Below are positions 1 through 64,000 of a DNA stretch of 64,000 nt, one piece after another. Source of the stretch: Prochlorococcus sp. AG-409-L18 (GTDB lineage Bacteria; Cyanobacteriota; Cyanobacteriia; PCC-6307; Cyanobiaceae); contig QCKG01000008.1 of NCBI GenBank assembly GCA_003215535.1, positions 1 to 64,000 on the forward strand, written 5' to 3'. The first letter of the stretch is position 1; each line of letters opens with the position of its first letter. The position numbers were made by a program, and so were the translations under genes. The notes beneath the pieces are model-generated. The model saw nothing but the letters and a program-made list of their open reading frames with translations, was not told the DNA's origin and ran no database searches.

Positions 1-274
1 CTGATCAGTTGCAACTCCGCGGAGTCGCACGCTCTCATATGCAAAGAAGACTGTGGTTCCTGCAAGCAAAAATTGACCAAATTGAAGTATTGGATCAAGT
101 CGCCAGCCTTGAAAAAAGAGAATTCCTCCACAAAGGAGACCTATCGCCGCAAAAAAAAACGTCGTAATCACGAGCGAGAGCAGGTTTAAAGGACCGCAAG
201 AAATAAAGCCCTGCACCTGAGACGGCGAGGACAATACCAACAATGCTGGCCCAATTCAGACTGGCATTGACCAA
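1..274 (-). pseudogene. ycf66: Ycf66 family protein, partial and frameshifted
   Basis: Reading leftwards from a TTG at 274 (preceded by GGGGG), the protein begins MVNASLNWASIVGIVLAVSG and continues to ARDYDVFF. There a run of nine A on the given strand (151-159) breaks the frame. Eight A would restore AAIGLLCGGILFFQGWRL and the remainder ending VRLRGVATDQ at the window edge. The family is a small cyanobacterial and plastid membrane protein of unclear role, usually near photosynthesis genes, and here it lies just downstream of psbX. The frame restoration is seen directly. Whether the extra A is real, a sequencing error or a slippage site cannot be told. The C-terminus lies outside the window. 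Confidence 0.75.
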
Positions 275-300
275 TGTTTCGCCCCCGGAAAACGTCGTAA

Positions 301-323
301 TTGAGGCTGAATTTCAGCCTCAA
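301..323. other. perfect 10-bp hairpin between psbX and ycf66
   Basis: TTGAGGCTGA and TCAGCCTCAA flank a 3-base loop in the gap between the psbX stop and the ycf66 start. No T-run follows on either strand, so it may be an attenuating or RNA-stabilising hairpin rather than a full intrinsic terminator. Confidence 0.5.
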
Positions 324-355
324 TGCTTTCAGTCTACGAAGTGCGCAATCGTTGA

Positions 356-472
356 CTAGCGCGTCAACGCATCTTTCTGGCTTACCCAGAGTAAGAAAAA
401 GGCTGCAGGAGCGACGATAAGTACTCCAGCACCAAGGATACTGAGAATCAGATTAACTCCAGAGGGATCCAT
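356..472 (-). CDS. psbX: photosystem II protein PsbX
   Basis: A 38-residue protein starting [16 protein letters not shown] and ending [10 protein letters not shown]. It has one hydrophobic helix (about residues 6-28) and the short polar tail typical of PsbX, a small thylakoid subunit of photosystem II associated with plastoquinone turnover near the QB site. Its length matches the family. It is transcribed leftwards towards ycf66, with a perfect hairpin between the two. The opposite neighbour (YggT) is divergent, so the 80 bp at 473-550 should carry the psbX promoter. Confidence 0.9.
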
Positions 473-550
473 AACAGCTTCTTGTAGAGGCAAAACCAAA
501 GAGATACTACGAAATTAAAGAGTCGCTTTCTACAATTAAACTCGTAATTT

Positions 551-880
551 TTGAACTTTGTGACGCCTCTAGCACTGAAGGCCCTCCCAATAGCGCATAT
601 GGCCCTAGGGCTAATACTGGCAATCATGACGCTAGGGTTTCTCATGAGAATCATTCTCACGTGGTATCCGAAGATAAATATCAACAAAGGGTTATGGCCT
701 ATTTTGACAAGGCCAACTGAACCATTTCTAAAAATAACAAGACAATTCATCGCTCCAATAGGCGGAGTAGATGTATCGCCTGTTATTTGGGTTGGATTAA
801 CAAGTCTTGCACGCGAATTATTAGTAGGTCAGCAAGGAATAATCTCTCAAATCTTATTAAATAGTGAGATGCTTGGTTAA
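551..880 (+). CDS. YggT family membrane protein
   Basis: A 109-residue protein with two hydrophobic segments separated by the family-typical stretch RIILTWYPKININKGLWP. Established knowledge: YggT/YlmG (Ycf19) proteins are small integral membrane proteins linked to envelope or thylakoid organisation and nucleoid partitioning; their biochemistry is unsettled. The start used is TTG at 551; GTG at 560 is an alternative. The last four residues (EMLG) and the stop lie inside a long palindrome shared with accC, which converges from the right. Confidence 0.85.
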   Translation: MNFVTPLALKALPIAHMALGLILAIMTLGFLMRIILTWYPKININKGLWPILTRPTEPFLKITRQFIAPIGGVDVSPVIWVGLTSLARELLVGQQGIISQILLNSEMLG

Positions 881-914
881 TAGAAAATGTTATTTTCTAT
901 TAACCAAGCATCTC
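866..914. terminator. shared bidirectional terminator of yggT and accC
   Basis: A perfect 23-bp stem (866-888 with 892-914) and a 3-base loop join two convergent genes. The stem runs through both stop codons and the last codons of both genes, so both proteins end in EMLG. The inner stem is A/T-rich, giving a T-run on each RNA strand. Confidence 0.85.
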
Positions 915-2246
915 TTGTTCAACAAATTTAGTATGAACATCTCCTTTAAGAAATTCGTCTCTATTTAGCAAATAAAGGTGAAAATCAATAGTTGTTGGTA
1001 TTCCAGTTACAGCGCATTCATTTAGAGCGCGCCTCATTCTTTTCAAGGCAACATCTCTAGTTTGACCCCAAACAATCAACTTACCAATTAAAGAATCATA
1101 AAATGGGGGTATTTCATACCCAGTATAAACATGGCTATCCACTCTTACACCAGGTCCACCTGGTGGTAACCACCCTGTAATTCTGCCTGGAGATGGCCTG
1201 AAATTATGAGTTGAATCCTCAGCATTGATTCTACATTCAATTGCATGCCCTCTAAGCTCAATTGCATCCTGATTAACGCTAATTTCCTCACCTCCAGCAA
1301 TACGTAATTGTTCTGCAATTAAATCAATTCCGGTAACCATTTCAGTTACAGGATGTTCAACCTGAATCCGAGTATTCATCTCCATAAAATAGAACTTACC
1401 TTGTCTATCTAATAAAAACTCAACTGTGCCAGCTCCCTCATAATCAATGCTCTTTGCAGCTGCAACAGCAGCTTCCCCCATCCTCACTCTTAGATCAGGG
1501 TCTAATGCTGGACTTGGAGATTCTTCAAGTAGCTTTTGATGCCGTCTTTGAATCGAACAATCACGTTCTCCTAAATGAACAACATTTCCATGTCTATCAG
1601 CCAATATTTGTACCTCTACATGACGGGGACGATCAATGAATTTCTCCATGTAAAGCCCAGCATTGCCAAAAGCTGCTTCTGCCTCCCCCTGTGCCGCCTT
1701 AAAAAGATTCTCAAGCTGATCTGGAGCATTTACTAAGCGCATACCCCTTCCACCGCCACCTGCAGTGGCCTTAATCATGACTGGATAGCCCATTTCCTTA
1801 GCCAGCCCTGCAGCCACCTCAACGCTTTCTAATAAGCCCTCACTACCTGGAACAGTAGGAACTCCTACCTGCTGCATAGTCGATTTTGCTGTTGCCTTGT
1901 CTCCCATAGAACGAATCGCATTAGGAGAAGGCCCAACAAAGACAATTCCATGATCCCTACACATCTCTGCAAAACGATCATTTTCTGCAAGAAACCCATA
2001 TCCAGGATGTATCGCATCAACACCCCTTGATGTTGCAGCAGCAAGAATATTGGGGACATTCAGATAGCTTTTACTACTTGGTGCATCACCTACACAGACA
2101 GCTTCATCTGCAAGCTGCACATGAAGAGCATTGCGATCAACAGTGCTATAGACAGCAACTGTCGCAATGCCTAACTCCCTGCAACTACGGAGAATCCGTA
2201 GGGCAATTTCACCACGATTGGCTATTAACACTTTGCCTATAGGCAT
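900..2246 (-). CDS. accC: acetyl-CoA carboxylase, biotin carboxylase subunit
   Basis: A 448-residue protein starting [18 protein letters not shown]. It performs ATP-dependent carboxylation of biotin on AccB, the first half-reaction of acetyl-CoA carboxylase in fatty-acid synthesis. Visible features: N-terminal biotin carboxylase domain, glycine-rich ATP-grasp loop [11 protein letters not shown] (about residue 160), catalytic segment [11 protein letters not shown] (about 290), and a C-terminal [10 protein letters not shown] segment. The frame is open a further 19 codons upstream, but the ATG at 2246 gives the standard length and start. It converges on YggT and shares its terminator. Confidence 0.97.
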
Positions 2247-2370
2247 CAAGAAAATATCCGGGCCTGAGGCGGATCGTATCAGCGCTCCTAACTCTTTCCT
2301 CATTTAGCAAGAGAAGGAAGGTTGACCGTTATGATCATTTTTGACTAACTCCGACAGATTTAGTTCCCTA

Positions 2371-2452
2371 GCGGATGTGGTGGAATTGGTAGACACGCAC
2401 GTTTGAGGGGCGTGTGGCTTCGGCCTTGCGAGTTCAAGTCTCGCCATCCGCA
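2371..2452 (+). tRNA. tRNA-Leu (GAG)
   Basis: An 82-base class II tRNA. The acceptor stem GCGGATG pairs with CATCCGC, with discriminator A. D-arm TGGTAGACA, anticodon stem CACGT/GCGTG with loop TTGAGGG (anticodon GAG), a long variable arm and a T-arm containing GTTCAAGTC are all visible. CCA is not encoded. Confidence 0.95.
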
Positions 2453-2490
2453 TTGATTAATCACACTCGAGTGAGCTTCATCAAGCTGAA

Positions 2491-3765
2491 ATGAAGAACA
2501 CTTCCCATGTAGTAGTAATTGTCTCTAATGGGCCAGGAGAACTTTCAACGTGGGTAAAACCTCTTGCAGACAAACTACATAATCAAATATTGATGAGACC
2601 TTTTGCAGAAAAAAGCTCTCTTGGTTTAAGGCTGGTCTTAGTACCTTGTCCAAATGCCACTGGAAAAGAAAAAGATGCAGCAAGTCACTGGGGTCAATTT
2701 GAAACAATTACACCAGCCAATGTCTTCTGGGATCTCTTACTAAAGCCAAAAAAATATGCCCATTGGCCCAGAAAAGGTTTAGTCATTTTCCTGGGTGGAG
2801 ATCAATTTTGGAGTGTGTTGCTATCAGCAAGGCTTGGATATAAACATCTTACTTACGCCGAATGGACGGCTAGATGGCCTCAATGGAATGACAGGATTGC
2901 AGCCATGTCACCAACAGTCAGAGAAAGATTACCGCGAAGATTTCGAAATCGTTGCACAGTTGTTGGAGACCTAATGGCTGACCTCCCAAAACTTGCCAAA
3001 AGTCAAACGCCTCTCCCCGAAGGTCAATGGATTGCAATTATGCCTGGCTCTAAAAAAGCAAAATTATCTATAGGGGTTCCATTCTTACTTGAAGTAGCAG
3101 ATCGTCTCGCAAAAAAAATCCCAAATTGCAAATTTCTACTGCCAATTGCACCAACAACCAGTATAAAAGACCTCGAAAATTTCCTTGGCAAACAAAACCC
3201 TCTTGCTTCCAAATATCATTCAGGGATAGCAAAAATCCTTAGCCCTGAAAAAACTTTACCGTGGCCTAAATTGTTAACTACTGCAGGCACCGAAATCTAT
3301 TTACACGAAAACCACCCTGCACACGGTGCTTTAAGTCAATGCACGTTAGCTCTGACCACAGTAGGAGCCAATACAGCGGAATTAGGAGCACTCAACGTCC
3401 CAATGATAGTTATTGTTCCAACTCAGCATTTGTCTGTGATGCAAGCATGGGATGGATTAATTGGGGTAATAGCCAGGCTACCTTTTTTTAGATGGGGGAT
3501 AGGCCTTTTACTAAGCCTTTGGCGACTAAGTAAACATGGCTATTTAGCCTGGCCCAATATATCTGCTGGCCGAATGGTCGTACCCGAGAAAGTAGGCAAG
3601 ATCTTTCCAGAAGAAATTGCTGAAGAAGCTGCAGAATGGCTTTTATCTCCTGAAAGGCTGCAAGGTCAAAAAAGTGATTTACAGAGTCTTAGAGGAAATT
3701 CGGGAGCAGTCCAAGCATTAACCAAAGAAATCCTAAACCTTCTCCCAGATAAACTTAAAAGCTAA
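2491..3765 (+). CDS. lipid-A-disaccharide synthase-related protein
   Basis: A 424-residue protein of the cyanobacterial LpxB-related family. The N-terminus VVVIVSNGPGELSTW resembles the start of GT-B glycosyltransferases, and the region near residue 290 (LALTTVGANTAELGALNVP) resembles the nucleotide-sugar-binding part of LpxB. Being LpxB-like, it may act on a glycolipid at the cytoplasmic membrane, but marine picocyanobacteria have unusual lipid A and the substrate is unknown. It starts 39 bp after tRNA-Leu, so the two may be co-transcribed. Confidence 0.75.
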   Translation: MKNTSHVVVIVSNGPGELSTWVKPLADKLHNQILMRPFAEKSSLGLRLVLVPCPNATGKEKDAASHWGQFETITPANVFWDLLLKPKKYAHWPRKGLVIFLGGDQFWSVLLSARLGYKHLTYAEWTARWPQWNDRIAAMSPTVRERLPRRFRNRCTVVGDLMADLPKLAKSQTPLPEGQWIAIMPGSKKAKLSIGVPFLLEVADRLAKKIPNCKFLLPIAPTTSIKDLENFLGKQNPLASKYHSGIAKILSPEKTLPWPKLLTTAGTEIYLHENHPAHGALSQCTLALTTVGANTAELGALNVPMIVIVPTQHLSVMQAWDGLIGVIARLPFFRWGIGLLLSLWRLSKHGYLAWPNISAGRMVVPEKVGKIFPEEIAEEAAEWLLSPERLQGQKSDLQSLRGNSGAVQALTKEILNLLPDKLKS

Positions 3766-3834
3766 GAATTAATCTCTTATCTAATACATTTATGTAATAA
3801 TTGAATTAGATAACCAACATTACTTGATGATCCC

Positions 3835-4254
3835 ATGCAAATACCATCTAACAATCAAGATAATGATTTCAAGAGTATAAATGAAGAGAAGCTCAAATCT
3901 CGTCTAACAGCTGAACAATACAATGTCACTCGTAAAGGGGGAACAGAAAGGGCTTTCACAGGAAAATATTGGGACCACAAAGAATCTGGCATATATCACT
4001 GTATTTGTTGCAATCAAAAACTTTTTGCATCGAGCAAGAAATTCAATTCTGGTACAGGATGGCCAAGTTTTTGGGAGGAAATTAATAGTACTAATATTCT
4101 TAGAATCCAGGACGAAAGTTATGGCATGATCCGGACAGAAATACAATGTGCAAAATGCAAGTCACATTTAGGACATGTATTTGATGATGGACCAGATCCA
4201 TCTGGTTTAAGGTATTGCATTAATAGTGCTTCTCTAAGATTTATCAAAGAATAA
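3835..4254 (+). CDS. msrB: peptide methionine-R-sulfoxide reductase MsrB
   Basis: A 139-residue repair enzyme that reduces methionine-R-sulfoxide in proteins using thioredoxin. Visible: two zinc-binding CxxC pairs (CICC near residue 59, CAKC near 107), the substrate-pocket segment GTGWPSFW, the HLGHVFDDGPDPSGLRYC segment, and the catalytic cysteine in RYCINSASL. It converges on the PRC-barrel gene with only 4 bp between the stops. Confidence 0.96.
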   Translation: MQIPSNNQDNDFKSINEEKLKSRLTAEQYNVTRKGGTERAFTGKYWDHKESGIYHCICCNQKLFASSKKFNSGTGWPSFWEEINSTNILRIQDESYGMIRTEIQCAKCKSHLGHVFDDGPDPSGLRYCINSASLRFIKE

Positions 4255-4258
4255 AATT

Positions 4259-5308
4259 TTACCATGGGTCCTCAAGTTGATTTCTCTTGTCTTGTATCTG
4301 AGGATTTGTTTCGTTAATCTCTTTAGTGAAGTCTATTGGTTCAACATCAAGAGTCTCTTCAGAATTCTGAACAGGCCTTCTAGACGCCGGTCTTGTAATT
4401 CGCAAAGAATCATCTTCTAATGAATTTATTTCTGAATCTTTAGAGGCAACCTGAAAATCAACTTTTTCATCATCAAAACTTCTGTAATTAGAGGGTGATT
4501 CTTCAATTGATTCATCTAAATAGCGACGCTGCTTAACCTCTTCTCCCTGACGATCCTGTAATTCAACATATTCCAATTCATCTTCCTGGGAAAATAATTC
4601 GTCATTCCCAGCTTGAAGAACTTTCTGATCTTCTTGAACGTTTTCTGCGGATGCCAATTGATTCTCAACTGGAACAAGGTTGACCCGATAACGCTGTCTT
4701 TCCTGCTCTTCCCAACTTGCACCACCAACTCCAAGTTTTTCAAGAAAACCACTATTAAGCTGTTTTAACTTTTCTTCTGCTCCCTCATAAACAATTATTC
4801 GGTCTGCTCCGCTACTCACAATTTCCTCCACAGGGATTTCCCATGTACTGAGAACTCCTTCTCCTAGCAAAGGCACTCCTAAAGCCCCCATGACCAAAGT
4901 AGTGAGTTCGCCAGTCTCAATGTCAAACGAAAATCCGAGAACCCTCCCCAGCTGCTGACCAGACTCAGTGATCACTTGACAATTGATAACTCGACTATAT
5001 CTATCTGGCGTAAATCCCTCGCTTAAAGAATCAACTGAATCTACAAGAATTACATCTCCTACCTGCCGAATACGATCAAGGGGCATCCACCTTGGCAAGC
5101 CAGGAAGGAATCTGGTTAATGGGTTATCTCTTAAACCAAGAGCAACTACCTCTCTCCTATCTATATCAACTACTACTTCTCCAACCAAGCCAAGTCTGCG
5201 TCCAGTATCTCGAGTAATCACCTGGGTACCCATTAACTCCGAACGCAGCCAGAGGCGGTCGCTAGGGACTGTTTCAAGTGATTCGTTAGAGGATGAGGTG
5301 TTGGTCAA
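4259..5308 (-). CDS. PRC-barrel domain protein with acidic tail
   Basis: A 349-residue protein. Residues about 20-95 (LRSELMGTQVITRDTGRR onwards) and about 105-180 (NCQVITESGQQLGRVLGF) read as two PRC-barrel domains, a fold first seen in photosystem reaction-centre subunit H and in RimM. The C-terminal half is low-complexity, acidic and glutamine-rich, probably disordered. The family is widespread in cyanobacteria; its function is unresolved. It ends 4 bp from the msrB stop and starts 60 bp from the smc stop, in the same direction as smc. Confidence 0.8.
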   Translation of the reverse strand: MTNTSSSNESLETVPSDRLWLRSELMGTQVITRDTGRRLGLVGEVVVDIDRREVVALGLRDNPLTRFLPGLPRWMPLDRIRQVGDVILVDSVDSLSEGFTPDRYSRVINCQVITESGQQLGRVLGFSFDIETGELTTLVMGALGVPLLGEGVLSTWEIPVEEIVSSGADRIIVYEGAEEKLKQLNSGFLEKLGVGGASWEEQERQRYRVNLVPVENQLASAENVQEDQKVLQAGNDELFSQEDELEYVELQDRQGEEVKQRRYLDESIEESPSNYRSFDDEKVDFQVASKDSEINSLEDDSLRITRPASRRPVQNSEETLDVEPIDFTKEINETNPQIQDKRNQLEDPW

Positions 5309-5368
5309 ACGCGGTCCTTTAAAGCGAGTCGAATCGGATCATTTTGACGCAAAGCATGAAAGTAACCC

Positions 5369-8300
5369 TTAAGCAGCATCTGGAAGACCCACAACCTGAG
5401 TATGAGCCCCTCGAGCTTGAGTGACTCCAATTGTGCGACTAGAGGCACCAATCATTGGTCTGCGATGACTAACTACCAAGAATTGAGCGTGTTCAGCCTG
5501 GCGCGCAATCAAAGAAGAAAGCCTCTCAACATTAACTCCATCCAAGAAACTATCTACTTCATCTAAGGCATAAAAAGGGGAAGGTCGAAAACGTTGTAAA
5601 GCAAACAGGAAACTCAATGCTGTTAAAGATTTTTCACCTCCCGACATCGCCGCAAGCCTTCTGACTGCCTTACCTTTTGGATGAGCCACAAGTGTTAACC
5701 CTCCTTCTAAAGGGTCATCCTTATTGTCCAATTGAAGATGGCCATCTCCATCAGACAAACTTGCGAAGATTTCACGAAAATGGCTATCAACAGCCTCAAA
5801 AGCTTCCATAAAAGCCTCCTGACGCAAAGTTGCAACTGTTTCGATTCGAAGCAGCAATTCAGAACGTTCCTGCGTGAGGATCTCCAAACGTTCTTCTAAA
5901 TCACCCAATCGTTGATCAATTTTTTCTAATTCCTCAAGTGCCAACATGTTTACTGGCTCAAGGGCTTCAATACGCTTTTGTAATTCTTCCAAAGTGTTTT
6001 GGAGAGACTTCAACCCAGCATTAAGAAGATCGTCGGAGATCTCTGGTAGTGGATTTGGCAAAGACTTTTCAAGCTCATTCAAACGTATATTTCCAATTCT
6101 TAACTCTTCTTCCATTGACTGGATATCGTCGCGAAGTCGCTCTAATTTCCATTGAGCCTCTTGAAATTTTTGTCGCTTATTGGCTGCCTCCTCTTCCGCG
6201 ACATCTCTAGCGCGGCGTTTTTCGCCTAAACGTGCCAATAAATCTTTTTGACTAGCTTCTAGATTTAAACGACTTGCATGAAGGTCTTTATGCTGTTCTT
6301 TCCATTCAGAATGTGCAATAGATAGTGCTTGCACTAATTCTTGAAGACGACTCTCTTCTGTTAATAATGCATTCTGCTGATCTTCTAAGCGTTCTAAAGA
6401 AAGCTGATACTCCCTCTCAGCAGTTAGTAAAAGATCTCTCTTTTCTCTAGCACTCACGAGATTTGCGTCAGCAACCTCTAGTTCCTCGTGTAAAGCTTGC
6501 CAATTCGCTGAATCGCCATTCGCTTGAGAAAGATATTCCTTTTCATCTAAGTCACTTAATTGAAGAACAATTGGTTGAATTTCTGCCGTAATTGTTTGAA
6601 GTCTTTTTTGATAATCTTTAGCATTTTGAATAAGAACTTCCAAGCGCTCTGAACGCTCTTTGCGGCGATCCAACAAAGGTCCATTAGCACTTGTTGAAGC
6701 AAGCCTTTCTGCATCCAAGCCCGCCTGATGATTTTCTAGCTTTCTTAAAAAAGGACGTGCTTCGTCTAAAGAGTTTACTAAACGACTTTCTTCCTTCAGG
6801 CATTGAGCAAGAGTCTCCCCAAGTTCTAGTAATCTTCTTCGGATAGGCTCTACTTCATCAGCCTCATTACTTCTCCCAAAACTCAAAGTAACACTTCTGC
6901 CAGAAAAGCTTCCACCTGTCATAGCTCCACTCTTTTCAAGTAACTCTCCATCAAGTGTTACTGCTCTTGCTCTCCCAAGAGAGAATCTTGCCGAGTTCAA
7001 ATCCTTAAAGACAAGCGTTTCACCAAAGACATATGCAAAGACATCCTTATAAATTGGTTCAAACTTAACTAACTCAAAAGCAGTAGCGATTAATCCATTT
7101 ATTCTATTATCCAAATTAGGACTATTGCCCTTCATTAAAGCAGGATTTGTGTTATAGGTTTTCACTTTAAGTCTATTTAATGGAAGAAAAGTTAATCTAC
7201 CCGCTCGTTTATCTTTTAAAAGCTGAATTGCCTTTGCAGCAATTCCATCATTATCGACAACCACTTGTCCAAGTCGTCCGCCGGCTGCAACTTCAAGTGC
7301 AAGTCGATGAGACTCTTCGACTTCACCTAAATGAGCAACAAGTCCATGGATTCCTTCCAAACCAGCTTCTAAAAGCAGTTGTAACGCACTTGTACCTCTA
7401 CTCTCTTGAAGAGTTTCTTTACGACTCTCCAAACGAGCAATATCTCTTTCCAATCTGGTCTGTTCCTGCTCAAGACGGCTACGAGTACGTTGCTGAATCG
7501 CAAGGTCCTCAACCATTTTTTGGACCTCTAACTTCTGATTTTTAATCTTCTCTATAAGCTCATTTGATTCACCCTCAAGACTCTCAAGCTTTTGATGAAC
7601 TTGCAGATTTTGAAGAGTATCGCGATCTTGATCGACTTCCAGCTCCTTCTTCCGAGAAGCGTCTTGTAACAAGCGCTCCTCAAGTTTTTGCTGCTCTTGT
7701 TGAAGGGGTGCAAGTTTGCACTGAAGCTTTTGACGTTCCTCAGTTCTCTTCTTCTGCTCCTCAAACCATGCTCCCGAACGGCCTGCTACATCGCCTAGCC
7801 GTCTTCTCGAAACCTCCACAGCAGCTTCTGCATCTCTGCATGATTGTTCTGCAATTTCAATAGATTTTTTATTATTAACATCATCCCTCTTTTGACCTTC
7901 ACTTTGAATCTTTTTTCTTCGATCTAGCAAGTCAGATCGAAGGTCTTGCAATTTTTCTCCTTCTTGTTTGTGCAAAATAGCCTGTCGATCTAACTCCCGA
8001 ACCTGTGTCTCAACACCTGCCAAGTCTGCTTGAACAGTAATTAATTGATCTTCACCAAGAGCCTTAACTTCCTTTTGAAGTTTATTTAAATTCTCTACAG
8101 AAACCAAAAGATTCTTCTCAGATTCTGAAATCATCTGAACATCACTAATTTCTTGTGTGCAAAGCTTTTGATGCCTAGCTGATAAGTCATGGAGAGACTT
8201 CTTTGCTTCTTCAAAAGCAAGAACAAGTTCTTGCTTTCTCCCTAAATGAAGTTTCTCTTTCAATTCTTGGTAAGTTCGGGCCTTCGCGCAATCTCTTTCT

Positions 8301-8977
8301 AAACGTTGCCTTGAAGCAACAAGTTCTTGTTCAACAATGCGACAACGTTCTTGCCGTTCTTGAACATCATCAAGCTTTCTTCGAGTCTGCTCAATACGAT
8401 TGTCGAAAAGTGCGACCCCAGCCAATTCATCTATCAAGCCACGGCGGTCTCTATTACTCATAGAAACTATGCGAGTTACATCTCCCTGCATCACGACATT
8501 GCTACCTTCGGGATCAACCCTTAGACGCCGTAATTGAGTCTGAAGTTGTTGAAGATTGCAAGCCTCGCCGTCAGCTGAATAACTTGAGCTATAAGAACCT
8601 CCCGGCATAACTCTTAAACGACGAGTAACTGTCCATTCCTTCTGTTCACGACGAATCCAGGGACCATCTTGTGGCGGCTCTAACCCTTCTTCAGCTGGAT
8701 CTGGCTCCCAATCAGTTAAATCAAATCTGACACTAACCTCCGTTTCCGCTGACTTCCCAGCTCTTAAAACTCCGCTATTCACTAGATCAGGCAATCTCTC
8801 CGCCCTCATCCCTCTACTGTTTGCAAGGCCAAGACAAAACAAAACTCCATCAAGGATATTGCTTTTGCCAGAACCATTTGGCCCTGTAACTACAGTAAAA
8901 CCCTCATCCAGAGGGATCTTCATCGTCCCCCCAAAGGACTTGAAATGAGTAAGCCCGACCTGATTGATATGAACCAA
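5369..8977 (-). CDS. smc: chromosome segregation protein SMC
   Basis: A 1202-residue ATPase that dimerises and compacts and aligns newly replicated DNA. Domains in order: Walker A GPNGSGKSN (residues 32-40); a long coiled coil; a central hinge including LDGELLEKSGAMTGGSFSG (about 660-690); the returning coiled coil; then ABC signature MSGGEKSL (about 1110) and Walker B FYALDEVDSFLDG. The length is full for the family. A start at MVHINQVGLTHFKSF fits the conserved N-terminus. Confidence 0.97.
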   Translation of the reverse strand: MVHINQVGLTHFKSFGGTMKIPLDEGFTVVTGPNGSGKSNILDGVLFCLGLANSRGMRAERLPDLVNSGVLRAGKSAETEVSVRFDLTDWEPDPAEEGLEPPQDGPWIRREQKEWTVTRRLRVMPGGSYSSSYSADGEACNLQQLQTQLRRLRVDPEGSNVVMQGDVTRIVSMSNRDRRGLIDELAGVALFDNRIEQTRRKLDDVQERQERCRIVEQELVASRQRLERDCAKARTYQELKEKLHLGRKQELVLAFEEAKKSLHDLSARHQKLCTQEISDVQMISESEKNLLVSVENLNKLQKEVKALGEDQLITVQADLAGVETQVRELDRQAILHKQEGEKLQDLRSDLLDRRKKIQSEGQKRDDVNNKKSIEIAEQSCRDAEAAVEVSRRRLGDVAGRSGAWFEEQKKRTEERQKLQCKLAPLQQEQQKLEERLLQDASRKKELEVDQDRDTLQNLQVHQKLESLEGESNELIEKIKNQKLEVQKMVEDLAIQQRTRSRLEQEQTRLERDIARLESRKETLQESRGTSALQLLLEAGLEGIHGLVAHLGEVEESHRLALEVAAGGRLGQVVVDNDGIAAKAIQLLKDKRAGRLTFLPLNRLKVKTYNTNPALMKGNSPNLDNRINGLIATAFELVKFEPIYKDVFAYVFGETLVFKDLNSARFSLGRARAVTLDGELLEKSGAMTGGSFSGRSVTLSFGRSNEADEVEPIRRRLLELGETLAQCLKEESRLVNSLDEARPFLRKLENHQAGLDAERLASTSANGPLLDRRKERSERLEVLIQNAKDYQKRLQTITAEIQPIVLQLSDLDEKEYLSQANGDSANWQALHEELEVADANLVSAREKRDLLLTAEREYQLSLERLEDQQNALLTEESRLQELVQALSIAHSEWKEQHKDLHASRLNLEASQKDLLARLGEKRRARDVAEEEAANKRQKFQEAQWKLERLRDDIQSMEEELRIGNIRLNELEKSLPNPLPEISDDLLNAGLKSLQNTLEELQKRIEALEPVNMLALEELEKIDQRLGDLEERLEILTQERSELLLRIETVATLRQEAFMEAFEAVDSHFREIFASLSDGDGHLQLDNKDDPLEGGLTLVAHPKGKAVRRLAAMSGGEKSLTALSFLFALQRFRPSPFYALDEVDSFLDGVNVERLSSLIARQAEHAQFLVVSHRRPMIGASSRTIGVTQARGAHTQVVGLPDAA

Positions 8978-9054
8978 CAGGAGGCAATCTAAAAGTGCTT
9001 AAAGACTAGCGAAGGTTCTTCAAAGCTCAAGGGGATTGATTTACTTGGTTTGTA

Positions 9055-9426
9055 TTAGGTAATAGAAGAGAACGTACACAAATCAGCTCGAATGCTCAAA
9101 GTAACTTCCAGTCCATTGGCATGAAGTTCTATTTGCACTGGTGCGCCCTCTATTTCAGGAAGAGACCCTCTAAAAATTCCTGACATTAAAGACCTCGCCC
9201 AACCTCTTCCACCCGAAACAGGTCCTTCCGCAATATCAAGCCAATAAAGGTTGTGCTTAGGTAAAACAACTGCATCGACAGAAGGACCATCGACAATTGG
9301 GATTTGATCTAACCGCCAAGTACGGCAACCGTTACCATCTTCAAGCAATAAATCAAAATGACATCCAATCAGATCATTTGGATGACCAGTGTGTTCAAGT
9401 AAAGTCCAACGTTTTCTTATGTCCAT
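9055..9426 (-). CDS. conserved protein resembling LigD-type phosphoesterase fold
   Basis: A 123-residue protein. The segment HFDLLLEDGNGCRTWRLDQ resembles the HYDLRLE-type core of bacterial 3'-phosphoesterase domains (LigD PE / DNA polymerase ligase N-like). This is an inference from motif shape only; the protein is shorter than the LigD domain and its activity is untested. It lies 77 bp upstream of smc in the same direction, with a small conserved gene (9452-9673) 25 bp further upstream, so these may form one unit. Confidence 0.6.
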   Translation of the reverse strand: MDIRKRWTLLEHTGHPNDLIGCHFDLLLEDGNGCRTWRLDQIPIVDGPSVDAVVLPKHNLYWLDIAEGPVSGGRGWARSLMSGIFRGSLPEIEGAPVQIELHANGLEVTLSIRADLCTFSSIT

Positions 9427-9451
9427 ACGGATGAATTAGATATTCATTTCC

Positions 9452-9673
9452 TTAATCTGCTCGGGTTCTTAAAGTTAACGCCTTCTCCTCAGCCTCAGCG
9501 GCTCTCCTGGTTGCCCATTGAGCCATGGCAGTTTTGTTCTGGTTAAGCTTGACTAATTCAATAGCAATATCCCTTAGTATTTCTATATCTCTACACTCCT
9601 TAATTGTTCTACAGAGTTTTTCAGTTTGCAATTTTAATTGCAAACTAGGCTCTATAGGATCTTCAAATGGCAC
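9452..9673 (-). CDS. small conserved hypothetical protein
   Basis: A 73-residue, mostly helical, charged protein (MPFEDPIEPSLQLKLQTEKL start, ending EKALTLRTRAD) without membrane segments. Pattern and position suggest one of the small cytoplasmic proteins restricted to cyanobacteria. No function is recognisable. It stands 25 bp upstream of the next gene on the same strand. Confidence 0.6.
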   Translation of the reverse strand: MPFEDPIEPSLQLKLQTEKLCRTIKECRDIEILRDIAIELVKLNQNKTAMAQWATRRAAEAEEKALTLRTRAD

Positions 9674-9874
9674 TTAACTAATTAGTTGGAGGAAAAATCA
9701 ATAAATCTCTTAAAAGAAAAGCATCAGCCCAGAGCCTTACCTAATTTTTAACATGAAACAATACCAAGGGATGGTAGCGAAAAGGCAACCCAAGTTGATT
9801 TAGTACAGATGAAAGGAACTACTTTTTGAGCAGTTGCACAATTCATCAGATTTGTCGTCCTTTCCTTGCTGGGA

Positions 9875-10012
9875 TTAATTCCCCTGCTTTGGAGTGAAAC
9901 GTAAGGTGATAAATAAAAGACCACCTGCACCAGCCAAAGCAGCAGCTATTAGACCCAAGTCAGTAGGGGTCGTATTGGACGCAAAGATCATTGCGGACAG
10001 GCCAACGTCCAT
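9875..10012 (-). CDS. 45-residue single-helix membrane protein
   Basis: ATG at 10012, preceded by TTGAGTAATC, opens a 45-codon frame that starts MDVGLSAMIFASNTTPTDLG. A hydrophobic helix IAAALAGAGGLLFITL follows, then a short basic tail RFTPKQGN. Length and layout resemble the low-molecular-weight thylakoid or NDH-1 subunits of cyanobacteria, but it does not match PsbM, PsbT, PsbZ, PetN, PetM or PsaM as I know them. It is divergent from the DUF883-like gene, with the A10G9 tract between. Confidence 0.55.
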   Translation of the reverse strand: MDVGLSAMIFASNTTPTDLGLIAAALAGAGGLLFITLRFTPKQGN

Positions 10013-10129
10013 GATTACTCAATAGAAAACCAATGACTTCTAGCACTAGAAGCATTTGTATAGCAATAAATGTAAGCAAAGGCGACGCTGAAGATGGACT
10101 TCCAGCCAAAGCCCTTAGCGCATAAGCAG

Positions 10130-10148
10130 AAAAAAAAAAGGGGGGGGG
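10130..10148. repeat. A10-G9 homopolymer block between divergent genes
   Basis: Ten A followed directly by nine G sit between the 45-residue gene and the DUF883-like gene, 50 bp before the latter's ATG. A nine-G run is exceptional in DNA this AT-rich and is a candidate slippage site. Confidence 0.9.
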
Positions 10149-10198
10149 TTCCCGTGTGGCAAAGGTGTCCCTAGGCTGGAGATAAAGGTCTGGATTCA

Positions 10199-10663
10199 AT
10201 GGAATCAGCGAATTCCGCATCCGGCGAACCGCAAGCAACGGTTGAAACGGCCCCGTCTTCTCAAGAAGAACTCACAGAACAATGGTTCAATGAGAGCTTT
10301 GAAAGCTTGCTACCGAAAATCCAGGAGCGTTGGCCAGACTTGGCAAGACAAACCCTGGAAGCTACACGTGGAAGCCTCGATGATGTAATTCGCGTTATTT
10401 CAAAACATACTGGTATCAACTCACTCGCAGTTCAGAAGCAGCTCGATGAATTACTGGACTCAGCTGGCGACAAAACCAGAAATTTTGCAGAAACTTTAGA
10501 GCCACTTGAAGAACAACTTGAAGAGCTTCTCGATGAGTTAAATAAAACTTTGAGGCCTCGTATTGAAAAGCCTGTTAGAGAAAAACCTTTGCTAGCGATT
10601 GGTATAGCTGCTGGAATAGGAGTATTACTTGGCATTCTGCTAGCAGGAGGCAGACGTTCCTAA
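10199..10663 (+). CDS. DUF883/ElaB-like tail-anchored protein
   Basis: A 154-residue protein with a long amphipathic helical region (about 30-125, rich in E, L and Q) and a C-terminal glycine-zipper helix LLAIGIAAGIGVLLGILLAG followed by GRRS. Tail-anchored ElaB/YqjD/DUF883-type proteins sit in the inner membrane and can bind ribosomes or respond to stress; that role is only by analogy. GGAGATAAAGG upstream serves as ribosome site. Its stop overlaps the next gene's start (TAATG), implying translational coupling. Confidence 0.7.
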   Translation: MESANSASGEPQATVETAPSSQEELTEQWFNESFESLLPKIQERWPDLARQTLEATRGSLDDVIRVISKHTGINSLAVQKQLDELLDSAGDKTRNFAETLEPLEEQLEELLDELNKTLRPRIEKPVREKPLLAIGIAAGIGVLLGILLAGGRRS

Positions 10664-11052
10664 TGAGCAGCGAAGCACAACGTCCTAAAGGTTTAGGAGC
10701 AGCAGCAAGAGTAACTGCCTTGGCAGGTTCAGTGATGGATCTACACGTGCGTATTGCTCTTCAAGAAATGGATCGCGAAAAACGCAGGCTGATTAGCGGA
10801 GGCATTTTTTTAGCAATGGGTGGTACTTTTATGTTGTTTGCCTTATTAGGAATTGAAGTTGCATTACTGCTCTGGATGCAAAGCAAATTAAATCTGAGCC
10901 TAGAACTATCCTTAATCTTGATATCTTTAGTTGATTTAGTTTTAGCTGGAATAAGCTTAAGAGTAGGAGGACGATTAGCTAAAGGTCCCTATTTACCAGA
11001 AACGCTTGAAGGCCTTTCAAAAACAACAAAAGCAGTGCTAGGTAAATCTTAA
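10663..11052 (+). CDS. phage-holin-like (holin-X/DUF1469) membrane protein
   Basis: A 129-residue protein. Its N-terminal half is helical (AARVTALAGSVMDLHVRIAL); two membrane helices follow (about 47-70 and 80-100: FLAMGGTFMLFALLGIEVAL, then LSLILISLVDLVLAGISLRV). This layout matches the holin-X/DUF1469 family, which is usually chromosomal and not lytic. The overlap with the upstream tail-anchored gene suggests a two-protein membrane unit. Confidence 0.7.
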   Translation: MSSEAQRPKGLGAAARVTALAGSVMDLHVRIALQEMDREKRRLISGGIFLAMGGTFMLFALLGIEVALLLWMQSKLNLSLELSLILISLVDLVLAGISLRVGGRLAKGPYLPETLEGLSKTTKAVLGKS

Positions 11053-11054
11053 AT

Positions 11055-12179
11055 TTAATTAATTTGATATTTCAACCAACGACAATCAAGTCCACCATTA
11101 CTTATCGGAATACGCTTAGTAGATTTCATTTTCAGTGATCTGGTTAGCTTTGGATTCCCGCTAAGTAACCACAATTCCCACCCTGAAGCATTTTTTTTTA
11201 AAAAACAACCCAGCTCTTCATAGAGATCTAATAAATCATCCTCTATGCCCAATCTCTTGCCATATGGAGGATTGCAAATAATAAGCCCAGGCCCATCAGG
11301 AATCACGAGGTCCCGGAAATGGCTATTTTTGATTTGAATGACATTTGTAAGTCCAGCAGATTCAACATTATATCTAGCATATGTAGAAATTTTCGAATCT
11401 TCCTCGCAACCAATAATAGGAGGTAATTTAATATCTTTTTTTTGTAATCTTCTCGCAAAATCTTGTTCCTTCTTCCATAAACCTAAATCGAAATCTGCCC
11501 ACCGGTCTAACAAAAATGAACGCTCCAAACCCGGAGCTAAGCCCATCGCCAAACTGGCTGCCTCAATGAGCAAAGTTCCTGAGCCACAAAAAGGATCTAT
11601 TAGGGATTTCGAAGGCTTCCAACCACTTAAGCGAAGCAATCCAAGAGCTACATTTTCTTTCAGAGGTGCCATACCCATTGCTGCTCTATGTCCGCGTCGA
11701 TGCAAGCTTGAACTTGATCCATCAAGACTTAAAACAGCTCTATCGCCATGTAGATGAAGATGCAAACAAATATCCGGTTGCTTCAAATTAATATCTGAGC
11801 GTGCTCCCCATCTCTGCCTTTGGAAATCGACCAAAGCATTTTTAACTTCTAAGGCTGTGAAATGACTATGCCTTAATCCAGAGTTAATGCCAGTGATATC
11901 AACCCTAAAAGTCATAGATGGATTCAACCAGGCATCCCAATCCAAGGCATCTTGTACTCCTGCATAAAGCGACTGTCGATCAAAACATTGAAATGAAGCC
12001 ATCTCTCTCAAAAGACGAAACGGCAATCTGGCCTGAAGATGAAATCGGTAAAAACCACCCATATCAGTTTCAAACAAGACCGTTCTTCTCTTAGGCAAAG
12101 CGCTTATCGCACCAAGTTCCTTTAGCTCCTTGGCTCCCTCTTCTTCAAGGCCCTGAGGAACTACCGCAACACCTTTCAT
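11055..12179 (-). CDS. RlmL-type rRNA guanine-N2 methyltransferase
   Basis: A 374-residue S-adenosylmethionine methyltransferase. The N-terminus MKGVAVVPQGLEEEGAKEL and residues to about 160 form a THUMP-containing RNA-binding region. Then come SAM motif DPFCGSGTLLIEA (about 192-204) and catalytic NPPYGKR (about 302). This is the layout of the N-terminal half of E. coli RlmL, which makes m2G2445 in 23S rRNA; the site modified here is inferred. The gene ends only 2 bp from the converging holin-like gene, and its start faces the tmRNA gene. Confidence 0.85.
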   Translation of the reverse strand: MKGVAVVPQGLEEEGAKELKELGAISALPKRRTVLFETDMGGFYRFHLQARLPFRLLREMASFQCFDRQSLYAGVQDALDWDAWLNPSMTFRVDITGINSGLRHSHFTALEVKNALVDFQRQRWGARSDINLKQPDICLHLHLHGDRAVLSLDGSSSSLHRRGHRAAMGMAPLKENVALGLLRLSGWKPSKSLIDPFCGSGTLLIEAASLAMGLAPGLERSFLLDRWADFDLGLWKKEQDFARRLQKKDIKLPPIIGCEEDSKISTYARYNVESAGLTNVIQIKNSHFRDLVIPDGPGLIICNPPYGKRLGIEDDLLDLYEELGCFLKKNASGWELWLLSGNPKLTRSLKMKSTKRIPISNGGLDCRWLKYQIN

Positions 12180-12293
12180 GCGATTGATTGCCTCCTCCTA
12201 TGCAAAAGAGTCATTACTTTGAATGTCCTAAGAATTTTCCTACCAAGCATCAGCAGTACTGTAAAAATAGCAATGTCTATTTTCAAATGGACT

Positions 12294-12557
12294 AGGTGAT
12301 CCACACCAATGTCACGGACAGCGGTTCGATTCCGCTCAGCTCCATTGAATTCCCAAACAACCTTGGGGCTGCAATGGTTTCGACGAGGCATCAGGCGGGT
12401 GACTGAAGCCTGCTCGGTCAGAGCACATACGTAACAGCGAACAACATCGTTCGTTTCTCCCGTCAGACAGCCCCTGTTGCTGCCTGAACCTTTTAAAGGA
12501 GATGGGGTCAAGTCAGCCTTATCACCCAAATGACTCATGGGGACTGGAAGGTCCCCT
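12294..12557 (+). ncRNA. ssrA: tmRNA, circularly permuted (two-piece), intact copy
   Basis: The T-arm and 3' acceptor strand (GGACAGCGGTTCGATTCC, then CAGCTCCA ending at 12344) come before the 5' acceptor strand GGGGCTGCAATGG (from 12365), the hallmark of the permuted tmRNA of marine picocyanobacteria. The tag frame (12437-12487) encodes ANNIVRFSRQTAPVAA and a stop. A hairpin GGGGAC/GTCCCC with a T-run closes the 3' side (12539-12559). The product would be processed into an acceptor piece and a coding piece that rescue stalled ribosomes. A degraded copy lies at 15527-15782. Confidence 0.93.
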
Positions 12558-12675
12558 TTCACCTAGTAAAGAATTTATTTTTAATTGTTTTAAAAAGCCT
12601 AGTAGGCAATAATAAAATAAAATCCAAAGAAAGCTGTATTAACAGGTAATATGAACTGCAAGAATATTTTATCCA

Positions 12676-13245
12676 ATGACAGAGAGTCTTGAGAAGAAAA
12701 TGAATGCTGACTTTGAAAATATAGCTGAAAAATACAAGACTGCTATTAATTCAAAAGAGTATAGATTCTTATGTGATTTAATAAAATCATCTAAGAAGAT
12801 TTACATAGTTGGGAACGGAGGTTTGCATTTTGTTGGTGCTCATATGGCGACAGACATGACAAGACTTGTACCAGGTCTTGTCGTGAAATCATTTGATAGC
12901 TTTGGTTTTATTACTTCAACCGCTAATGATTATGGGTGGGATAATACATTTGTGAGGTGGCTTGAAACAACATCTATTCTTGACGATCCCAAAACTACAA
13001 TGATATATGGAATGAGCTGTTCTGGAAAATCCACAAATGTAATTAAAGCCTTACAATTTGCACATGAGAAGTTAGGATTTAGAACATTTTTACTTAGCGG
13101 CAGGAAATCAATTAATAAACCTATTTACACTCATGAATTAACACTAAATGCTGAATATTATCATACCGTTGAGACCATAGGGCTTATGCTGTTTTATGAT
13201 ATAGTTCACAAATTAGGGCACGCCTGCCCAAGCATAAATCGATAA
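12676..13245 (+). CDS. SIS-domain sugar-phosphate isomerase, GmhA-like
   Basis: A 189-residue phosphosugar-binding protein. IYIVGNGGLHFVGAHMATD (about 43-61) matches the GNGGSA-type loop of GmhA/DiaA proteins, and GMSCSGKSTNVIKAL (about 111-125) matches the SGxSxNV phosphate-binding segment. GmhA isomerises sedoheptulose-7-phosphate for heptose synthesis; the substrate here could be another ketose phosphate. A later ATG at 12700, preceded by GAGAAG, is a plausible start. It leads a four-gene surface-sugar cassette immediately after ssrA. Confidence 0.75.
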   Translation: MTESLEKKMNADFENIAEKYKTAINSKEYRFLCDLIKSSKKIYIVGNGGLHFVGAHMATDMTRLVPGLVVKSFDSFGFITSTANDYGWDNTFVRWLETTSILDDPKTTMIYGMSCSGKSTNVIKALQFAHEKLGFRTFLLSGRKSINKPIYTHELTLNAEYYHTVETIGLMLFYDIVHKLGHACPSINR

Positions 13246-13282
13246 TCACGCTCATTGATATTATTTATACCTTTATAATTTA

Positions 13283-13987
13283 ATGAGCTATTCTAAGAAA
13301 CTAGTTATTTTATATGACCTAGATGGAACCTTGATCGATTCAAGCGAAGGCATCTTTGAAAGCTATTGTAAGGCCTTAAAGCAGGTAGGTTTTAAAAATA
13401 CAAATGATATCAGTAAAGAAGAATTTAAAACATTCATAGGACCTCCAATGAATGTAATGATAAAAGGGCTTCAGCCTAATCAAAGTGTGAGAAGTTATGC
13501 ATTAGCAGTAAAGCAATTCAACGACATATACAATAATACAGGCTGGAAAAAATTTACATTGATTCCAGGCAGCAAAAAAATTCTAAATCATTATAGAGAT
13601 TTGGGTGTAGAGCAGATTTTAGTGACCAACAAGAAAACTAATACAGCCAAAAAAATTCTAAATGAAGTGAGTATTTCGAAATATTTTTCCTTAATAGCAG
13701 GTAGAGATTATTATAAGGTGGAGAAAGAGAGCAAGGAATATACCTTACATAAATTGATCAGTCAAAAAAGATTTTCTGGTCTAGATAAGTATTACATAGG
13801 GGATACCTTGGAAGACGCTGTAATCTCTCACAGACTTGAATTAAATTGTTTATTGACACTAGGAGCTTTTAATCATTCATTTGAAAAGCTTATAACAACT
13901 ACTCAAGTGAATGAATTAAATTGCTTATGTTTCAATAAACTAGAAGAAATAGCTGTTTATCTTAATCGAAGATATGGCTTAAAATGA
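13283..13987 (+). CDS. HAD-family phosphatase, phosphoglycolate phosphatase-like
   Basis: A 234-residue haloacid dehalogenase-type hydrolase. Motif I YDLDGTLID (nucleophile Asp12, acid Asp14), motif II ILVTNKK, motif III lysine near KVEKESKEY, and motif IV YIGDTLEDAV are all present in order with a helical cap between I and II. In this cassette it probably removes a phosphate from a sugar intermediate, as GmhB or nonulosonate phosphatases do; that is inferred from neighbours. It lies 37 bp after the SIS gene. Confidence 0.8.
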   Translation: MSYSKKLVILYDLDGTLIDSSEGIFESYCKALKQVGFKNTNDISKEEFKTFIGPPMNVMIKGLQPNQSVRSYALAVKQFNDIYNNTGWKKFTLIPGSKKILNHYRDLGVEQILVTNKKTNTAKKILNEVSISKYFSLIAGRDYYKVEKESKEYTLHKLISQKRFSGLDKYYIGDTLEDAVISHRLELNCLLTLGAFNHSFEKLITTTQVNELNCLCFNKLEEIAVYLNRRYGLK

Positions 13988-14044
13988 AGATCACATATCT
14001 ATCAGTTAATTAGGCCTTGACAATGAGACTGAAAAACTAATAAA

Positions 14045-14818
14045 GTGAATTTTTCGAGCTTAAAAGTTTGTCTTTTGAAAAGGAAATATATACATCTACA
14101 CTTACCTTGCGCTGATACAAAGATAAATTTTTAGGCAAAGACTCTTATTGTTATTATATCTGGACCGTCTGCTATATTTTATAAGGATATTTTATCATCG
14201 TCAACTTTAGATTCTCCAATTATTGTATCCAGAAAATAGGCATATAATCTAATTGACATCAAAAGTGATATTCACTTCTTTAATTCATTAAACTGCTTCA
14301 AGTATTATCGAGACATGCCGAGGCAATTCAATGAATATGACTTAAGGTTCGAAGTAAAGAAAAACGAAAAGAATCCCTGGCTTGATTGCTTAGTGCTGAA
14401 TAACGATATTAATAAATATACCTTTGATAATTCAGAAGTTAATCGCCCTTGGGGGCCAGGAATAATGTTAGAGTCAGTTTTCTATTTTTTAGAATATGTT
14501 GGGGTGAGAAGTATTACGACAATAGGCTTTGATGTTGCCTCTAGCACTGGAGATTATAAACATTACTATAATCATGATAAGAAGAAAAAGGTTCCAAAGA
14601 TGTTAGACATTTCAACCTATAATTATCTTCGGCATATCTCACAGCTTGATTATAATCCAGGTCATGGTCCATTTAATGTCAAAGGTTTTGATGAGGTTGA
14701 TAGAATCAAAGCGTTTTTGTCCTACATGAATCAATGGTTACTATCGAAAGGGGTAAGACTTGGGATTTATACAAATTCCTCCTTCCTTAGCGAATACAAT
14801 TTTGTAAAAAATTTCTAG
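14045..14818 (+). pseudogene. glycosyltransferase-like gene with two in-frame TAG stops
   Basis: One reading frame runs from GTG at 14045 to 14818 with only two interruptions, TAG at 14132-14134 and TAG at 14237-14239, and no frameshift. After the first stop comes KTLIVIISGPSAI, like the nucleotide-binding start of DUF115 or GT42-type transferases. The C-terminal part (NRPWGPGIMLESVFYFLEYV, SITTIGFD) is intact from ATG 14315. Beside a CMP-sugar synthetase-like gene, a role in transferring the activated acid sugar is plausible. It ends 1 bp before that gene. Identification of family is tentative. Confidence 0.65.
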
Positions 14819-14819
14819 T

Positions 14820-15518
14820 ATGACTTCAAAAAAGATTGCTGTTGAAATTCCAGTTAAAGGTACACCAAGTCTCAGAGTACCTGGAAAAAACACAAGAAAT
14901 TTAAATGATAAGCCTTTATTTGGCTGGTTACTAACTAGCTTATCAAAAATTGAATGCAATTCCAAAATTGATTTCTTTATTGATTCAGAGTCTGATTATA
15001 TACATGATTATATTGAATTATGGGCAACAAAAAACTTACCCAAACTTAATTTAAAGCATTTCAAACGCCCAGCAGTACTCGCAGGCGATGATGCCAATGG
15101 TAATCATTTACTGATGGAATTCATTAAGCATAATAATGACTATGATATATACATGCAATCTCATATAACCTGCCCATTTGTTAAGACTGAAACTTTTGAA
15201 AGATTAATCAGCATAATTATAAAAGGAGAATCCAACTCGGCATATACGGCAGTGGATTTTATAGGTTGGATACGGAAGAACAATTTGCCAATTAATTATG
15301 ATTGTCATTCGCCTGAGGGATTAAAACGAAGCCAAGATTCAAAGCTAATACAAGAAACAACATCTACTTATATATTCAGTAAAGAATTCTTCAATTTGAA
15401 TAATACAAGGACAAACGAAACATCTACACCTGTTTTCTGCACAGAACTTGAATCATTGGACATCGATACTGAATTTGACTTCTCTTTAGCAGAAATTCTT
15501 TCCTCGACAATCAATTAA
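14820..15518 (+). CDS. acylneuraminate cytidylyltransferase-like protein
   Basis: A 232-residue nucleotidyltransferase of the NeuA/KdsB group. The N-terminus IPVKGTPSLRVPGKNTRNL is a variant of the family's IPARxGSKxLPxKN CTP-binding signature. The middle carries YMQSHITCPFVKTETF and the C-terminus LESLDIDTEFDFSLAE, which matches the metal-binding DIDTxxD segment. It should activate an acidic sugar (a nonulosonic acid or related ulosonate) as a CMP-sugar for surface glycans. It follows the transferase-like pseudogene with no gap and ends 8 bp before the broken tmRNA copy. Confidence 0.8.
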   Translation: MTSKKIAVEIPVKGTPSLRVPGKNTRNLNDKPLFGWLLTSLSKIECNSKIDFFIDSESDYIHDYIELWATKNLPKLNLKHFKRPAVLAGDDANGNHLLMEFIKHNNDYDIYMQSHITCPFVKTETFERLISIIIKGESNSAYTAVDFIGWIRKNNLPINYDCHSPEGLKRSQDSKLIQETTSTYIFSKEFFNLNNTRTNETSTPVFCTELESLDIDTEFDFSLAEILSSTIN

Positions 15519-15526
15519 TTGGTCTT

Positions 15527-15782
15527 CACCAATGTCACGGACAGTGGTTCGATTCCGCTCAGCTCCATTCAATTTGCAAACACCCTTGGGACTGCAATGG
15601 TTGCAACGAGGCATCAGGCGGGTGACTGAAGCCTGCTCGGTCAGGCACATACGAACAGTAACCAACATCGTTCGTTTGTTTCTCCCATGAGACAGCCCCC
15701 TGTTACTGCCTGAACCTTTTAAAGGAGATGGGTTCAAGTCAGCCTTATCACCCAAAGGACTCATGCGGACTGGAAGGTCCTC
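15527..15782 (+). pseudogene. ssrA: degenerate second copy of permuted tmRNA
   Basis: Aligns end to end with 12304-12556. The acceptor piece is nearly unchanged, but the coding piece begins GGGACTGCAATGGTTGCAACG-like instead of the invariant GGTTTCGACG form. The tag frame is broken by a 4-base insertion (CGTTTGTTTCTCCC), giving an early stop, and several other small indels are present. It is a decayed duplicate; the copy at 12294 remains functional. Confidence 0.88.
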
Positions 15783-15787
15783 TCTTC

Positions 15788-15827
15788 GAAAACCCTTAGT
15801 TGAGTCTTTAGATCACTCAACTAAAGC
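15788..15827 (-). terminator. hupE intrinsic terminator
   Basis: A 10-bp stem TTAGTTGAGT/ACTCAACTAA (15796-15805 with 15815-15824) overlaps the hupE stop codon. In the hupE direction it is followed by GGGTTTTCG. Confidence 0.65.
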
Positions 15828-16445
15828 AACCCAAGAAAATCCTAAACCTATTCCAATCCAAATTCCAGCAGTCAAGATTCGACCATTGGCTCCTAACCAG
15901 TCCATGATTCTCTTAGATACCGTTGTAACTAACAGAAGTAAAACTCCTTGCGCAAAAAGTAGTCCCAAGAAATAACCTAATAACGGTGAAGGCTCAGCAC
16001 CTACAATTGTGCTTCCAAGTAAGTAACCGTGCAAACTAAACATAGGCAAAAGCAATTTTGAGCTGAAAAGATTTAGAACAATTAAGCCTTCTATTGCTAA
16101 AGATAAAGAGACAAGCACTTCCGCCCAGGAAGCTAGTGCATCAGGTAAAGGCTGCAACTGTACTAATACACTTCCTGCTAAGCCAACCGCCAAAAGAGGG
16201 AACACCCATTGCTTCGTTTTTTTGATCCCAACAAAGACAATACCTAACATAAAAAGTAAATGGTCAGGTCCAAGCAATGGATGCCCAACACCACTAAGGA
16301 GAGCTTGCCAAGCTGAAAGCTCAGAACTAACGCCCATTCCAAAGGGATGATGAGCTAAACCGGGTTCTACTAAAAAAGTCAGCAAAAAAAATGCTGAGAC
16401 TAAAGCTGCAATAGCTTGCTTTCGCCCGAAAAAGGGAAGCATCAT
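15813..16445 (-). CDS. hupE: HupE/UreJ family metal transporter
   Basis: About 210 residues with an N-terminal signal or first helix (LVSAFFLLTFLVEPGLAHH), then the family motif HPLLGPDHLLFMLGI and five or so further hydrophobic helices. HupE/UreJ proteins are nickel or cobalt permeases. The start at 16445 has GAGG 9 bases upstream; a longer frame reaches 16502 but runs into the riboswitch. The cobalamin riboswitch just upstream points to cobalt import for B12 synthesis, repressed when B12 is abundant. Confidence 0.88.
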   Translation of the reverse strand: MMLPFFGRKQAIAALVSAFFLLTFLVEPGLAHHPFGMGVSSELSAWQALLSGVGHPLLGPDHLLFMLGIVFVGIKKTKQWVFPLLAVGLAGSVLVQLQPLPDALASWAEVLVSLSLAIEGLIVLNLFSSKLLLPMFSLHGYLLGSTIVGAEPSPLLGYFLGLLFAQGVLLLLVTTVSKRIMDWLGANGRILTAGIWIGIGLGFSWVALVE

Positions 16446-16464
16446 CGATCGATCCTCGTCGAAT

Positions 16465-16600
16465 TGTGGAATAAGGCGGGCGTTCTGACTGATATCGATC
16501 AAGTCGATACTTCACAGCTGCGGGACAGCAGCGGATTTTCACCGCTTTTCCCCGTTACCTCCAATAGCTGTTCACCATTGGAACCTATTGCTTTCATAGC
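16465..16600 (-). promoter_or_regulatory. cobalamin riboswitch upstream of hupE
   Basis: Read on the minus strand: GGGGAAAAGCGGTGAAAATC, then CGCTGCTGTCCCGCAGCTGTGAAG, a variable arm, and a B12-box-like AGTCAGAACGCCCGCC. These match, in order, the conserved elements of AdoCbl riboswitches. The box ends about 25 bp before the hupE ATG, so control of translation initiation or early termination is likely. Confidence 0.88.
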
Positions 16601-17161
16601 ACATTAATAGGTCTTCTTATCCTGCCGTGACCAGAGGGTTTTAAAATGGATGATACTTAACAAAATTGATCAATATCTGACAGCTCATTCACCTTGAAGA
16701 ATGATAGATGTAAAAATTTCTTAAACCCTAAACTATCAAACTAAGAACAGTAAATATCATTGATTTTTGCTCAAGAGAAGTATATTAAATAAAGAAATTA
16801 AGTCAGGGGAAAAATCAAATTATAGTTTACTTAATAGTGCACCTACTTATAAGAATTTTAAATATAGCAAATCTATCGTGTGATTGAAAACCTATAAATT
16901 ATTAAACAAAAAATATGCTTGTTATTCGAGATATGAGAAATTATTTAAATCTGACGATAGCAAAATATTAATCATAAAGAAATAATGAAGGGCAAAAGGT
17001 TACTGATGAGAATCTCAGCCTTCATAAAATATTTCCAAAAAAGTTAATAGGTCTTAATAATTAACCTAACCACGAAGTTAAAAGGGTTTATTATATAAAA
17101 ATATTTTGCATGAGATTTCAAAAGAAATCCTTATATAAAGAGAAGTAAGAACTGATAGATT
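16601..17161. other. AT-rich non-coding stretch
   Basis: No convincing reading frame, RNA gene or long repeat seen. The part next to 16600 should hold the hupE promoter. Confidence 0.5.
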
Positions 17162-17190
17162 AAAAAACTCTATCTATGGAAATAGAGTCT
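17162..17190 (-). terminator. intrinsic terminator of the 17.2-kb gene
   Basis: On the minus strand, GACTCTAT and ATAGAGT form a stem with an 8-base loop, followed directly by six T. It lies 17 bp after the stop of the gene at 17207-17515. Confidence 0.8.
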
Positions 17191-17206
17191 TAAACTATCT
17201 TCTTTA

Positions 17207-17515
17207 TTAATCACTCAGCAAATAACCATTCCTAAGCAACTCATCAAAGACCTTTGCTCCTCTTGCTTTCATTCCAATCTCGACTGGAATTATCTCATCT
17301 AATATAGAAGCGAAGCAAGTAATCCAAGCACTCCCTTTACAGACATGTGCAGAATGACAAATATGATCTGGGGCTACTTCCACGCAACCCTGGGTGCGAG
17401 ACACTTTGATGCTTGCAATTTGACTATCAAGCTCTAGATCCAATAATCTTGCTTCTCCCTCGGTAATGAAGGTGCCAGCAGCATGACACTCAAGCAGCAT
17501 TTGATAATTCATCAT
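17207..17515 (-). CDS. hypothetical protein, about 102 residues
   Basis: The frame opens at ATG 17515 (MMNYQMLLECHAAG). It encodes a soluble, mixed alpha/beta protein with five cysteines (CHAAGTF, GCVEV, HICHSAHVCKG). No family is recognised. A proper intrinsic terminator just downstream supports a real transcript. A GTG eight codons earlier is less likely to be the start. Confidence 0.5.
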   Translation of the reverse strand: MMNYQMLLECHAAGTFITEGEARLLDLELDSQIASIKVSRTQGCVEVAPDHICHSAHVCKGSAWITCFASILDEIIPVEIGMKARGAKVFDELLRNGYLLSD

Positions 17516-18198
17516 TAACAGCTTCAGCAAGAAGAACACTCCTGAGAGCTACTGAAGAATTTAAAGCAATCTGGTTTTCCACGCTAACAAACCATTAAAG
17601 CAAAAGGCAAATTCTCAAAAGTATCTATCTATATCTGATGAGATTGGCAAGCCAACCTCAAAATGCTGATGAAAGATTAAGAGAGAGCTCCAAATCGAGT
17701 TGCTCGTCTGGGAATTGGCTTACCAGCTGGACTAAATAGATTCTATGAAGCCAAGAGCATGGATGAAATTCTTTAAATCATTGGCTGGTACCGTATCCTA
17801 AGACGCTTAATGCTCCTGTCACCAGGTTAAGGGTACAACTATAAAGGTGGGGAGTAAGATGTCAGCATAAATTAGCTTTTGATTATCCATTTTGAGCTAG
17901 ATTTATAGCTTGATTTCAATTATCCGACGGTCTTTTAGACTCTTTAAACAATTTAAAAATACAAAAGAGGCGTCAAGTAATTCTCAAAACCCTTTTAAAG
18001 ACAAGGTTTAAAGCCCATAAATACTTAGATGAGTATTGGTATTGATATAAATCAAGAACTTTATATAAGTGCGATATTTCCTGATATTTTCGATTTTCAT
18101 ACAGACTTCTCCGTCAACACCATACAGATGATGCTAGGACACAATGACAATCGAATACTTAATGGCAAATTTACATAGAGAAAAGATATGATCAATTT
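17516..18198. other. sparse non-coding stretch
   Basis: Only frames shorter than about 25 codons and no recognisable RNA. Fragments look like decayed coding DNA but cannot be assigned. Confidence 0.4.
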
Positions 18199-18327
18199 AT
18201 GAACCCAGACAAACAACACGCAAAGCTTCTAAAGCTGCAAGCTAAAGCACAAAACTGCCTCTCAAGGGATGAAGCCCAAAAGTTAATCAAAAAAGCAGAA
18301 AAAGCTCATTCAAAATTAGTTGGCTAA
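18199..18327 (+). CDS. 42-residue conserved-looking basic protein
   Basis: ATG at 18199 opens MNPDKQHAKLLKLQAKAQNC, then LSRDEAQKLIKKAEKAHSKL and VG. It is a lysine-rich, probably helical soluble peptide with helical-hairpin character. Regular amino-acid composition and a clean start-to-stop frame argue for a real small gene. Function unknown. Confidence 0.5.
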   Translation: MNPDKQHAKLLKLQAKAQNCLSRDEAQKLIKKAEKAHSKLVG

Positions 18328-18417
18328 AAAAATAAGCTTAAAGATTAATATGATGTTTAATATAAATTGGTACTCATTCTAATTCATGTATAATTAGATA
18401 CACAACTTTAATCCGGT

Positions 18418-18924
18418 GTGAGACATAACTCAAGATTGAGTCCTAAAAGAAAAACACAAGCTTCAGCTATTCAAATCCTGAAAAACAAGCAAGAAGATGT
18501 TGATTCTTTAACTAGTCAAATATCAATAATAGATAAGACAATTGAAGAGCATACAAGTGCATTATTTCAAGCGATTAATATAAGCATCAGATCATCCTTA
18601 TCTCATAAGAGCAGTTGGTTATTCAACCTACAGCGTAAATTCTATGTTTCGGCTGCAAATAAATCTATCAATTGGCATAAAGAACAACTAATTGTTTTAA
18701 GAAGAGATAAAAAGTTGCTAAAGCTAAAACTTGAAGAAGCTAATGGAACACTTTGGTCTAGCCGCATAAAACGTTATCTTAACTATATATTGATGGTTTT
18801 CTTTTTGTTAGTGATCTCAGGGATAATTCTGTTGGGTATCATGACGACCATTTATCTACTACCATTATGGATTAGCATGATTATCATATATATTTTAATC
18901 CATAGACGATCATATAGAGTTTAA
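18418..18924 (+). CDS. coiled-coil protein with C-terminal membrane anchor
   Basis: A 168-residue protein beginning at GTG 18418. Residues about 20-110 are charged and helical (QILKNKQEDVDSLTSQISII; KEQLIVLRRDKKLLKLKLEE) and look like a coiled coil. Two hydrophobic helices follow (YILMVFFLLVISGIILLGIM; IYLLPLWISMIIIYILI) with a basic end HRRSYRV. It is probably an inner-membrane protein. No family recognised; it lies alone between two non-coding stretches. Confidence 0.55.
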   Translation: MRHNSRLSPKRKTQASAIQILKNKQEDVDSLTSQISIIDKTIEEHTSALFQAINISIRSSLSHKSSWLFNLQRKFYVSAANKSINWHKEQLIVLRRDKKLLKLKLEEANGTLWSSRIKRYLNYILMVFFLLVISGIILLGIMTTIYLLPLWISMIIIYILIHRRSYRV

Positions 18925-19530
18925 AGTATCAACTGAACGCTGATTTTTTAAAGATAAAGTCCTATAGCAAGTCCGACATAATATAACCCTTTGAATATAA
19001 AGCAAAAAAGAACCCAGAGTGTGCAAAGAGCAGAGTGGCCTTATTTCTTTAGTTTTGCTCGCGATTTGCCTTGAGATCTAATAGCTTGATGTTATCTGAT
19101 TAATTAAGAGTGCTAGTAGGACAAGTAGCAATAGAAGTGGTTTCTACTGTCTTTGGATTTCCACTAAGGCAATTAGCACTAGTATGGAAATTTGCACCAG
19201 TACTTGTATGGAGTAACAGTTAATCCTTAATCAGGTCTAATACGAAAAATATAAAGAAAGTCAATCCTGAAAAAAGTAGTAAGCAAAAGCCAAGCAAACT
19301 TTAAATGTATAAAAATCAATTAGAGTGAATAGCAGTATTCAAAAAGCCTTGGGAAAACAAAGATTGCAATCAGAATCATGAGAAATGCTTTATTGGATAC
19401 TAGATCATCTAACTATCCAAAGCTAGACCTTGCTCATAGCCCTTTACCTTTAATACCTAAGAAGTAATTTTGTAGTTTCTACTATTGGTAAAATATAGAA
19501 GGAGAACTAAGCATAGTCTCAACTCTTTTT
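18925..19530. other. non-coding stretch before sulfotransferase gene
   Basis: About 600 bp without a credible frame or RNA gene. Confidence 0.45.
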
Positions 19531-20583
19531 ATGAGTAAGCTTTTACTACATATTGGAACTGAGAAGACAGGTACTTCCTCAATCCAAAAATTTTTAAGGA
19601 TAAACAAATCTCAACTTGAAAAGAATGGTTTCTTCGTGCCATCCTTTATGTCCTATAAAGACAATGAGAACCATATTTACTTACCTCTATTGGCTTATGA
19701 GAAGTCTAGAAAAGATGACCTCATAATTAGTCAAGGCATATTAGATGAAAACAAAAGAGATCTTTTTTTAAAAGGAAAACTTCAAGAGTTGCAAGAACAA
19801 TTTAGTCGCAATAAAGACAAGGTTTGGCTAATGTCTTCAGAGCACTGCCAATCTCGACTTAAAACTGATCAAGAGCTAACTAAGTTAGCGAATATCTTAT
19901 TAACTTTTTTTGATGAAATCACTATATTGATATATCTAAGAAGGCCAATAGATATAGCCATTTCACACTGGACAAATTCAGCTAGAGGATTTGATGTTTG
20001 CGAAAGTCTTCCAAAACCTGATGATCCTAGAATCGAGGCAATATGTAATCACAAAAAAACTCTGAAAAATTGGATTCGTTGCTTTGGGAAAGAGATAATT
20101 CCTAGAATATACTCTAAAGAAAACCTGATTGGAGGTAGTGTCGTTTTAGACTACTGTAAATTAATTGGTATCAAAGATTCTGAAACATTAGAAGTACCAG
20201 CTAGAACAAATACTGCTGTAAGCTTTGAAGCCATTAAGGTACTGACTGCTTTGAATAAACGTATTAACCCTATAGAGAATGGATCCGTCAATCAAAAACA
20301 CTTTGAACTATCGAATATAGTAGAGAAACGTTTTACACAAAATAAGCCGTATTTACCCTCAAAGGAAGAAGTTGACAATTTCAATTCATATTATGAAAAT
20401 TCTAACAATTGGGTATTAAAGAAGTTTTTCTCAACACATAAAGATCTTTGGGGAAAAGACAGTTTTCAAAGCCTTAGAGCAGATCATGATGACTATTATA
20501 ATATTAAATTAAGTAATAGAGAAGAAACTATAATTGATATCTTAGCTGAGGTATGGATAGACAAGGTAAAACAAAATGTTTAG
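19531..20583 (+). CDS. sulfotransferase family protein
   Basis: A 350-residue PAPS-dependent sulfotransferase-like protein. LLHIGTEKTGTSSIQKFL (residues 5-22) is the 5'-phosphosulfate-binding loop, and ILIYLRRPIDIAISHW (about 131-146) is the 3'-phosphate-binding segment with the conserved Arg and Ser-His-Trp. Such proteins in picocyanobacterial islands are thought to sulfate surface polysaccharide or other small acceptors; the acceptor is not predictable. The gene has its own upstream gap and a converging glycosyltransferase 72 bp beyond. Confidence 0.8.
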   Translation: MSKLLLHIGTEKTGTSSIQKFLRINKSQLEKNGFFVPSFMSYKDNENHIYLPLLAYEKSRKDDLIISQGILDENKRDLFLKGKLQELQEQFSRNKDKVWLMSSEHCQSRLKTDQELTKLANILLTFFDEITILIYLRRPIDIAISHWTNSARGFDVCESLPKPDDPRIEAICNHKKTLKNWIRCFGKEIIPRIYSKENLIGGSVVLDYCKLIGIKDSETLEVPARTNTAVSFEAIKVLTALNKRINPIENGSVNQKHFELSNIVEKRFTQNKPYLPSKEEVDNFNSYYENSNNWVLKKFFSTHKDLWGKDSFQSLRADHDDYYNIKLSNREETIIDILAEVWIDKVKQNV

Positions 20584-20654
20584 GTCTAGACAAGTAATTT
20601 GATCAAGACTCGATTCAATACAGTTGATATTTTATAAAATTGATTCTAATCTAA

Positions 20655-21473
20655 TTAAAGAGAAAGTAGCTTTGGTGATATTTCATACATCAAATCAAAG
20701 CAACCTGCAAAATGTAAGAAAAAACTTTTTTTATAAAGCTCTATCACAAGTTGTTCAGTTGAATGACAATTCAAGGTTGGATCTATTACCTTTCCAATTT
20801 GATGAGGTGTTGCAAATCTGGTTGCATTAGTAAAGGGGAATACTAATTGATTATATCTATTTGGCATGACCTGCCAGGTTGTTGCTTGTAATGCAATATT
20901 AAAAGGTATCATCTCTCCCCATAGAGTTTGAATACCACCTTCTTCCCAATTATTATAAATATCTTTCAAAAATTTTTGATGATATTTAGGAGTGAATCCT
21001 ATAGTCCCAGTGTTAAATAAAGGTCGTTCTTTACTATTTAATCCCCATCCCTCAAAATATCCAACAGGCGTACTTATACCTTTACGTGAAGCTAATTCCT
21101 CTTGAGTCCATGACCAAGATCTTTTGAGCAATTTGCAATCACCAGAAAAATTGCTACCAGTCTCATGTGTGACAGCTATTTTATTAGGATCTAGATTTAC
21201 ATAGGGATCAGGAGAATCTGGATTAATTAAAATATCTGAATCAAGCCATAGGCATGTTTCATACTTCAACAGAGAAGGTTCAGCCATGACAAGCAGCTTT
21301 TGCCAGGCATGTGAACGTGATAATGCTCTGCTACTACTATCAATAGGTCCCTTATAAATAATCAGATCATAATTATGATTATTAGCCCAATGAGCCCAAT
21401 TAGAAGAGCATCTATTCTCCCATAATTCTAGGTAACGATTAGTAGCTAATGTAACTATTGCTCGAGATTTCAT
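20655..21473 (-). CDS. GT-A fold glycosyltransferase
   Basis: A 272-residue protein starting MKSRAIVTLATNRYLELWE. It carries a DxD metal-binding motif in CLWLDSDILINP (DSD at 78-80) and a downstream acceptor region with FNTGTIGFTP and FFLHFAGCFD. This pattern fits nucleotide-sugar transferases of the galactosyl/mannosyl GT-A type. It probably builds cell-surface glycan together with the converging sulfotransferase; the sugar donor is unknown. Confidence 0.7.
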   Translation of the reverse strand: MKSRAIVTLATNRYLELWENRCSSNWAHWANNHNYDLIIYKGPIDSSSRALSRSHAWQKLLVMAEPSLLKYETCLWLDSDILINPDSPDPYVNLDPNKIAVTHETGSNFSGDCKLLKRSWSWTQEELASRKGISTPVGYFEGWGLNSKERPLFNTGTIGFTPKYHQKFLKDIYNNWEEGGIQTLWGEMIPFNIALQATTWQVMPNRYNQLVFPFTNATRFATPHQIGKVIDPTLNCHSTEQLVIELYKKSFFLHFAGCFDLMYEISPKLLSL

Positions 21474-21810
21474 GATTTAAATAAATCGTTTTACCAAGAC
21501 GTAATGATGGAACTATAGATCCATAAATTGAAAACCATAGATAAAATTTAAAATTATCCAATGTGTAGACTAAGGATCTATTGATTCTTCCATCAAAGCA
21601 TGAAAGGCTTATCCAAAGCACATATCTAAGCTGAAAACACAATTAATCTCTTAAGGCCATTCAATTTATGACTCTTCTCAATAACATTGATAAAGAATAG
21701 TCATGCAATTCAAATCTCCAATCCATTTGATAAGTTCAAAGAATCTTCTTATAACCAATAGAATTATATTTCGGTATCTTTAAGATAATTCAAATCTAAG
21801 CTATAGACTG
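21474..21810. other. short non-coding stretch
   Basis: Nothing recognised; the right-hand part upstream of 21473 should contain the glycosyltransferase promoter. Confidence 0.4.
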
Positions 21811-22098
21811 TTAGCGATTGAAAAATGACCAGATTGACCATTCGTCTTTCATCTGAGTGTATTTCAAATCATCTTTTGAAAAATCATTTGATGCACTAAA
21901 AACTTGATAATCTGCCTCTTCTATGGCTACAAAAAAATAAACAAGGGCCATAAGAAAACTACATATTATCTTATCGGTATTAACTGCTAATTCTTTAATA
22001 GTAACTTTATCTCTAACTCCAATTAAAGGAAGCCTTACTTTATCTATACTAAAGGCTATATCATTCTTTGTCGTTTTTGATGAATTCTCCAGCTTCAT
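21811..22098 (-). CDS. hypothetical protein, 95 residues
   Basis: ATG at 22098 opens a frame with one central hydrophobic helix (ICSFLMALVYFFVAI) and a soluble tail ending WSIWSFFNR. No family, weak ribosome site. It could be a small membrane protein or chance. Confidence 0.35.
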   Translation of the reverse strand: MKLENSSKTTKNDIAFSIDKVRLPLIGVRDKVTIKELAVNTDKIICSFLMALVYFFVAIEEADYQVFSASNDFSKDDLKYTQMKDEWSIWSFFNR

Positions 22099-22172
22099 GC
22101 TTGAAAGTGCAATTTAAGAGAATTGTAGCTTAAAGGGTTCCTTTTTCTAGTGAATAACGTCCATCTAGAACC

Positions 22173-22373
22173 TCAGAAGGCTAAGGTGATTGAATACCCA
22201 GTATCAATCAGGTTTACAAGACACAAGTAAGAATTCTCCCCAAACACATAAGAAGGTGTGCTACGAGATAATGTATTTTGCTTTATATAAGCAAGTCTCG
22301 TCTTTAATTCGCTACCTTTTTGTGAGTCTTCGCTAATTTCCCAATAATTTTGGCTTCTCTCCAAAACAAGCAT
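22173..22373 (-). CDS. hypothetical protein, 66 residues
   Basis: Begins MLVLERSQNYWEISEDSQKG, a pattern like several small picocyanobacterial soluble proteins. The remainder is unremarkable. No function proposed. Confidence 0.4.
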   Translation of the reverse strand: MLVLERSQNYWEISEDSQKGSELKTRLAYIKQNTLSRSTPSYVFGENSYLCLVNLIDTGYSITLAF

Positions 22374-22685
22374 TATTCAACATTGGTTTAACAGTCAACT
22401 AATTGGAATAGTTTTTTAAGTTTTATCCTCAAATTATTCTAAAATAACACAAAAAATTGAACCATCTAAAGAAGTAAGATACTAAATTCTTTTAAGTATG
22501 TTTTGACCTATTTTCTATAGAAAATATACAGAAAGTCAATTAAAGATTAGCTCATAGACTTCACTTTATAGGGAATGTGAACAATAGGCCAAAAAAGATA
22601 TAAACTTGTTTAAAGGCTCTAATCAAGCCATGCTTGAATAAATACTTGTAAAAGAATTTGTCATCACTCTCTTGGTCATACTCTT

Positions 22686-23327
22686 ATGTGTAGTCAATAC
22701 GAACTTAAAACTGATCTAGATCAACTCCCCGATCAATTCAAAAACAATATGCCAAAAGGCCTTCTCCAATGTTACGAGCACCAATACCTCATAAAACCTA
22801 ATGATCCAGTCTTAGCTCTTCGACAAGAGCATAAAGCTATAAGCAGCTCGATCATGCTTTGGGGCTTTCTACCTCATTGGAGTAAAGACCCAATGCATTC
22901 TTTCAAGCCTTTTAATGCTAGAGCTGAAACTGTTCAGAAGAAAGTACCCTTTCGTGAAGCTTGGAGACATAGGAGATGCCTACTTCCAGCCACAGGTTTC
23001 TTTGAAAAAGACAAATTAATCCGAAAACAAAGCTATCAAGCTTTTTGGCTAGGAGGAATTTGGGAAAGGTGGTTAGGAGCTGATGGTAGCGAAATTGAAA
23101 GTTGCCTGATTCTCACTACGAAGCCGAATAGCTTGATAAAACCACTTCATAAAAGAATGCCTGTAATTATTCCCCAAGGCCTTGAAGAAAAATGGCTAGA
23201 ACAAACAGATGCAATAGGCCTGAAATCATTACAACCAATTCTGAATGGATGGGACCCAGAAGGATGGTCTGCCAAACCTCGTACGAAATCAAAAGTCACC
23301 AACCACCAACTCACTCTTTTTAGTTAA
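22686..23327 (+). CDS. SOS-response-associated (SRAP/YedK/HMCES) protein
   Basis: A 213-residue protein of the SRAP family, which covalently traps abasic sites in single-stranded DNA through Cys2. Visible: MCSQYEL with the catalytic Cys2, WGFLPHW, FNARAET with the conserved Asn and Glu region, RRCLLPATGFFE, and HKRMPVII with the conserved His. All key residues are in place. Its stop overlaps the ATG of a tiny membrane-protein gene (TAATG), starting a tight run of four such genes. Confidence 0.92.
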   Translation: MCSQYELKTDLDQLPDQFKNNMPKGLLQCYEHQYLIKPNDPVLALRQEHKAISSSIMLWGFLPHWSKDPMHSFKPFNARAETVQKKVPFREAWRHRRCLLPATGFFEKDKLIRKQSYQAFWLGGIWERWLGADGSEIESCLILTTKPNSLIKPLHKRMPVIIPQGLEEKWLEQTDAIGLKSLQPILNGWDPEGWSAKPRTKSKVTNHQLTLFS

Positions 23328-23521
23328 TGGACTCCTCATTTTCACAAGCTCTGAAATTAAGCAGCATGTCTTCTACAACGGCGATGGTCATTTGGGGTAT
23401 GGTGTTGTTTCTAATCGCTATTACAGTTGTAATTAGCCTATATTTCAAAAAACAAATAGATCTCAGCAAAAAAGTCAACGCATCAAAAATCACAAAAGAA
23501 TCTCAGTCAAAAGGATTCTAA
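23327..23521 (+). CDS. small single-helix membrane protein, 64 residues
   Basis: Overlaps the SRAP stop by one base. One hydrophobic helix AMVIWGMVLFLIAITVVISL is followed by a lysine-rich cytoplasmic-type tail. The ATG at 23366 (MSSTTAMVIWG) is an alternative start that would leave no overlap. Function unknown. Confidence 0.6.
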   Translation: MDSSFSQALKLSSMSSTTAMVIWGMVLFLIAITVVISLYFKKQIDLSKKVNASKITKESQSKGF

Positions 23522-23528
23522 TTACAAT

Positions 23529-23732
23529 ATGACTACAAAAATCCCACAGAGAATTAAGGCAAAAATAACACCTGTTAGATGGTCAGTTCGGACTAGCGCA
23601 ATAATTGCAAGTACACTTGCTGTAATTGACTTGATAAAACAAGAATATGCTTTAAGTTTGATATTAGGTGTATCATGGTTATTCATAGTGCAAGCAGAAA
23701 AGAGAATGTTCAAACCACCTACTGACAACTAA
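23529..23732 (+). CDS. small membrane protein, 67 residues
   Basis: Starts 7 bp after the previous gene with MTTKIPQRIKAKITPVRWSV. Two short hydrophobic stretches (TSAIIASTLAVIDLI; ALSLILGVSWLFIVQA) make a hairpin-like membrane protein. Second in the run of four small membrane genes behind SRAP. Confidence 0.6.
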   Translation: MTTKIPQRIKAKITPVRWSVRTSAIIASTLAVIDLIKQEYALSLILGVSWLFIVQAEKRMFKPPTDN

Positions 23733-23735
23733 CTT

Positions 23736-23909
23736 ATGGCTAGTTCTATTGTTGCAGCCGCTGTTGGTTTGAGTCCTATTGGATGGGCTGTAGCTGTAAT
23801 TTCTGGGCTTGCATTTCTTTCGATGTTTATTCTCGTTTCCATCAAAGGGGATTATCAAGGCGTCATTGCATCAACGCTAACAAAGCCATCAAGCAAAAAC
23901 GAGAAGTAA
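23736..23909 (+). CDS. small membrane protein, 57 residues
   Basis: Starts 3 bp after the previous stop. MASSIVAAAVGLSPIGWAVA is followed by VISGLAFLSMFILVSIKGDY and a polar tail. Mostly one or two membrane helices. The spacing strongly implies co-transcription with its neighbours. Confidence 0.6.
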   Translation: MASSIVAAAVGLSPIGWAVAVISGLAFLSMFILVSIKGDYQGVIASTLTKPSSKNEK

Positions 23910-23916
23910 ATAAGCA

Positions 23917-24114
23917 ATGAATACAGAAATAATGCTTGATAATCTTTTGAAAATGACCATATATAATCCCATTTTTGCATTTGTGACTATAGGCATAGTC
24001 TGGTTTCTCCCAGGCATTATTATCCGAAGAATAGCCAAAAGAAAATATCTTACATCTCAAAAAGAAAAGCAAGAAGAAGCTATCGCAAAGTTATACCCTA
24101 AAGACAAAAAATAA
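23917..24114 (+). CDS. small single-helix membrane protein, 65 residues
   Basis: Starts 7 bp after the previous stop (AAGCA before the ATG). One helix FAFVTIGIVWFLPGIII is followed by a strongly basic, charged tail RRIAKRKYLTSQKEKQEEAI. Last of the four-gene run. Confidence 0.6.
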   Translation: MNTEIMLDNLLKMTIYNPIFAFVTIGIVWFLPGIIIRRIAKRKYLTSQKEKQEEAIAKLYPKDKK

Positions 24115-24174
24115 TGCGCTTATCCTAGACATTTTCGATGATATGGAATGAATTAAGTCATTCTCAAATCTCAA

Positions 24175-24261
24175 ATGATTTTCGGACTTTTAGAAGATGC
24201 ATGTTTAAATATGTCCTTGGTCTTTCTTGGTTTTTCTAGTCTGGGCTTTCTATGGGTCTAG
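24175..24261 (+). CDS. possible 28-residue membrane peptide
   Basis: ATG at 24175 gives MIFGLLEDACLNMSLVFLGF and SSLGFLWV. It is hydrophobic and follows the membrane-gene run by 60 bp. It may be a real micropeptide or a truncated remnant. Confidence 0.3.
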   Translation: MIFGLLEDACLNMSLVFLGFSSLGFLWV

Positions 24262-24866
24262 AGGAAAGATTTACTCAAGATAAAGCAATCAAATATAAAA
24301 ACTAAGTATCATTGGGAATAAATAAATGAAATCAGTTGAGAATAAATAAAGGTCTAAAAAAATAGAACTGCTAAAAAGAGGAAGATCCAATATTTCTCGG
24401 GACCACTTTCTAGGCGAAGAGCTAATAATAACAAGCCCATCAGACACAAATTATTAGTTGCGGACTTAAAAAACTAGCAAGTACCGTGAAAGCAAAATTA
24501 GTTTTCAAAGAATTAATAACTTGATTGAGAATTGCAAAACTATAAAAGTTGTAGGCGAAACAAGCGCTCTACAAGTAAGTAACAATCCTAATAACACAAA
24601 TCACCCAACGTTTTCGCGCTTAAGAAGCCAGATCAGGACAGGATCAACTCAATCCTCTTACACAAAAATCAATCTACGCATAGGCCTAATTGCGGAGGGA
24701 ATACAACGGGAGCAAAAACACTCGAGCGTAAAGACGGATTTACACTCAGTCGTCTAATTGACTACACCAGAGATAGAGCAGTGGATTCAAGCTTCTGAGT
24801 TGCAAGTCCATGGTTTAGGAGAGTCTGCTCAGTCAGCTCGCCGACAATTTCACAACGAGGTTTCTC
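24262..24866. other. stretch without a convincing gene
   Basis: A 78-codon frame from a TTG at 24521 exists but has no ribosome site and an unusual composition, so it is not called. No RNA gene recognised. Confidence 0.4.
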
Positions 24867-25076
24867 ATGAACAATCACAGCCCATATACAGGAAAGTACT
24901 ACCCCAGTACAGAATCAACTAAAAGACGCTATTTAGAGATGAATCGAAGATTAGATGTCTTGCAATATAGACGTGAGAGATTAACTCATGAACTCCATGC
25001 AATTAATGCAGCATTATTCTCACTAAATCAACAAATGCTTAGAGATCAAGAATACAAGCAATTATCTTTACAATGA
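24867..25076 (+). CDS. small soluble helical protein, 69 residues
   Basis: ATG at 24867. MNNHSPYTGKYYPSTESTKR is followed by a helical stretch RYLEMNRRLDVLQYRRERLT and HELHAINAALFSLNQQMLRD. Short coiled-coil character, no membrane segment. Probably a small conserved picocyanobacterial protein; role unknown. Confidence 0.55.
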   Translation: MNNHSPYTGKYYPSTESTKRRYLEMNRRLDVLQYRRERLTHELHAINAALFSLNQQMLRDQEYKQLSLQ

Positions 25077-25089
25077 ATGAATAAGGAGA

Positions 25090-25948
25090 ATAGCTTGCCA
25101 GTGTCTAAATTAAATATCTCCTTGTAATCCTTCAAAGTATTTTTTCCTAAGCAATGGTCCAACATTATCTTGTTATAAACACCTCAAGCCTTCTCCTGCA
25201 ATTCAAAGAAATGCTGATCCCAGTCTAATGAATGGAAATGAGCCCATTTTCTCTGAAAGTTACTGGCTAAAAATCTAGCATTTGCTGTGCGACCATCTAC
25301 TATTATTAGAGTTCAAGGTTGAAGAAAATGCTCAAAAGAAAGTAAATCTGCTGCCATAGGCATACGATCCTGATGAGCTGTAGTCACACCTCGAATGTCT
25401 CCTTCTGCTGAGAGCTGATCTGGTCCATCTAAATAAATCAGATCAGGACAAAGGTTGGGTATAGGATCATAAAAAGTACAAATCCTACCTTTAAATTGAT
25501 CTATTATTAATCTGGCTAAATGCAGAGTAATTACTCCTTCTGATTCTAAAGCCTGGGGGATTTCATTCCTACACTTATCAAGCCAAATTTGATAGTTATC
25601 GACAGCATGGCATTCATAAAGGTTGACTCTTCTTAAACTTGTATTTGTAATATGAAAATAATTTTCTTTATTTCGACACAGTGCATCTCCAAAAACAATA
25701 GTGCTCTTACCAACTCCAAACTCAAGTATTGTTCTTACTTTCCTCTCTCTAGCTAAAAAATACAATCGTCATAGATCTGCAATTTTTGGCTGTAAGGATA
25801 TTTGATTTAAACTAATAGAAGCAGCTTTATTTTTACATAAAATATCTTCAAGATTTTCCTTCATACCTAATAATTCACAAAGGCCATAAGATAAAATATA
25901 ATCAAAATCTTCAGGAATTAAATCGCTTGCTTTGATTTCTCTAACTAT
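25090..25948 (-). pseudogene. SAM-methyltransferase-like gene with three in-frame TGA codons
   Basis: Read leftwards, one frame runs from 25948 to about 25090 with no frameshift but three TGA codons: 25769-25771 (between IADL and RLYFLARER), 25313-25315 (between FEHFLQP and TLIIVDGRTANARF), and 25184-25186 (between LQEKA and GVYNK). The core carries VRTILEFGVGKSTIVFGDAL (SAM-binding) and PDLIYLDGPDQLS. Sequence runs cleanly through each stop, so it was recently one protein. An N-terminal TAG precedes codon 1, so the true start may also be lost. Confidence 0.7.
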
Positions 25949-26065
25949 CTAGGAGCTGTCTAATTTACTCACTGAGCATTTTCAACAACGTTATCAGGTG
26001 ATTGAACATCTTATTAATCAAAGAATTATTCGCAATGATCTCAAATAAAATACAAATTTTTAAAT

Positions 26066-27016
26066 CTATTTCTTTATGAATTCATGAAAGAATTTTGCCT
26101 GGTAATTGCTTTCATTTTTCCACCAACAAAAAAGCCTAAATTGCAATTGATCCAATGCCTCTGGATTTGATATTATATCTAGTACAAAATTTGCAGCCTC
26201 CTCCCAATTAGAAAAAGTAGGCATTGGCACAGGATTGTAAAACAACCTAGATAAATCCCTTGGTGAAGTTATAAAAAGCGGGATTCCACCTAATTGAAGG
26301 GTTTCATAAAATCGAAAAGTCTCAAAATGAAAATGTCCTTCAGGGCATAGAACAAAAATTGAATCTAAAAGGATAGAAGTATAAGCCTGAGGTTGTATTC
26401 CTTTACCAAAAGTATCACCTTGATTTACATAACCGTCTGGAACAAGCTTGATAAAACATTCTAAAGCCTTTTTTCGTGAAGTTCCCTCCCACATAGTACC
26501 TATAAAACTCCATGCAAACTCTCTCTTTGACGAAGCTACCCATGGTGTATTTAGCAAAGTCCAGGGAGTCGGTCCCAGTGGTTTATTTTTAAGTTGTTTA
26601 TTATTATCATATCGGTCAAGTGGAAACTCTCTAACAATCGAAATATGATCTGGAAGGCTTAAATATAACTTATCCCCATCATGACCCTGTTCATCGCCTA
26701 TATGCCAGAGTAAAAGATTTTGATATTCTCTAAATGTATCTAATCGATTCTTACGAAGCTGTAAATAATAATTGGTTTGTTTATCTGTAAAAGAATCTGA
26801 ATCTATATAAACTCCAGCCTCAACAATAATTATCAGAGTGCCTTTTTCGATAGAAAAATTACATGAGCCATCGTAATCACCTTCATAACAGGTTACCTCA
26901 TTTAGGGAATAAGGCCTCAACAATTCAAGCATCCATTGACGTTGAAATGAAATTTGGGGATCACATCCCCAAACAATGACTACATCTGGCGGCTTATTTT
27001 TAAAAGAAGTAAACAT
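26066..27016 (-). CDS. exostosin-like glycosyltransferase
   Basis: A 316-residue protein. The C-terminal half carries the exostosin/GT47-type pattern: FAWSFIGTMW (about 170), DSIFVLCPEGHFHFETFRFY (about 218-237) and ETLQLGGIPLFI, the region that binds the nucleotide sugar in GT-B enzymes of this group. The first 150 residues are more variable. It probably adds sugars to surface glycan. It is full length with no stops, unlike the neighbouring methyltransferase remnant. Confidence 0.7.
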   Translation of the reverse strand: MFTSFKNKPPDVVIVWGCDPQISFQRQWMLELLRPYSLNEVTCYEGDYDGSCNFSIEKGTLIIIVEAGVYIDSDSFTDKQTNYYLQLRKNRLDTFREYQNLLLWHIGDEQGHDGDKLYLSLPDHISIVREFPLDRYDNNKQLKNKPLGPTPWTLLNTPWVASSKREFAWSFIGTMWEGTSRKKALECFIKLVPDGYVNQGDTFGKGIQPQAYTSILLDSIFVLCPEGHFHFETFRFYETLQLGGIPLFITSPRDLSRLFYNPVPMPTFSNWEEAANFVLDIISNPEALDQLQFRLFCWWKNESNYQAKFFHEFIKK

Positions 27017-27803
27017 AAGAAAATATTAAAACCTCACTGCTTTTAAAGGTGGTTTGACGGGAAAATTGTGCTTCTTTAAGCCCATAATCGACATTAATTT
27101 AAAAATGAAGTTTCAAATTAAATGATTGCAAGAGTCCTTATTGAAAAGACTGGTTAAGAAAGACGAATTATTGATCGGAAAGTTAATTGTAATAGAAGAT
27201 TATAGATTACGACTGATTGCTTTGTATAAAAACAAATGTGATGAAATAATTCTCTTATATTGGCTCCAAGTCAGACCACGGCTGGTAATACCGTCGATGC
27301 CATTGGTAGCCATCAAACCGTTAATGGGAATAGAGGAACTTCTGTCCAAACAGCCTCCTAGGAACAAGAAGCCTTAGCAACCTTTCACTTATTTGGAGAA
27401 ATCAATCAGCGAAGTGCATAGGAGCTATTGATAGAAGGGGTTTTATGAAATGAAAAAGCTGCAATTTTTGAGCAAAACTGGATACCTATATCCGGGCATT
27501 CAATTGCCCAGAAGCTATCTATTCAATTGCAAAATCTACCTACTCAACTTTTTACCTTAAGTTAAAGCTGCCAACTCTTTTCTAGATTTCACCTCAGAAG
27601 TAACTGATGATTCTTGAAAATAGCTTTAACGTAGATTTAATCACTTATCGAATCTCGCTACAAATCCTTCCTATCTACCTCAAAGCAATGATTCATTGAT
27701 TTAATTTACTTGTATTGTATAGCTTAAGAAGCCAGCGTATAGCCATTTTAAATATAAATAAATAACCCCTTATGTTCATTCCATCTTTTACATCTTCAGC
27801 TAT
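27017..27803. other. non-coding stretch before the argJ-derived array
   Basis: Contains an 83-codon frame from a TTG (27126) not judged real, and a weak resemblance to the argJ repeat at 27084-27098. No RNA gene recognised. Confidence 0.4.
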
Positions 27804-27823
27804 GCTGTGTAGTCGGCATTGAT
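27804..27823. repeat. argJ 3'-end repeat, copy 1 (distal boundary)
   Basis: GCTGTGTAGTCGGCATTGAT, the reverse complement of an argJ-like ending INADYTA-stop. Phased octamers occur only to its right, as expected for the outer end of the array. Confidence 0.75.
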
Positions 27824-27894
27824 ACAGATATTCGGTCTTTTGATTACAGATGTTATTTTGAGATCAGTCATATCAATGATTTAAAGAAGGTTTT

Positions 27895-27935
27895 TAATCA
27901 CAAGTTAGTCACAATGCCCTTTCAATTTAGTCACA
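27895..27935. repeat. phased octamers beside copy 1
   Basis: TAATCACA at 27895, TAGTCACA at 27906 and TAGTCACA at 27928: spacing 11 and 22 bp. Candidate recombinase arm sites. Confidence 0.7.
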
Positions 27936-28187
27936 GTTAGGTCTGAAAGATAAAGCCTGAAGACACCTTCTAGTTATTGCAGTTCATTTGCTCGACTCAG
28001 AAAAGGTTCGCATACAACAAATGGTCGCAAAAGTATCACAATTTTTAGAAGGTGTGTATTCAACAAAAATGCATTTAATTATGAATCTAATAATTAATTA
28101 ACTACCAGAAATTCATACAAGTCCACCAAATGAATCTTGATCATTCTAAGCAAATTTGAATTCATGATCTAGCAATCTCTAATTAAT
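27936..28187. other. non-coding stretch
   Basis: No gene seen; a further ATCACA-type octamer occurs near 28035. Confidence 0.35.
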
Positions 28188-28367
28188 TCAACTGCCCTTC
28201 GACAACCACTTGAATGCCCAATAACCCAAGAAAGCAACGATTACCCAAGGAATGAGTGCTCTGATGACCCAAAGGGAAAGGAGCAGAACTAATGCAGAAA
28301 GGACAACCCGCTTCGTCATTGCCTTCGCGCCATCAGTCATGTATTCCCATCGAGGGATTAGAGACAT
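28188..28367 (-). CDS. small membrane protein, 59 residues
   Basis: ATG at 28367: MSLIPRWEYMTDGAKAMTKR, then a hydrophobic hairpin VVLSALVLLLSLWVIRALIP and WVIVAFLGYWAFKWLSKGS. The aromatic, basic composition is typical of small inner-membrane proteins. A GC-rich hairpin (28429-28456) lies upstream. No family recognised, but the frame is clean. Confidence 0.6.
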   Translation of the reverse strand: MSLIPRWEYMTDGAKAMTKRVVLSALVLLLSLWVIRALIPWVIVAFLGYWAFKWLSKGS

Positions 28368-28428
28368 GGATTCAGAGTTTGTTCCCTTCCTTTTTAGTGT
28401 ATTGAACTGATTTCAGTAAGGCATTAAG

Positions 28429-28456
28429 AAGGGCGGGGTATTTCGATCCCGCCCTT
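28429..28456. other. GC-rich hairpin
   Basis: AAGGGCGGG and CCCGCCCTT form a perfect 9-bp stem with a 10-base loop in AT-rich DNA. Without a T-run it could be a Rho-dependent stop, a 5' leader element or an old element end. Confidence 0.6.
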
Positions 28457-28590
28457 TGAGTCAAGCACTTATTTTTTTGGAACTGTTGTGCCTTAACTTC
28501 TTATTCAATCCTAATCAATCTGGACTAGGAGAACATGAAACAAAACACCTGTCTTATTATGGAAATCAATTAAGAGAGGAATATTGAGTT

Positions 28591-28761
28591 ATGAATAGAA
28601 AAAGAGAGAAAATCTGGACTGCAATCATTGCAACTAAACAATGGTTCACCAAACTATTCAAAAGTGAAGTAGATGCTTTAGTTGATGATTTCAGCAATAA
28701 TCCACCACCAGAAATAGGGACTCAACCTTACTCAGGTAACGTTAATGACAAAGGTGACTGA
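28591..28761 (+). CDS. small soluble protein, 56 residues
   Basis: ATG at 28591, preceded by AGAGAGGA. MNRKREKIWTAIIATKQWFT, then KLFKSEVDALVDDFSNNPPP and a polar tail. It has a basic N-terminus and an acidic middle. Unknown function; a good ribosome site supports translation. Confidence 0.5.
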   Translation: MNRKREKIWTAIIATKQWFTKLFKSEVDALVDDFSNNPPPEIGTQPYSGNVNDKGD

Positions 28762-29223
28762 CTATCACCACAGGGTAGATAAACTCTCATGAATCTTCAG
28801 AAAGCAATAAGTCTTGGATATGGGCGATAGACAAAAGTGATATACAAATCAGATAATGGAAAATCGTTTAACCAAAAACAGGCAATACATCTGTTGGTAT
28901 CCTTAGTCGCCACTGACACCAACTCAGAAAAGAAGTGGAGGGGGTTCTATAACCTCCTCTCAGGTGCTGCACTACAGGATGAGTACTGGAAATCTTGAAG
29001 GGGTTAGAATCTGATATTAATAAATGAATGGAAGAGAAATTAAAGAAAATTTTAAGTAGCACTAATAGTAATAAAAAGAGATGGTTTATCTAGTTGCAGA
29101 AAGGGATATAAGCGACACAAAAATCATGGTAGGGTATTTTCGATAGAATTTGATTTTACCGTTCAAACCCATTCACACAGGTCTAATATTTGCCGAAATG
29201 AAAGAACACCCTCTTCGCTCCAA
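28762..29223. other. non-coding stretch
   Basis: Holds an imperfect hairpin near 28941-28962 (GAGGGGGTT/AACCTCCTC) but no credible gene. Confidence 0.35.
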
Positions 29224-29280
29224 ACTCAAACATACTGCACCACACGGTCTTAAAGTCCTTGTGGTGCAGTATGTTTGAGT
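29224..29280. other. 21-bp perfect inverted repeat upstream of TPR-SGNH gene
   Basis: ACTCAAACATACTGCACCAC plus A (29224-29244) pairs perfectly with 29260-29280; the loop is 15 bases. It lies 60 bp before the TPR-SGNH start. It may act as a bidirectional terminator, a leader hairpin or a palindromic repeat element. Confidence 0.85.
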
Positions 29281-29339
29281 AATACAACCTTTCAACGTTT
29301 CACGTCATCTGCAATGGCTAATCGCAGTGGAGCTTCTAT

Positions 29340-31007
29340 TTGATGACCGTTGATGCTGAAACTGTATTCCAACAAGGAATGCGGTATCAGTTTGAGAATA
29401 AAAAAGAAGAAGCTTATATAGCATTCAAAAAGACAGTCAAACTAAATAAGAGGCACGCCTATGCTTGGGCCAACATTGGTCTTTATTTGCTAGAAAAAGG
29501 CTGTGTAACTGAAGCAGTAAAGGCGACCAAAAACTTTATAGCCCTAGAACCCCATAACTTAAAAGGATATATAAATCTTGGCTTGATGTTTAAGGAACAA
29601 AAAGAATTGGGTAGAGCTATAAGAACCTTTACTAAAATACTAGAACATTATCCCGAGCATTCAGATGCAAATACGAACTTAGCTGCTCTTTCTAATGAAG
29701 TTGGAAACTTGGGAAAAGCAATCAAATACTCTCAAAAAGCAATCAAGTTGAATCCTTATAATCCAATTTGCTATAAAAACTTAGCGGATGTATATAGAAA
29801 AAAAGAGAAAATATCTGCAGCCTCTAGATCAATACAAACTGCTATTTTTATAGATCCTTTAACTCCTGGCCTTCACGTAAGTAAAGCACACATATTACTT
29901 GAAAGTAATTTGTTAGAAAATGCTGAAAGGTCTGCTAGAAATGCCATCAGATTAAAATCAGACCTTCCAACCGCATATCTTATCCTGGGCCTCATTAAAT
30001 TTGAAGAAGGTGATTTAGATGAATCAATCAATGTACTCAAAAGGGCAATAGAATTAGATCCATGTCTTGTCGAAGCTGTTGTTAATCTTGGAATTATTTA
30101 TTCATATAAGGGCTTAAATAGCAAATCCAACTATTTGTTAGGAAGGGCTATTAATCTAGCTTATTTACAGGTAGATTTACTTGTAAATATAAAGGTTTGG
30201 CAAGCAATTAATTATTTCTTACTAGGGGATCTTTGTTTGGCTAATGAAACTATTATTGAATCTAGTATAATACTTAAAAAAAAGGATGGAATTGCATATA
30301 GAGATAAGCGCTCTAAGAAGCATAACTTAGGATACATTTCTTTTTTATTAAAGCTGATTCCTTTAACTAGCAATAATAAGCCTCTACCAGAAACCCGTAA
30401 TATCCATCATATAGGTGACAGTCATTGCCTTAGCTTTGCCTTTAAGAATCTAACAATAAATGACCAAACTTACAATATAAAGCCATTACTTGTGCAAGGA
30501 GTCAAGGCTTGGCATTTAGCAAGTAACAAGCCAAATAGATTTCAGTCATCCTTTTTAGGTCAAATCAAAGGTCTTGACGATTCTTCCCCACTATTTGTAT
30601 CTATAGGAGAAATTGATTGTCGAGATGATGAAGGTATACTTTTGCATTCTAGAAAGTACAACAAAAATAGTGAAAACGTTTGCTTGGAAACAACATCTGG
30701 GTTTATTAAATTTCTTGCTAATAAGGTTTCAAAAAGCGCCAAGAACATATATATTTTAGGTACTCCTGCACCTGTTATTAATAACAACATATCAATGCTT
30801 TCTTCAAATGAGAAAGACAGGATAAAGTTGGTTCGGATATTTAATAATCAGTTGAAGGAACAATGTTACACTTACAATTTTAATTTTATTGATGTATATG
30901 AATACACCAAGGATTCTAACGGTGTAAATAATAATAGACATCTTTGTGATGGGATTCATCTGAACCCAGATTCACTTTTTGATCTATTTAATTTCCACGA
31001 GGCCTAG
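29340..31007 (+). CDS. TPR-repeat protein fused to SGNH/GDSL-like domain
   Basis: A 555-residue protein. Residues about 5-300 are some eight TPR units (for example AYAWANIGLYLLEKGCVTEA, SDANTNLAALSNEVGNLGKA). The C-terminal domain starts at IHHIGDSHCLSFAF (GDSH at about 357-360, nucleophile Ser) and ends with DGIHLNPDSL (Asp-x-x-His near 535), the catalytic pair of SGNH hydrolases. It may esterify or de-esterify surface glycan, with the TPR part docking partners. No signal peptide seen. It is the main cargo of the distal argJ unit. ATG at 29340 or 29343 both fit. Confidence 0.8.
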   Translation: MMTVDAETVFQQGMRYQFENKKEEAYIAFKKTVKLNKRHAYAWANIGLYLLEKGCVTEAVKATKNFIALEPHNLKGYINLGLMFKEQKELGRAIRTFTKILEHYPEHSDANTNLAALSNEVGNLGKAIKYSQKAIKLNPYNPICYKNLADVYRKKEKISAASRSIQTAIFIDPLTPGLHVSKAHILLESNLLENAERSARNAIRLKSDLPTAYLILGLIKFEEGDLDESINVLKRAIELDPCLVEAVVNLGIIYSYKGLNSKSNYLLGRAINLAYLQVDLLVNIKVWQAINYFLLGDLCLANETIIESSIILKKKDGIAYRDKRSKKHNLGYISFLLKLIPLTSNNKPLPETRNIHHIGDSHCLSFAFKNLTINDQTYNIKPLLVQGVKAWHLASNKPNRFQSSFLGQIKGLDDSSPLFVSIGEIDCRDDEGILLHSRKYNKNSENVCLETTSGFIKFLANKVSKSAKNIYILGTPAPVINNNISMLSSNEKDRIKLVRIFNNQLKEQCYTYNFNFIDVYEYTKDSNGVNNNRHLCDGIHLNPDSLFDLFNFHEA

Positions 31008-31068
31008 AACTACTAAACATGAAAAATTATAGTATGCTAATCGAGTGTAAAATTTCAACTGAAAATGA

Positions 31069-31335
31069 CTAGTCATACTCGATCATAAACGTAAATAAAA
31101 AGCTTGTTATACTTTGTCTTCCTTGTATTTCATACCAACGCTCTCTTGCATAAGTGAGTGCTTTCTCTACATCGTCTTGCTTAGTACTTTCACGAATAAC
31201 ACCTTCATGCTCAGTTTTTATATACAACTTACATTTATTAGTTTTAGGTCGCTTGTAGATATAAGTTATTTTCTCTCCATCAAAAACATCTATAGGTTCT
31301 TGAACCCAAGATCCACCTTGACGGGCACGAGGCAT
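31069..31335 (-). CDS. integrase-like N-terminal fragment
   Basis: An 88-residue frame starting MPRARQGGSWVQEPIDVFDG with KITYIYKRPKTNKCKLYIKT, a beta-rich layout like the N-terminal arm-binding region that precedes tyrosine recombinase domains in picocyanobacterial islands. The C-terminus stops abruptly (FMIEYD) and no catalytic domain follows. It starts about 120 bp from argJ repeat copy 2, with two phased octamers between. The family call is an inference of moderate weight; it could instead be a stand-alone small protein. Confidence 0.45.
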   Translation of the reverse strand: MPRARQGGSWVQEPIDVFDGEKITYIYKRPKTNKCKLYIKTEHEGVIRESTKQDDVEKALTYARERWYEIQGRQSITSFLFTFMIEYD

Positions 31336-31363
31336 TCAAAACCGACGGACATGACCATAAGGT

Positions 31364-31382
31364 TAGTCACACTTTAGTAACA
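31364..31382. repeat. phased octamers beside copy 2
   Basis: TAGTCACA at 31364 and TAGTAACA at 31375, exactly 11 bp apart, on the distal-unit side of argJ repeat copy 2. Confidence 0.65.
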
Positions 31383-31453
31383 GTGCCAGATTTTGACTAC
31401 GCAATCAGATAATTTTCTAGTTATACCAAGCGATTTACATTGTCCCAAAAACT

Positions 31454-31475
31454 AGGTCGTGTAGTCGGCATTAAT
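31454..31475. repeat. argJ 3'-end repeat, copy 2
   Basis: GTCGTGTAGTCGGCATTAAT within a 22-bp match to the argJ end (2 differences). The reverse complement would encode INADYTT-stop. AGTCATAGCAAG follows 20 bp further, as in copies 1 and 3. Confidence 0.8.
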
Positions 31476-31653
31476 CTGAAGATGATAGATAGATCCTAGT
31501 CATAGCAAGGATTCTGCTTATTGAGAGAGCTGGTACAAATTCGCTAGAATAATAAGTTCAGATGAGCACTGGATTCCTTTTTTCTACCGGTATAAAACTG
31601 GTACAGCATCAGGCAATCTCATTCCATTATAACCGTGATTGATATGCATAAGA

Positions 31654-32742
31654 TTAATTTTTCAAATAACTAATAAATTGATTGGCAATTGACTTATCAA
31701 TAGCAAGATAATTAGACCAATGAAAATCTTCAAAAGTAATTTCATATTTAGGTCTGAGCTCTACACCTTCAGGCATTATTCTTGCTAATAAATATTCTCC
31801 TGCTAATAAAGAATAAAAATCATAAAGTGTATTAGAGGCTAAACTTGTATTAACTCCATATTCAAATTGAATCATTCTTATTAACCTATTCTCAATCAAT
31901 GACTTGAATCCTTTAATTACTTCAAGCTCAGAACCTTCTGTATCTACCTTCAAATAATCAATAGTCTCAATATTATTAGAAATACAATAATCATCTCCTC
32001 TCATAAGTTCAATTCTTTCAGGTCTTTCTATTTTCTCAGAAAAGGAGTCGCCTACCTTTGAAATTGTTGATGCTAAAACATTGTCTTTTGAGCTCTTAAA
32101 TAAATCGAATTCACCATTTTTGTGTGACAAGCCAAATGATCTGATAAAGACTTCATGCAAATTATTTGTATTAGAAATTGCCTTAAACCTTTCATTTAAA
32201 GCATTTGCAAGATAAGTCTGCGGCTCGAATGAATGAATTGCTATTCCGTAATTTAATTTTAAAGCTTCATGAATAAAATCCCCTTTATTGGCTCCTACAT
32301 CAAAAACTATGAGTGGATTACTTTTTTCGCCTAAATAAGATAAGGCTGAAGTCAATATCTCAGATTCACCACTTTGTTCAATATTCAATGCTTGAGCATG
32401 ATAACCAAACTCAAACTGTCTGATTAGGTTCTTTATTCCTTCATTGCCTTCTTCATTAGCCACAATTCTAAAAAAATTACCAAATGTTCTGATTGCATGT
32501 AATACTTCCAAAGAACTGTTAAAAGATTTATTGATATTGCTCGTAATTTTTTCTTGAAGATGATTCAATATTGTTTTATATTTTTGTTTATCTTTAAAAT
32601 CAGTCTGATTAAAAGAATCAAATAAAGAATCTATTAAAATGGCCAATACAGAAGGAGAAATCTTCTCTTGATTTAAACCGTTTATAAATTCTGATTGTTT
32701 TTTATAAGGAATAAAATTGGTATGAAATTTCGATTGGTTCAT
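31654..32742 (-). CDS. FkbM family methyltransferase
   Basis: A 362-residue protein with a variable N-terminal helical region (1-140) and a C-terminal FkbM domain: SAM motif VFDVGANKGDF (146-156), DYLKVDTEGSELEVIKGF, IQFEYG, and a closing segment FEDFHWSNYLAI. FkbM enzymes O-methylate sugars or other hydroxyl groups; in islands of picocyanobacteria they usually modify surface glycans. Cargo of the middle argJ unit. Confidence 0.85.
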   Translation of the reverse strand: MNQSKFHTNFIPYKKQSEFINGLNQEKISPSVLAILIDSLFDSFNQTDFKDKQKYKTILNHLQEKITSNINKSFNSSLEVLHAIRTFGNFFRIVANEEGNEGIKNLIRQFEFGYHAQALNIEQSGESEILTSALSYLGEKSNPLIVFDVGANKGDFIHEALKLNYGIAIHSFEPQTYLANALNERFKAISNTNNLHEVFIRSFGLSHKNGEFDLFKSSKDNVLASTISKVGDSFSEKIERPERIELMRGDDYCISNNIETIDYLKVDTEGSELEVIKGFKSLIENRLIRMIQFEYGVNTSLASNTLYDFYSLLAGEYLLARIMPEGVELRPKYEITFEDFHWSNYLAIDKSIANQFISYLKN

Positions 32743-32816
32743 GTCGTATAAACGGGATTGATACGAACGTTTCTTGATATTTCACTGATAGCAAGACTTT
32801 AGAGCGATGAGATTAG

Positions 32817-32896
32817 TGTGACCAAAACGTGACCAATCAGCGAAACCCCTACTAACCACTTGCCCTAAGTAATCAGAGTGTGACCAAGCTGTGACT
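32817..32896. repeat. two pairs of phased octamers inside the middle unit
   Basis: TGTGACC at 32817 and CGTGACC at 32828, then TGTGACC at 32879 and TGTGACT at 32890. Both pairs are 11 bp apart and are the reverse complement of the octamers elsewhere. They suggest that the middle unit is itself two fused insertions. Confidence 0.65.
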
Positions 32897-32958
32897 AAAT
32901 GTCAACCCAGAGAAGTCCTTTTAGACTGAAAGCTATGAAGACTTAACCTCTCTATTCG

Positions 32959-33630
32959 ATGAATGCATTCTCTATCGCAAAAAAATCATTTTTTAAGCCT
33001 TTTGACAAAGACTTAATTCGAATGATTTCTCCTACTTATTTAATTTTAATTGGATTAGCAAATTTTATTAACTACATATCAAATTATCAAAAAGACTTAT
33101 CACCTCAATTTTGGTCTATATTTCTACTGTTCTTAGGTTCACTACTCTACTTCCCAATATTAATAACAGGCTTGCGTTCTAATGAAGCAAATTTAAGATT
33201 TAAATTACCTCCAATAAATTTGATTCTCAAGAAAAGTTGGAAAATATTTATAGCTGGAATCATACCTACAATTTTTATTATGCTAGGGACTCTTTGTTTA
33301 ATAGTTCCAGGAATATTTCTTGCAAAAAGATATGTTTATGTAGCATTAGTGACTGAAAAAGAAATGATAGGACCTTTAGAGGCTATGCGAAAAAGTCGAA
33401 CTCTCTCTCAAATAAATGGTTGGTCCGTAATCTTAGGATCAATATACTGCGCTATTCCATATGCAATCTTATCTTTACTTATAACATTATTAGTTGATCC
33501 CAAAATAAATACTTCTATGCCAATCATCTTAGGTGCATTTGTTGCAGCTATTTTAGGATGGTTTACTACTATTTCTACAAATTCCGTTGCATTTCTAGGT
33601 TATTTAAATGCAGAGAAAACCAACATATAG
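32959..33630 (+). CDS. YciC-like multi-pass membrane protein
   Basis: A 223-residue protein with five or six hydrophobic helices. Segment LCLIVPGIFLAKRYVYVALV followed by EKEMIGPLEAMRKSRTLSQI and NGW is the conserved hallmark of YciC/UPF0259- and GDPD-associated membrane domains. Function of the family is poorly defined (envelope-related). Cargo of the middle argJ unit. Confidence 0.65.
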   Translation: MNAFSIAKKSFFKPFDKDLIRMISPTYLILIGLANFINYISNYQKDLSPQFWSIFLLFLGSLLYFPILITGLRSNEANLRFKLPPINLILKKSWKIFIAGIIPTIFIMLGTLCLIVPGIFLAKRYVYVALVTEKEMIGPLEAMRKSRTLSQINGWSVILGSIYCAIPYAILSLLITLLVDPKINTSMPIILGAFVAAILGWFTTISTNSVAFLGYLNAEKTNI

Positions 33631-33685
33631 GAATGGTTTTCTCTTTTTAGCGATGATTTAGGAAGTCTTTATACGTTCTCATTTA

Positions 33686-33703
33686 TGTGACTTATGTGTG
33701 ACC
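33686..33703. repeat. phased octamers left of copy 3
   Basis: TGTGACT at 33686 and TGTGACC at 33697, 11 bp apart, on the middle-unit side of argJ repeat copy 3. Confidence 0.65.
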
Positions 33704-33750
33704 GAAAAAAGTCGAAGCTGAGATATACTGGTATGACTAAAAGTTGTGCT

Positions 33751-33772
33751 AAGTCGTGTAATCGGCATTAAT
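33751..33772. repeat. argJ 3'-end repeat, copy 3
   Basis: AAGTCGTGTAATCGGCATTA and the next bases match the argJ end with two differences. In reverse, the sequence before the stop reads VRINADYTT, as in ArgJ proteins. Confidence 0.85.
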
Positions 33773-33855
33773 ACGCACCTTTTGGATGTGTAATACAAAC
33801 CTTTTTTAGAGGTCAGTCATAGCAAGTTATTTAAAGCACTAAAAAGAAGAAATAG

Positions 33856-33896
33856 TTATCACACAATTATCACAATCGAGTCACAGAGTTATCACA
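33856..33896. repeat. four octamers at exact 11-bp period
   Basis: TTATCACA at 33856 and 33867, GAGTCACA at 33878, TTATCACA at 33889. Perfect helical phasing; candidate arm sites at the inner end of the argJ-proximal unit. They end 9 bp before the stop of the repeat-protein gene. Confidence 0.8.
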
Positions 33897-33904
33897 CCTT
33901 CTTA

Positions 33905-34252
33905 CTAGCAAGAAGTTCCTCCATAACTGTCGGTGTAGCAATTCACTCTACTGCCACCAATTGAACCAGAAGTTCCTCCATAACTATCGGTATATAAATT
34001 CACTCTACTACCACCAATTGAACCAGAAGTTCCTCCATAACTATCGGTATATAAATTCACTCTTCTGCCACCAATTGAACCAGAAGTTCCTCCATAACTA
34101 TCCCTATATATATTCACACGCTCCCCAGCACTGTTGGTTCCACTACAACCCCCATAACTATCACAGTAAACATCAGCATAAGACTGCGTAGTTACACCTA
34201 GCAATCCACTAAGAGAAAGAGCAGCAGCAACTAGAAAGTTGGAAGTTTTCAT
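33905..34252 (-). CDS. secreted 19-residue-repeat protein
   Basis: A 115-residue protein. Residues 1-26 (MKTSNFLVAAALSLSGLLGV, then TTQSYA) are a Sec signal peptide. Five tandem units of the form VNLYTDSYGGTSGSIGG-SR follow, the third and fourth identical. Cysteines occur only in the first (Cys30, Cys36) and last (Cys105, Cys115) units, suggesting disulfide caps on a small solenoid. Exported to periplasm or surface; no function known. It is the sole gene of the argJ-proximal unit. Confidence 0.75.
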   Translation of the reverse strand: MKTSNFLVAAALSLSGLLGVTTQSYADVYCDSYGGCSGTNSAGERVNIYRDSYGGTSGSIGGRRVNLYTDSYGGTSGSIGGSRVNLYTDSYGGTSGSIGGSRVNCYTDSYGGTSC

Positions 34253-34268
34253 TTTCTTTGCTGAATAG

Positions 34269-34287
34269 TTATCACATTCTAATCACA
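34269..34287. repeat. phased octamers on the argJ side
   Basis: TTATCACA at 34269 and TAATCACA at 34280, 11 bp apart; one more TTATCACA lies at 34347, just before the argJ stop. Confidence 0.7.
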
Positions 34288-34357
34288 CCATCGCAAAATG
34301 TATTACACACATAATGCGTCTTTATAGTGATACCAATGCTTTTGAGTTATCACAAAA

Positions 34358-35635
34358 TCAGGTCGTGTAATCGGCATTGATCCGAATATATTTCTCTGAG
34401 AGGTCACAACCCCAAGCAATTGCATCCCCTGGGCCAGAACCAACTACCATTCTAATTAAAATTAAATCATCTACTAAATAATTACCACTTAAACACTTCT
34501 GCATGTATCTAGATATGATTTCTCTATCCTCCTTGCATGGCTTACCTTCACGCAATAATTGATAAGGTCCCAACCATAAAGAAATATCGTCATTTTTAAA
34601 AAATACTCCTGCTCTCCCTGCAGCTGCGACTATGCGACCCCAATTTGGATCACATCCATGAATTGCTGTCTTTACTAAAGATGAGCCAGCAATCGTACGT
34701 GCAATTCTACGAGCTTCACTCACATCTACTGCCCCTTGAACAACTACTTCAATCAAACAATTCGCACCTTCCCCATCTCGAGCAATAGCCTTGGCAAGAT
34801 ACTGTGAAACAAGCGTTAACCCAATCTCTAATTCATCTAGATACTCCTCTGCCAAAGGGGCCCCTGCTGAAAATGCAAGAAATGAGTCGTTTGTACTTGT
34901 ATCCCCGTCAACGGTGATTGCATTAAACGATCTGTCCACGACTCTTTTAATCATTTGTTGCCACAATTGAGAAGGAACCCCTACATCGCAACTCAGAAAA
35001 GCCAACATCGTCGCCATATTGGGGTGAATCATCCCTGAACCCTTTGCCATCCCACCAATACGAACACAGCGACCTCCAAGATGAGCTTCTAATGCGAACT
35101 GCTTCTCCACAAGGTCTGTAGTCAAAATGGCATTTGCTGCCGCTGAGCCTCCCGCTTCACTCAATTCATCTATAAGCTCATTCAAAGAATCAAGAAGATG
35201 ACTTATAGGTATTGGAACACCAATAACTCCTGTAGAACACATCAAAACCTCTTCAGGAAGTATTTCCAGACGACTTGCAAGTTCTTGCGTTGCTCGCAAA
35301 CTATCAATTAATCCCAAATCACCAGTACAAGCATTGGCTTGACCCGAATTAATAAGTACGGCTCTTGCTTTACCCAAGGTCTCTTGCAATCGATTTACGC
35401 AAAGATCCACACATGCAGCCCTTAACAAAGACTGGGTAAAAGTTCCTGCACAAATAGAGCCTGCTGGAGCAAGCAACAAAGCAAGATCAGACTTGGAGGA
35501 TTCCTTGAGATTTGCAGTAATCCCTGATGCCTTAAATCCCCTTGGAGCTGTGATGCCTCCAGGAATAACAGACCATACTGAAGAAGCCGGAAGGCTCAAA
35601 ACATTAAAAGAAAAACTAACTTCATCTTCAACCAT
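34358..35635 (-). CDS. argJ: bifunctional ornithine acetyltransferase / N-acetylglutamate synthase
   Basis: A 425-residue enzyme that recycles the acetyl group in arginine biosynthesis. Visible: WSVIPGGITAPRGFKASGI near the N-terminus, the self-cleavage site GMIHPNMATMLAFLSCD (about 200-216, cut before Thr), TNDSFLAFSAG, and the conserved C-terminus IRINADYTT. It self-cleaves into alpha and beta chains. Its last 22 bp are copied three more times downstream, implying that the 3' end is an attachment site; the gene itself is intact. Its start codon overlaps the divergent coaE start. Confidence 0.96.
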   Translation of the reverse strand: MVEDEVSFSFNVLSLPASSVWSVIPGGITAPRGFKASGITANLKESSKSDLALLLAPAGSICAGTFTQSLLRAACVDLCVNRLQETLGKARAVLINSGQANACTGDLGLIDSLRATQELASRLEILPEEVLMCSTGVIGVPIPISHLLDSLNELIDELSEAGGSAAANAILTTDLVEKQFALEAHLGGRCVRIGGMAKGSGMIHPNMATMLAFLSCDVGVPSQLWQQMIKRVVDRSFNAITVDGDTSTNDSFLAFSAGAPLAEEYLDELEIGLTLVSQYLAKAIARDGEGANCLIEVVVQGAVDVSEARRIARTIAGSSLVKTAIHGCDPNWGRIVAAAGRAGVFFKNDDISLWLGPYQLLREGKPCKEDREIISRYMQKCLSGNYLVDDLILIRMVVGSGPGDAIAWGCDLSEKYIRINADYTT

Positions 35636-36281
35636 GAAAGACCAGAGTCAAAGTCCCCCAAATCTTCCACGTTGGAATGGGGGACAAAGACGTATTGGTT
35701 TGACAGGAGGTATCGCTTCTGGGAAAAGCAGTATTGAAAGATTCCTCAAAGAAAAAAAAGGCCTGCCAAGCATTGATGCCGATCTATTTGCTCGTGAAGC
35801 ACTTGCTCCTGGAGCATTAGCCACAAAAGCAGTCTTAAGGAGATATGGAGATGCAATTATCAAGAAGAGCATAGACAATCAAAACTGCTTAGATCGATTA
35901 GCACTAAGAAGAATCATCTTCAATAACAAAAATGAGCGATTATGGCTTGAGAATCTAATTCATCCAATTGTAAAAGAGCGCATGGAATCAGAAATCCAAG
36001 TCTACAAAGATGCAAAAGTATTAGTATTAATAATTCCATTGCTATTTGAGGCAAATTTTACAGATATTTGCAGTGAGTTTTGGCTAGTAAGTTGCAATTA
36101 TGAGCAACAAATAAAACGCCTAATTGATCGCGATCGCATAAATATAGACGATGCAAAAGCTATAGTCAATAATCAACTCTCAACTGGGTATAAAAAAAGT
36201 TTAGCAGATTTTATTATAGACAATAGTGGACCACGAGAGGCTTGGGTAGGTCGAGTCGAATCACTGCTTAATCATAATTAA
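35634..36281 (+). CDS. coaE: dephospho-CoA kinase
   Basis: A 215-residue kinase for the last step of coenzyme A synthesis. IGLTGGIASGKSS is the Walker A loop, SIDADLFAREALAPG the substrate-binding segment and VLIIPLLFEANF the conserved core. ATG at 35634 gives the usual length; an open frame extends further left but overlaps argJ heavily. The start overlaps the argJ start in CATG and the stop overlaps the gatB stop in TTAA, so the gene is fitted exactly between two opposite-strand genes. Confidence 0.93.
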   Translation: MKDQSQSPPNLPRWNGGQRRIGLTGGIASGKSSIERFLKEKKGLPSIDADLFAREALAPGALATKAVLRRYGDAIIKKSIDNQNCLDRLALRRIIFNNKNERLWLENLIHPIVKERMESEIQVYKDAKVLVLIIPLLFEANFTDICSEFWLVSCNYEQQIKRLIDRDRINIDDAKAIVNNQLSTGYKKSLADFIIDNSGPREAWVGRVESLLNHN

Positions 36282-37756
36282 CCTTGTAATTTTTTTGCGA
36301 GAATCTGATTAGCCATCTTTGGATCAGCTTTGCCACCTGTTTTTTTCATTAATTGACCTACAAAAAATCCCTGAAGTTTTGTTTTCCCATTCCTAAATTG
36401 CTCGACTTCTTTGGAATACTCAGCAATCAAATTATCAACAATTAAAGAGATCGCCCCAGGATCACTAATCATTCCAAGACCACGCTCTTCAACAATTAGC
36501 TTTGGAGAACCGCCATGCTCCAATAATTGTGGAAGTATCTCCTTGGCAATCTTGCCGCTAATCTGACCTGCATCAATCATCTGAATCATTTCAGCTAGTT
36601 GAGAAGGTCTGAAAGACAACTGAGAAAAGCTGATTCTCTGAGAATTGACATAAGCAGCAATATCTCCAGTAATCCAATTAGATGCAAATTTTGGTTCTGC
36701 CCCTGCGGCAACAACAGCCTCAAAATAAACAGCCATTGATAATTCATCGGTTAGTACACGAGCGTCATATATAGAAAGACCTAACTCATCTGCATAACGA
36801 TGTCTCTTCGCAGCTGGTAGTTCCGGTAACTCAGCCCGCCAAATTTCTCGGAGTTCTTTACTTAATTCAATTGGACCCAAATCTGGATCAGGAAAATAAC
36901 GATAATCGCTACTCCCTTCTTTTGAGCGCATACTCTTTGTAATTTGCTTACCCTCATCCCACAATCTGGTTTCTTGAACAACTATTTCTCCCGATTCATA
37001 AGCCTTGATTTGACGCTCAATTTCATAATCACAAGCCTTATGAATAGCAGAAAATGAATTCATGTTCTTAATCTCAACCTTGGTTCCAAACGGAGACAAA
37101 GGGCCACGTCTCACAGAAATATTGACATCACATCGCAAGGAACCTTCTTGCATATTGCCGTCAGACACCCCGAGATATCTCATGATCCTGCGAATTTCAG
37201 AGGCATACTCTGCAGCCTCCCTACCTGTACGGATATCAGGCTTGCTAACGATCTCTGCCAATGCAACTCCAGCCCGGTTGTAATCCACTAACGAATGTGT
37301 TGATCCAGCAAGACGATCACTACCAGCATGCACCAATTTCCCGGCATCTTCTTCCATATGAAGGCGCTCAATACCGATCTTTTTTAAATAAGTCTCCTTA
37401 CCTTTCTCTGCAACTTCCACCTCAATCCAACCTTCTTCAGCTATCGGTTCATCAAATTGGGAAATCTGATAATTCTTTGGCAGGTCAGGATAAAAATACT
37501 GCTTTCTATCGAACTTGCTATGTTCTGCAATCTTCAAATTCAAGGCCATCGCTGCCTTTACCGCATATTCGAGCACCTTTTCATTCAAGACAGGTAACGT
37601 GCCAGGGAGCCCGCACACCACTGGATCAATATGGGTATTTGGGGCATCACCAAATGCTGTAGAAGCAGATGTAAAAATCTTGCTCTCAGTACCTAACTGA
37701 ACATGTGTCTCTAAGCCAATCACAGCTTCCCAAGGTGCTTCAGATCCTGACATCAC
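36278..37756 (-). CDS. gatB: aspartyl/glutamyl-tRNA amidotransferase subunit B
   Basis: A 492-residue subunit of GatCAB, which converts Glu-tRNA(Gln) to Gln-tRNA(Gln) (and in some species Asp-tRNA(Asn)). Visible: WEAVIGLETHVQLGTESKIF, the FYPDLPKNYQISQFDEPIAE segment, GSLRCDVNISVRR, and the C-terminal YqeY-like tail domain ending MANQILAKKLQG. It converges on coaE with overlapping stops. Confidence 0.97.
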   Translation of the reverse strand: MMSGSEAPWEAVIGLETHVQLGTESKIFTSASTAFGDAPNTHIDPVVCGLPGTLPVLNEKVLEYAVKAAMALNLKIAEHSKFDRKQYFYPDLPKNYQISQFDEPIAEEGWIEVEVAEKGKETYLKKIGIERLHMEEDAGKLVHAGSDRLAGSTHSLVDYNRAGVALAEIVSKPDIRTGREAAEYASEIRRIMRYLGVSDGNMQEGSLRCDVNISVRRGPLSPFGTKVEIKNMNSFSAIHKACDYEIERQIKAYESGEIVVQETRLWDEGKQITKSMRSKEGSSDYRYFPDPDLGPIELSKELREIWRAELPELPAAKRHRYADELGLSIYDARVLTDELSMAVYFEAVVAAGAEPKFASNWITGDIAAYVNSQRISFSQLSFRPSQLAEMIQMIDAGQISGKIAKEILPQLLEHGGSPKLIVEERGLGMISDPGAISLIVDNLIAEYSKEVEQFRNGKTKLQGFFVGQLMKKTGGKADPKMANQILAKKLQG

Positions 37757-37851
37757 TATCTCAATAGATAATCAAATCCTATGAAAAAACAAAGAAGCCA
37801 GCACCCCCTAAATGTCCTAAAACACTGATCTTGATTTCGGTACCGAAAACG

Positions 37852-38961
37852 ATGGCTGTCTCAGCCACTAAACCATTATTAATCCTTGGTGGAGGTCTTA
37901 TAGGACTGAGCTTGGCTCATGAATTAGCTAGCAAAGGAAAAATTGTCGAAATTCTCAGTCGCCGCAGAAACGAAGCTGCAGGGTTCGTTGCTGCTGGCAT
38001 GCTTGCACCTCATGCTGAAGGTCTAAGTAATAACCTGCTAAAGCTAGGTCAGTTAAGTCTGAGTCGAATCTCTACATGGGTAAGCAGGATCGAAGCAGAT
38101 AGCGGCATTAGCTGTGGGCTCCGAGAATGTGGAATTATCGTTCCGTTTTTCAGCAAAGCCGATCTGAAGGCTTATCCAACATCAAGATTTGGTCAAACAT
38201 TAAATCGCAAAGAGCTGGAGAAAGAAATACCTGGAATCGCTCCACAATGGGAAACAGCTTTATTGTTCAAACAAGACGGACAAATCGATAACCGACGTCA
38301 ACTTATGCGGGCTCTAGAGAAAGCCTGTGTTGAGTTAGGAGTCAAATTTCAAGAAGGTGTCGAGGTGCTGCAATTAATCGAAAACAATCAGATATTTGAA
38401 GGGGTACAAATCAGAGATTCTCAAGGCAATAGACAAAACCTAAGAGCTACAGAAGCAGTTCTATGCACTGGCGCCTGGAGCAATCAACTGATGAAAGAAC
38501 TACCGATCTTTCCAATTAAAGGGCAGATGCTCTCCCTACAAGGACCTACAAATACCTTCAAACGAGTACTTTTTGGGCCGGGTACATATTTAGTTCCAAG
38601 GGAAGATGGCCTAGTTGTAGTTGGTGCCACTAGTGAGCCAAAAGCTGGATTTCATGAAGGGCTCACTGCACCAGGGCAGAATGAATTACAACAAGGTATT
38701 CATTCTTTACTGCCTGCCGCTGCTCAATGGCCCCATATAGAACGATGGTGGGGCTTTAGACCATGCACACCAGATGAAATGCCAGTCATAGGCCTTTCTC
38801 CAATAAAAGGTCTCTGGATGGCCACAGGTCATTACCGCAATGGTGTCTTATTAGCCGCAATTACTAGCGAATTACTCTCAAAATTTATTTGTGACGAGTC
38901 ATTCAGTAAGGAAGAAAAATCATTACTAATGACATTTAACTGGAACCGCTTTAAAAACTAA
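37852..38961 (+). CDS. thiO: glycine oxidase ThiO, thiamine synthesis
   Basis: About 369 residues of an FAD-dependent oxidase. LLILGGGLIGLSLAHELASK is the FAD-binding fold near the N-terminus, and VAAGMLAPHAEG and the C-terminal MATGHYRNGVLLAAIT are family hallmarks. ThiO oxidises glycine to the imine used for the thiazole ring of thiamine. The ATG at 37852 (MAVSATKPLLIL) is preferred; an earlier ATG at 37831 adds seven residues. Confidence 0.9.
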   Translation: MAVSATKPLLILGGGLIGLSLAHELASKGKIVEILSRRRNEAAGFVAAGMLAPHAEGLSNNLLKLGQLSLSRISTWVSRIEADSGISCGLRECGIIVPFFSKADLKAYPTSRFGQTLNRKELEKEIPGIAPQWETALLFKQDGQIDNRRQLMRALEKACVELGVKFQEGVEVLQLIENNQIFEGVQIRDSQGNRQNLRATEAVLCTGAWSNQLMKELPIFPIKGQMLSLQGPTNTFKRVLFGPGTYLVPREDGLVVVGATSEPKAGFHEGLTAPGQNELQQGIHSLLPAAAQWPHIERWWGFRPCTPDEMPVIGLSPIKGLWMATGHYRNGVLLAAITSELLSKFICDESFSKEEKSLLMTFNWNRFKN

Positions 38962-38982
38962 TTAATTCTTGCAAAGACACAT

Positions 38983-39441
38983 CTATTCCTCTACCCGCCA
39001 AACCTGATCAGAAGGAGTCCAATCATTTAATTCAGTAGGTGAAAACCACAATCCAATTTCAAATCGAGCTGTTTCGGGTCCATCAGACCCATGAATGACA
39101 TTACGGCCAATATTGACAGCCAAATCACCTCTGATTGTTCCTGGCTCTGCCTCAAGAGGTTTTGTAGCTCCTATTAACTTACGAGCACTAGCAATCACAC
39201 CCTCTCCTTCCCAAACCATTGCGACCACTGGGCCACTAGTTATGAAATTCACCAAACCAGGGAAAAAAGGACGTTCGCTATGTACTCCATAATGCTTTTC
39301 AGCTACTTCAACACTAGGGATTAACTGTTTTAGAGCCACTAACCTGAAACCCTTCCGTTCAAATCTTCCCAAAATTTCCCCTATCAAGCCTCTTTGCACT
39401 CCATCAGGTTTGATTGCAACAAAGGTTCTTTCAACAGCCAT
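38983..39441 (-). CDS. ndk: nucleoside diphosphate kinase
   Basis: A 152-residue enzyme, the standard length, that balances nucleoside triphosphates through a phosphohistidine. [20 protein letters not shown] is the N-terminal hallmark, and [16 protein letters not shown] holds the catalytic His (about 118). It is convergent with thiO and divergent from speA. Confidence 0.98.
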
Positions 39442-39587
39442 GAAATAAAAGAATCACAATCTCGCCATAGTCTTCGCCTGAATGCCCTCTTGGCAAGCAA
39501 AAGATTGCATCAGATGCAACGATCCCTAGATTTTCACAATGCTTTCAAAACCATCAAATTCTGCAAATTAATCTCATTCCATCGGCC

Positions 39588-41531
39588 TTGAAACCAACCA
39601 ACCAACCCCCTATTGAAAATTGGACTACTCTTCAAAGTTCAATCCTTTACGGACTGAGTCGCTGGGGAGAACGCTATTTCTCCATAAATGAGCACGGACA
39701 TATAACTGTGCAGCCGAGAGGCCCTAAAGGGGAAAGTCTTGATTTAATGGAGCTAGCCCATGAACTTGAAGGACGCAATCTGAAATTACCTCTGCTAATT
39801 CGGTTTGACGACATACTTGAAGATCGACTAAATCAACTTCATCAAGCTTTTGAAGAAGCCATCGTCAAGTACAAATACACAGGTTCCTATCAAGGTGTAT
39901 TCCCCATTAAATGTAATCAACAACGCCATGTTGTCGAAGAGCTAGTTAGTTGTGGAAGACAATGGCATTTCGGACTAGAGGCAGGTAGCAAAGCCGAACT
40001 ATTAATTGCACTTTCTTTAATTGACGATCCTCAAGCCTTTCTTATATGCAATGGATACAAAGACCAAAGATATATAGAAACAGCTATTTTAGCTCGTCAA
40101 CTTGGCAGGCAACCTGTAGTCGTGATTGAGCAAGTTGATGAAGTTGAAAGAATCATAGAAGCTAGTTCTTCCCTTGGAGCACGACCACTATTAGGGGTTC
40201 GAGCCAAGCTATCTAGCCAAAACAATGGGCACTGGGGCAACTCAATTGGTGAGACAGCAAAGTTTGGCCTTTCAATTCCAGACATATTAATTACTGTAGA
40301 AAGATTACGTACAGCTAATCTTCTCTCTGAGCTACGCCTATTACACTTTCATGTTGGAAGTCAGGTTAATGACATATCAATTCTTAAAAATGCTTTACAG
40401 GAAGCAAGTCAAATATATGTTGAATTAACACGTCTTGGCGTACCAATGAGAAGCCTGGATGTTGGTGGAGGATTAGGAGTCGATTATGACGGGAGTCGAA
40501 CAACTACTCCAGCTTCGACAAACTACTCATTACAAAACTATGCCAATGATGTAGTCGCAACAGTCAAAGAATGCTGTGAATCAAATAACATAGATATGCC
40601 CAACCTAATTAGCGAAAGTGGTAGAGCAATTGCTAGTCACTTTTCAGTACTGCTCTTCAATGTACTAGGTACTAGTGCGGTTTCTTCTGAAATACCTGCA
40701 GCAAAAGACAATGAATGTCTAAGTGTTCGCAATTTAAGAGAGACATTAATAAGCATAAAAAAAATTCCAAAAGAATCAGCTAGTGACATATCAAAACTAC
40801 AAGAAGCTTGGAATGACGCAATTAAATTCAAAGATGATGCACTTTCTGCATTCCGACTCGGATACTTAGGACTACCAGAAAGAGCTACGGCTGAACAACT
40901 TACTTGGGCTTGTGCAAAGGCATTGATAGAACGCTTACCAAAAAATAACTTGATCCCAGAAGAATTGAATGCTCTTCGCTCGACGTTAGCTGCTACTTAT
41001 TACGCCAATCTTTCCGTGTTTCGCTCTGCCCCAGACACCTGGGCAATTGAGCAACTTTTCCCAATCATGCCCATTCATCGTCTCAAAGAGAACCCTAGTC
41101 AACTGGGACATTTTGCAGACCTGACTTGTGATTCAGATGGGAAATTGGCAAATTTTATCAATAATGGACAGATCAAGCCTTTACTTGAATTGCACAAATT
41201 TATTCCTAACGAGCAATACATAATAGGCATCTTTCTTAGTGGAGCCTACCAAGAAGTCATGGGAAATCTTCACAACCTATTTGGAAGTACCAATGCTGTG
41301 CACATCCGATTAACGAAGTCAGGTAGCTATCATCTTGATCATGTCGTACGAGCTAATACAAAATCCGATGTTCTTGAAGCGATGGAGCATGATCCAGAAC
41401 AACTTCTAGAAAGACTTCGTATCGCAAGCGAGTTAGCTATTCGACAGGGAAATCTCCAAATCAATACTGCCCAACGACTAATGGATCACATTGAAACGAG
41501 CCTGCGTCAGAGCACATATCTACACGAATAA
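39588..41531 (+). CDS. speA: biosynthetic arginine decarboxylase
   Basis: A 647-residue PLP enzyme that converts arginine to agmatine for polyamine synthesis. YQGVFPIKCNQQRHVVEELV contains the PLP-binding Lys (about 107), LLHFHVGSQVNDI and SLDVGGGLGVDYDGS bind the cofactor phosphate, and LISESGRAIASHFS follows. Length matches bacterial SpeA. The start used is TTG at 39588, with no better upstream start. Stop codons of speA and alaS abut with no gap. Confidence 0.95.
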   Translation: MKPTNQPPIENWTTLQSSILYGLSRWGERYFSINEHGHITVQPRGPKGESLDLMELAHELEGRNLKLPLLIRFDDILEDRLNQLHQAFEEAIVKYKYTGSYQGVFPIKCNQQRHVVEELVSCGRQWHFGLEAGSKAELLIALSLIDDPQAFLICNGYKDQRYIETAILARQLGRQPVVVIEQVDEVERIIEASSSLGARPLLGVRAKLSSQNNGHWGNSIGETAKFGLSIPDILITVERLRTANLLSELRLLHFHVGSQVNDISILKNALQEASQIYVELTRLGVPMRSLDVGGGLGVDYDGSRTTTPASTNYSLQNYANDVVATVKECCESNNIDMPNLISESGRAIASHFSVLLFNVLGTSAVSSEIPAAKDNECLSVRNLRETLISIKKIPKESASDISKLQEAWNDAIKFKDDALSAFRLGYLGLPERATAEQLTWACAKALIERLPKNNLIPEELNALRSTLAATYYANLSVFRSAPDTWAIEQLFPIMPIHRLKENPSQLGHFADLTCDSDGKLANFINNGQIKPLLELHKFIPNEQYIIGIFLSGAYQEVMGNLHNLFGSTNAVHIRLTKSGSYHLDHVVRANTKSDVLEAMEHDPEQLLERLRIASELAIRQGNLQINTAQRLMDHIETSLRQSTYLHE

Positions 41532-44222
41532 TCAAGTTCCATGTAACGAAAAGGCTAAGTCAAGTTCTTTTCGAGCTGCCTCCAAAGCAGAATTCAGAGC
41601 CTTGGAGTCACGGCCACCAGCTTGTGCAAGATTCGGCTTCCCACCGCCACCTCCCCCGCAAAGTTTGGCAATAGCACCAATAAATTTACCGGCATGTAAT
41701 CCGCTCAATACAACTTCCTTACCAAAGGCCGCAACAAGAATCACTTTACTCTTATCGTTTATTAGTGGAAGTCCTCCCAGAACAACAGCAGAATTATTTC
41801 CAAGCCTAGCCACTAGAGATTGAGCAGCATGCTGTAAGGCATTACCATCTACAGAGTCAAGACGTTCGATCAGAACTTGACTCCTACCTATAGTTTTAGA
41901 TTGAGTAATTAATGCCATTACCTTAGCTATAGCTAAGTCTTCACGAGCCATTAAAAGAGCTTTATTCATCACTTTGACTTCATCTTGCAAAGAAAGGACT
42001 CGTTCTAAAATTTCATTCGGTTGGGCTTTTAAGTGCTCACCCAACTGTTTGACTACAACATCTCGTTCATTCAGATAGTCAAAAACTGCAGGACCTGCAA
42101 CTGCTTCAATACGCCTAATCCCAGCAGCAATTCCAGACTCAGATACAATTTTAAATACGCCTATTTCTACTGTATTCGATACATGAGTTCCACCACAAAG
42201 TTCCATGGATACTCCTGGAACATTAACAACTCTCACCTCATTACCATATTTCTCACCAAACATTGCCACCGCACCCGCAGCCTTGGCCTGCGTAATTGAC
42301 ATTTCTTGCACTTGTAACGAATGGGCTTGAGAAATCCAGCCATTAATTAATCCTTCAAGCTTCTCTATATCAGATGGAGTCACAGCCCTAGGGGAATGAA
42401 AATCAAAACGTAGACGATCAAAATTTACTAATGAGCCAGCCTGCGAGATTCCAGGATCAATTACTTCTTTAAGTGCAGCCTGCAACAAATGAGTAGCTGT
42501 GTGATGAGCTTGGGCACGGCGGCGACAAATCAAATTCACATGTGCTTGAACCTTGTCACCAACCTGTAAAGACCCCCGCTCTACATAACCACTATGAACA
42601 AAAACATCGTGAAGGCGAGTTACGCTAGTTATAGTAATTAAGGTGCCATCTGCAATCGAAGAGTCAATACTAAGAGAACCACAATCACCAATCTGCCCAC
42701 CACCTTCTCCATAAAAGGGGGTAACATCAAGAATAACTTCAACACGTTGTCCAACATCTCCCCGTTGCAAAGACTCACCATTAACTGCCAATGCCCGAAC
42801 AAGACAACTTTGCTCTAAAGAGTCATAGCCTTGAAAACTTGTAGCTTCAACGTCAACTGCCATTCGACTTACGGCATCTTGAATCGTCAAATCTATTGAG
42901 ACACTTGCAGCTTTAGCTCGTTGACGTTGTTCCTCCATCGCCTCTTTAAAGCCCTTTAAATCAACCTTAAGATTGTGCTCTTTAGCAATTTCCTCTGTGA
43001 GTTCCAATGGAAAACCATATGTGTCATATAGCTCAAAAGCCTGCTGACCAGTGATGATTGTTGGCTTCGCAGCAATTAGATCCGATAATAAATTTTCTCC
43101 TCGTTCAAGAGTTTCTAAAAAACGAGTTTCCTCACGTTCCAATTCGTTCAAAATCAAGTCACGGCGTTCCGATAATTGTGGAAAGGCCGATTCCATCAAT
43201 TTGATAGCACATCCACCCATTTCAACTAGAAAAGGCTTCTCAATTCCAATTAATCGCCCATGACGCACTATACGGCGCAATAGCCTCCTTAAGACATAAC
43301 CCCTACCTAAATTACTAGCCTTCACTCCATCACAAATTAATTGTGTGACCGCACGAATATGGTCACCAATAACCTTAAGAGATGTTTGCTTATTATCATC
43401 AACCTGATAATAGATAATACCAGCAAGAGTTGCAGCCTTTTCTAAAAGAGGATAAATAAGATCTGTTTCATAATTATTAGTAACTCCCTGCAAAATCTGT
43501 GCCATTCGTTCTAACCCCATCCCTGTATCAATATTGCAATTTGCAAGCTTACTTAAAACACCCTCAGCATCACGATTGTATTCCATAAAAACTAAATTAT
43601 AAAATTCGATAAATCTCTGATCATCTTCAAGATCGATCGATTCATCTCCAAATTCAGGATTAAAATCGTAATAAATTTCTGAGCATGGTCCACATGGACC
43701 TGTCGGCCCAGAAGCCCAAAAGTTATCAGCTTCATCCATGCGAATAATTCGCTGGGGTTTAACCCCTACTACATCACGCCAAATCTTCTCGGCTTCATCA
43801 TCATCACGAAAAATACTTACCACTAAATGATTAGGGTCCAATCCAAAAACCTCTGTACTTAGCTCCCAAGCCCATTCAATTGCTTCCTGCTTGAAATAAT
43901 CCCCAAAGGAAAAATTTCCAAGCATCTCAAAGAAGGTGTGATGTCTTGCAGTAAGACCAACATTATCTATGTCATTAGTTCTAATACATTTCTGACTACT
44001 TGTTGCCCTAGCTGCAGGACGCTCCACTTGCCCAAGAAACACTGGCTTAAACGGAAGCATCCCTGCAATGGTAAGCAGCACTGTTGGATCCTCAGGTACC
44101 AATGATGCACTCGGAATAATTACATGATCTCGCTCTGCAAAAAATGCCAAAAAAGCTTGCCGAATTTGTTCCCCACTACGAGGCCGCGACTCATAAAAAC
44201 TCGAGGTTCGATCAACGCCCAT
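41532..44222 (-). CDS. alaS: alanyl-tRNA synthetase
   Basis: An 896-residue synthetase. Order seen: class II catalytic core (PSASLVPEDPTVLLTIAGML; ASGPTGPCGPCSEIYYDF), the editing domain with zinc ligands HHTATHLLQ and CGGTHVSNT, and a C-terminal dimerisation part with GGGGGGKPNLAQAGG. Full length and uninterrupted. Transcribed leftwards, it converges on speA end to end. Confidence 0.98.
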   Translation of the reverse strand: MGVDRTSSFYESRPRSGEQIRQAFLAFFAERDHVIIPSASLVPEDPTVLLTIAGMLPFKPVFLGQVERPAARATSSQKCIRTNDIDNVGLTARHHTFFEMLGNFSFGDYFKQEAIEWAWELSTEVFGLDPNHLVVSIFRDDDEAEKIWRDVVGVKPQRIIRMDEADNFWASGPTGPCGPCSEIYYDFNPEFGDESIDLEDDQRFIEFYNLVFMEYNRDAEGVLSKLANCNIDTGMGLERMAQILQGVTNNYETDLIYPLLEKAATLAGIIYYQVDDNKQTSLKVIGDHIRAVTQLICDGVKASNLGRGYVLRRLLRRIVRHGRLIGIEKPFLVEMGGCAIKLMESAFPQLSERRDLILNELEREETRFLETLERGENLLSDLIAAKPTIITGQQAFELYDTYGFPLELTEEIAKEHNLKVDLKGFKEAMEEQRQRAKAASVSIDLTIQDAVSRMAVDVEATSFQGYDSLEQSCLVRALAVNGESLQRGDVGQRVEVILDVTPFYGEGGGQIGDCGSLSIDSSIADGTLITITSVTRLHDVFVHSGYVERGSLQVGDKVQAHVNLICRRRAQAHHTATHLLQAALKEVIDPGISQAGSLVNFDRLRFDFHSPRAVTPSDIEKLEGLINGWISQAHSLQVQEMSITQAKAAGAVAMFGEKYGNEVRVVNVPGVSMELCGGTHVSNTVEIGVFKIVSESGIAAGIRRIEAVAGPAVFDYLNERDVVVKQLGEHLKAQPNEILERVLSLQDEVKVMNKALLMAREDLAIAKVMALITQSKTIGRSQVLIERLDSVDGNALQHAAQSLVARLGNNSAVVLGGLPLINDKSKVILVAAFGKEVVLSGLHAGKFIGAIAKLCGGGGGGKPNLAQAGGRDSKALNSALEAARKELDLAFSLHGT

Positions 44223-44610
44223 AACTAAATTTGCCGCAGGAATTTTGTCCCTTTTCCATAATGGACTTTAAGCATTCAAAATATTTAAACATTATCCAAA
44301 CAGGTAGTGTGGCCATACTCAAAACAAGGTTGTAATAAAGGTAATATTGCCTATTTCTCAGAAATAAATAATTCCAACATAATTAATTTAAACTTGGATT
44401 AAAGTTCAAAAATCCCATTCCTAAGCAGCAAATCACCATAAAACAAGGCTGATAGTGAATGCACCATACCCAAGCAACTCTTACAGGGCATGGCAATTAA
44501 TCCTAAGACCTGGCATTATTAATAAAGGAACTCCTATGGCGTTTGTTGTCATTGATCGGCAACATGCTCCAGTTTCATGAGGCCCAAGTCATGAATTCCG
44601 CGTCGCGGCC
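44223..44610. other. intergenic region between alaS and the SNF2 gene
   Basis: Divergent promoter region for alaS and the SNF2 gene. A 13-codon frame from ATG 44536 is seen but is not called; no RNA gene recognised. Confidence 0.4.
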
Positions 44611-47600
44611 ATGAGTCTGCTGCACGCCACCTGGCTTCCTGCCATACGTACTCCGACCAGTTCCGGTCGCCCCGCACTACTTGTGTGGGCAGATACTTGG
44701 AGAGTCGCAAACCCAACTGGACCAGGAGAGACACCAGCTATACATCCTTTTACACTTGATCCCAAAGGACTTCGTACATGGCTCAACGATAAGGATCTTC
44801 TCCCTGATGGGATTATTGACGCTACAGCTTGTTTAACACTTCCTAGTAGAGCAATCAAACCTCGTGGTCAAACAAAATTACAGTCTTCTATTCAAGACCA
44901 AAGAGAGCCAGGCTGGACAGGACTCCCCTTACAAGCAGGAGAGCCAATTCCTAAACAATGTGAATGGTGGCCTTGGCAAGTTCAAGGTCTAGCAATTGAG
45001 CCAGGTGCGGCAACAACTTGGCTATCCAAACTACCTCTATCAGGACACAATCCTGACCTTGGAGAAGAACTCCGTTGGTGGAGTCATCTGCAACGATGGG
45101 CACTCAGTCTTATTGCCCGCGAGCGATGGCTACCCCAAGTTGAATTAAGTAAAGGTGAATGCTATCCACATCGAGCTCGTTGGGTACCCCTACTCAACCG
45201 AGAAGATGATCGCCGCAGGCTTGAAGAACTTGCTGCAGGGCTTCCTCTAGTAGCTACCTGCGCACTGCCTTGGCGAGAGCCTACAGGGAAAAGAAGTAAC
45301 CGTATAACTCGTCTACGGCCAGAAGCTATGCGAGAATCAAATCCAGTAGCCTCATGCCGACCCCGTAGCGGTCGTTTGAGAGTCGCCACTCTGTTAGAAG
45401 ACCTGGTCGATGCCCAACTTCGTAAGGGATTTGAACCACAAACTGAAGGATTAGATCCCTTACTTACAGCTTGGCAAGAAGCGCTTGGGTCCGAAAATGG
45501 TGTAATAAAGCTACCTGATGATGAAATTCAACGACTCGCAACAGCTAGTAATCATTGGCGAGAAGGTATTACTGGAAACGTTGCCCCAGCGAGAGCATGC
45601 CTTGAACTTTTTACCCCATCTGAAGGCGAAGATCTATGGGAATTACGTTTTGCCTTGCAAGCTGAAGCAGACCCAGCTCTCAAGGTTCCTGCTGGTACAG
45701 CATGGGCAGCGGGTGCTGAAGTTCTTCAACTTGGAGAAGTAAGGGTCGAGCACCCTGGAGAAGTACTTTTAGAAGGCTTAGGTAGGGCACTCACTGTGTT
45801 TCAACCTCTAGAACGAGGCTTAGAGAATGCAACACCTAAATCAATGCAGTTAACACCTGCAGAAGCTTTTGTCCTAGTTCGTACTGCCGCAAATCAACTA
45901 CGTGATGTGGGTGTCGGAGTCGAATTACCGCCCAGCCTTTCTGGAGGTTTAGCTAGTCGATTGGGTTTAGCAATCAACGCAGAGCTGTCTAAAAAATCAA
46001 GAGGCTTCACTCTTGGCGAAAGTCTTCAATGGAAATGGGAATTAATGATTGGCGGAGTTACTTTGACCCTAAAAGATCTTGAACGCTTAGCAGGGAAAAG
46101 AAGCCCACTCGTGCGTCATAAAGGAGCATGGATAGAGTTACGCCCAAATGATCTAAAAAATGCGGAACACTTCTGTAGTGCAAACACAAATATCAGCCTT
46201 GATGACGCCATAAGGCTAACTACGACAGAAGGAGACACCCTGATGCGACTTCCAGTCCATCGCTTTGAAGCAGGTCCTCGACTACAAGGGGTATTAGCGC
46301 AATACCATCAACAAAAGGCTCCAGACCCCTTGCCTGCGCCGGAAGGTTTCTGTGGTCAACTAAGACCATATCAAGAGAGAGGTCTAGGGTGGTTGTCCTT
46401 CCTCAATCGTTTCGATCAAGGTGCATGTCTCGCCGACGACATGGGACTCGGTAAAACAATCCAACTTCTTGCATTCCTTCAACACCTCAAAACCGAAAAA
46501 GAGCTAAAACGACCCGTATTGTTAATCGCTCCCACCTCTGTCTTAACCAATTGGAAGCGAGAGGCTCTATCCTTCACCCCAAATTTAGAAGTTCAAGAAC
46601 ACTATGGGCCCAAGCGTCCATCAACCACTGCTGATTTACATAAAACTCTTAAAGGTGTTGATCTAATTCTCACAAGTTATGGACTCATGCAAAGAGACAT
46701 TGAGCTCCTAGAAACAATCGATTGGCAAGGGGTCGTCATCGATGAAGCTCAAGCAATTAAAAATCCAAGCGCAAAGCAGAGCCAAGCAACAAGAGATATC
46801 GCTAAACCAGGAAAAAATAATAGGTTCAGAATTGCACTAACAGGAACACCTGTAGAAAACCGCGTTAGTGAACTATGGGCACTCATGGACTTTCTTAATC
46901 CAAGAGTTCTTGGGGAAGAAGATTTTTTCCGTCAAAGGTATCAACTACCAATCGAGAGATATGGAGATATGTCTTCTCTGCGGGACTTAAAGTCACGGGT
47001 CAGTCCTTTTATTTTACGTAGGCTAAAAACTGATAAAGCTATTATTTCAGACCTTCCAGAGAAAGTCGAACTTAGTGAATGGGTAGGCTTAAGCAAAGAG
47101 CAGAAAAAGCTGTATAGGAAAACAGTTGAAGAAACTTTAGATGCAATTGCCACTTCACCAAAAGGGCAACGTCATGGAAAAATTCTCGGGCTTCTGACTC
47201 GTTTAAAGCAAATCTGCAATCATCCTTCTTTAGCTTTAAAAGAAGTAGTAGTAAGTAATGACTTTATAGATCATTCTGCCAAGCTTCAAAGGTTAGAAGA
47301 AATCCTTGAAGAAGTTATTGAAGCAGGAGATCGGGCTCTCCTTTTTACTCAATTTGCTGAGTGGGGTCATTTGCTCAAAATCTATCTGGAAAAAAGATGG
47401 CGGTTTGAAGTACCATTTCTGCATGGGAGTACAAGTAAAAGCGAACGACAAGCACTCGTAGATCGTTTCCAAGAAGATCCTCGTGGTCCACAACTCTTTT
47501 TATTATCGCTAAAAGCTGGTGGTGTTGGACTCAACCTGACCAGAGCTAGTCACGTATTCCACATAGACCGATGGTGGAATCCTGCTGTAGAAAATCAAGC

Positions 47601-47805
47601 TACTGATAGAGCTTATCGAATTGGTCAAGTCAATAGAGTAATGGTGCACAAATTCATTACAAGTGGATCAGTTGAAGAAAAAATTGATCAAATGATTCGA
47701 GAGAAATCTCGCCTTGCTGAAGACATTATCGGTTCAGGCGAAGAATGGTTAGGCAACCTTGGTGTAAGTGAGTTACGTAAACTTGTCGCCCTAGAAGAGA
47801 ATTAA
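44611..47805 (+). CDS. SNF2/Rad54-type helicase
   Basis: A 1064-residue protein. The first 500 residues match the bacterial SNF2-associated N-terminal domain. The ATPase follows: Walker A LADDMGLGKTIQLLAFL (about 606), VVIDEAQAIKNP (DEAQ box, about 709), LTGTPVENRVSELWALMDFL, then the second RecA domain with LFLLSLKAGGVGLNLTRASH and the ATQ-like QATDRAYRIGQ. Such proteins move along duplex DNA or remodel protein-DNA complexes. The SWIM gene begins 15 bp after it, as in many bacteria, suggesting a working pair. Confidence 0.9.
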   Translation: MSLLHATWLPAIRTPTSSGRPALLVWADTWRVANPTGPGETPAIHPFTLDPKGLRTWLNDKDLLPDGIIDATACLTLPSRAIKPRGQTKLQSSIQDQREPGWTGLPLQAGEPIPKQCEWWPWQVQGLAIEPGAATTWLSKLPLSGHNPDLGEELRWWSHLQRWALSLIARERWLPQVELSKGECYPHRARWVPLLNREDDRRRLEELAAGLPLVATCALPWREPTGKRSNRITRLRPEAMRESNPVASCRPRSGRLRVATLLEDLVDAQLRKGFEPQTEGLDPLLTAWQEALGSENGVIKLPDDEIQRLATASNHWREGITGNVAPARACLELFTPSEGEDLWELRFALQAEADPALKVPAGTAWAAGAEVLQLGEVRVEHPGEVLLEGLGRALTVFQPLERGLENATPKSMQLTPAEAFVLVRTAANQLRDVGVGVELPPSLSGGLASRLGLAINAELSKKSRGFTLGESLQWKWELMIGGVTLTLKDLERLAGKRSPLVRHKGAWIELRPNDLKNAEHFCSANTNISLDDAIRLTTTEGDTLMRLPVHRFEAGPRLQGVLAQYHQQKAPDPLPAPEGFCGQLRPYQERGLGWLSFLNRFDQGACLADDMGLGKTIQLLAFLQHLKTEKELKRPVLLIAPTSVLTNWKREALSFTPNLEVQEHYGPKRPSTTADLHKTLKGVDLILTSYGLMQRDIELLETIDWQGVVIDEAQAIKNPSAKQSQATRDIAKPGKNNRFRIALTGTPVENRVSELWALMDFLNPRVLGEEDFFRQRYQLPIERYGDMSSLRDLKSRVSPFILRRLKTDKAIISDLPEKVELSEWVGLSKEQKKLYRKTVEETLDAIATSPKGQRHGKILGLLTRLKQICNHPSLALKEVVVSNDFIDHSAKLQRLEEILEEVIEAGDRALLFTQFAEWGHLLKIYLEKRWRFEVPFLHGSTSKSERQALVDRFQEDPRGPQLFLLSLKAGGVGLNLTRASHVFHIDRWWNPAVENQATDRAYRIGQVNRVMVHKFITSGSVEEKIDQMIREKSRLAEDIIGSGEEWLGNLGVSELRKLVALEEN

Positions 47806-47820
47806 AATCCAACAAATAAC

Positions 47821-48720
47821 ATGACCAATCCACCTGCAAACAACCTAAATATCACCACTGCTCTCACTGATCAAGGGCTTGGTGAACAACCTTGGTGGGT
47901 AGAACAATGGATGGAATTAATCAATTCCTACAGATTCAAAAAACGACTGGAGAGAGCCTGGACGTATGCAAGAGAAGGAAATGTCACATCCATTCGTTTT
48001 GAAGGGCGTAGAGTTCACGCAAGAGTGCAAGGAACTGACGAAGACCCCTACAAAGTGAAGCTCTGGCTTGATGTACTCAATGACGAAGACTGGAGCTATG
48101 TACTTGAAGCGTTGACCCAAAAAGCACGCTGGTCCGCACAACTGCTTGCAGGAATAATGCCTTCAGATATAGAAAGAGCCTTTGCCGCAAGCGGCCGACG
48201 CCTATTTCCATTCAAACTACAAGAAGTACGCAGCGAATGTAATTGCCCAGATAAAGCAAACCCCTGCAAACATATAAGCGCAATATATTTTCTGATGGGC
48301 GATCGCTTTAGCGAAGATCCCTTTGTGCTCTTTCAATTGAGGGGTCGTACTAGAGAGAAATTACTTACTGATCTCGCAGAGCAACGCCGTCAAGTACTTG
48401 CAAATCTTACAAAAACAACTAGGCAAAATAGTGATCATCCTGAGAGTAAGCCTATTTGCTATGAGCTGCCTATTCCCACTCATCCAGCAATCCAAAACCC
48501 TAGCCTCTGGTGGCAATACGAAGGCAATCTAAATGCTGATTTAGTCGTAATTACACCCTCACTTGATGGAGAGGGTGGTCTAAATGCAGCCGGAGATTTA
48601 CCACTAGCCGAAGATCCAAAATTTCCAGAAGCACGCCAAAGATTCTTAAATCATTTACATGAGCAAGGACAACATCTTGCTCAAAAAGCAATGTTGCAAG
48701 CCATGGCAGGTGACAATTAA
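47821..48720 (+). CDS. SWIM zinc-finger protein
   Basis: A 299-residue protein. A SWIM zinc finger is clear at CNCPDKANPCKHISA (about 140-154; Cys-x-Cys...Cys-x-His). It sits after a region like WTYAREGNVTSIRFEGRRVH that commonly precedes this finger in partners of bacterial SNF2 helicases. It is likely to bind DNA or the helicase. ATG is at 47821; the two genes form an operon. Confidence 0.88.
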   Translation: MTNPPANNLNITTALTDQGLGEQPWWVEQWMELINSYRFKKRLERAWTYAREGNVTSIRFEGRRVHARVQGTDEDPYKVKLWLDVLNDEDWSYVLEALTQKARWSAQLLAGIMPSDIERAFAASGRRLFPFKLQEVRSECNCPDKANPCKHISAIYFLMGDRFSEDPFVLFQLRGRTREKLLTDLAEQRRQVLANLTKTTRQNSDHPESKPICYELPIPTHPAIQNPSLWWQYEGNLNADLVVITPSLDGEGGLNAAGDLPLAEDPKFPEARQRFLNHLHEQGQHLAQKAMLQAMAGDN

Positions 48721-49076
48721 GGTGCTAGCATCTACTTAAAGACCTACAAAAATAGAGCTCCTAATAAGAAAGAATATTCAAATTTTCAACAAGTAAATGT
48801 ACACTTTTGTAGGTAAAGGTTCATTAGAGAATATTTAAAAACTACTTTGATCTAAGAGTCGTAATAAATAATGAAAAATCAAATTTCTAAGAACCACCTT
48901 TCTCTCTACTGACAGCATTACAAAAATAAGCCCAAATCTTGAACAATCAAAATCTAAAGTCACTCACTTCACATGAAACTTGAAGAAGATTTGCTATGGC
49001 TAAGAAGTTTCTCCAATAAAGCACCATTGACTACAAATATGCAGATCTCTCGTAAGATCCTGCAAAAAGAAACAGC
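48721..49076. other. intergenic region before the TRAP operon
   Basis: No gene seen; the promoter of dctPQM is expected here. Confidence 0.45.
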
Positions 49077-50186
49077 ATGCAACGAAGGCAAATCCTAGGA
49101 TCTGGTGCCACAGCGCTCACAGCTGCAGTCGGAACAGGGTTACTGAGCTCATGCCAAATCCGTCGAAAAGGTAGCACAAGCAACATTAGTGGCCCTCCAA
49201 AAATTCGTTGGAGAATGGCTACAAGCTGGCCTCTTTCATTAGATACGATTTTTGGAGGTGCTTCAACAATTAGCCAACGGGTGGATGCCCTAAGTAGTGG
49301 CAATTTCCAAATCAAACCCTATGCAGCGGGAGAATTAGTACCAGGACTTGAGGTGCTGGATGCTGTAAAAGCAGGTTCTGTTGAATGCGGCCATACAGCC
49401 AGTTACTACTACAAAGGTAAGAATCCAAGTTTTGCCTTTGGCACCTCCGTACCTTTTGGCTTAACAGCCCAACAGCAAAATGCTTGGCTATACGAGGCTG
49501 GTGGGATAGAAGCAATGAACCAATGTTTTGCTGATTTTGGTGTCATTAGTTTCCCAGCTGGCAATACAGGAGCACAAATGGGTGGGTGGTTCAAACAAAA
49601 GCTTGAAGGGATCCAATCGCTCCAAGGTCTAAAAATGCGTATACCAGGGCTGGGCGGAGAAGTCATGGCCCAATTAGGGGTCAATGTTCAGGTTCTCCCA
49701 GGAGGCGAGGTATATCTCGCCCTTGACCGTGGTGCAATTGATGCAGCCGAATGGACAGGTCCATATGACGATGAAAAACTTGGGTTTGCCAGAGCAGCAC
49801 GTTTTTATTACTACCCAGGTTGGTGGGAACCTGGACCAACACTAAATGCCCTAGTTAATCAAAAAGCCTGGAACAATCTTCCTGTGGAATACAAAGCAAT
49901 ATTTAACACTGCTTGCTACGAAGCCAACATAACGATGCTCAGTAAATATGACACGCTCAATGGCGCAGCTTTACAACGACTCATCCAAGCTGGGACTGAA
50001 CTAGTTCCCTACGAAGACGAAATTCTTGAAGCTGCTCAAAACGCAGCATACCAACTCTATGCAGACATCTCTTTAAAAGACAAAAACTTTCGGAGCCTGT
50101 TTGACCAATGGCAAAAGTTTCGTTCTGAAATTCTTTCGTGGAATAAGGTGAACGAGTTTTCATTTTCACGCTTTACTTATTCTTAA
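49077..50186 (+). CDS. dctP: TRAP transporter solute-binding lipoprotein DctP/TakP-type
   Basis: A 369-residue binding protein. MQRRQILGSGATALTAAVGT has twin arginines, a hydrophobic core, and a lipobox LLSSC, so it may be exported by Tat and anchored as a lipoprotein. The body carries WRMATSWP, LAAGELVP-like YAAGELVPGLE, and EWTGPYDDEKLGF, resembling TakP-type proteins that bind alpha-keto acids or similar carboxylates with a cation. Ligand is inferred. First gene of dctPQM. Confidence 0.88.
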   Translation: MQRRQILGSGATALTAAVGTGLLSSCQIRRKGSTSNISGPPKIRWRMATSWPLSLDTIFGGASTISQRVDALSSGNFQIKPYAAGELVPGLEVLDAVKAGSVECGHTASYYYKGKNPSFAFGTSVPFGLTAQQQNAWLYEAGGIEAMNQCFADFGVISFPAGNTGAQMGGWFKQKLEGIQSLQGLKMRIPGLGGEVMAQLGVNVQVLPGGEVYLALDRGAIDAAEWTGPYDDEKLGFARAARFYYYPGWWEPGPTLNALVNQKAWNNLPVEYKAIFNTACYEANITMLSKYDTLNGAALQRLIQAGTELVPYEDEILEAAQNAAYQLYADISLKDKNFRSLFDQWQKFRSEILSWNKVNEFSFSRFTYS

Positions 50187-50200
50187 ATAAAAGGAGTAAT

Positions 50201-50767
50201 ATGAGCAAATGGCTAGCCATCGCAAATGCACTAAATAATCTCAATCAAACAATTGCAATCATTGCAAGATGGTCAGTGGTGTTAATGCTGGGTTTAGGAG
50301 TCTGGAATGTAATTGGAAGATATGTTGGTGTAGCCATTGGATATAACCTCAGCTCAAATCGATTAATTGAAGGTCAATGGTATCTATTTGACCTAATTTT
50401 TTTGTTGGGGTTGGGATGGACACTTCAACGTCAAGGTCACGTAAGAGTAGATGTTTTACAAGGAAGGTGGGGAAGCAAGCGTAAAGCAAAAATAGAGCTC
50501 CTTGGAACACTGCTCTTACTATTACCTTTCACTATCGGAGTTATGGTTATCTCAATCGAACCAGCTCTACAGTCATGGATTATCAACGAAGCTTCTCCAG
50601 ATCCTGATGGCCTCCCTCGTTACTGGGTTAAAACCCTAATTCCTATTGGCTTTCTTCTGTTAACACTGCAAGGAATCTCAGAACTAATTCAAAACTGGGT
50701 AAAACTCAAAAGATCAGCCATCGTGCAGAAATCACAAACAAAAAGTCAGGTATTAAATCTTGATTGA
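50201..50767 (+). CDS. dctQ: TRAP transporter small membrane subunit DctQ
   Basis: A 188-residue protein with four hydrophobic helices, the first after an N-terminal polar stretch. EGQWYLFDLIFLLGLGWTLQ and RQGHVRVDVL fit the DctQ family. It is 14 bp after dctP, with AAGGAG before the start codon. The stop overlaps the dctM start by 8 bp. Confidence 0.88.
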   Translation: MSKWLAIANALNNLNQTIAIIARWSVVLMLGLGVWNVIGRYVGVAIGYNLSSNRLIEGQWYLFDLIFLLGLGWTLQRQGHVRVDVLQGRWGSKRKAKIELLGTLLLLLPFTIGVMVISIEPALQSWIINEASPDPDGLPRYWVKTLIPIGFLLLTLQGISELIQNWVKLKRSAIVQKSQTKSQVLNLD

Positions 50768-52127
50768 AGTCGAAATTCTGGGGTATGTAATCAGCATTGA
50801 CCCAACAATAGTACTAGGGCCAGGAATGTTTATATGCCTAGTACTAGTTCTTTTAAGCGGCTATCCAGTTGCATTCTGCCTAGGTGGTATTGCGTTTATC
50901 TTCTCTCTAATAGGAATAACAGTTGGTGAAATTGATCCCAATTTTCTAACAGCTCTCCCTCAGAGAATCTTGGGAATCATGGCCAACTTCACGTTGTTAG
51001 CTATACCCGCCTTTATTTTTATGGGAGCGATGCTTGAAGCATCTGGCATCGCCGAGCGACTTCTAGAGAGTATGAGCCAGCTTCTAGGAAGGATTCGTGG
51101 AGGATTAGCCCTTGCAGTAGTTCTTGTTGGATCATTACTTGCCGCAACAACTGGAGTCGTTGCGGCAACGGTAACAACTATGGGCCTGATCTCACTGCCA
51201 GCAATGCAGCGCGCAGGTTATAACAACTCCCTAGCAACAGGCGTAATCGCCGCATCGGGAACGCTAGGCCAAATAATTCCACCAAGCATTGTGTTGGTTG
51301 TCCTTGGAGATCAACTAGGAATATCAGTTGGAGATCTATTCCTAGGTTCACTAATTCCAGGAATTTTAATGGCCAGCGCTTTTGCTATCTACGTAATAGT
51401 CATTAGCGCTTTAAAGCCGGAACTCGCCCCTGAACAAAAACAGGTCAACCTAGATCCATTACAAATTTACAAATTAATACGAGCAATCATTCCTCCCCTT
51501 GGCTTGATCTTACTAGTTCTTGGAAGCATCTTCTTTGGAGTCGCAACGCCAACCGAAGCAGGAACGATTGGCGCAATTGGAGCCATAGGTTTAGCCGGAA
51601 TAAATGGAGGGTTCAGTCGGAAAACCCTTTCAAAAGTTTGCGATGAAACGCTTAGAACTACATCAATGGTTATGGCAATTTTACTTGGATCAACTGCCTT
51701 TAGCCTCGTATTCAGAGGCATAGGTGGAGATGAACTCATTGCCAACATTTTACTAAATCTTCCAGGAGGAAAAATTGGTTTCATAATTTTCAGCATGCTT
51801 ATTATCTTCTTCTTAGGGTTTTTTATCGACTTCTTCGAGATTGCATTTATCGCAGTTCCTCTGCTCCTACCAGCAGCACGACAACTCCTAGGACCAGACG
51901 CTCTTTTATGGCTAGGTGTAATTATCGGTGCAAATTTACAAACTTCCTTTTTAACGCCACCTTTTGGATTCGCACTTTTCTATCTCAGAGGAGTAGCTTC
52001 AGCATCAATTACAACTAAAGAAATCTATAGAGGCGCTCTGCCATTCGTTGCTCTTCAAATTTGTGTTTTATTACTCATAATTATGATTCCTGGGCTAGTT
52101 AACTGGCTCCCGAACCTTTCTTGGTAG
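50760..52127 (+). CDS. dctM: TRAP transporter large permease DctM
   Basis: A 455-residue permease with about 12 hydrophobic segments. The family signatures GAMLEASGIAERLLE, GTLGQIIPPSIVLVVLGDQL and ATPTEAGTIGAIGAIG are present. It drives solute uptake with an ion gradient together with DctQ and DctP. The frame starts at TTG 50760 inside dctQ. The intact three-gene set is a complete transporter, of interest because cyanobacteria are mainly autotrophic. Confidence 0.92.
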   Translation: MIEVEILGYVISIDPTIVLGPGMFICLVLVLLSGYPVAFCLGGIAFIFSLIGITVGEIDPNFLTALPQRILGIMANFTLLAIPAFIFMGAMLEASGIAERLLESMSQLLGRIRGGLALAVVLVGSLLAATTGVVAATVTTMGLISLPAMQRAGYNNSLATGVIAASGTLGQIIPPSIVLVVLGDQLGISVGDLFLGSLIPGILMASAFAIYVIVISALKPELAPEQKQVNLDPLQIYKLIRAIIPPLGLILLVLGSIFFGVATPTEAGTIGAIGAIGLAGINGGFSRKTLSKVCDETLRTTSMVMAILLGSTAFSLVFRGIGGDELIANILLNLPGGKIGFIIFSMLIIFFLGFFIDFFEIAFIAVPLLLPAARQLLGPDALLWLGVIIGANLQTSFLTPPFGFALFYLRGVASASITTKEIYRGALPFVALQICVLLLIIMIPGLVNWLPNLSW

Positions 52128-52221
52128 TGAAGTCTTAACGAGTTTGGTATTTTCATGATAGAGGCTCTGCCACAATGTACTCCAGTCCTTCTTAGAGTCT
52201 CCGGATTGGTTAAGGGTGAGC

Positions 52222-53982
52222 ATGGTAGCTACCACTTCAAGCACCACAAAAACTCCTAGACTGTCTCTTCAATGGCACTCTATTGGAGAAGACACAACTA
52301 CTATTCGTTCCCTTGACTGGGATAGGAGTCGTTTTGATATTGAATTTGGTTTGCGCAATGGAACGACTTACAACAGCTTCCTAATACAAGGCGCCAAAAC
52401 AGCCCTAATAGATACCAGTCATATCAAATTTGAAAATAGCTGGCTTCCATTATTACAAGGGAAAATTAACCCAAAAGAAATTGATTACCTCATAGTTAGC
52501 CACACAGAACCTGATCACTCAGGGCTAATAGCAAATTTACTCAATCTAAATCCGCAGATCGAAGTTATAGGTTCAAAAGTTGCCATTAAGTTTTTAGAAA
52601 ATCAAATACATAGAAGCTTCAAAGCAAGGGCAGTCAAAAGTGGAGATACCCTTGATCTAGGAACGAGCTCATCCAGCCAGACTCATCATGTTTTTGAATT
52701 CCTGAGTGCACCTAATCTCCATTGGCCAGACACTATCTTTTCATTCGATCACGGCACAGGAATCCTTTTTACATGCGATGCCTTTGGACTTCACTATTGC
52801 TCAGAAAAAATATTCGATGAAGACCCTGGAACAATAGCTCCTGATTTTCGCTTCTATTACGACTGTCTAATGGGACCAAATGCAAGAAGCGTTTTACAAG
52901 CCCTTAAGCGAATAGAAAAGCTTCCAAATCTTCAAACAATTGCCGTAGGTCATGGTCCATTACTGAAATATCATCTCAATCTTTGGATCAATGACTATCG
53001 AGAATGGAGTAGTCAACGTAGCAAAGATGAAAACTATGTAGCCGTTTGCTATCTAAGTCAATACGGTTTCTGTGATCGCTTAAGTCAAGCTCTTGCGCAT
53101 GGAATAAGCAAAGCAAAGTCACAAGTGCAATTAGTGGATTTACAAGAATCAGATCCTCAAGAACTAAGCGCTCTGATCGGAGAAGCAACTGCTGTAATAG
53201 TGCCAACTTGGCCTATCAAAGCTAATGCTAGCTTACAAGGTTCCATAGGAACCTTGCTTGCAGCCTTAAATCAAAAACAATGGCTTGGTGTTTACGATGC
53301 ATTTGGTGGGAATGATGAACCAATCGATGTAGTTGCAAATCAAATAAACGCTCTTAGCCAAAAAGAAGCTTTTAAACCACTCAGAGTACGTGAAGTACCA
53401 GATAGCAATACATACCAGTACTTTGAAGAAGCTGGTACAGACTTAGGTCAAATTTTAAATCGCAAGAAAAATATTGCTATGACCAAAAGTATAAATGGAG
53501 ATTTGGTAAAAGCATTAGGTCGAATCAGTGGTGGCCTTTACGTAGTAACAGCTAGTCAAGCCGAAGGTAACAGTACAAGGCGTAGCGCAATGATCGCGAG
53601 TTGGGTCAGTCAGGCAAGTTTTACCCCTCCCGGTCTAACAGTAGCTGTAGCTAAAGATCGCGCAATCGAAGCCTTCATGCAGATTGAAGATCGCTTTGTA
53701 GTCAATGTTCTAGAAGAAAACAACTATCTCCCTTTATTTCGCCACTTCCTAAAACGTTTCCCACCAGGAGCTGATCGCTTTGCAGATGTAGCCATACTAG
53801 AAGATGCTGCTCAAGGTGGACCAGTCCTAGTCCATGCACTTGCATTTCTAGATTGCGTTGTCAAACAACGGCTGGAGACACCAGACCATTGGATTATCTA
53901 TGCATTAGTAGCTGGTGGAAACATCGCAAATGCTGATGCCAAAACAGCAGTCCATCACAGAAAAGTAGGTAATACATACTAA
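52222..53982 (+). CDS. flv3: flavodiiron protein, Flv3-like
   Basis: A 586-residue class C flavodiiron protein. The metallo-lactamase domain has the canonical iron ligands in SHTEPDHSG (H-x-E-x-D-H, about 93-99) and further histidines including VGHGP; next come a flavodoxin domain (about 265-405) and a C-terminal flavin reductase domain (LVKALGRISGGLYVVTASQA, WVSQASFTPPGLTVAVAKDR). It reduces oxygen to water with NADPH electrons after photosystem I. GTG at 52216 could add two residues. It overlaps the next gene's start (TAATG). Confidence 0.9.
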   Translation: MVATTSSTTKTPRLSLQWHSIGEDTTTIRSLDWDRSRFDIEFGLRNGTTYNSFLIQGAKTALIDTSHIKFENSWLPLLQGKINPKEIDYLIVSHTEPDHSGLIANLLNLNPQIEVIGSKVAIKFLENQIHRSFKARAVKSGDTLDLGTSSSSQTHHVFEFLSAPNLHWPDTIFSFDHGTGILFTCDAFGLHYCSEKIFDEDPGTIAPDFRFYYDCLMGPNARSVLQALKRIEKLPNLQTIAVGHGPLLKYHLNLWINDYREWSSQRSKDENYVAVCYLSQYGFCDRLSQALAHGISKAKSQVQLVDLQESDPQELSALIGEATAVIVPTWPIKANASLQGSIGTLLAALNQKQWLGVYDAFGGNDEPIDVVANQINALSQKEAFKPLRVREVPDSNTYQYFEEAGTDLGQILNRKKNIAMTKSINGDLVKALGRISGGLYVVTASQAEGNSTRRSAMIASWVSQASFTPPGLTVAVAKDRAIEAFMQIEDRFVVNVLEENNYLPLFRHFLKRFPPGADRFADVAILEDAAQGGPVLVHALAFLDCVVKQRLETPDHWIIYALVAGGNIANADAKTAVHHRKVGNTY

Positions 53983-55829
53983 TGTCAAATTCACCGCAAA
54001 CTCCTCCCAAAAACATAGAAACAGGTCGAGAAGTTATAAACATCTTGATTGAAGAAGGCTTCATAAGCCTTAGAGGCTTGAGTCCCAAAAGACTTCGCTT
54101 TGAAATTGAATATGGTCTTGAAAGAGGAAGCACCGCCAATTCATTCTTAATCACAACAAATGATGCCTCCAATGAGGATCTTCCACCTACTTTAATTCAT
54201 CCACCTGGAGTAGCTTTTAAAGATATTTTCATTAAAAATCTTATTAGCAATCTTCCTGCTGGGAGCAAAGATCTCTTAGTGATTGTTGGACATGTAAACC
54301 CAAATCGGGTCTCTTTATTACAAGCTTTGGCAACAATATTTACAAATATGAAATTAGTTTGTTCTGGCCCTGGGTCAAAATTGCTACAAGAAATCTGGCA
54401 TCAACAAATACCTTCCAAAATAGAAAGTAAAACAAATCAAAACCATTCTGTTCCTAATATTCCTGAAATCCAAATTATAAAAAAGCAAGAAAGAATATTA
54501 ATCAGCAATGGATATCAATTGCGATTAATACCTGCACCTACAGCTCGCTGGCCTGGAGGACTACTTGCCTTTGAAGAAAATCTTGGGCTTCTGATGAGCG
54601 ATAAATATTTTGCAGCACACCTATGCACAAAAGATTGGGCAGAAGCGAACCGAAGTAGTACAGAAGAGGATCGACGTTATTATTTCGACTGTCTGATGGC
54701 TCCAATGGCCAATCAAGTAGACGCCTTAGTCGAAAAAATTGAAGAGCTAGACATTCAAACAATTGCTCCTGGACATGGTCCAGCTATAGATACTAGTTGG
54801 CGTAGTTTGCTTAAAGACTATAGAAGATGGGGGGAAGGTCAGGAAAATTCCCTATCTAAAGTAGTTTTACTATTTGCAAGTGCCTATGGGAATACAGCAG
54901 CAATTGCTGATGCATTGGCAAATGGGGTAAGACGAACAGGGGTTCAAGTTGAAATTTTCAATTGTGAATTCACTCCAACTAATCAATTAATAAAAGCAAT
55001 ACAGTCAGCCGACGGATACCTCATTGGTTCTCCAACATTAGGCGGCCATGCTCCTACGCCAATCGTGTCAGCTTTAGGAACCTTACTGGCTGAAGGAAAC
55101 AAAAAGAAGCCCGTAGGTGTTTTCGGGAGCTATGGATGGAGTGGTGAAGCCCTAGATCTTCTTGAAAGTAAACTCCGAGATGGGGGATTTGAATTTGGCT
55201 TTCAGCCAATCAAAATAAAGTTCAGTCCCGACCCTGCAATGATAAAAACCCTCGAAGAAACAGGAACATTATTTGGTCGAAATCTACAACAAGCAAAGAA
55301 TCGTCAACAAAGACGTACAGCTGCAGGAATGACTACAAGTCGTAGTGATTCGAAAGTGCTAGCACTGGGAAGAATTGTAGGGTCGTTATGTGTATTAATA
55401 GCCAAAAAGAATGGTGGAGAAGAAGAGTTAACTGGTGCAATGGTTGCAAGCTGGGTCAGTCAAGCGAGCTTTAACCCACCAGGCCTGAGTATCGCAGTCG
55501 CAAAAGACCGTGCCGTAGAAGCCCTGCTGCACTGTGATGATCGTTTTAGTCTGAATGTGCTGGCTTCAGGTCGAGAACAAAAGCTAATGAAACAATTCCT
55601 ACAACCCTTCCCGCCCGGAGCAGACCGATTATTAGGCTTAACCCTCGATGAAAGTCCTGCAGGACAGCCAATACTGCCAGAGGCCCTCGCTTGGTTAGAA
55701 GGATGCGTCAAACAACGTATGGAATGTGGTGATCATTGGCTAATTTATGCAGAAATACTTCATGGACAAGTCCTAGACCAAAAAGGGATTACTGCTTTAC
55801 ACCATCGACGAACTGGAGCGAATTATTAA
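53982..55829 (+). CDS. flv1: flavodiiron protein, Flv1-like, altered iron site
   Basis: A 615-residue paralogue with the same three-domain layout. The ligand segment, SHTEPDHS in its partner, is here VGHVNPNRVS, so the diiron site is incomplete, as established for Flv1/Flv2. It keeps the flavodoxin part (LLFASAYGNTAAIADALANG) and the flavin reductase part (LALGRIVGSLCVLIAKKNGG). It probably forms the hetero-oligomer with the intact Flv3-like protein and is translationally coupled to it. Confidence 0.9.
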   Translation: MSNSPQTPPKNIETGREVINILIEEGFISLRGLSPKRLRFEIEYGLERGSTANSFLITTNDASNEDLPPTLIHPPGVAFKDIFIKNLISNLPAGSKDLLVIVGHVNPNRVSLLQALATIFTNMKLVCSGPGSKLLQEIWHQQIPSKIESKTNQNHSVPNIPEIQIIKKQERILISNGYQLRLIPAPTARWPGGLLAFEENLGLLMSDKYFAAHLCTKDWAEANRSSTEEDRRYYFDCLMAPMANQVDALVEKIEELDIQTIAPGHGPAIDTSWRSLLKDYRRWGEGQENSLSKVVLLFASAYGNTAAIADALANGVRRTGVQVEIFNCEFTPTNQLIKAIQSADGYLIGSPTLGGHAPTPIVSALGTLLAEGNKKKPVGVFGSYGWSGEALDLLESKLRDGGFEFGFQPIKIKFSPDPAMIKTLEETGTLFGRNLQQAKNRQQRRTAAGMTTSRSDSKVLALGRIVGSLCVLIAKKNGGEEELTGAMVASWVSQASFNPPGLSIAVAKDRAVEALLHCDDRFSLNVLASGREQKLMKQFLQPFPPGADRLLGLTLDESPAGQPILPEALAWLEGCVKQRMECGDHWLIYAEILHGQVLDQKGITALHHRRTGANY

Positions 55830-55874
55830 CACTAGATTAAACAGAAGTTAAACCCTCCATCACCATCAACTCAA

Positions 55875-56399
55875 ATGATTCAAAACAACGATTTACTAAT
55901 AATCACAGCAAGCAATGGTGAAAATCTAAAGCTTGCAAACCGATTTATACAAACAGGAAAAGAGCTGGGTGCGACACCAGAACTACTTGATCTAACCACA
56001 CTTGATCTACCTCTTTACAATCCACGAATTCATGCTGAATCAGGTGTGCCTGTTCTTGCGCGTCAACTCAATACTCAGATGTCCTCATATAAAAGGTGGG
56101 TAATTTGTGCGCCTGAATACAATGGCTCGATTCCACCTGTCTTCACTAGTGCGCTCGCTTGGCTCTCAGTACAAGAAGAAGACTTTCGTCACTTATTCAA
56201 TGGAAGACCAATCGCTATAGCAAGTTTTTCGGGTGGTGGTGGCATGGAACTACTACTCTCCCTACGAATACAACTGACTCATCTAGGCGCACAAGTAGTA
56301 GGAAGACAACTCATGAGCAACAACAATAAGCCTGCAAAAGATGAGTCAATTAAAGAGCTCTTAGAGCGTCTAATGCAAATGGAACCACTGCAGCTCTAG
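55875..56399 (+). CDS. NAD(P)H-dependent FMN reductase-like flavoprotein
   Basis: A 174-residue flavodoxin-fold protein. LLIITASNGENLKLANRFIQ is the FMN phosphate loop, and VICAPEYNGSIPPVFTSALA is the family signature of NADPH-dependent FMN or quinone reductases. It lies 45 bp after flv1, so it may form one transcript with the flavodiiron pair and supply or respond to reduced flavin. Substrate unknown. Confidence 0.82.
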   Translation: MIQNNDLLIITASNGENLKLANRFIQTGKELGATPELLDLTTLDLPLYNPRIHAESGVPVLARQLNTQMSSYKRWVICAPEYNGSIPPVFTSALAWLSVQEEDFRHLFNGRPIAIASFSGGGGMELLLSLRIQLTHLGAQVVGRQLMSNNNKPAKDESIKELLERLMQMEPLQL

Positions 56400-56648
56400 A
56401 CAAAATCGCAAACATCACCTCCAGCATCACTTCAAAACAGACCGAATATCAACCCAGACAAGATGCAAAACTTTGAAGCCAGCAATCACTAGATATGGGG
56501 TAATGGTTGAGCTATTAAAACAATTCAAAAATGTGATTTTCCACATCACTCAATCCAAGACAAGTTCTTGATATGAATACATTAAAGACAAAAAAACTAA
56601 ACAAGAAAACTTAAGCCTGAGGAAATTCTAAAGAAATTCAGCAATTAA

Positions 56649-56915
56649 GTGGTACACCATATATTGTGTATTGAAATATTGGAAAGCTTGCATTTGTTTT
56701 TAGCTCAGATGGGATTTCATCATGAACAAAATGCAGTAGTCCGTTACCGCGGTTTTGTCCTCTTAAAACAACCCAACCAAAGCTGGTTAGTTCGTCCTGA
56801 AAGAAGTCCGATGATTTTGCTCCCATTTCGGACAAATAAGTGTTCGCTTCCCGAGGTAAAAGCAATCTTAGATATTCGCCTTTCTGAATCAGAATCAATT
56901 GACAAAGCAGCCTAA
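56649..56915 (+). CDS. small conserved-looking soluble protein
   Basis: An 88-codon frame from GTG 56649; TTG at 56682 is an alternative that would start at LESLHLFLAQMGFHHEQNAV. The body VVRYRGFVLLKQPNQSWLVR and PERSPMILLPFRTNKCSLPE looks like a compact cyanobacterial domain of unknown role. It converges on the PBP2 gene. Confidence 0.6.
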   Translation: MVHHILCIEILESLHLFLAQMGFHHEQNAVVRYRGFVLLKQPNQSWLVRPERSPMILLPFRTNKCSLPEVKAILDIRLSESESIDKAA

Positions 56916-56948
56916 TACTCCCAAGTCAAGATTAATCTTCGATTGCTG

Positions 56949-58760
56949 TCAGCCCTTTCTAATAATCTGCCATGCTTCTAATACCTGGCGTGCCATAGGC
57001 ACAGCATGCACTGAGCCTCCTCCCGGAGTGTTTTGAGCAAAAGCAACAACTACTATTTCGCTTGACTCATACGGCGCAAAACAAACAAACCATGCATGAT
57101 CAGATCCACCTGTACTATCTTCAGCAGTTCCTGTCTTCCCTGCTACCGGAGGAAAATCAGGCAACGTCCATGTCAGACTAGAACCAGTACCTGATTCAAC
57201 TACTTTCCTAAGCCCACGCCTAATCGTTTTTAACGTTGAAGGTTTTATATCTACTTTGATTCGACGTGGTGGAGACATCCAGTCAATTTCATTACCTGCT
57301 AAATGTGGTGTGACCAAATAGCCTCCGTTTGCAAAAACGGCATAAGCTCTCGCCAGTTGAAGTGGCGTGATTTGGACAACGGCTTGCCCAATCGAAGCAC
57401 TTGCTATGTCCTCTGGAATCCAGGGTGTTTGACCAGGCTTAGCCCACCCTCTCCCTTTACGTGCCCACTCCTCATTACCAACAATGCCTTTACTTTCCTC
57501 AAAACTAATTTCAATTCCAGTCAATGAATCAAAGCCCAATTTTTTTGCAGCATCATATAAATGATTAGAACCCACTCCGACTCCAACTTGATAAAAAAAA
57601 GTATTACTAGAAACTCGAAGAGCATCCTCATAGCCTATTTTTCCAAAGCCTTTCCCATTATGTTCAGGGAAACAATGGCTCCCATACTTAAGGCAAGGTA
57701 CTGTCTTTAATTTGACATCTAGAGGAAACTTACCACTCTCCATTCCTGCCATACCTGTAACTGGTTTCCAAGTACTGCCTGGGTCATATGCATTAATAGC
57801 GCGACTAAATAAAGGCATCTGAGGAGATCTAAATAGCTGGTCATATTCCTTCTGTGTCGTGAATCGCTTAGAAAAAAAATTAGGGTCAAAAGTTGGTGTA
57901 CTAGCCATCGCTCTAATTGCTCCAGTTCTAGGATCAAGTGCCACGATGGCTCCACCAGGCTTACCGACCAAAGCCTTTTCAGCAGCACGCTGAAGTTCTA
58001 TATCAATAGTTAAAACTAAATCTTTCCCAACTACTGGAGGCTTGATACCTAGACTTCTTTGCACCGTACCGGATGCATCGACCTCAAGCATTTCTCCACC
58101 CCATTTACCACGTAAATGAGACTCATAGGCTGCTTCCACACCAATTCTTCCAATACGATCTCGAATCTCATATCCTTTTTTACCAAGAGTTTTGAATTCA
58201 TTAGTATTAATAGGTTGGGTATAGCCCAAAACATGAGAGGCAAGAGAGCCAAATGGGTAATAGCGAATCAATTCAACATCAACCTGAGCCCCTTTCAAAT
58301 CGTTACTTCTCTCTTTAAAACGCAAGACTTGTTCTGCTTGTAAATCATCAGCTAACGAGATTCGAAAGGGATCTACTCCCACTCCCTTAGCAAAATTGAA
58401 ATCAAGAGACTCGAGCGGAATTTGTAATAAGTTTGAAAGCTTTAGACGTAGGACTGACCAATGATCTCTATCAACTAAGCGAGGTTGAATAGACAGGTTA
58501 TACGCGATCTTATTTCTTGCAAGTACATTCTCATTACGATCTAAAATTCGACCACGAATTGGTTGACTAGAAACTAAACGAATTCGATTTTCTTCAGAAA
58601 GTTTCCGGTAGAATGGACCTTGCAATATTTGCAAACCAAAAAGACGCACAAACATTGCCATAAATAATGTCATCACTAAGGCAAATAGAATGCTCGGCTG
58701 ATTCGCTAATCCAGTATTTCTTTGCTTACTTACATCTAAATTTTTATTTTTAGAAACCAT
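56949..58760 (-). CDS. mrdA: penicillin-binding protein 2, cell elongation transpeptidase
   Basis: A 603-residue class B penicillin-binding protein. An N-terminal membrane helix (ILFALVMTLFMAMFVRLFGL, about 25-44) precedes a dimerisation domain (SQPIRGRILDRNENVLA). The transpeptidase domain has STWK (catalytic Ser in DPGSTWKPVTG), SSN (RVSSNTFFY) and KTGTAE. It crosslinks peptidoglycan during elongation. It follows two small genes on the same strand. Confidence 0.94.
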   Translation of the reverse strand: MVSKNKNLDVSKQRNTGLANQPSILFALVMTLFMAMFVRLFGLQILQGPFYRKLSEENRIRLVSSQPIRGRILDRNENVLARNKIAYNLSIQPRLVDRDHWSVLRLKLSNLLQIPLESLDFNFAKGVGVDPFRISLADDLQAEQVLRFKERSNDLKGAQVDVELIRYYPFGSLASHVLGYTQPINTNEFKTLGKKGYEIRDRIGRIGVEAAYESHLRGKWGGEMLEVDASGTVQRSLGIKPPVVGKDLVLTIDIELQRAAEKALVGKPGGAIVALDPRTGAIRAMASTPTFDPNFFSKRFTTQKEYDQLFRSPQMPLFSRAINAYDPGSTWKPVTGMAGMESGKFPLDVKLKTVPCLKYGSHCFPEHNGKGFGKIGYEDALRVSSNTFFYQVGVGVGSNHLYDAAKKLGFDSLTGIEISFEESKGIVGNEEWARKGRGWAKPGQTPWIPEDIASASIGQAVVQITPLQLARAYAVFANGGYLVTPHLAGNEIDWMSPPRRIKVDIKPSTLKTIRRGLRKVVESGTGSSLTWTLPDFPPVAGKTGTAEDSTGGSDHAWFVCFAPYESSEIVVVAFAQNTPGGGSVHAVPMARQVLEAWQIIRKG

Positions 58761-58771
58761 CCCAACTAACC

Positions 58772-59170
58772 TTATTCATCACTCTCTATAGAAGATGTAA
58801 ATTCATAAGTGTCATTATCAAGAAGTTCCTCTAATGCCAATAAACGAGACTCAATTCTATCTAAAGCCTTTATTAGAGAGTCTTTATCCCCATTGTTCTC
58901 AAAATTTGCAATCTTTTCATCTACATCTACATTGACTTGCATCACAGGATTCCCTAAGCCAGGACTAACCTCATCTAGTCGCTCACGCAATGTTTTGGCA
59001 GCTGATTCACCTTCATCTCTCAGCTGCTGCAAAGGATCGCTGACACTCGTAAATAACTCAGCCACATTAGATGCACCTCCTTCCTTGACTCGAGCAATCA
59101 TTGCAAGACCAACTGGCAACACATCCTGCATCAAAGAAAGCCGAAGGTTCTCAATCCGATCTTCCGCCAT
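58772..59170 (-). CDS. conserved cyanobacterial soluble protein
   Basis: A 132-residue acidic, helical protein beginning MAEDRIENLRLSLMQDVLPV with a C-terminal coiled-coil-like stretch (IKALDRIESRLLALEELLDN). No known domain. It lies 12 bp before mrdA and 18 bp after the neighbouring gene on the same strand, an apparent three-gene unit. Confidence 0.65.
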   Translation of the reverse strand: MAEDRIENLRLSLMQDVLPVGLAMIARVKEGGASNVAELFTSVSDPLQQLRDEGESAAKTLRERLDEVSPGLGNPVMQVNVDVDEKIANFENNGDKDSLIKALDRIESRLLALEELLDNDTYEFTSSIESDE

Positions 59171-59187
59171 ATAAAGCTGATTAACTA

Positions 59188-59799
59188 CTACTTAACTCCA
59201 GTTTGCTGGGAAGGCACCAAAAGTGGCGGACAACTAATACTCGAAACACCCATCGACCAACCTCCAAAACCAGCCAAAACAATTAGGGCAACAAGAGGAG
59301 CAACAGCCTGATGTGTCGTATCCAGAGTGATCCATTCCTTCCAAGACCGCCACAAATGTTCACGCGCAAAGCGTTTCCTCTGGCGTGACTCTTCCCGTAA
59401 ACGACTTCGGAAAGACTTCTCGACCCATCGCTCAAAAGCACGTTTTTTTGTTACGGCCATCTTCCTTTCAACTTCTAACAGTTGACCAGCATTAAGTTCT
59501 GGATGAAAAGTCCCAATTAACTCAAGACTCTTCAAAAACATTTCAACCGAAGCATCTTTAAGAGCGCGTTCCTCTTCTTCCAAATATGACCAATCAACCT
59601 CAGGATAAAACCTACTTCGATTAAGCCTTATTTGATCTTCTCCCAGTTGACCTGGCTCACGCAACCAACGATCTGTATTGCTATCAAAGCGTCGCCAATA
59701 AAGGAAAGGATTGATATATATGGTCCTCCCAGCCAGGAGGATGCTGTCCTGCTGCAAGCGACGCTGAAGTTGAAAGTCCTGATGCTGTGCTGTGGTCAA
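59188..59799 (-). CDS. conserved cyanobacterial membrane-anchored protein
   Basis: A 203-residue protein with a basic, helical body (GRTIYINPFLYWRRFDSNTD at about 24-43; KSFRSRLREESRQRKRFARE) and one C-terminal hydrophobic helix (VAPLVALIVLAGFGGWSMGV). Probably membrane-associated; no function recognised. First gene of the unit leading to mrdA. Confidence 0.65.
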   Translation of the reverse strand: MTTAQHQDFQLQRRLQQDSILLAGRTIYINPFLYWRRFDSNTDRWLREPGQLGEDQIRLNRSRFYPEVDWSYLEEEERALKDASVEMFLKSLELIGTFHPELNAGQLLEVERKMAVTKKRAFERWVEKSFRSRLREESRQRKRFAREHLWRSWKEWITLDTTHQAVAPLVALIVLAGFGGWSMGVSSISCPPLLVPSQQTGVK

Positions 59800-60059
59800 A
59801 AGACTTTTGATCAGTAAACCAAGTTATCGAGCCCTATGGGATTGCACCAGTCCTTATTCTTAATCAGTGATGAAATGACAGGGAGCTAGCAGTCATACTT
59901 GTCGATTAGCAGCTTTAAGATGAAAACCCACAGGCCCATAAATCTAAGAGGCCTTCAGTAAAAAGCTTGACTTTGATTCATATTTCCAAAAGGAAATACA
60001 ATCCCAATTTGGGCAAAAAATCTAACTAAGAATTATTGTAATAGTGTATATGCAAGAAC

Positions 60060-60719
60060 TTAATTCTTCGTCTTTATCAAATAGATTTGCCTTAATGGAG
60101 AGTCTGGAACAATCTCTAATCTTTCATTGAATATTGTAGTAAAACAATCAATAGCCATTTTCGGCTCATGAATTGCGCCCTTACCGTTAGGCTCTTTCCA
60201 AAGGTAATCATCTAGAATCAGGATCCCATTAAGCCGCAATAAGAACCAAGAAAGGACAAGGTCAGTTAACACATCCGCCGAATGATGACTGCCATCAATA
60301 TAAATCAAATCAAAAGAATTATTCTTTTGACCAACCATGGAAGACAAAGCAATACTGCTATCTGACTTCAGCTTCTTAATCAATGGCCTATTATTTGGTG
60401 TAAACAAATCCAAGCAAATATTGATATTTTGATCAAACATTTTTTCAACACAAGAAAAATCAATATTCTGATGCTCTTCTCCCCCTATCCAATTATCTAT
60501 ACATGTCAACTCCAATCTAGGAGCATCTTCTTGATTCGCATAAGTAGCTGCAATATGCAAAAAAAGAGAAGCGGAAAGCCCTTCAAAAGATCCAATCTCT
60601 AAATATTTAAAAGGCTTTTGCTTACTAATCAATTGAATCCAAAAATCCTCTACGACTGCACGCATTCCTGAGTGGTCAAAAACTTGCTTTTGAGCAACAC
60701 TTCTTAGATCCATAATCAA
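60060..60719 (-). CDS. class I SAM methyltransferase (Methyltransf_24 type)
   Basis: A 219-residue protein. KYLEIGSFEGLSASLFLHIA (about 38-57) is the SAM-binding motif, and LIYIDGSHHSADVLTDLVLS followed by LNGILILDDYLWK gives the metal and substrate side typical of this family. Similar proteins recur in picocyanobacterial islands, likely modifying glycans or small metabolites. It starts 20 bp from the guaA-derived repeat, so it may be cargo of an older insertion. Confidence 0.8.
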   Translation of the reverse strand: MIMDLRSVAQKQVFDHSGMRAVVEDFWIQLISKQKPFKYLEIGSFEGLSASLFLHIAATYANQEDAPRLELTCIDNWIGGEEHQNIDFSCVEKMFDQNINICLDLFTPNNRPLIKKLKSDSSIALSSMVGQKNNSFDLIYIDGSHHSADVLTDLVLSWFLLRLNGILILDDYLWKEPNGKGAIHEPKMAIDCFTTIFNERLEIVPDSPLRQIYLIKTKN

Positions 60720-60738
60720 TTATGATGATGTATAAAAA

Positions 60739-60760
60739 TTATTCCCACTCAATAGTTCCT
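60739..60760. repeat. guaA 3'-end repeat, distal copy
   Basis: ATTCCCACTCAATAGTTCCT, reverse complement reading GTIEWE then stop, the GuaA C-terminus. A single GGTGAAGT follows at 60810. Confidence 0.85.
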
Positions 60761-60830
60761 CGTTGAAAAGTGCAGTGAGTGACTTGGGTTTGCACCTACA
60801 TTATATCGCGGTGAAGTTATTTTCAAACAA

Positions 60831-61415
60831 TTAGCAATCTTCTTTTACCCACTTTGCAGACTCTTTATCACCAAGAGATGATGCTTTTCTCCAATCAGTA
60901 CAAGCACCTTTCATATCTCCTATTCCCTCTTTTGCAACTCCAAGATTAGAATAAACATCAAGGATTCTAGGATTATTTGGATCAATACTTATCACTTTAT
61001 TGAAGTCAGATATCGCACCATAATTATCCTTTAAAAACCACTTAGCGCGTGCACGATTGTAATAAGCAAAACTATCGTCAGGGTTAATAATAATTGCCCT
61101 ATTAAAATCTTTTATCGCTCCTTCGTAATCCTTTAATGCTTTCTTCTGATTCCCTCGATTAATATATGCATCATAATATTTTGGATTAATTTCGATTGCT
61201 TTGTTGTAGTCAGAAATTGCTCCGTAAGAATCTCCTACTTCACCTTTCTTAAATGCGCGCTTGAAGTAGAACTCTGCATTCTCTGCCTTTACTTTTTCAG
61301 GAACAGAAAGCATTACCGCAGCACTCGTTAAAACAGCACTAGTTCCAATCACAAGCGGTTGCCCCAATGGCATTAGCGACAAGACAGCAGCAATTGCACT
61401 AATTCGTTTCTTCAT
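60831..61415 (-). CDS. TPR-repeat protein with signal-like N-terminus
   Basis: A 194-residue protein. The first 45 residues (MKKRISAIAAVLSLMPLGQP onwards, ending VKAENA) look like an export signal with an Ala-x-Ala-type site. Then three to four TPR units with the pattern GAISDYNKAIEINPKYYDAY and GAIKDFNRAIIINPDDSFAY, and a Sel1-like end GDMKGACTDWRKASSLGDKE. Proteins of this type are numerous and variable in Prochlorococcus. It is the only gene between the two guaA-derived repeats. Confidence 0.78.
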   Translation of the reverse strand: MKKRISAIAAVLSLMPLGQPLVIGTSAVLTSAAVMLSVPEKVKAENAEFYFKRAFKKGEVGDSYGAISDYNKAIEINPKYYDAYINRGNQKKALKDYEGAIKDFNRAIIINPDDSFAYYNRARAKWFLKDNYGAISDFNKVISIDPNNPRILDVYSNLGVAKEGIGDMKGACTDWRKASSLGDKESAKWVKEDC

Positions 61416-61504
61416 ATAGGAGATATTCCTTCCTCTAATTTACTTCAAGTGTAGAGAAATCCTTGTTCTACGATTTCTCCTAAGAGACGGTGACAACGTG
61501 CCAC

Positions 61505-61523
61505 GGTGAAGTTGCGGTGAAGT
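61505..61523. repeat. phased GGTGAAGT pair, guaA cassette
   Basis: GGTGAAGT at 61505 and 61516, exactly 11 bp apart. Confidence 0.75.
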
Positions 61524-61564
61524 AATTCCTCAAAACCCCTGCAATCACGTTACCTAATTTTCAC

Positions 61565-61583
61565 GTTGAACTCACGGTGAAGT
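61565..61583. repeat. second phased GGTGAAGT pair, guaA cassette
   Basis: GTTGAACT at 61565 and GGTGAAGT at 61576, again 11 bp apart, about 40 bp from the guaA stop. Confidence 0.75.
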
Positions 61584-61621
61584 AAGTTTTTGAGTGAGTG
61601 ATTGCATTCTCTATATGTTAC

Positions 61622-63208
61622 TTATTCCCACTCAATGGTTCCTGGTGGCTTACTGGTTATATCCAAAACAACCCTATTTACTCCTTTTACCTCATTGACA
61701 ATACGATTAGAAATCTTTTCTAAGACATCATAAGGCAAATGAGACCAATCTGCTGTCATTCCATCTTCACTAGAAACAGAGCGTACAACAATTGGCCAAT
61801 CATATGTCCTCTGGTCTCCCATTACACCAACAGAGCAAACTGGAAGTAATACAGCAAAAGCTTGCCAAATATCATGATATAAACCGGCTTCAAGAATTTC
61901 TTGGCGTACTATCAAATCTGCATCACGTAGACAATTTAATTTTTGATCAGTTACTTCTCCAAGAATACGAATTGCCAACCCTGGTCCTGGGAAAGGATGT
62001 CTGCGAACAATTTCCTCGGGTAAGCCAAGAGAACGGCCTACTTTACGTACCTCATCTTTAAAAAGTGTTCTTAAAGGTTCAACTAATTTAAATTGCAGAT
62101 CTTTTGGTAAACCTCCAACATTGTGGTGACTCTTAATTTTCACTGCAACACGCTCACCACTTTTCAAAGACAAATTAGTACCTGCACTTTCAATAACATC
62201 TGGATAAAGAGTGCCCTGCGCTAAGTAATCAAAAGGGCCAAGACGCGCACTCTCCTCCTCAAATACTCTTATGAATTCATTACCAATGATTTTGCGTTTT
62301 TCCTCTGGATCAACAATACCTTTTAATTTCGAAATAAAGCGCTGGCGAGCATTAATATATTCAACATGAATATTAAATTTATGGTCAAAAAATTCCATAA
62401 GAAACTCAGGTTCACCTTTACGCATGAAGCCCTGATCAATGAACATGCACGTCAACTTATCCCCAATGGCTTTCTGCAACAAAAAGGCAAGTGTTGAAGA
62501 ATCTACGCCACCTGATAAAGCCAACAAAACTCTTTTTTCTCCAACTTGCGTACGAATTTGATTAACAGCTTCATCAATAAAAATCTTTGTCGTCCAATTC
62601 GATTCACACGCACAAATTCCATGAACAAAGTTTCTAATTATCTCCATTCCCTGAATTGAATGAACCACCTCTGGATGAAATTGAACTCCATAAAGCCTCA
62701 ACGTTTTAGAGGCAATTGCCGCCTCTGGAGTATTCGCGGTATGAGCCAAATGAACAAAGCCAGAAGGTAAGGCCTTTACAGAATCTCCATGGCTCATCCA
62801 CATAGTGGAGCCATTCTCAATATTTACTAACAAATCGCTGTCGTCATCAATCATCAAAGGCGCCTTTCCATATTCAGCCTTTCCAGTGGCCGATTCAACC
62901 TGCCCTCCTAACTGATGAACCATCAACTGCATCCCATAACAAACCCCAAGTATTGGAATACCTAAATTCCAAATCTCTGGATCACACAGCGGTGCCCCCT
63001 CTGAATAGACAGAGCTTGGCCCACCACTGAGAATAATTCCCTTCGGAGCAAGCTTTCGCAACTCTGCTGCAGAGGTGCTGTAACCCATTACCAAGGAATA
63101 CACCTCAGTTTCCCTAACTCTTCTTGCAATTAGCTCAGAATACTGGGAGCCAAAGTCAAGAATAAGTATGGAGGGATTGCGTTGACCATCAGACTGAGAA
63201 GAGGGCAT
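61622..63208 (-). CDS. guaA: GMP synthase (glutamine-hydrolysing)
   Basis: A 528-residue enzyme converting XMP to GMP. N-terminal glutamine amidotransferase with catalytic Cys in [11 protein letters not shown] and His in [11 protein letters not shown] pyrophosphatase P-loop [19 protein letters not shown] (about 225-243); C-terminal dimerisation domain with [14 protein letters not shown] and the invariant end PGTIEWE. Intact. Its 3' end is duplicated 0.9 kb downstream, flanking a TPR cassette. Confidence 0.98.
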
Positions 63209-63269
63209 ATGACCAAAAAAACTTGTGCGAAAACAGTCTTCAAAGTGAAGCGTAGATAAAACTACATTT

Positions 63270-64000
63270 TTACGCTTTCATCTTCACCCCATAGACATCC
63301 AAAATTTCTAAACCTTTATCCCCAGCCCAACGCAAATTCCGATTTCGGTCAAATAATGCTGCTCCTATTTCCATATCCCAAGACCCATGACGAGCCATAT
63401 AGGTCACACTTCGCTGCTCTACCTCAATAGCAACCCTGCCCCATAATTGTTTAGCAAGAGCAGGTGACTTGTCTTCCACAATTAATAAGGCTGCTTCTAA
63501 CGAATCAACTTTATAAAAAGATTTAATTAATTTCAAAGGCAGTTCTTCTTGAAGAGCCAACGCCGTTAGAACTTCCAAACGAGCATCAGCTAAATGATGA
63601 TGGGTATGAAAGATCCCTCCAGCAAGCTTAATTAATTTGCCGTGATAACCAAAAAGCAATAGTTGTTTTACACCAACATCAGCAGCCGCAACAATCAAAG
63701 GCCCCAACCAATTACCGGTTTTTAGCAAGAACTTAGAAGGCAATCCCAGCTGCAAGGCTAGATCTAATCCGTTTTCACCTATTACCAAAGTCAGACCTCC
63801 AGAAAACTCAGAGTCCAAACACTGATTACGTAATTGCTCAAGAGTCTTTTGAAGTTGCTCAGGGGATGCACTTGATTGAGGCTCAACCTGCGTCCCAATC
63901 AAAGCAAGACCATCAACCACACCAAAAGCATGATTACTTGTACGCATAGAAAGTTCTCTCCCTTTAGGAAAAATAATTTCCAGCCTTAAACGACGTCCTT
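63270..64000 (-). CDS. cbiD: cobalt-precorrin-5B C1-methyltransferase CbiD, 5' end missing
   Basis: The frame is open across the right edge; before the internal Met at 63947 it reads [16 protein letters not shown], then [20 protein letters not shown]. The rest ([32 protein letters not shown]) matches the C-terminal part of CbiD, the anaerobic B12-pathway enzyme. About 240 residues are inside the window, and the N-terminal part is outside it. It lies just upstream of guaA on the same strand. Confidence 0.88.

Follow-up and report, generated by a model that had tools for sequence, protein, structure and literature searches.

The 3' end of argJ as a very likely attachment site for tyrosine-recombinase elements and one-gene cassettes in picocyanobacteria

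Tycheposons occupy tRNA-gene sites and range in size from 4 to 200 kb (PMC10872708). In fGI-2, an additive flexible genomic island, repeated 20-bp copies of a tRNA end mark the island (PMC10872708). Islands and integrative elements also insert at the 3' ends of protein genes, such as mnmE/trmE, guaA, prfC and rlmH (the SCC islands). The recombinase of such an island targets the conserved gene end, restores the reading frame and leaves direct repeats, and tandem insertions are known. Integrons stack one-gene cassettes at one site and exchange them singly. CIME/MITE-like elements keep their ends without a recombinase gene and are presumed to be moved in trans. The uptake of single genes by streamlined ocean cyanobacteria is an open question, as the described tycheposons are tRNA-linked and at least 4 kb long. 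We found no description of argJ as an integration site in the literature searched, with most subscription papers outside the scope.

Comparing an array downstream of argJ with related loci, we show repeats of the argJ 3' end, array-free sites, linkage to integrases, arms and exchange of units. We consider it very likely that a family of tyrosine-recombinase elements uses the argJ 3' end as its attB and has many non-autonomous derivatives, mostly of one gene. Circular intermediates, mobilisation in trans and the vehicle are inferred; we observed neither an excised circle nor a transfer.

The argJ units resemble tycheposons in their marine hosts, tyrosine recombinase and variable cargo, whereas tycheposons use tRNA sites at 4-200 kb and the argJ units use argJ and mostly measure 0.6-3 kb. 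Repeated gene-end copies mark both the additive flexible genomic islands and the argJ array; in the latter, however, the gene encodes a protein, integrases and paired arms have been recognised, and the small units mostly hold a single gene. With the islands at protein-gene ends the argJ elements share gene-end targeting, proposed frame restoration and direct repeats. They differ in the target, in the many one-gene units below 3 kb with their own arms, and in the several arm families that use one site across an organism family. The argJ cassettes are like CIME/MITE-like elements in retaining ends without a recombinase, but most bring a single cargo gene of their own, and they line up in ordered arrays at one gene of the host.

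The window is the whole stretch of DNA analysed, 64,000 nucleotides long. It contains five copies of the argJ 3' end in one orientation, starting at 34358 (argJ itself), 33749, 32739, 31452 and 27800. Scores below come from a position weight matrix (PWM).

34358-35635, minus strand: argJ, from its ORF and translation; the attachment core is formed by its final 24 bases (34358-34381), 41.6 bits
33749-33772, minus strand: core copy between the secreted-protein and membrane-protein units; exact 17-mer, 45.3 bits
32739-32762, minus strand: degenerate core copy between the membrane-protein and FkbM units; 3 mismatches in the 17-mer, 28.5 bits
31452-31475, minus strand: core copy between the FkbM unit and unit 1; exact 17-mer, 36.2 bits
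27800-27823, minus strand: core copy closing the recognisable array on the side away from argJ; exact 17-mer, 36.9 bits

In a scan of the window, the 17-mer GTGTARTCGGCATTRAT is exact at 27807, 31459, 33756 and 34365 (argJ), all on the plus strand. Seven window matches have at most 3 mismatches to it; 100 shuffles gave 0.37 on average and never as many as seven. The weight matrix was built from 68 core copies of other genomes, with the window left out. It gives the five sites 45.3, 41.6, 36.9, 36.2 and 28.5 bits, and the next best site 7.0. Fifteen random 64-kb strands gave no score above 10.6 bits, and the best score on the opposite strand of the window was -2.9. To the left of 27800, no older decayed core rises above this null, and therefore we do not extend the array into the 11 kb that separates it from a hupE-like gene.

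A first-pass annotation, made from sequence alone, had proposed that argJ 3'-end repeats recur in the same orientation and that argJ ends in INADYTT and a stop codon. Both claims held, the former with four exact 17-mers and the support of the PWM. Its division of the array into three units is amended, for it missed the degenerate core at 32739-32762. Since this fifth core lies between the FkbM and membrane-protein genes, the middle unit is in fact two units. The start codon of the FkbM gene (32740-32742) falls inside the degenerate core.

It could be argued that the repeats are partial argJ duplications, or a conserved regulatory or terminator element, rather than attachment sites, as the copies derive from a conserved coding end. 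This reading is all but excluded. Strong conservation is limited to about the last 24 bases of argJ and halts at the stop codon, and it is weak in the 8 bases before. The copies bound whole exchangeable units, some with an adjoining integrase, and at up to 2 mismatches no further 17-bp core site exists elsewhere in the 1,775,338-base (1.78-Mb) assembly.

As attachment cores, the five copies bound four units:

33773-34357, no strand: 609-bp unit encoding a single small secreted repeat protein, from sequence, unit table and shared left (L) and right (R) motifs
33905-34252, minus strand: 115-aa secreted repeat protein, cargo, from its ORF
32763-33748, no strand: 1010-bp unit with one membrane-protein gene, from repeats, unit table and shared motifs
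32959-33630, plus strand: 223-aa ORF, cargo, a membrane protein by the look of its sequence
31476-32738, no strand: 1287-bp unit with an FkbM methyltransferase, from the unit table
31654-32742, minus strand: FkbM-domain methyltransferase, cargo (PF05050, E 2.1e-15)
27824-31451, no strand: unit 1, 3652 bp, with the end family L6/R5 that is common to integrase-bearing elements
29340-31007, plus strand: TPR and SGNH/GDSL-like protein, cargo of unit 1, with TPR families matched
31069-31335, minus strand: truncated N-terminus of a tyrosine integrase, 88 aa, in unit 1 (57% identity over 94 aligned columns to the integrase P0002)

The 115-aa protein has no Pfam family above its cut-off, and the 223-aa ORF has no Pfam match. 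GDSL lipase models match the 29340-31007 protein with E values of 0.012 and 0.017, both below the model cut-offs. ARAGORN finds no tRNA gene in the array. The integrase remnant of unit 1 adjoins its core as in intact elements, with a similar core distance at three other loci (L065, L184, L185). No intact argJ-type integrase was found in the window's assembly, which is 90% complete, and the window units may therefore be dead relics.

Beyond the window, tandem arrays at argJ recur across genera. Extra argJ-end copies lie downstream of argJ in 9/21 named picocyanobacterial loci, against 0/57 other loci; the remaining 12/21 show none within the downstream stretch examined. A copy was accepted at up to 6 mismatches in 24, and three of the nine positive loci sit at exactly 6. 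The reverse-strand control gave 0/78. In 7/9 positive loci the extra copies resemble the locus's own divergent argJ variant. We split picocyanobacteria from others by record titles and excluded 2/80 named loci without a full argJ end. Among 29 further loci with no more than 1.5 kb of downstream sequence, a copy occurs in five (L006, L010, L015, L024, L029). The ratios 28/38 and 41/58 come from other genome regions, chosen largely because they showed several cores, and are not frequencies; the figure of 9/21 is less biased. Three regions (L088, L093, L096) were dropped, as argJ lies outside the retrieved stretch.

Sites without an array were also found. At L099, compared with L100, an ABC-transporter gene directly follows argJ. 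The DNA alignment across the L099/L100 junction is weak (61% vs 52%), and the array-free case thus rests on the shared gene adjoining the site. At L079, a less clean case, a hupE-like gene directly follows argJ; the sequence following argJ groups with end family L1 and therefore may hold a unit remnant.

Among 68 units from relatives and the window, 37 measure 0.6-3 kb, and three are 133, 133 and 205 bp long. The 46 units without an integrase have a median of 1354 bp (1.35 kb). The 22 with an integrase or its remnant have a median of 6.4 kb, and 19 of them exceed 4 kb. The cargo of argJ units includes cyanase, DNA-methylase and Nif11-leader genes.

The units might simply be tycheposons, the known tyrosine-recombinase cargo elements of Prochlorococcus, at one more site. 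The same hosts, the tyrosine recombinase, the cargo modules and the 19/22 integrase-bearing units above 4 kb speak for this view. On the other hand, the site here is the protein gene argJ and not a tRNA gene, and 37/68 units fall within 0.6-3 kb. We regard this explanation as unlikely.

The preferred reading, an element family at argJ, involves integrases. In relatives, two classes of tyrosine recombinase are encoded no more than about 210 bp from argJ-end copies, class A after the argJ-proximal core and class B before the distal core. Where tyrosine recombinases occur, most adjoin a copy. A P0002-like integrase match, P0002 being of class A, occurs in 44/400 genomes. In 20 of the 44 it lies at most 15 kb downstream of argJ, with the window remnant counted, and in a further 10 it lies beside a core (8 read directly, 2 by position). 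In nine, the match is neither at argJ nor beside a core as far as examined, and is 23-31% identical; among these, G122 had no core search and only one of two matches of G284 was inspected. Five genomes (G024, G271, G296, G313, G345) remain unscored. For four integrase fragments (the second of L194, that of L197 and two in L198), the nearest 250 bp contain no core.

PF00589 matches the argJ integrases, with two of four sequences over the cut-off. NCBIfam matches are far below their cut-off. Residues R258, K295, R384, H385 and Y416 are invariant in 18 integrase sequences. The integrases resemble lambda Int by profile search, and Tn1549 Int, XerH and Cre by fold. In the integrase tree, classes A and B do not form one clade excluding non-argJ integrases (support 0.48).

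The two ends of a unit are paired. None of 20,000 shuffles reaches the mutual information observed between the ends of 45 units. In 65 units, the two ends have 446 same-strand 8-mers in common, against a mean of 119.7 and a maximum of 173 in 500 draws with mismatched partner ends; the reverse-complement control gave 134. Direct-repeat arms occur in matching families at unit ends and are common to integrase-bearing and integrase-less units. Single linkage was used to build the end families, and L1 may chain several of them together.

In the 609-bp unit, TGTGATAAC-like direct-repeat arms lie on the L side at 34279-34287 (2 mismatches, by eye) and 34268-34276, and on the R side at 33888-33896, 33866-33874 and 33855-33863. 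Unit 1 has TGTGACTAA-like arms on the L side at 31374-31382 and 31363-31371, and on the R side at 27927-27935, 27905-27913 and 27894-27902. The 1010-bp unit has GTGACC repeats at 32815-32836 and 32877-32898, and its R end falls in family R4 together with units of L085 and L089. The ends of the FkbM unit match no shared end family, and no arms were recognised there. From this sequence pattern we infer that arm-type sites flank the cores on both sides, except in the FkbM unit; there are no binding data. The motif ATTGSTATSACTR, tried as a common arm for all units, occurs in 26/52 upstream flanks against 2.9 expected. It fits only part of the units and was replaced by family-specific arms.

Units also move. 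L085 and L087, with argJ genes 90.7% identical, have one unit in common at 97.8% identity over 1553 bp, and it holds different array positions. Another is 93% identical over 1344 bp between L087 and L095.

An alternative is that integrases founded the islands long ago and that the small units are now shuffled by RecA-type homologous recombination, the cassettes being no integrase substrates. In favour of it, 46/68 units lack an integrase, cores with arms provide 24 to 200 bp of shared sequence, and unit exchange would look alike. Against it, the paired arm families match those of integrase-bearing elements, and no such match is needed for homologous recombination. The same site also hosts one-gene units and units of 133, 133 and 205 bp in different genera, between which argJ identity is about 62-68% in the compared pairs; for homologous recombination, 24 bp of core is little. 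We hold this alternative to be very unlikely.

A phage or satellite vehicle gained no support from viral contigs or phage records. Two pattern scans found the standard 24-mer core in 0 viral contigs, the divergent Prochlorococcus core variant being outside their scope. Of 84 pattern matches to integrase relatives in viral contigs, 0 were confirmed, and tblastn found no class B relatives in phage records, with class A outside the scope.

Returning to integrase-mediated insertion, we propose the following model for an element family hosted by marine and freshwater picocyanobacteria. The element would consist of an L arm, cargo and an R arm, and its circular junction would form attP, an argJ-end core of about 24 bp with direct-repeat arms on each side. 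Integration would restore the argJ reading frame and push the old argJ end outward; with argJ restored and ready for the next insertion, units would therefore stack. Autonomous units (about 3.6-11.5 kb) would encode, beside one end, an integrase inferred to bind the arms. Most units may have lost or never had an integrase, and are mainly one-gene cassettes that retain matching arms; integrases with the same arm family probably carry out their excision and integration in trans. Unit 1 would be a decayed autonomous element that retains only the N-terminal, presumably arm-binding, part of its integrase; the array is therefore probably immobile here unless an intact element enters.

A bolder reading, toward which we lean only slightly, is integron-like gene capture without an integron, with one-gene cassettes exchanged family-wide at the argJ end. 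Each cassette would carry a full attP with family-specific arms, and a few travelling integrases would serve in trans. One-gene stacking and single exchange are common to integrons and argJ cassettes. In contrast to integrons, the argJ integrases lie inside core-bounded mobile units and not, like an IntI-type integrase, on a fixed platform. Cargo orientation is mixed and not uniform: in 37 units, the longest ORF is in argJ sense in 17 and opposite in 20. By the look of their sequence, without folding data, the argJ sites resemble a core with arms rather than attC. If this reading is true, ecologically relevant genes, e.g. cyanase and DNA methylases, often move singly among streamlined genomes.

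Where a protein gene collects small cassettes whose ends can be recognised, recently moved genes can be listed directly across many genomes. The argJ system makes mobilisation in trans testable, given defined integrases and att sites a few hundred bp long, and the argJ end may serve as an integration site for genetic work in organisms with few tools.

The first-pass proposal of serial insertion at one attachment site is strongly supported by arrays across genera, array-free sites, integrases, arms and unit movement. It had expected relatives without the array, which were found in L099 and, less cleanly, in L079. It had named conserved spacing with conserved genes, or a random spread of the repeats in the genome, as grounds for refutation, and these did not refute it. 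The amendments are that one core is decayed, that unit 1 carries an integrase remnant, and that 46/68 units resemble non-autonomous cassettes. The statement that the copies at 27800 and 33749, its copies 1 and 3, share about 50 bp after the core held, but the match is gapped, with 79% identity over 43 bp. This shared stretch is one of several recurring unit-end families.

We scanned the window genome (1,775,338 bases, 43 contigs) for the core, the ~24-bp copy of the argJ 3' end proposed as an attachment site. In the window, a pattern scan finds an exact 17-mer of it at 27807, 31459, 33756 and 34365, argJ's own end included; elsewhere in the assembly, no sequence matches it with at most two mismatches. 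The first-pass annotation had claimed three repeats of the argJ end, bounding three units. The repeats hold, and all are oriented like argJ's own end, but the units must be corrected to four. A weight matrix trained on 68 copies from other genomes, with the window left out, revealed a fifth copy at 32739-32762, between the FkbM gene and the membrane-protein gene; it scores 28.5 bits, against at most 10.6 in 15 random draws. With this extra boundary, the array therefore consists of units of 609, 1010, 1287 and 3652 bp.

The window genome is the sole member of its genus in the comparison set, so the search was widened to the family. argJ was located in at least 351 of 400 family genomes, and core scans revealed same-orientation rows of cores beside argJ in a number of them at the least. 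Forty stretches downstream of argJ were extracted, followed by another 20 from the surroundings of integrases; ACNACNTRA, the reading-frame end, is preserved in most of the extra copies. In a further set, named loci were chosen by argJ similarity, and copies were sought within at most 10 kb, allowing up to 6 mismatches in 24 bases. Extra copies occur at 9 of 21 picocyanobacterial loci, three of them only at 6 mismatches, versus 0 of 57 in other bacteria; the reverse-strand control yielded them at 0 of 78 loci. Prochlorococcus sp. AG-363-K07 (L109) and Vulcanococcus sp. Clear-D1 (L131) are two named cases with such copies. Seven of the nine positive loci belong to Prochlorococcus whose argJ has diverged further (52-54% identical) and which we infer are likely high-light types. 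At these seven loci the copies look like the local argJ variant (ATTAATAGCGAATATAC and similar); they thus track the host gene.

Some argJ sites carry no array. At locus L099, an ABC-transporter gene begins 26 bp past argJ with no unit between. At L100, from the same genus, a single 1182-bp unit separates the two genes, and the second core begins 44 bp ahead of the ABC-transporter gene. A hupE-like gene follows argJ by 217 bp at L079 and by 17.9 kb in the window:

hupE-like gene, about 15818-16444, minus strand, preceded by a cobalamin riboswitch at 16458-16603

Of 58 stretches searched, 10 carry a hupE-like homologue downstream of argJ, the window counted. L079 is less clean as an empty site, because the stretch after argJ falls in the end-sequence family L1, and because cores enclose the hupE-like gene within a unit in both L085 and L089.

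Between the window's array and its hupE-like gene, the ~11 kb at 17000-27800 shows no core recognisable by the weight matrix. It holds a sulfotransferase-like ORF (by look) and glycosyltransferase- and methyltransferase-like genes, and is possibly an older island.

Among 68 complete units, 22 contain an integrase or its remnant (median 6420 bp) and 46 contain none (median 1354 bp). ORFs occur in 37 integrase-less units below 3 kb: exactly one of at least 90 aa in 32 units, two in five. The longest ORF is oriented like argJ in 17 of these units and against it in 20. Three units measure just 133, 133 and 205 bp, hardly more than both ends. The families of argJ-side (L) and far (R) ends pair with each other, L1/R1 in 15 units and L2/R2 in 9, and none of 20,000 shuffles reached the observed mutual information (45 units with both ends classed). 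Integrase-bearing and integrase-less units have in common L1/R1 and also L6/R5, which includes unit 1, the window's largest unit (27824-31451). Summed over 65 units, the two ends of the same unit share 446 same-strand 8-mers, versus a mean of 119.7 and a maximum of 173 in 500 draws of mismatched ends; the reverse-complement control gave 134. Repeated sites lie at the following distances from the core:

Unit 1, TGTGACTAA-like sites: L end, 70 and 81 bp; R end, 71, 82 and 104 bp
609-bp unit, TGTGATAAC-like sites: L end, 71 (two mismatches, by eye) and 82 bp; R end, 83, 94 and 116 bp

The spacing is identical in both units, 11 at the L end and 11 and 22 at the R end. In their sequence pattern these sites resemble attP arm sites, at which binding is inferred.

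A PF00589 scan of 25 genomes located array-borne recombinases in G027 and G172. In the window genome the only match is a 393-aa frame away from the array, similar in length to one match in most other scanned genomes. Sequence, profile and predicted structure show that four proteins from relatives, P0002 and P0003 (G027), P0004 (G194) and P0005 (G023), are tyrosine recombinases. Their Pfam scores are modest (21.2-28.2 bits against a cut-off of 27.1, two of four above it). Residues R258, K295, R384, H385 and Y416 are invariant across 18 homologues, a profile search from the argJ integrase recovers lambda Int, and a fold comparison of the predicted structure (pLDDT 81) returns Tn1549 Int, XerH, Cre and an integron integrase. 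Class A genes start ~120 bp after a core, in the direction of argJ; class B genes start ~90-210 bp before the distal core, pointing back to argJ. Four integrase fragments (the second in L194, one in L197, two in L198) have no core within 250 bp.

P0002-like matches occur in 44 of 400 genomes. They lie within 15 kb downstream of argJ in 20 (the window remnant counted) and, in 10, next to a core at a greater distance or on a different contig (eight read directly, two judged from position). In nine genomes neither argJ nor a core was found by the match, which is 23-31% identical, although G122 was not scanned for the core and only one of two matches was checked in G284. The other five were left out of this count. 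Matches of at least 44% identity are all at argJ or a core, apart from one unplaced in G345. Within unit 1, an 88-aa ORF (31069-31335) is 57% identical to the start of P0002 over 94 aligned columns, and the two are similarly placed relative to their cores. From this likeness in sequence and place, the best interpretation of unit 1 is an autonomous element that has decayed.

Comparison of loci also shows exchange. L085 and L087, with argJ genes 90.7% identical over 1200 bp, have a unit in common that is 97.8% identical over 1553 bp. This unit holds second place in one array and fourth place in the other (no far core found there); in L089 a version of it (89% over 1726 bp) comes first. A cyanase unit, 93% identical over 1344 bp, is third in L087 and fourth in L095; an integrase-bearing element at L189 likewise combines cyanase with an L end of that family. 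Across genera, ~160-bp end segments of L064 are 85-86% identical to those of L098 and L100, and the cargo ORFs of L064 and L100 are unrelated by BLAST.

On the simplest reading, an element integrates at the argJ end as attB and restores argJ, each insertion displaces the old argJ end, and this cycle has been repeated many times. On this reading, integrases probably act in trans on non-autonomous units whose arms belong to their own family. Comparison of genomes shows the sites, arms, integrases and exchange; circles, trans-action and the vehicle rest on inference. The standard core and confirmed integrase relatives were both absent from viral contigs, and phages yielded no class B relative. 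Gene-end integration and additive islands are already known kinds, and tycheposons are described as tRNA-linked and 4-200 kb long (PMC10872708). In the literature searched, with subscription papers largely outside reach, we found no account of argJ as an integration site.

Ten cargo proteins of small units were sampled. Two lack a Pfam hit; the hits include cyanate lyase, C5 DNA methylase, formyltransferase, an outer-membrane barrel, a matrixin-type peptidase, RTX repeats and DUFs. Hits in larger units include a serine resolvase, a second small tyrosine recombinase, ParB/DNA methylase, HsdM and Nif11 leader peptides, which we take to be lanthipeptide precursors. In L194 (G070), a run of Nif11-leader peptide genes (nine family members, one checked by Pfam) extends across two successive units, suggesting that such precursors could spread by the argJ-element route. 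The second unit of L065 (G027) is an 11.5-kb argJ element with an apparent type I restriction-modification operon, of which only the HsdM-like protein is confirmed, via its L090 homologue. Eight integrase-bearing units (L065, L102, L103, L185, L188, L192, L195, L196) share a further protein family; its L185 member, the one tested, is a serine resolvase by Pfam.

The Rfam tmRNA model detects two same-orientation features in the window:

12255-12578, tmRNA (298.5 bits)
15487-15781, tmRNA-like second copy (168.5 bits)

The second copy, ~3 kb downstream of the tmRNA, is 90% identical to it over 259 bp and may mark another integration site.
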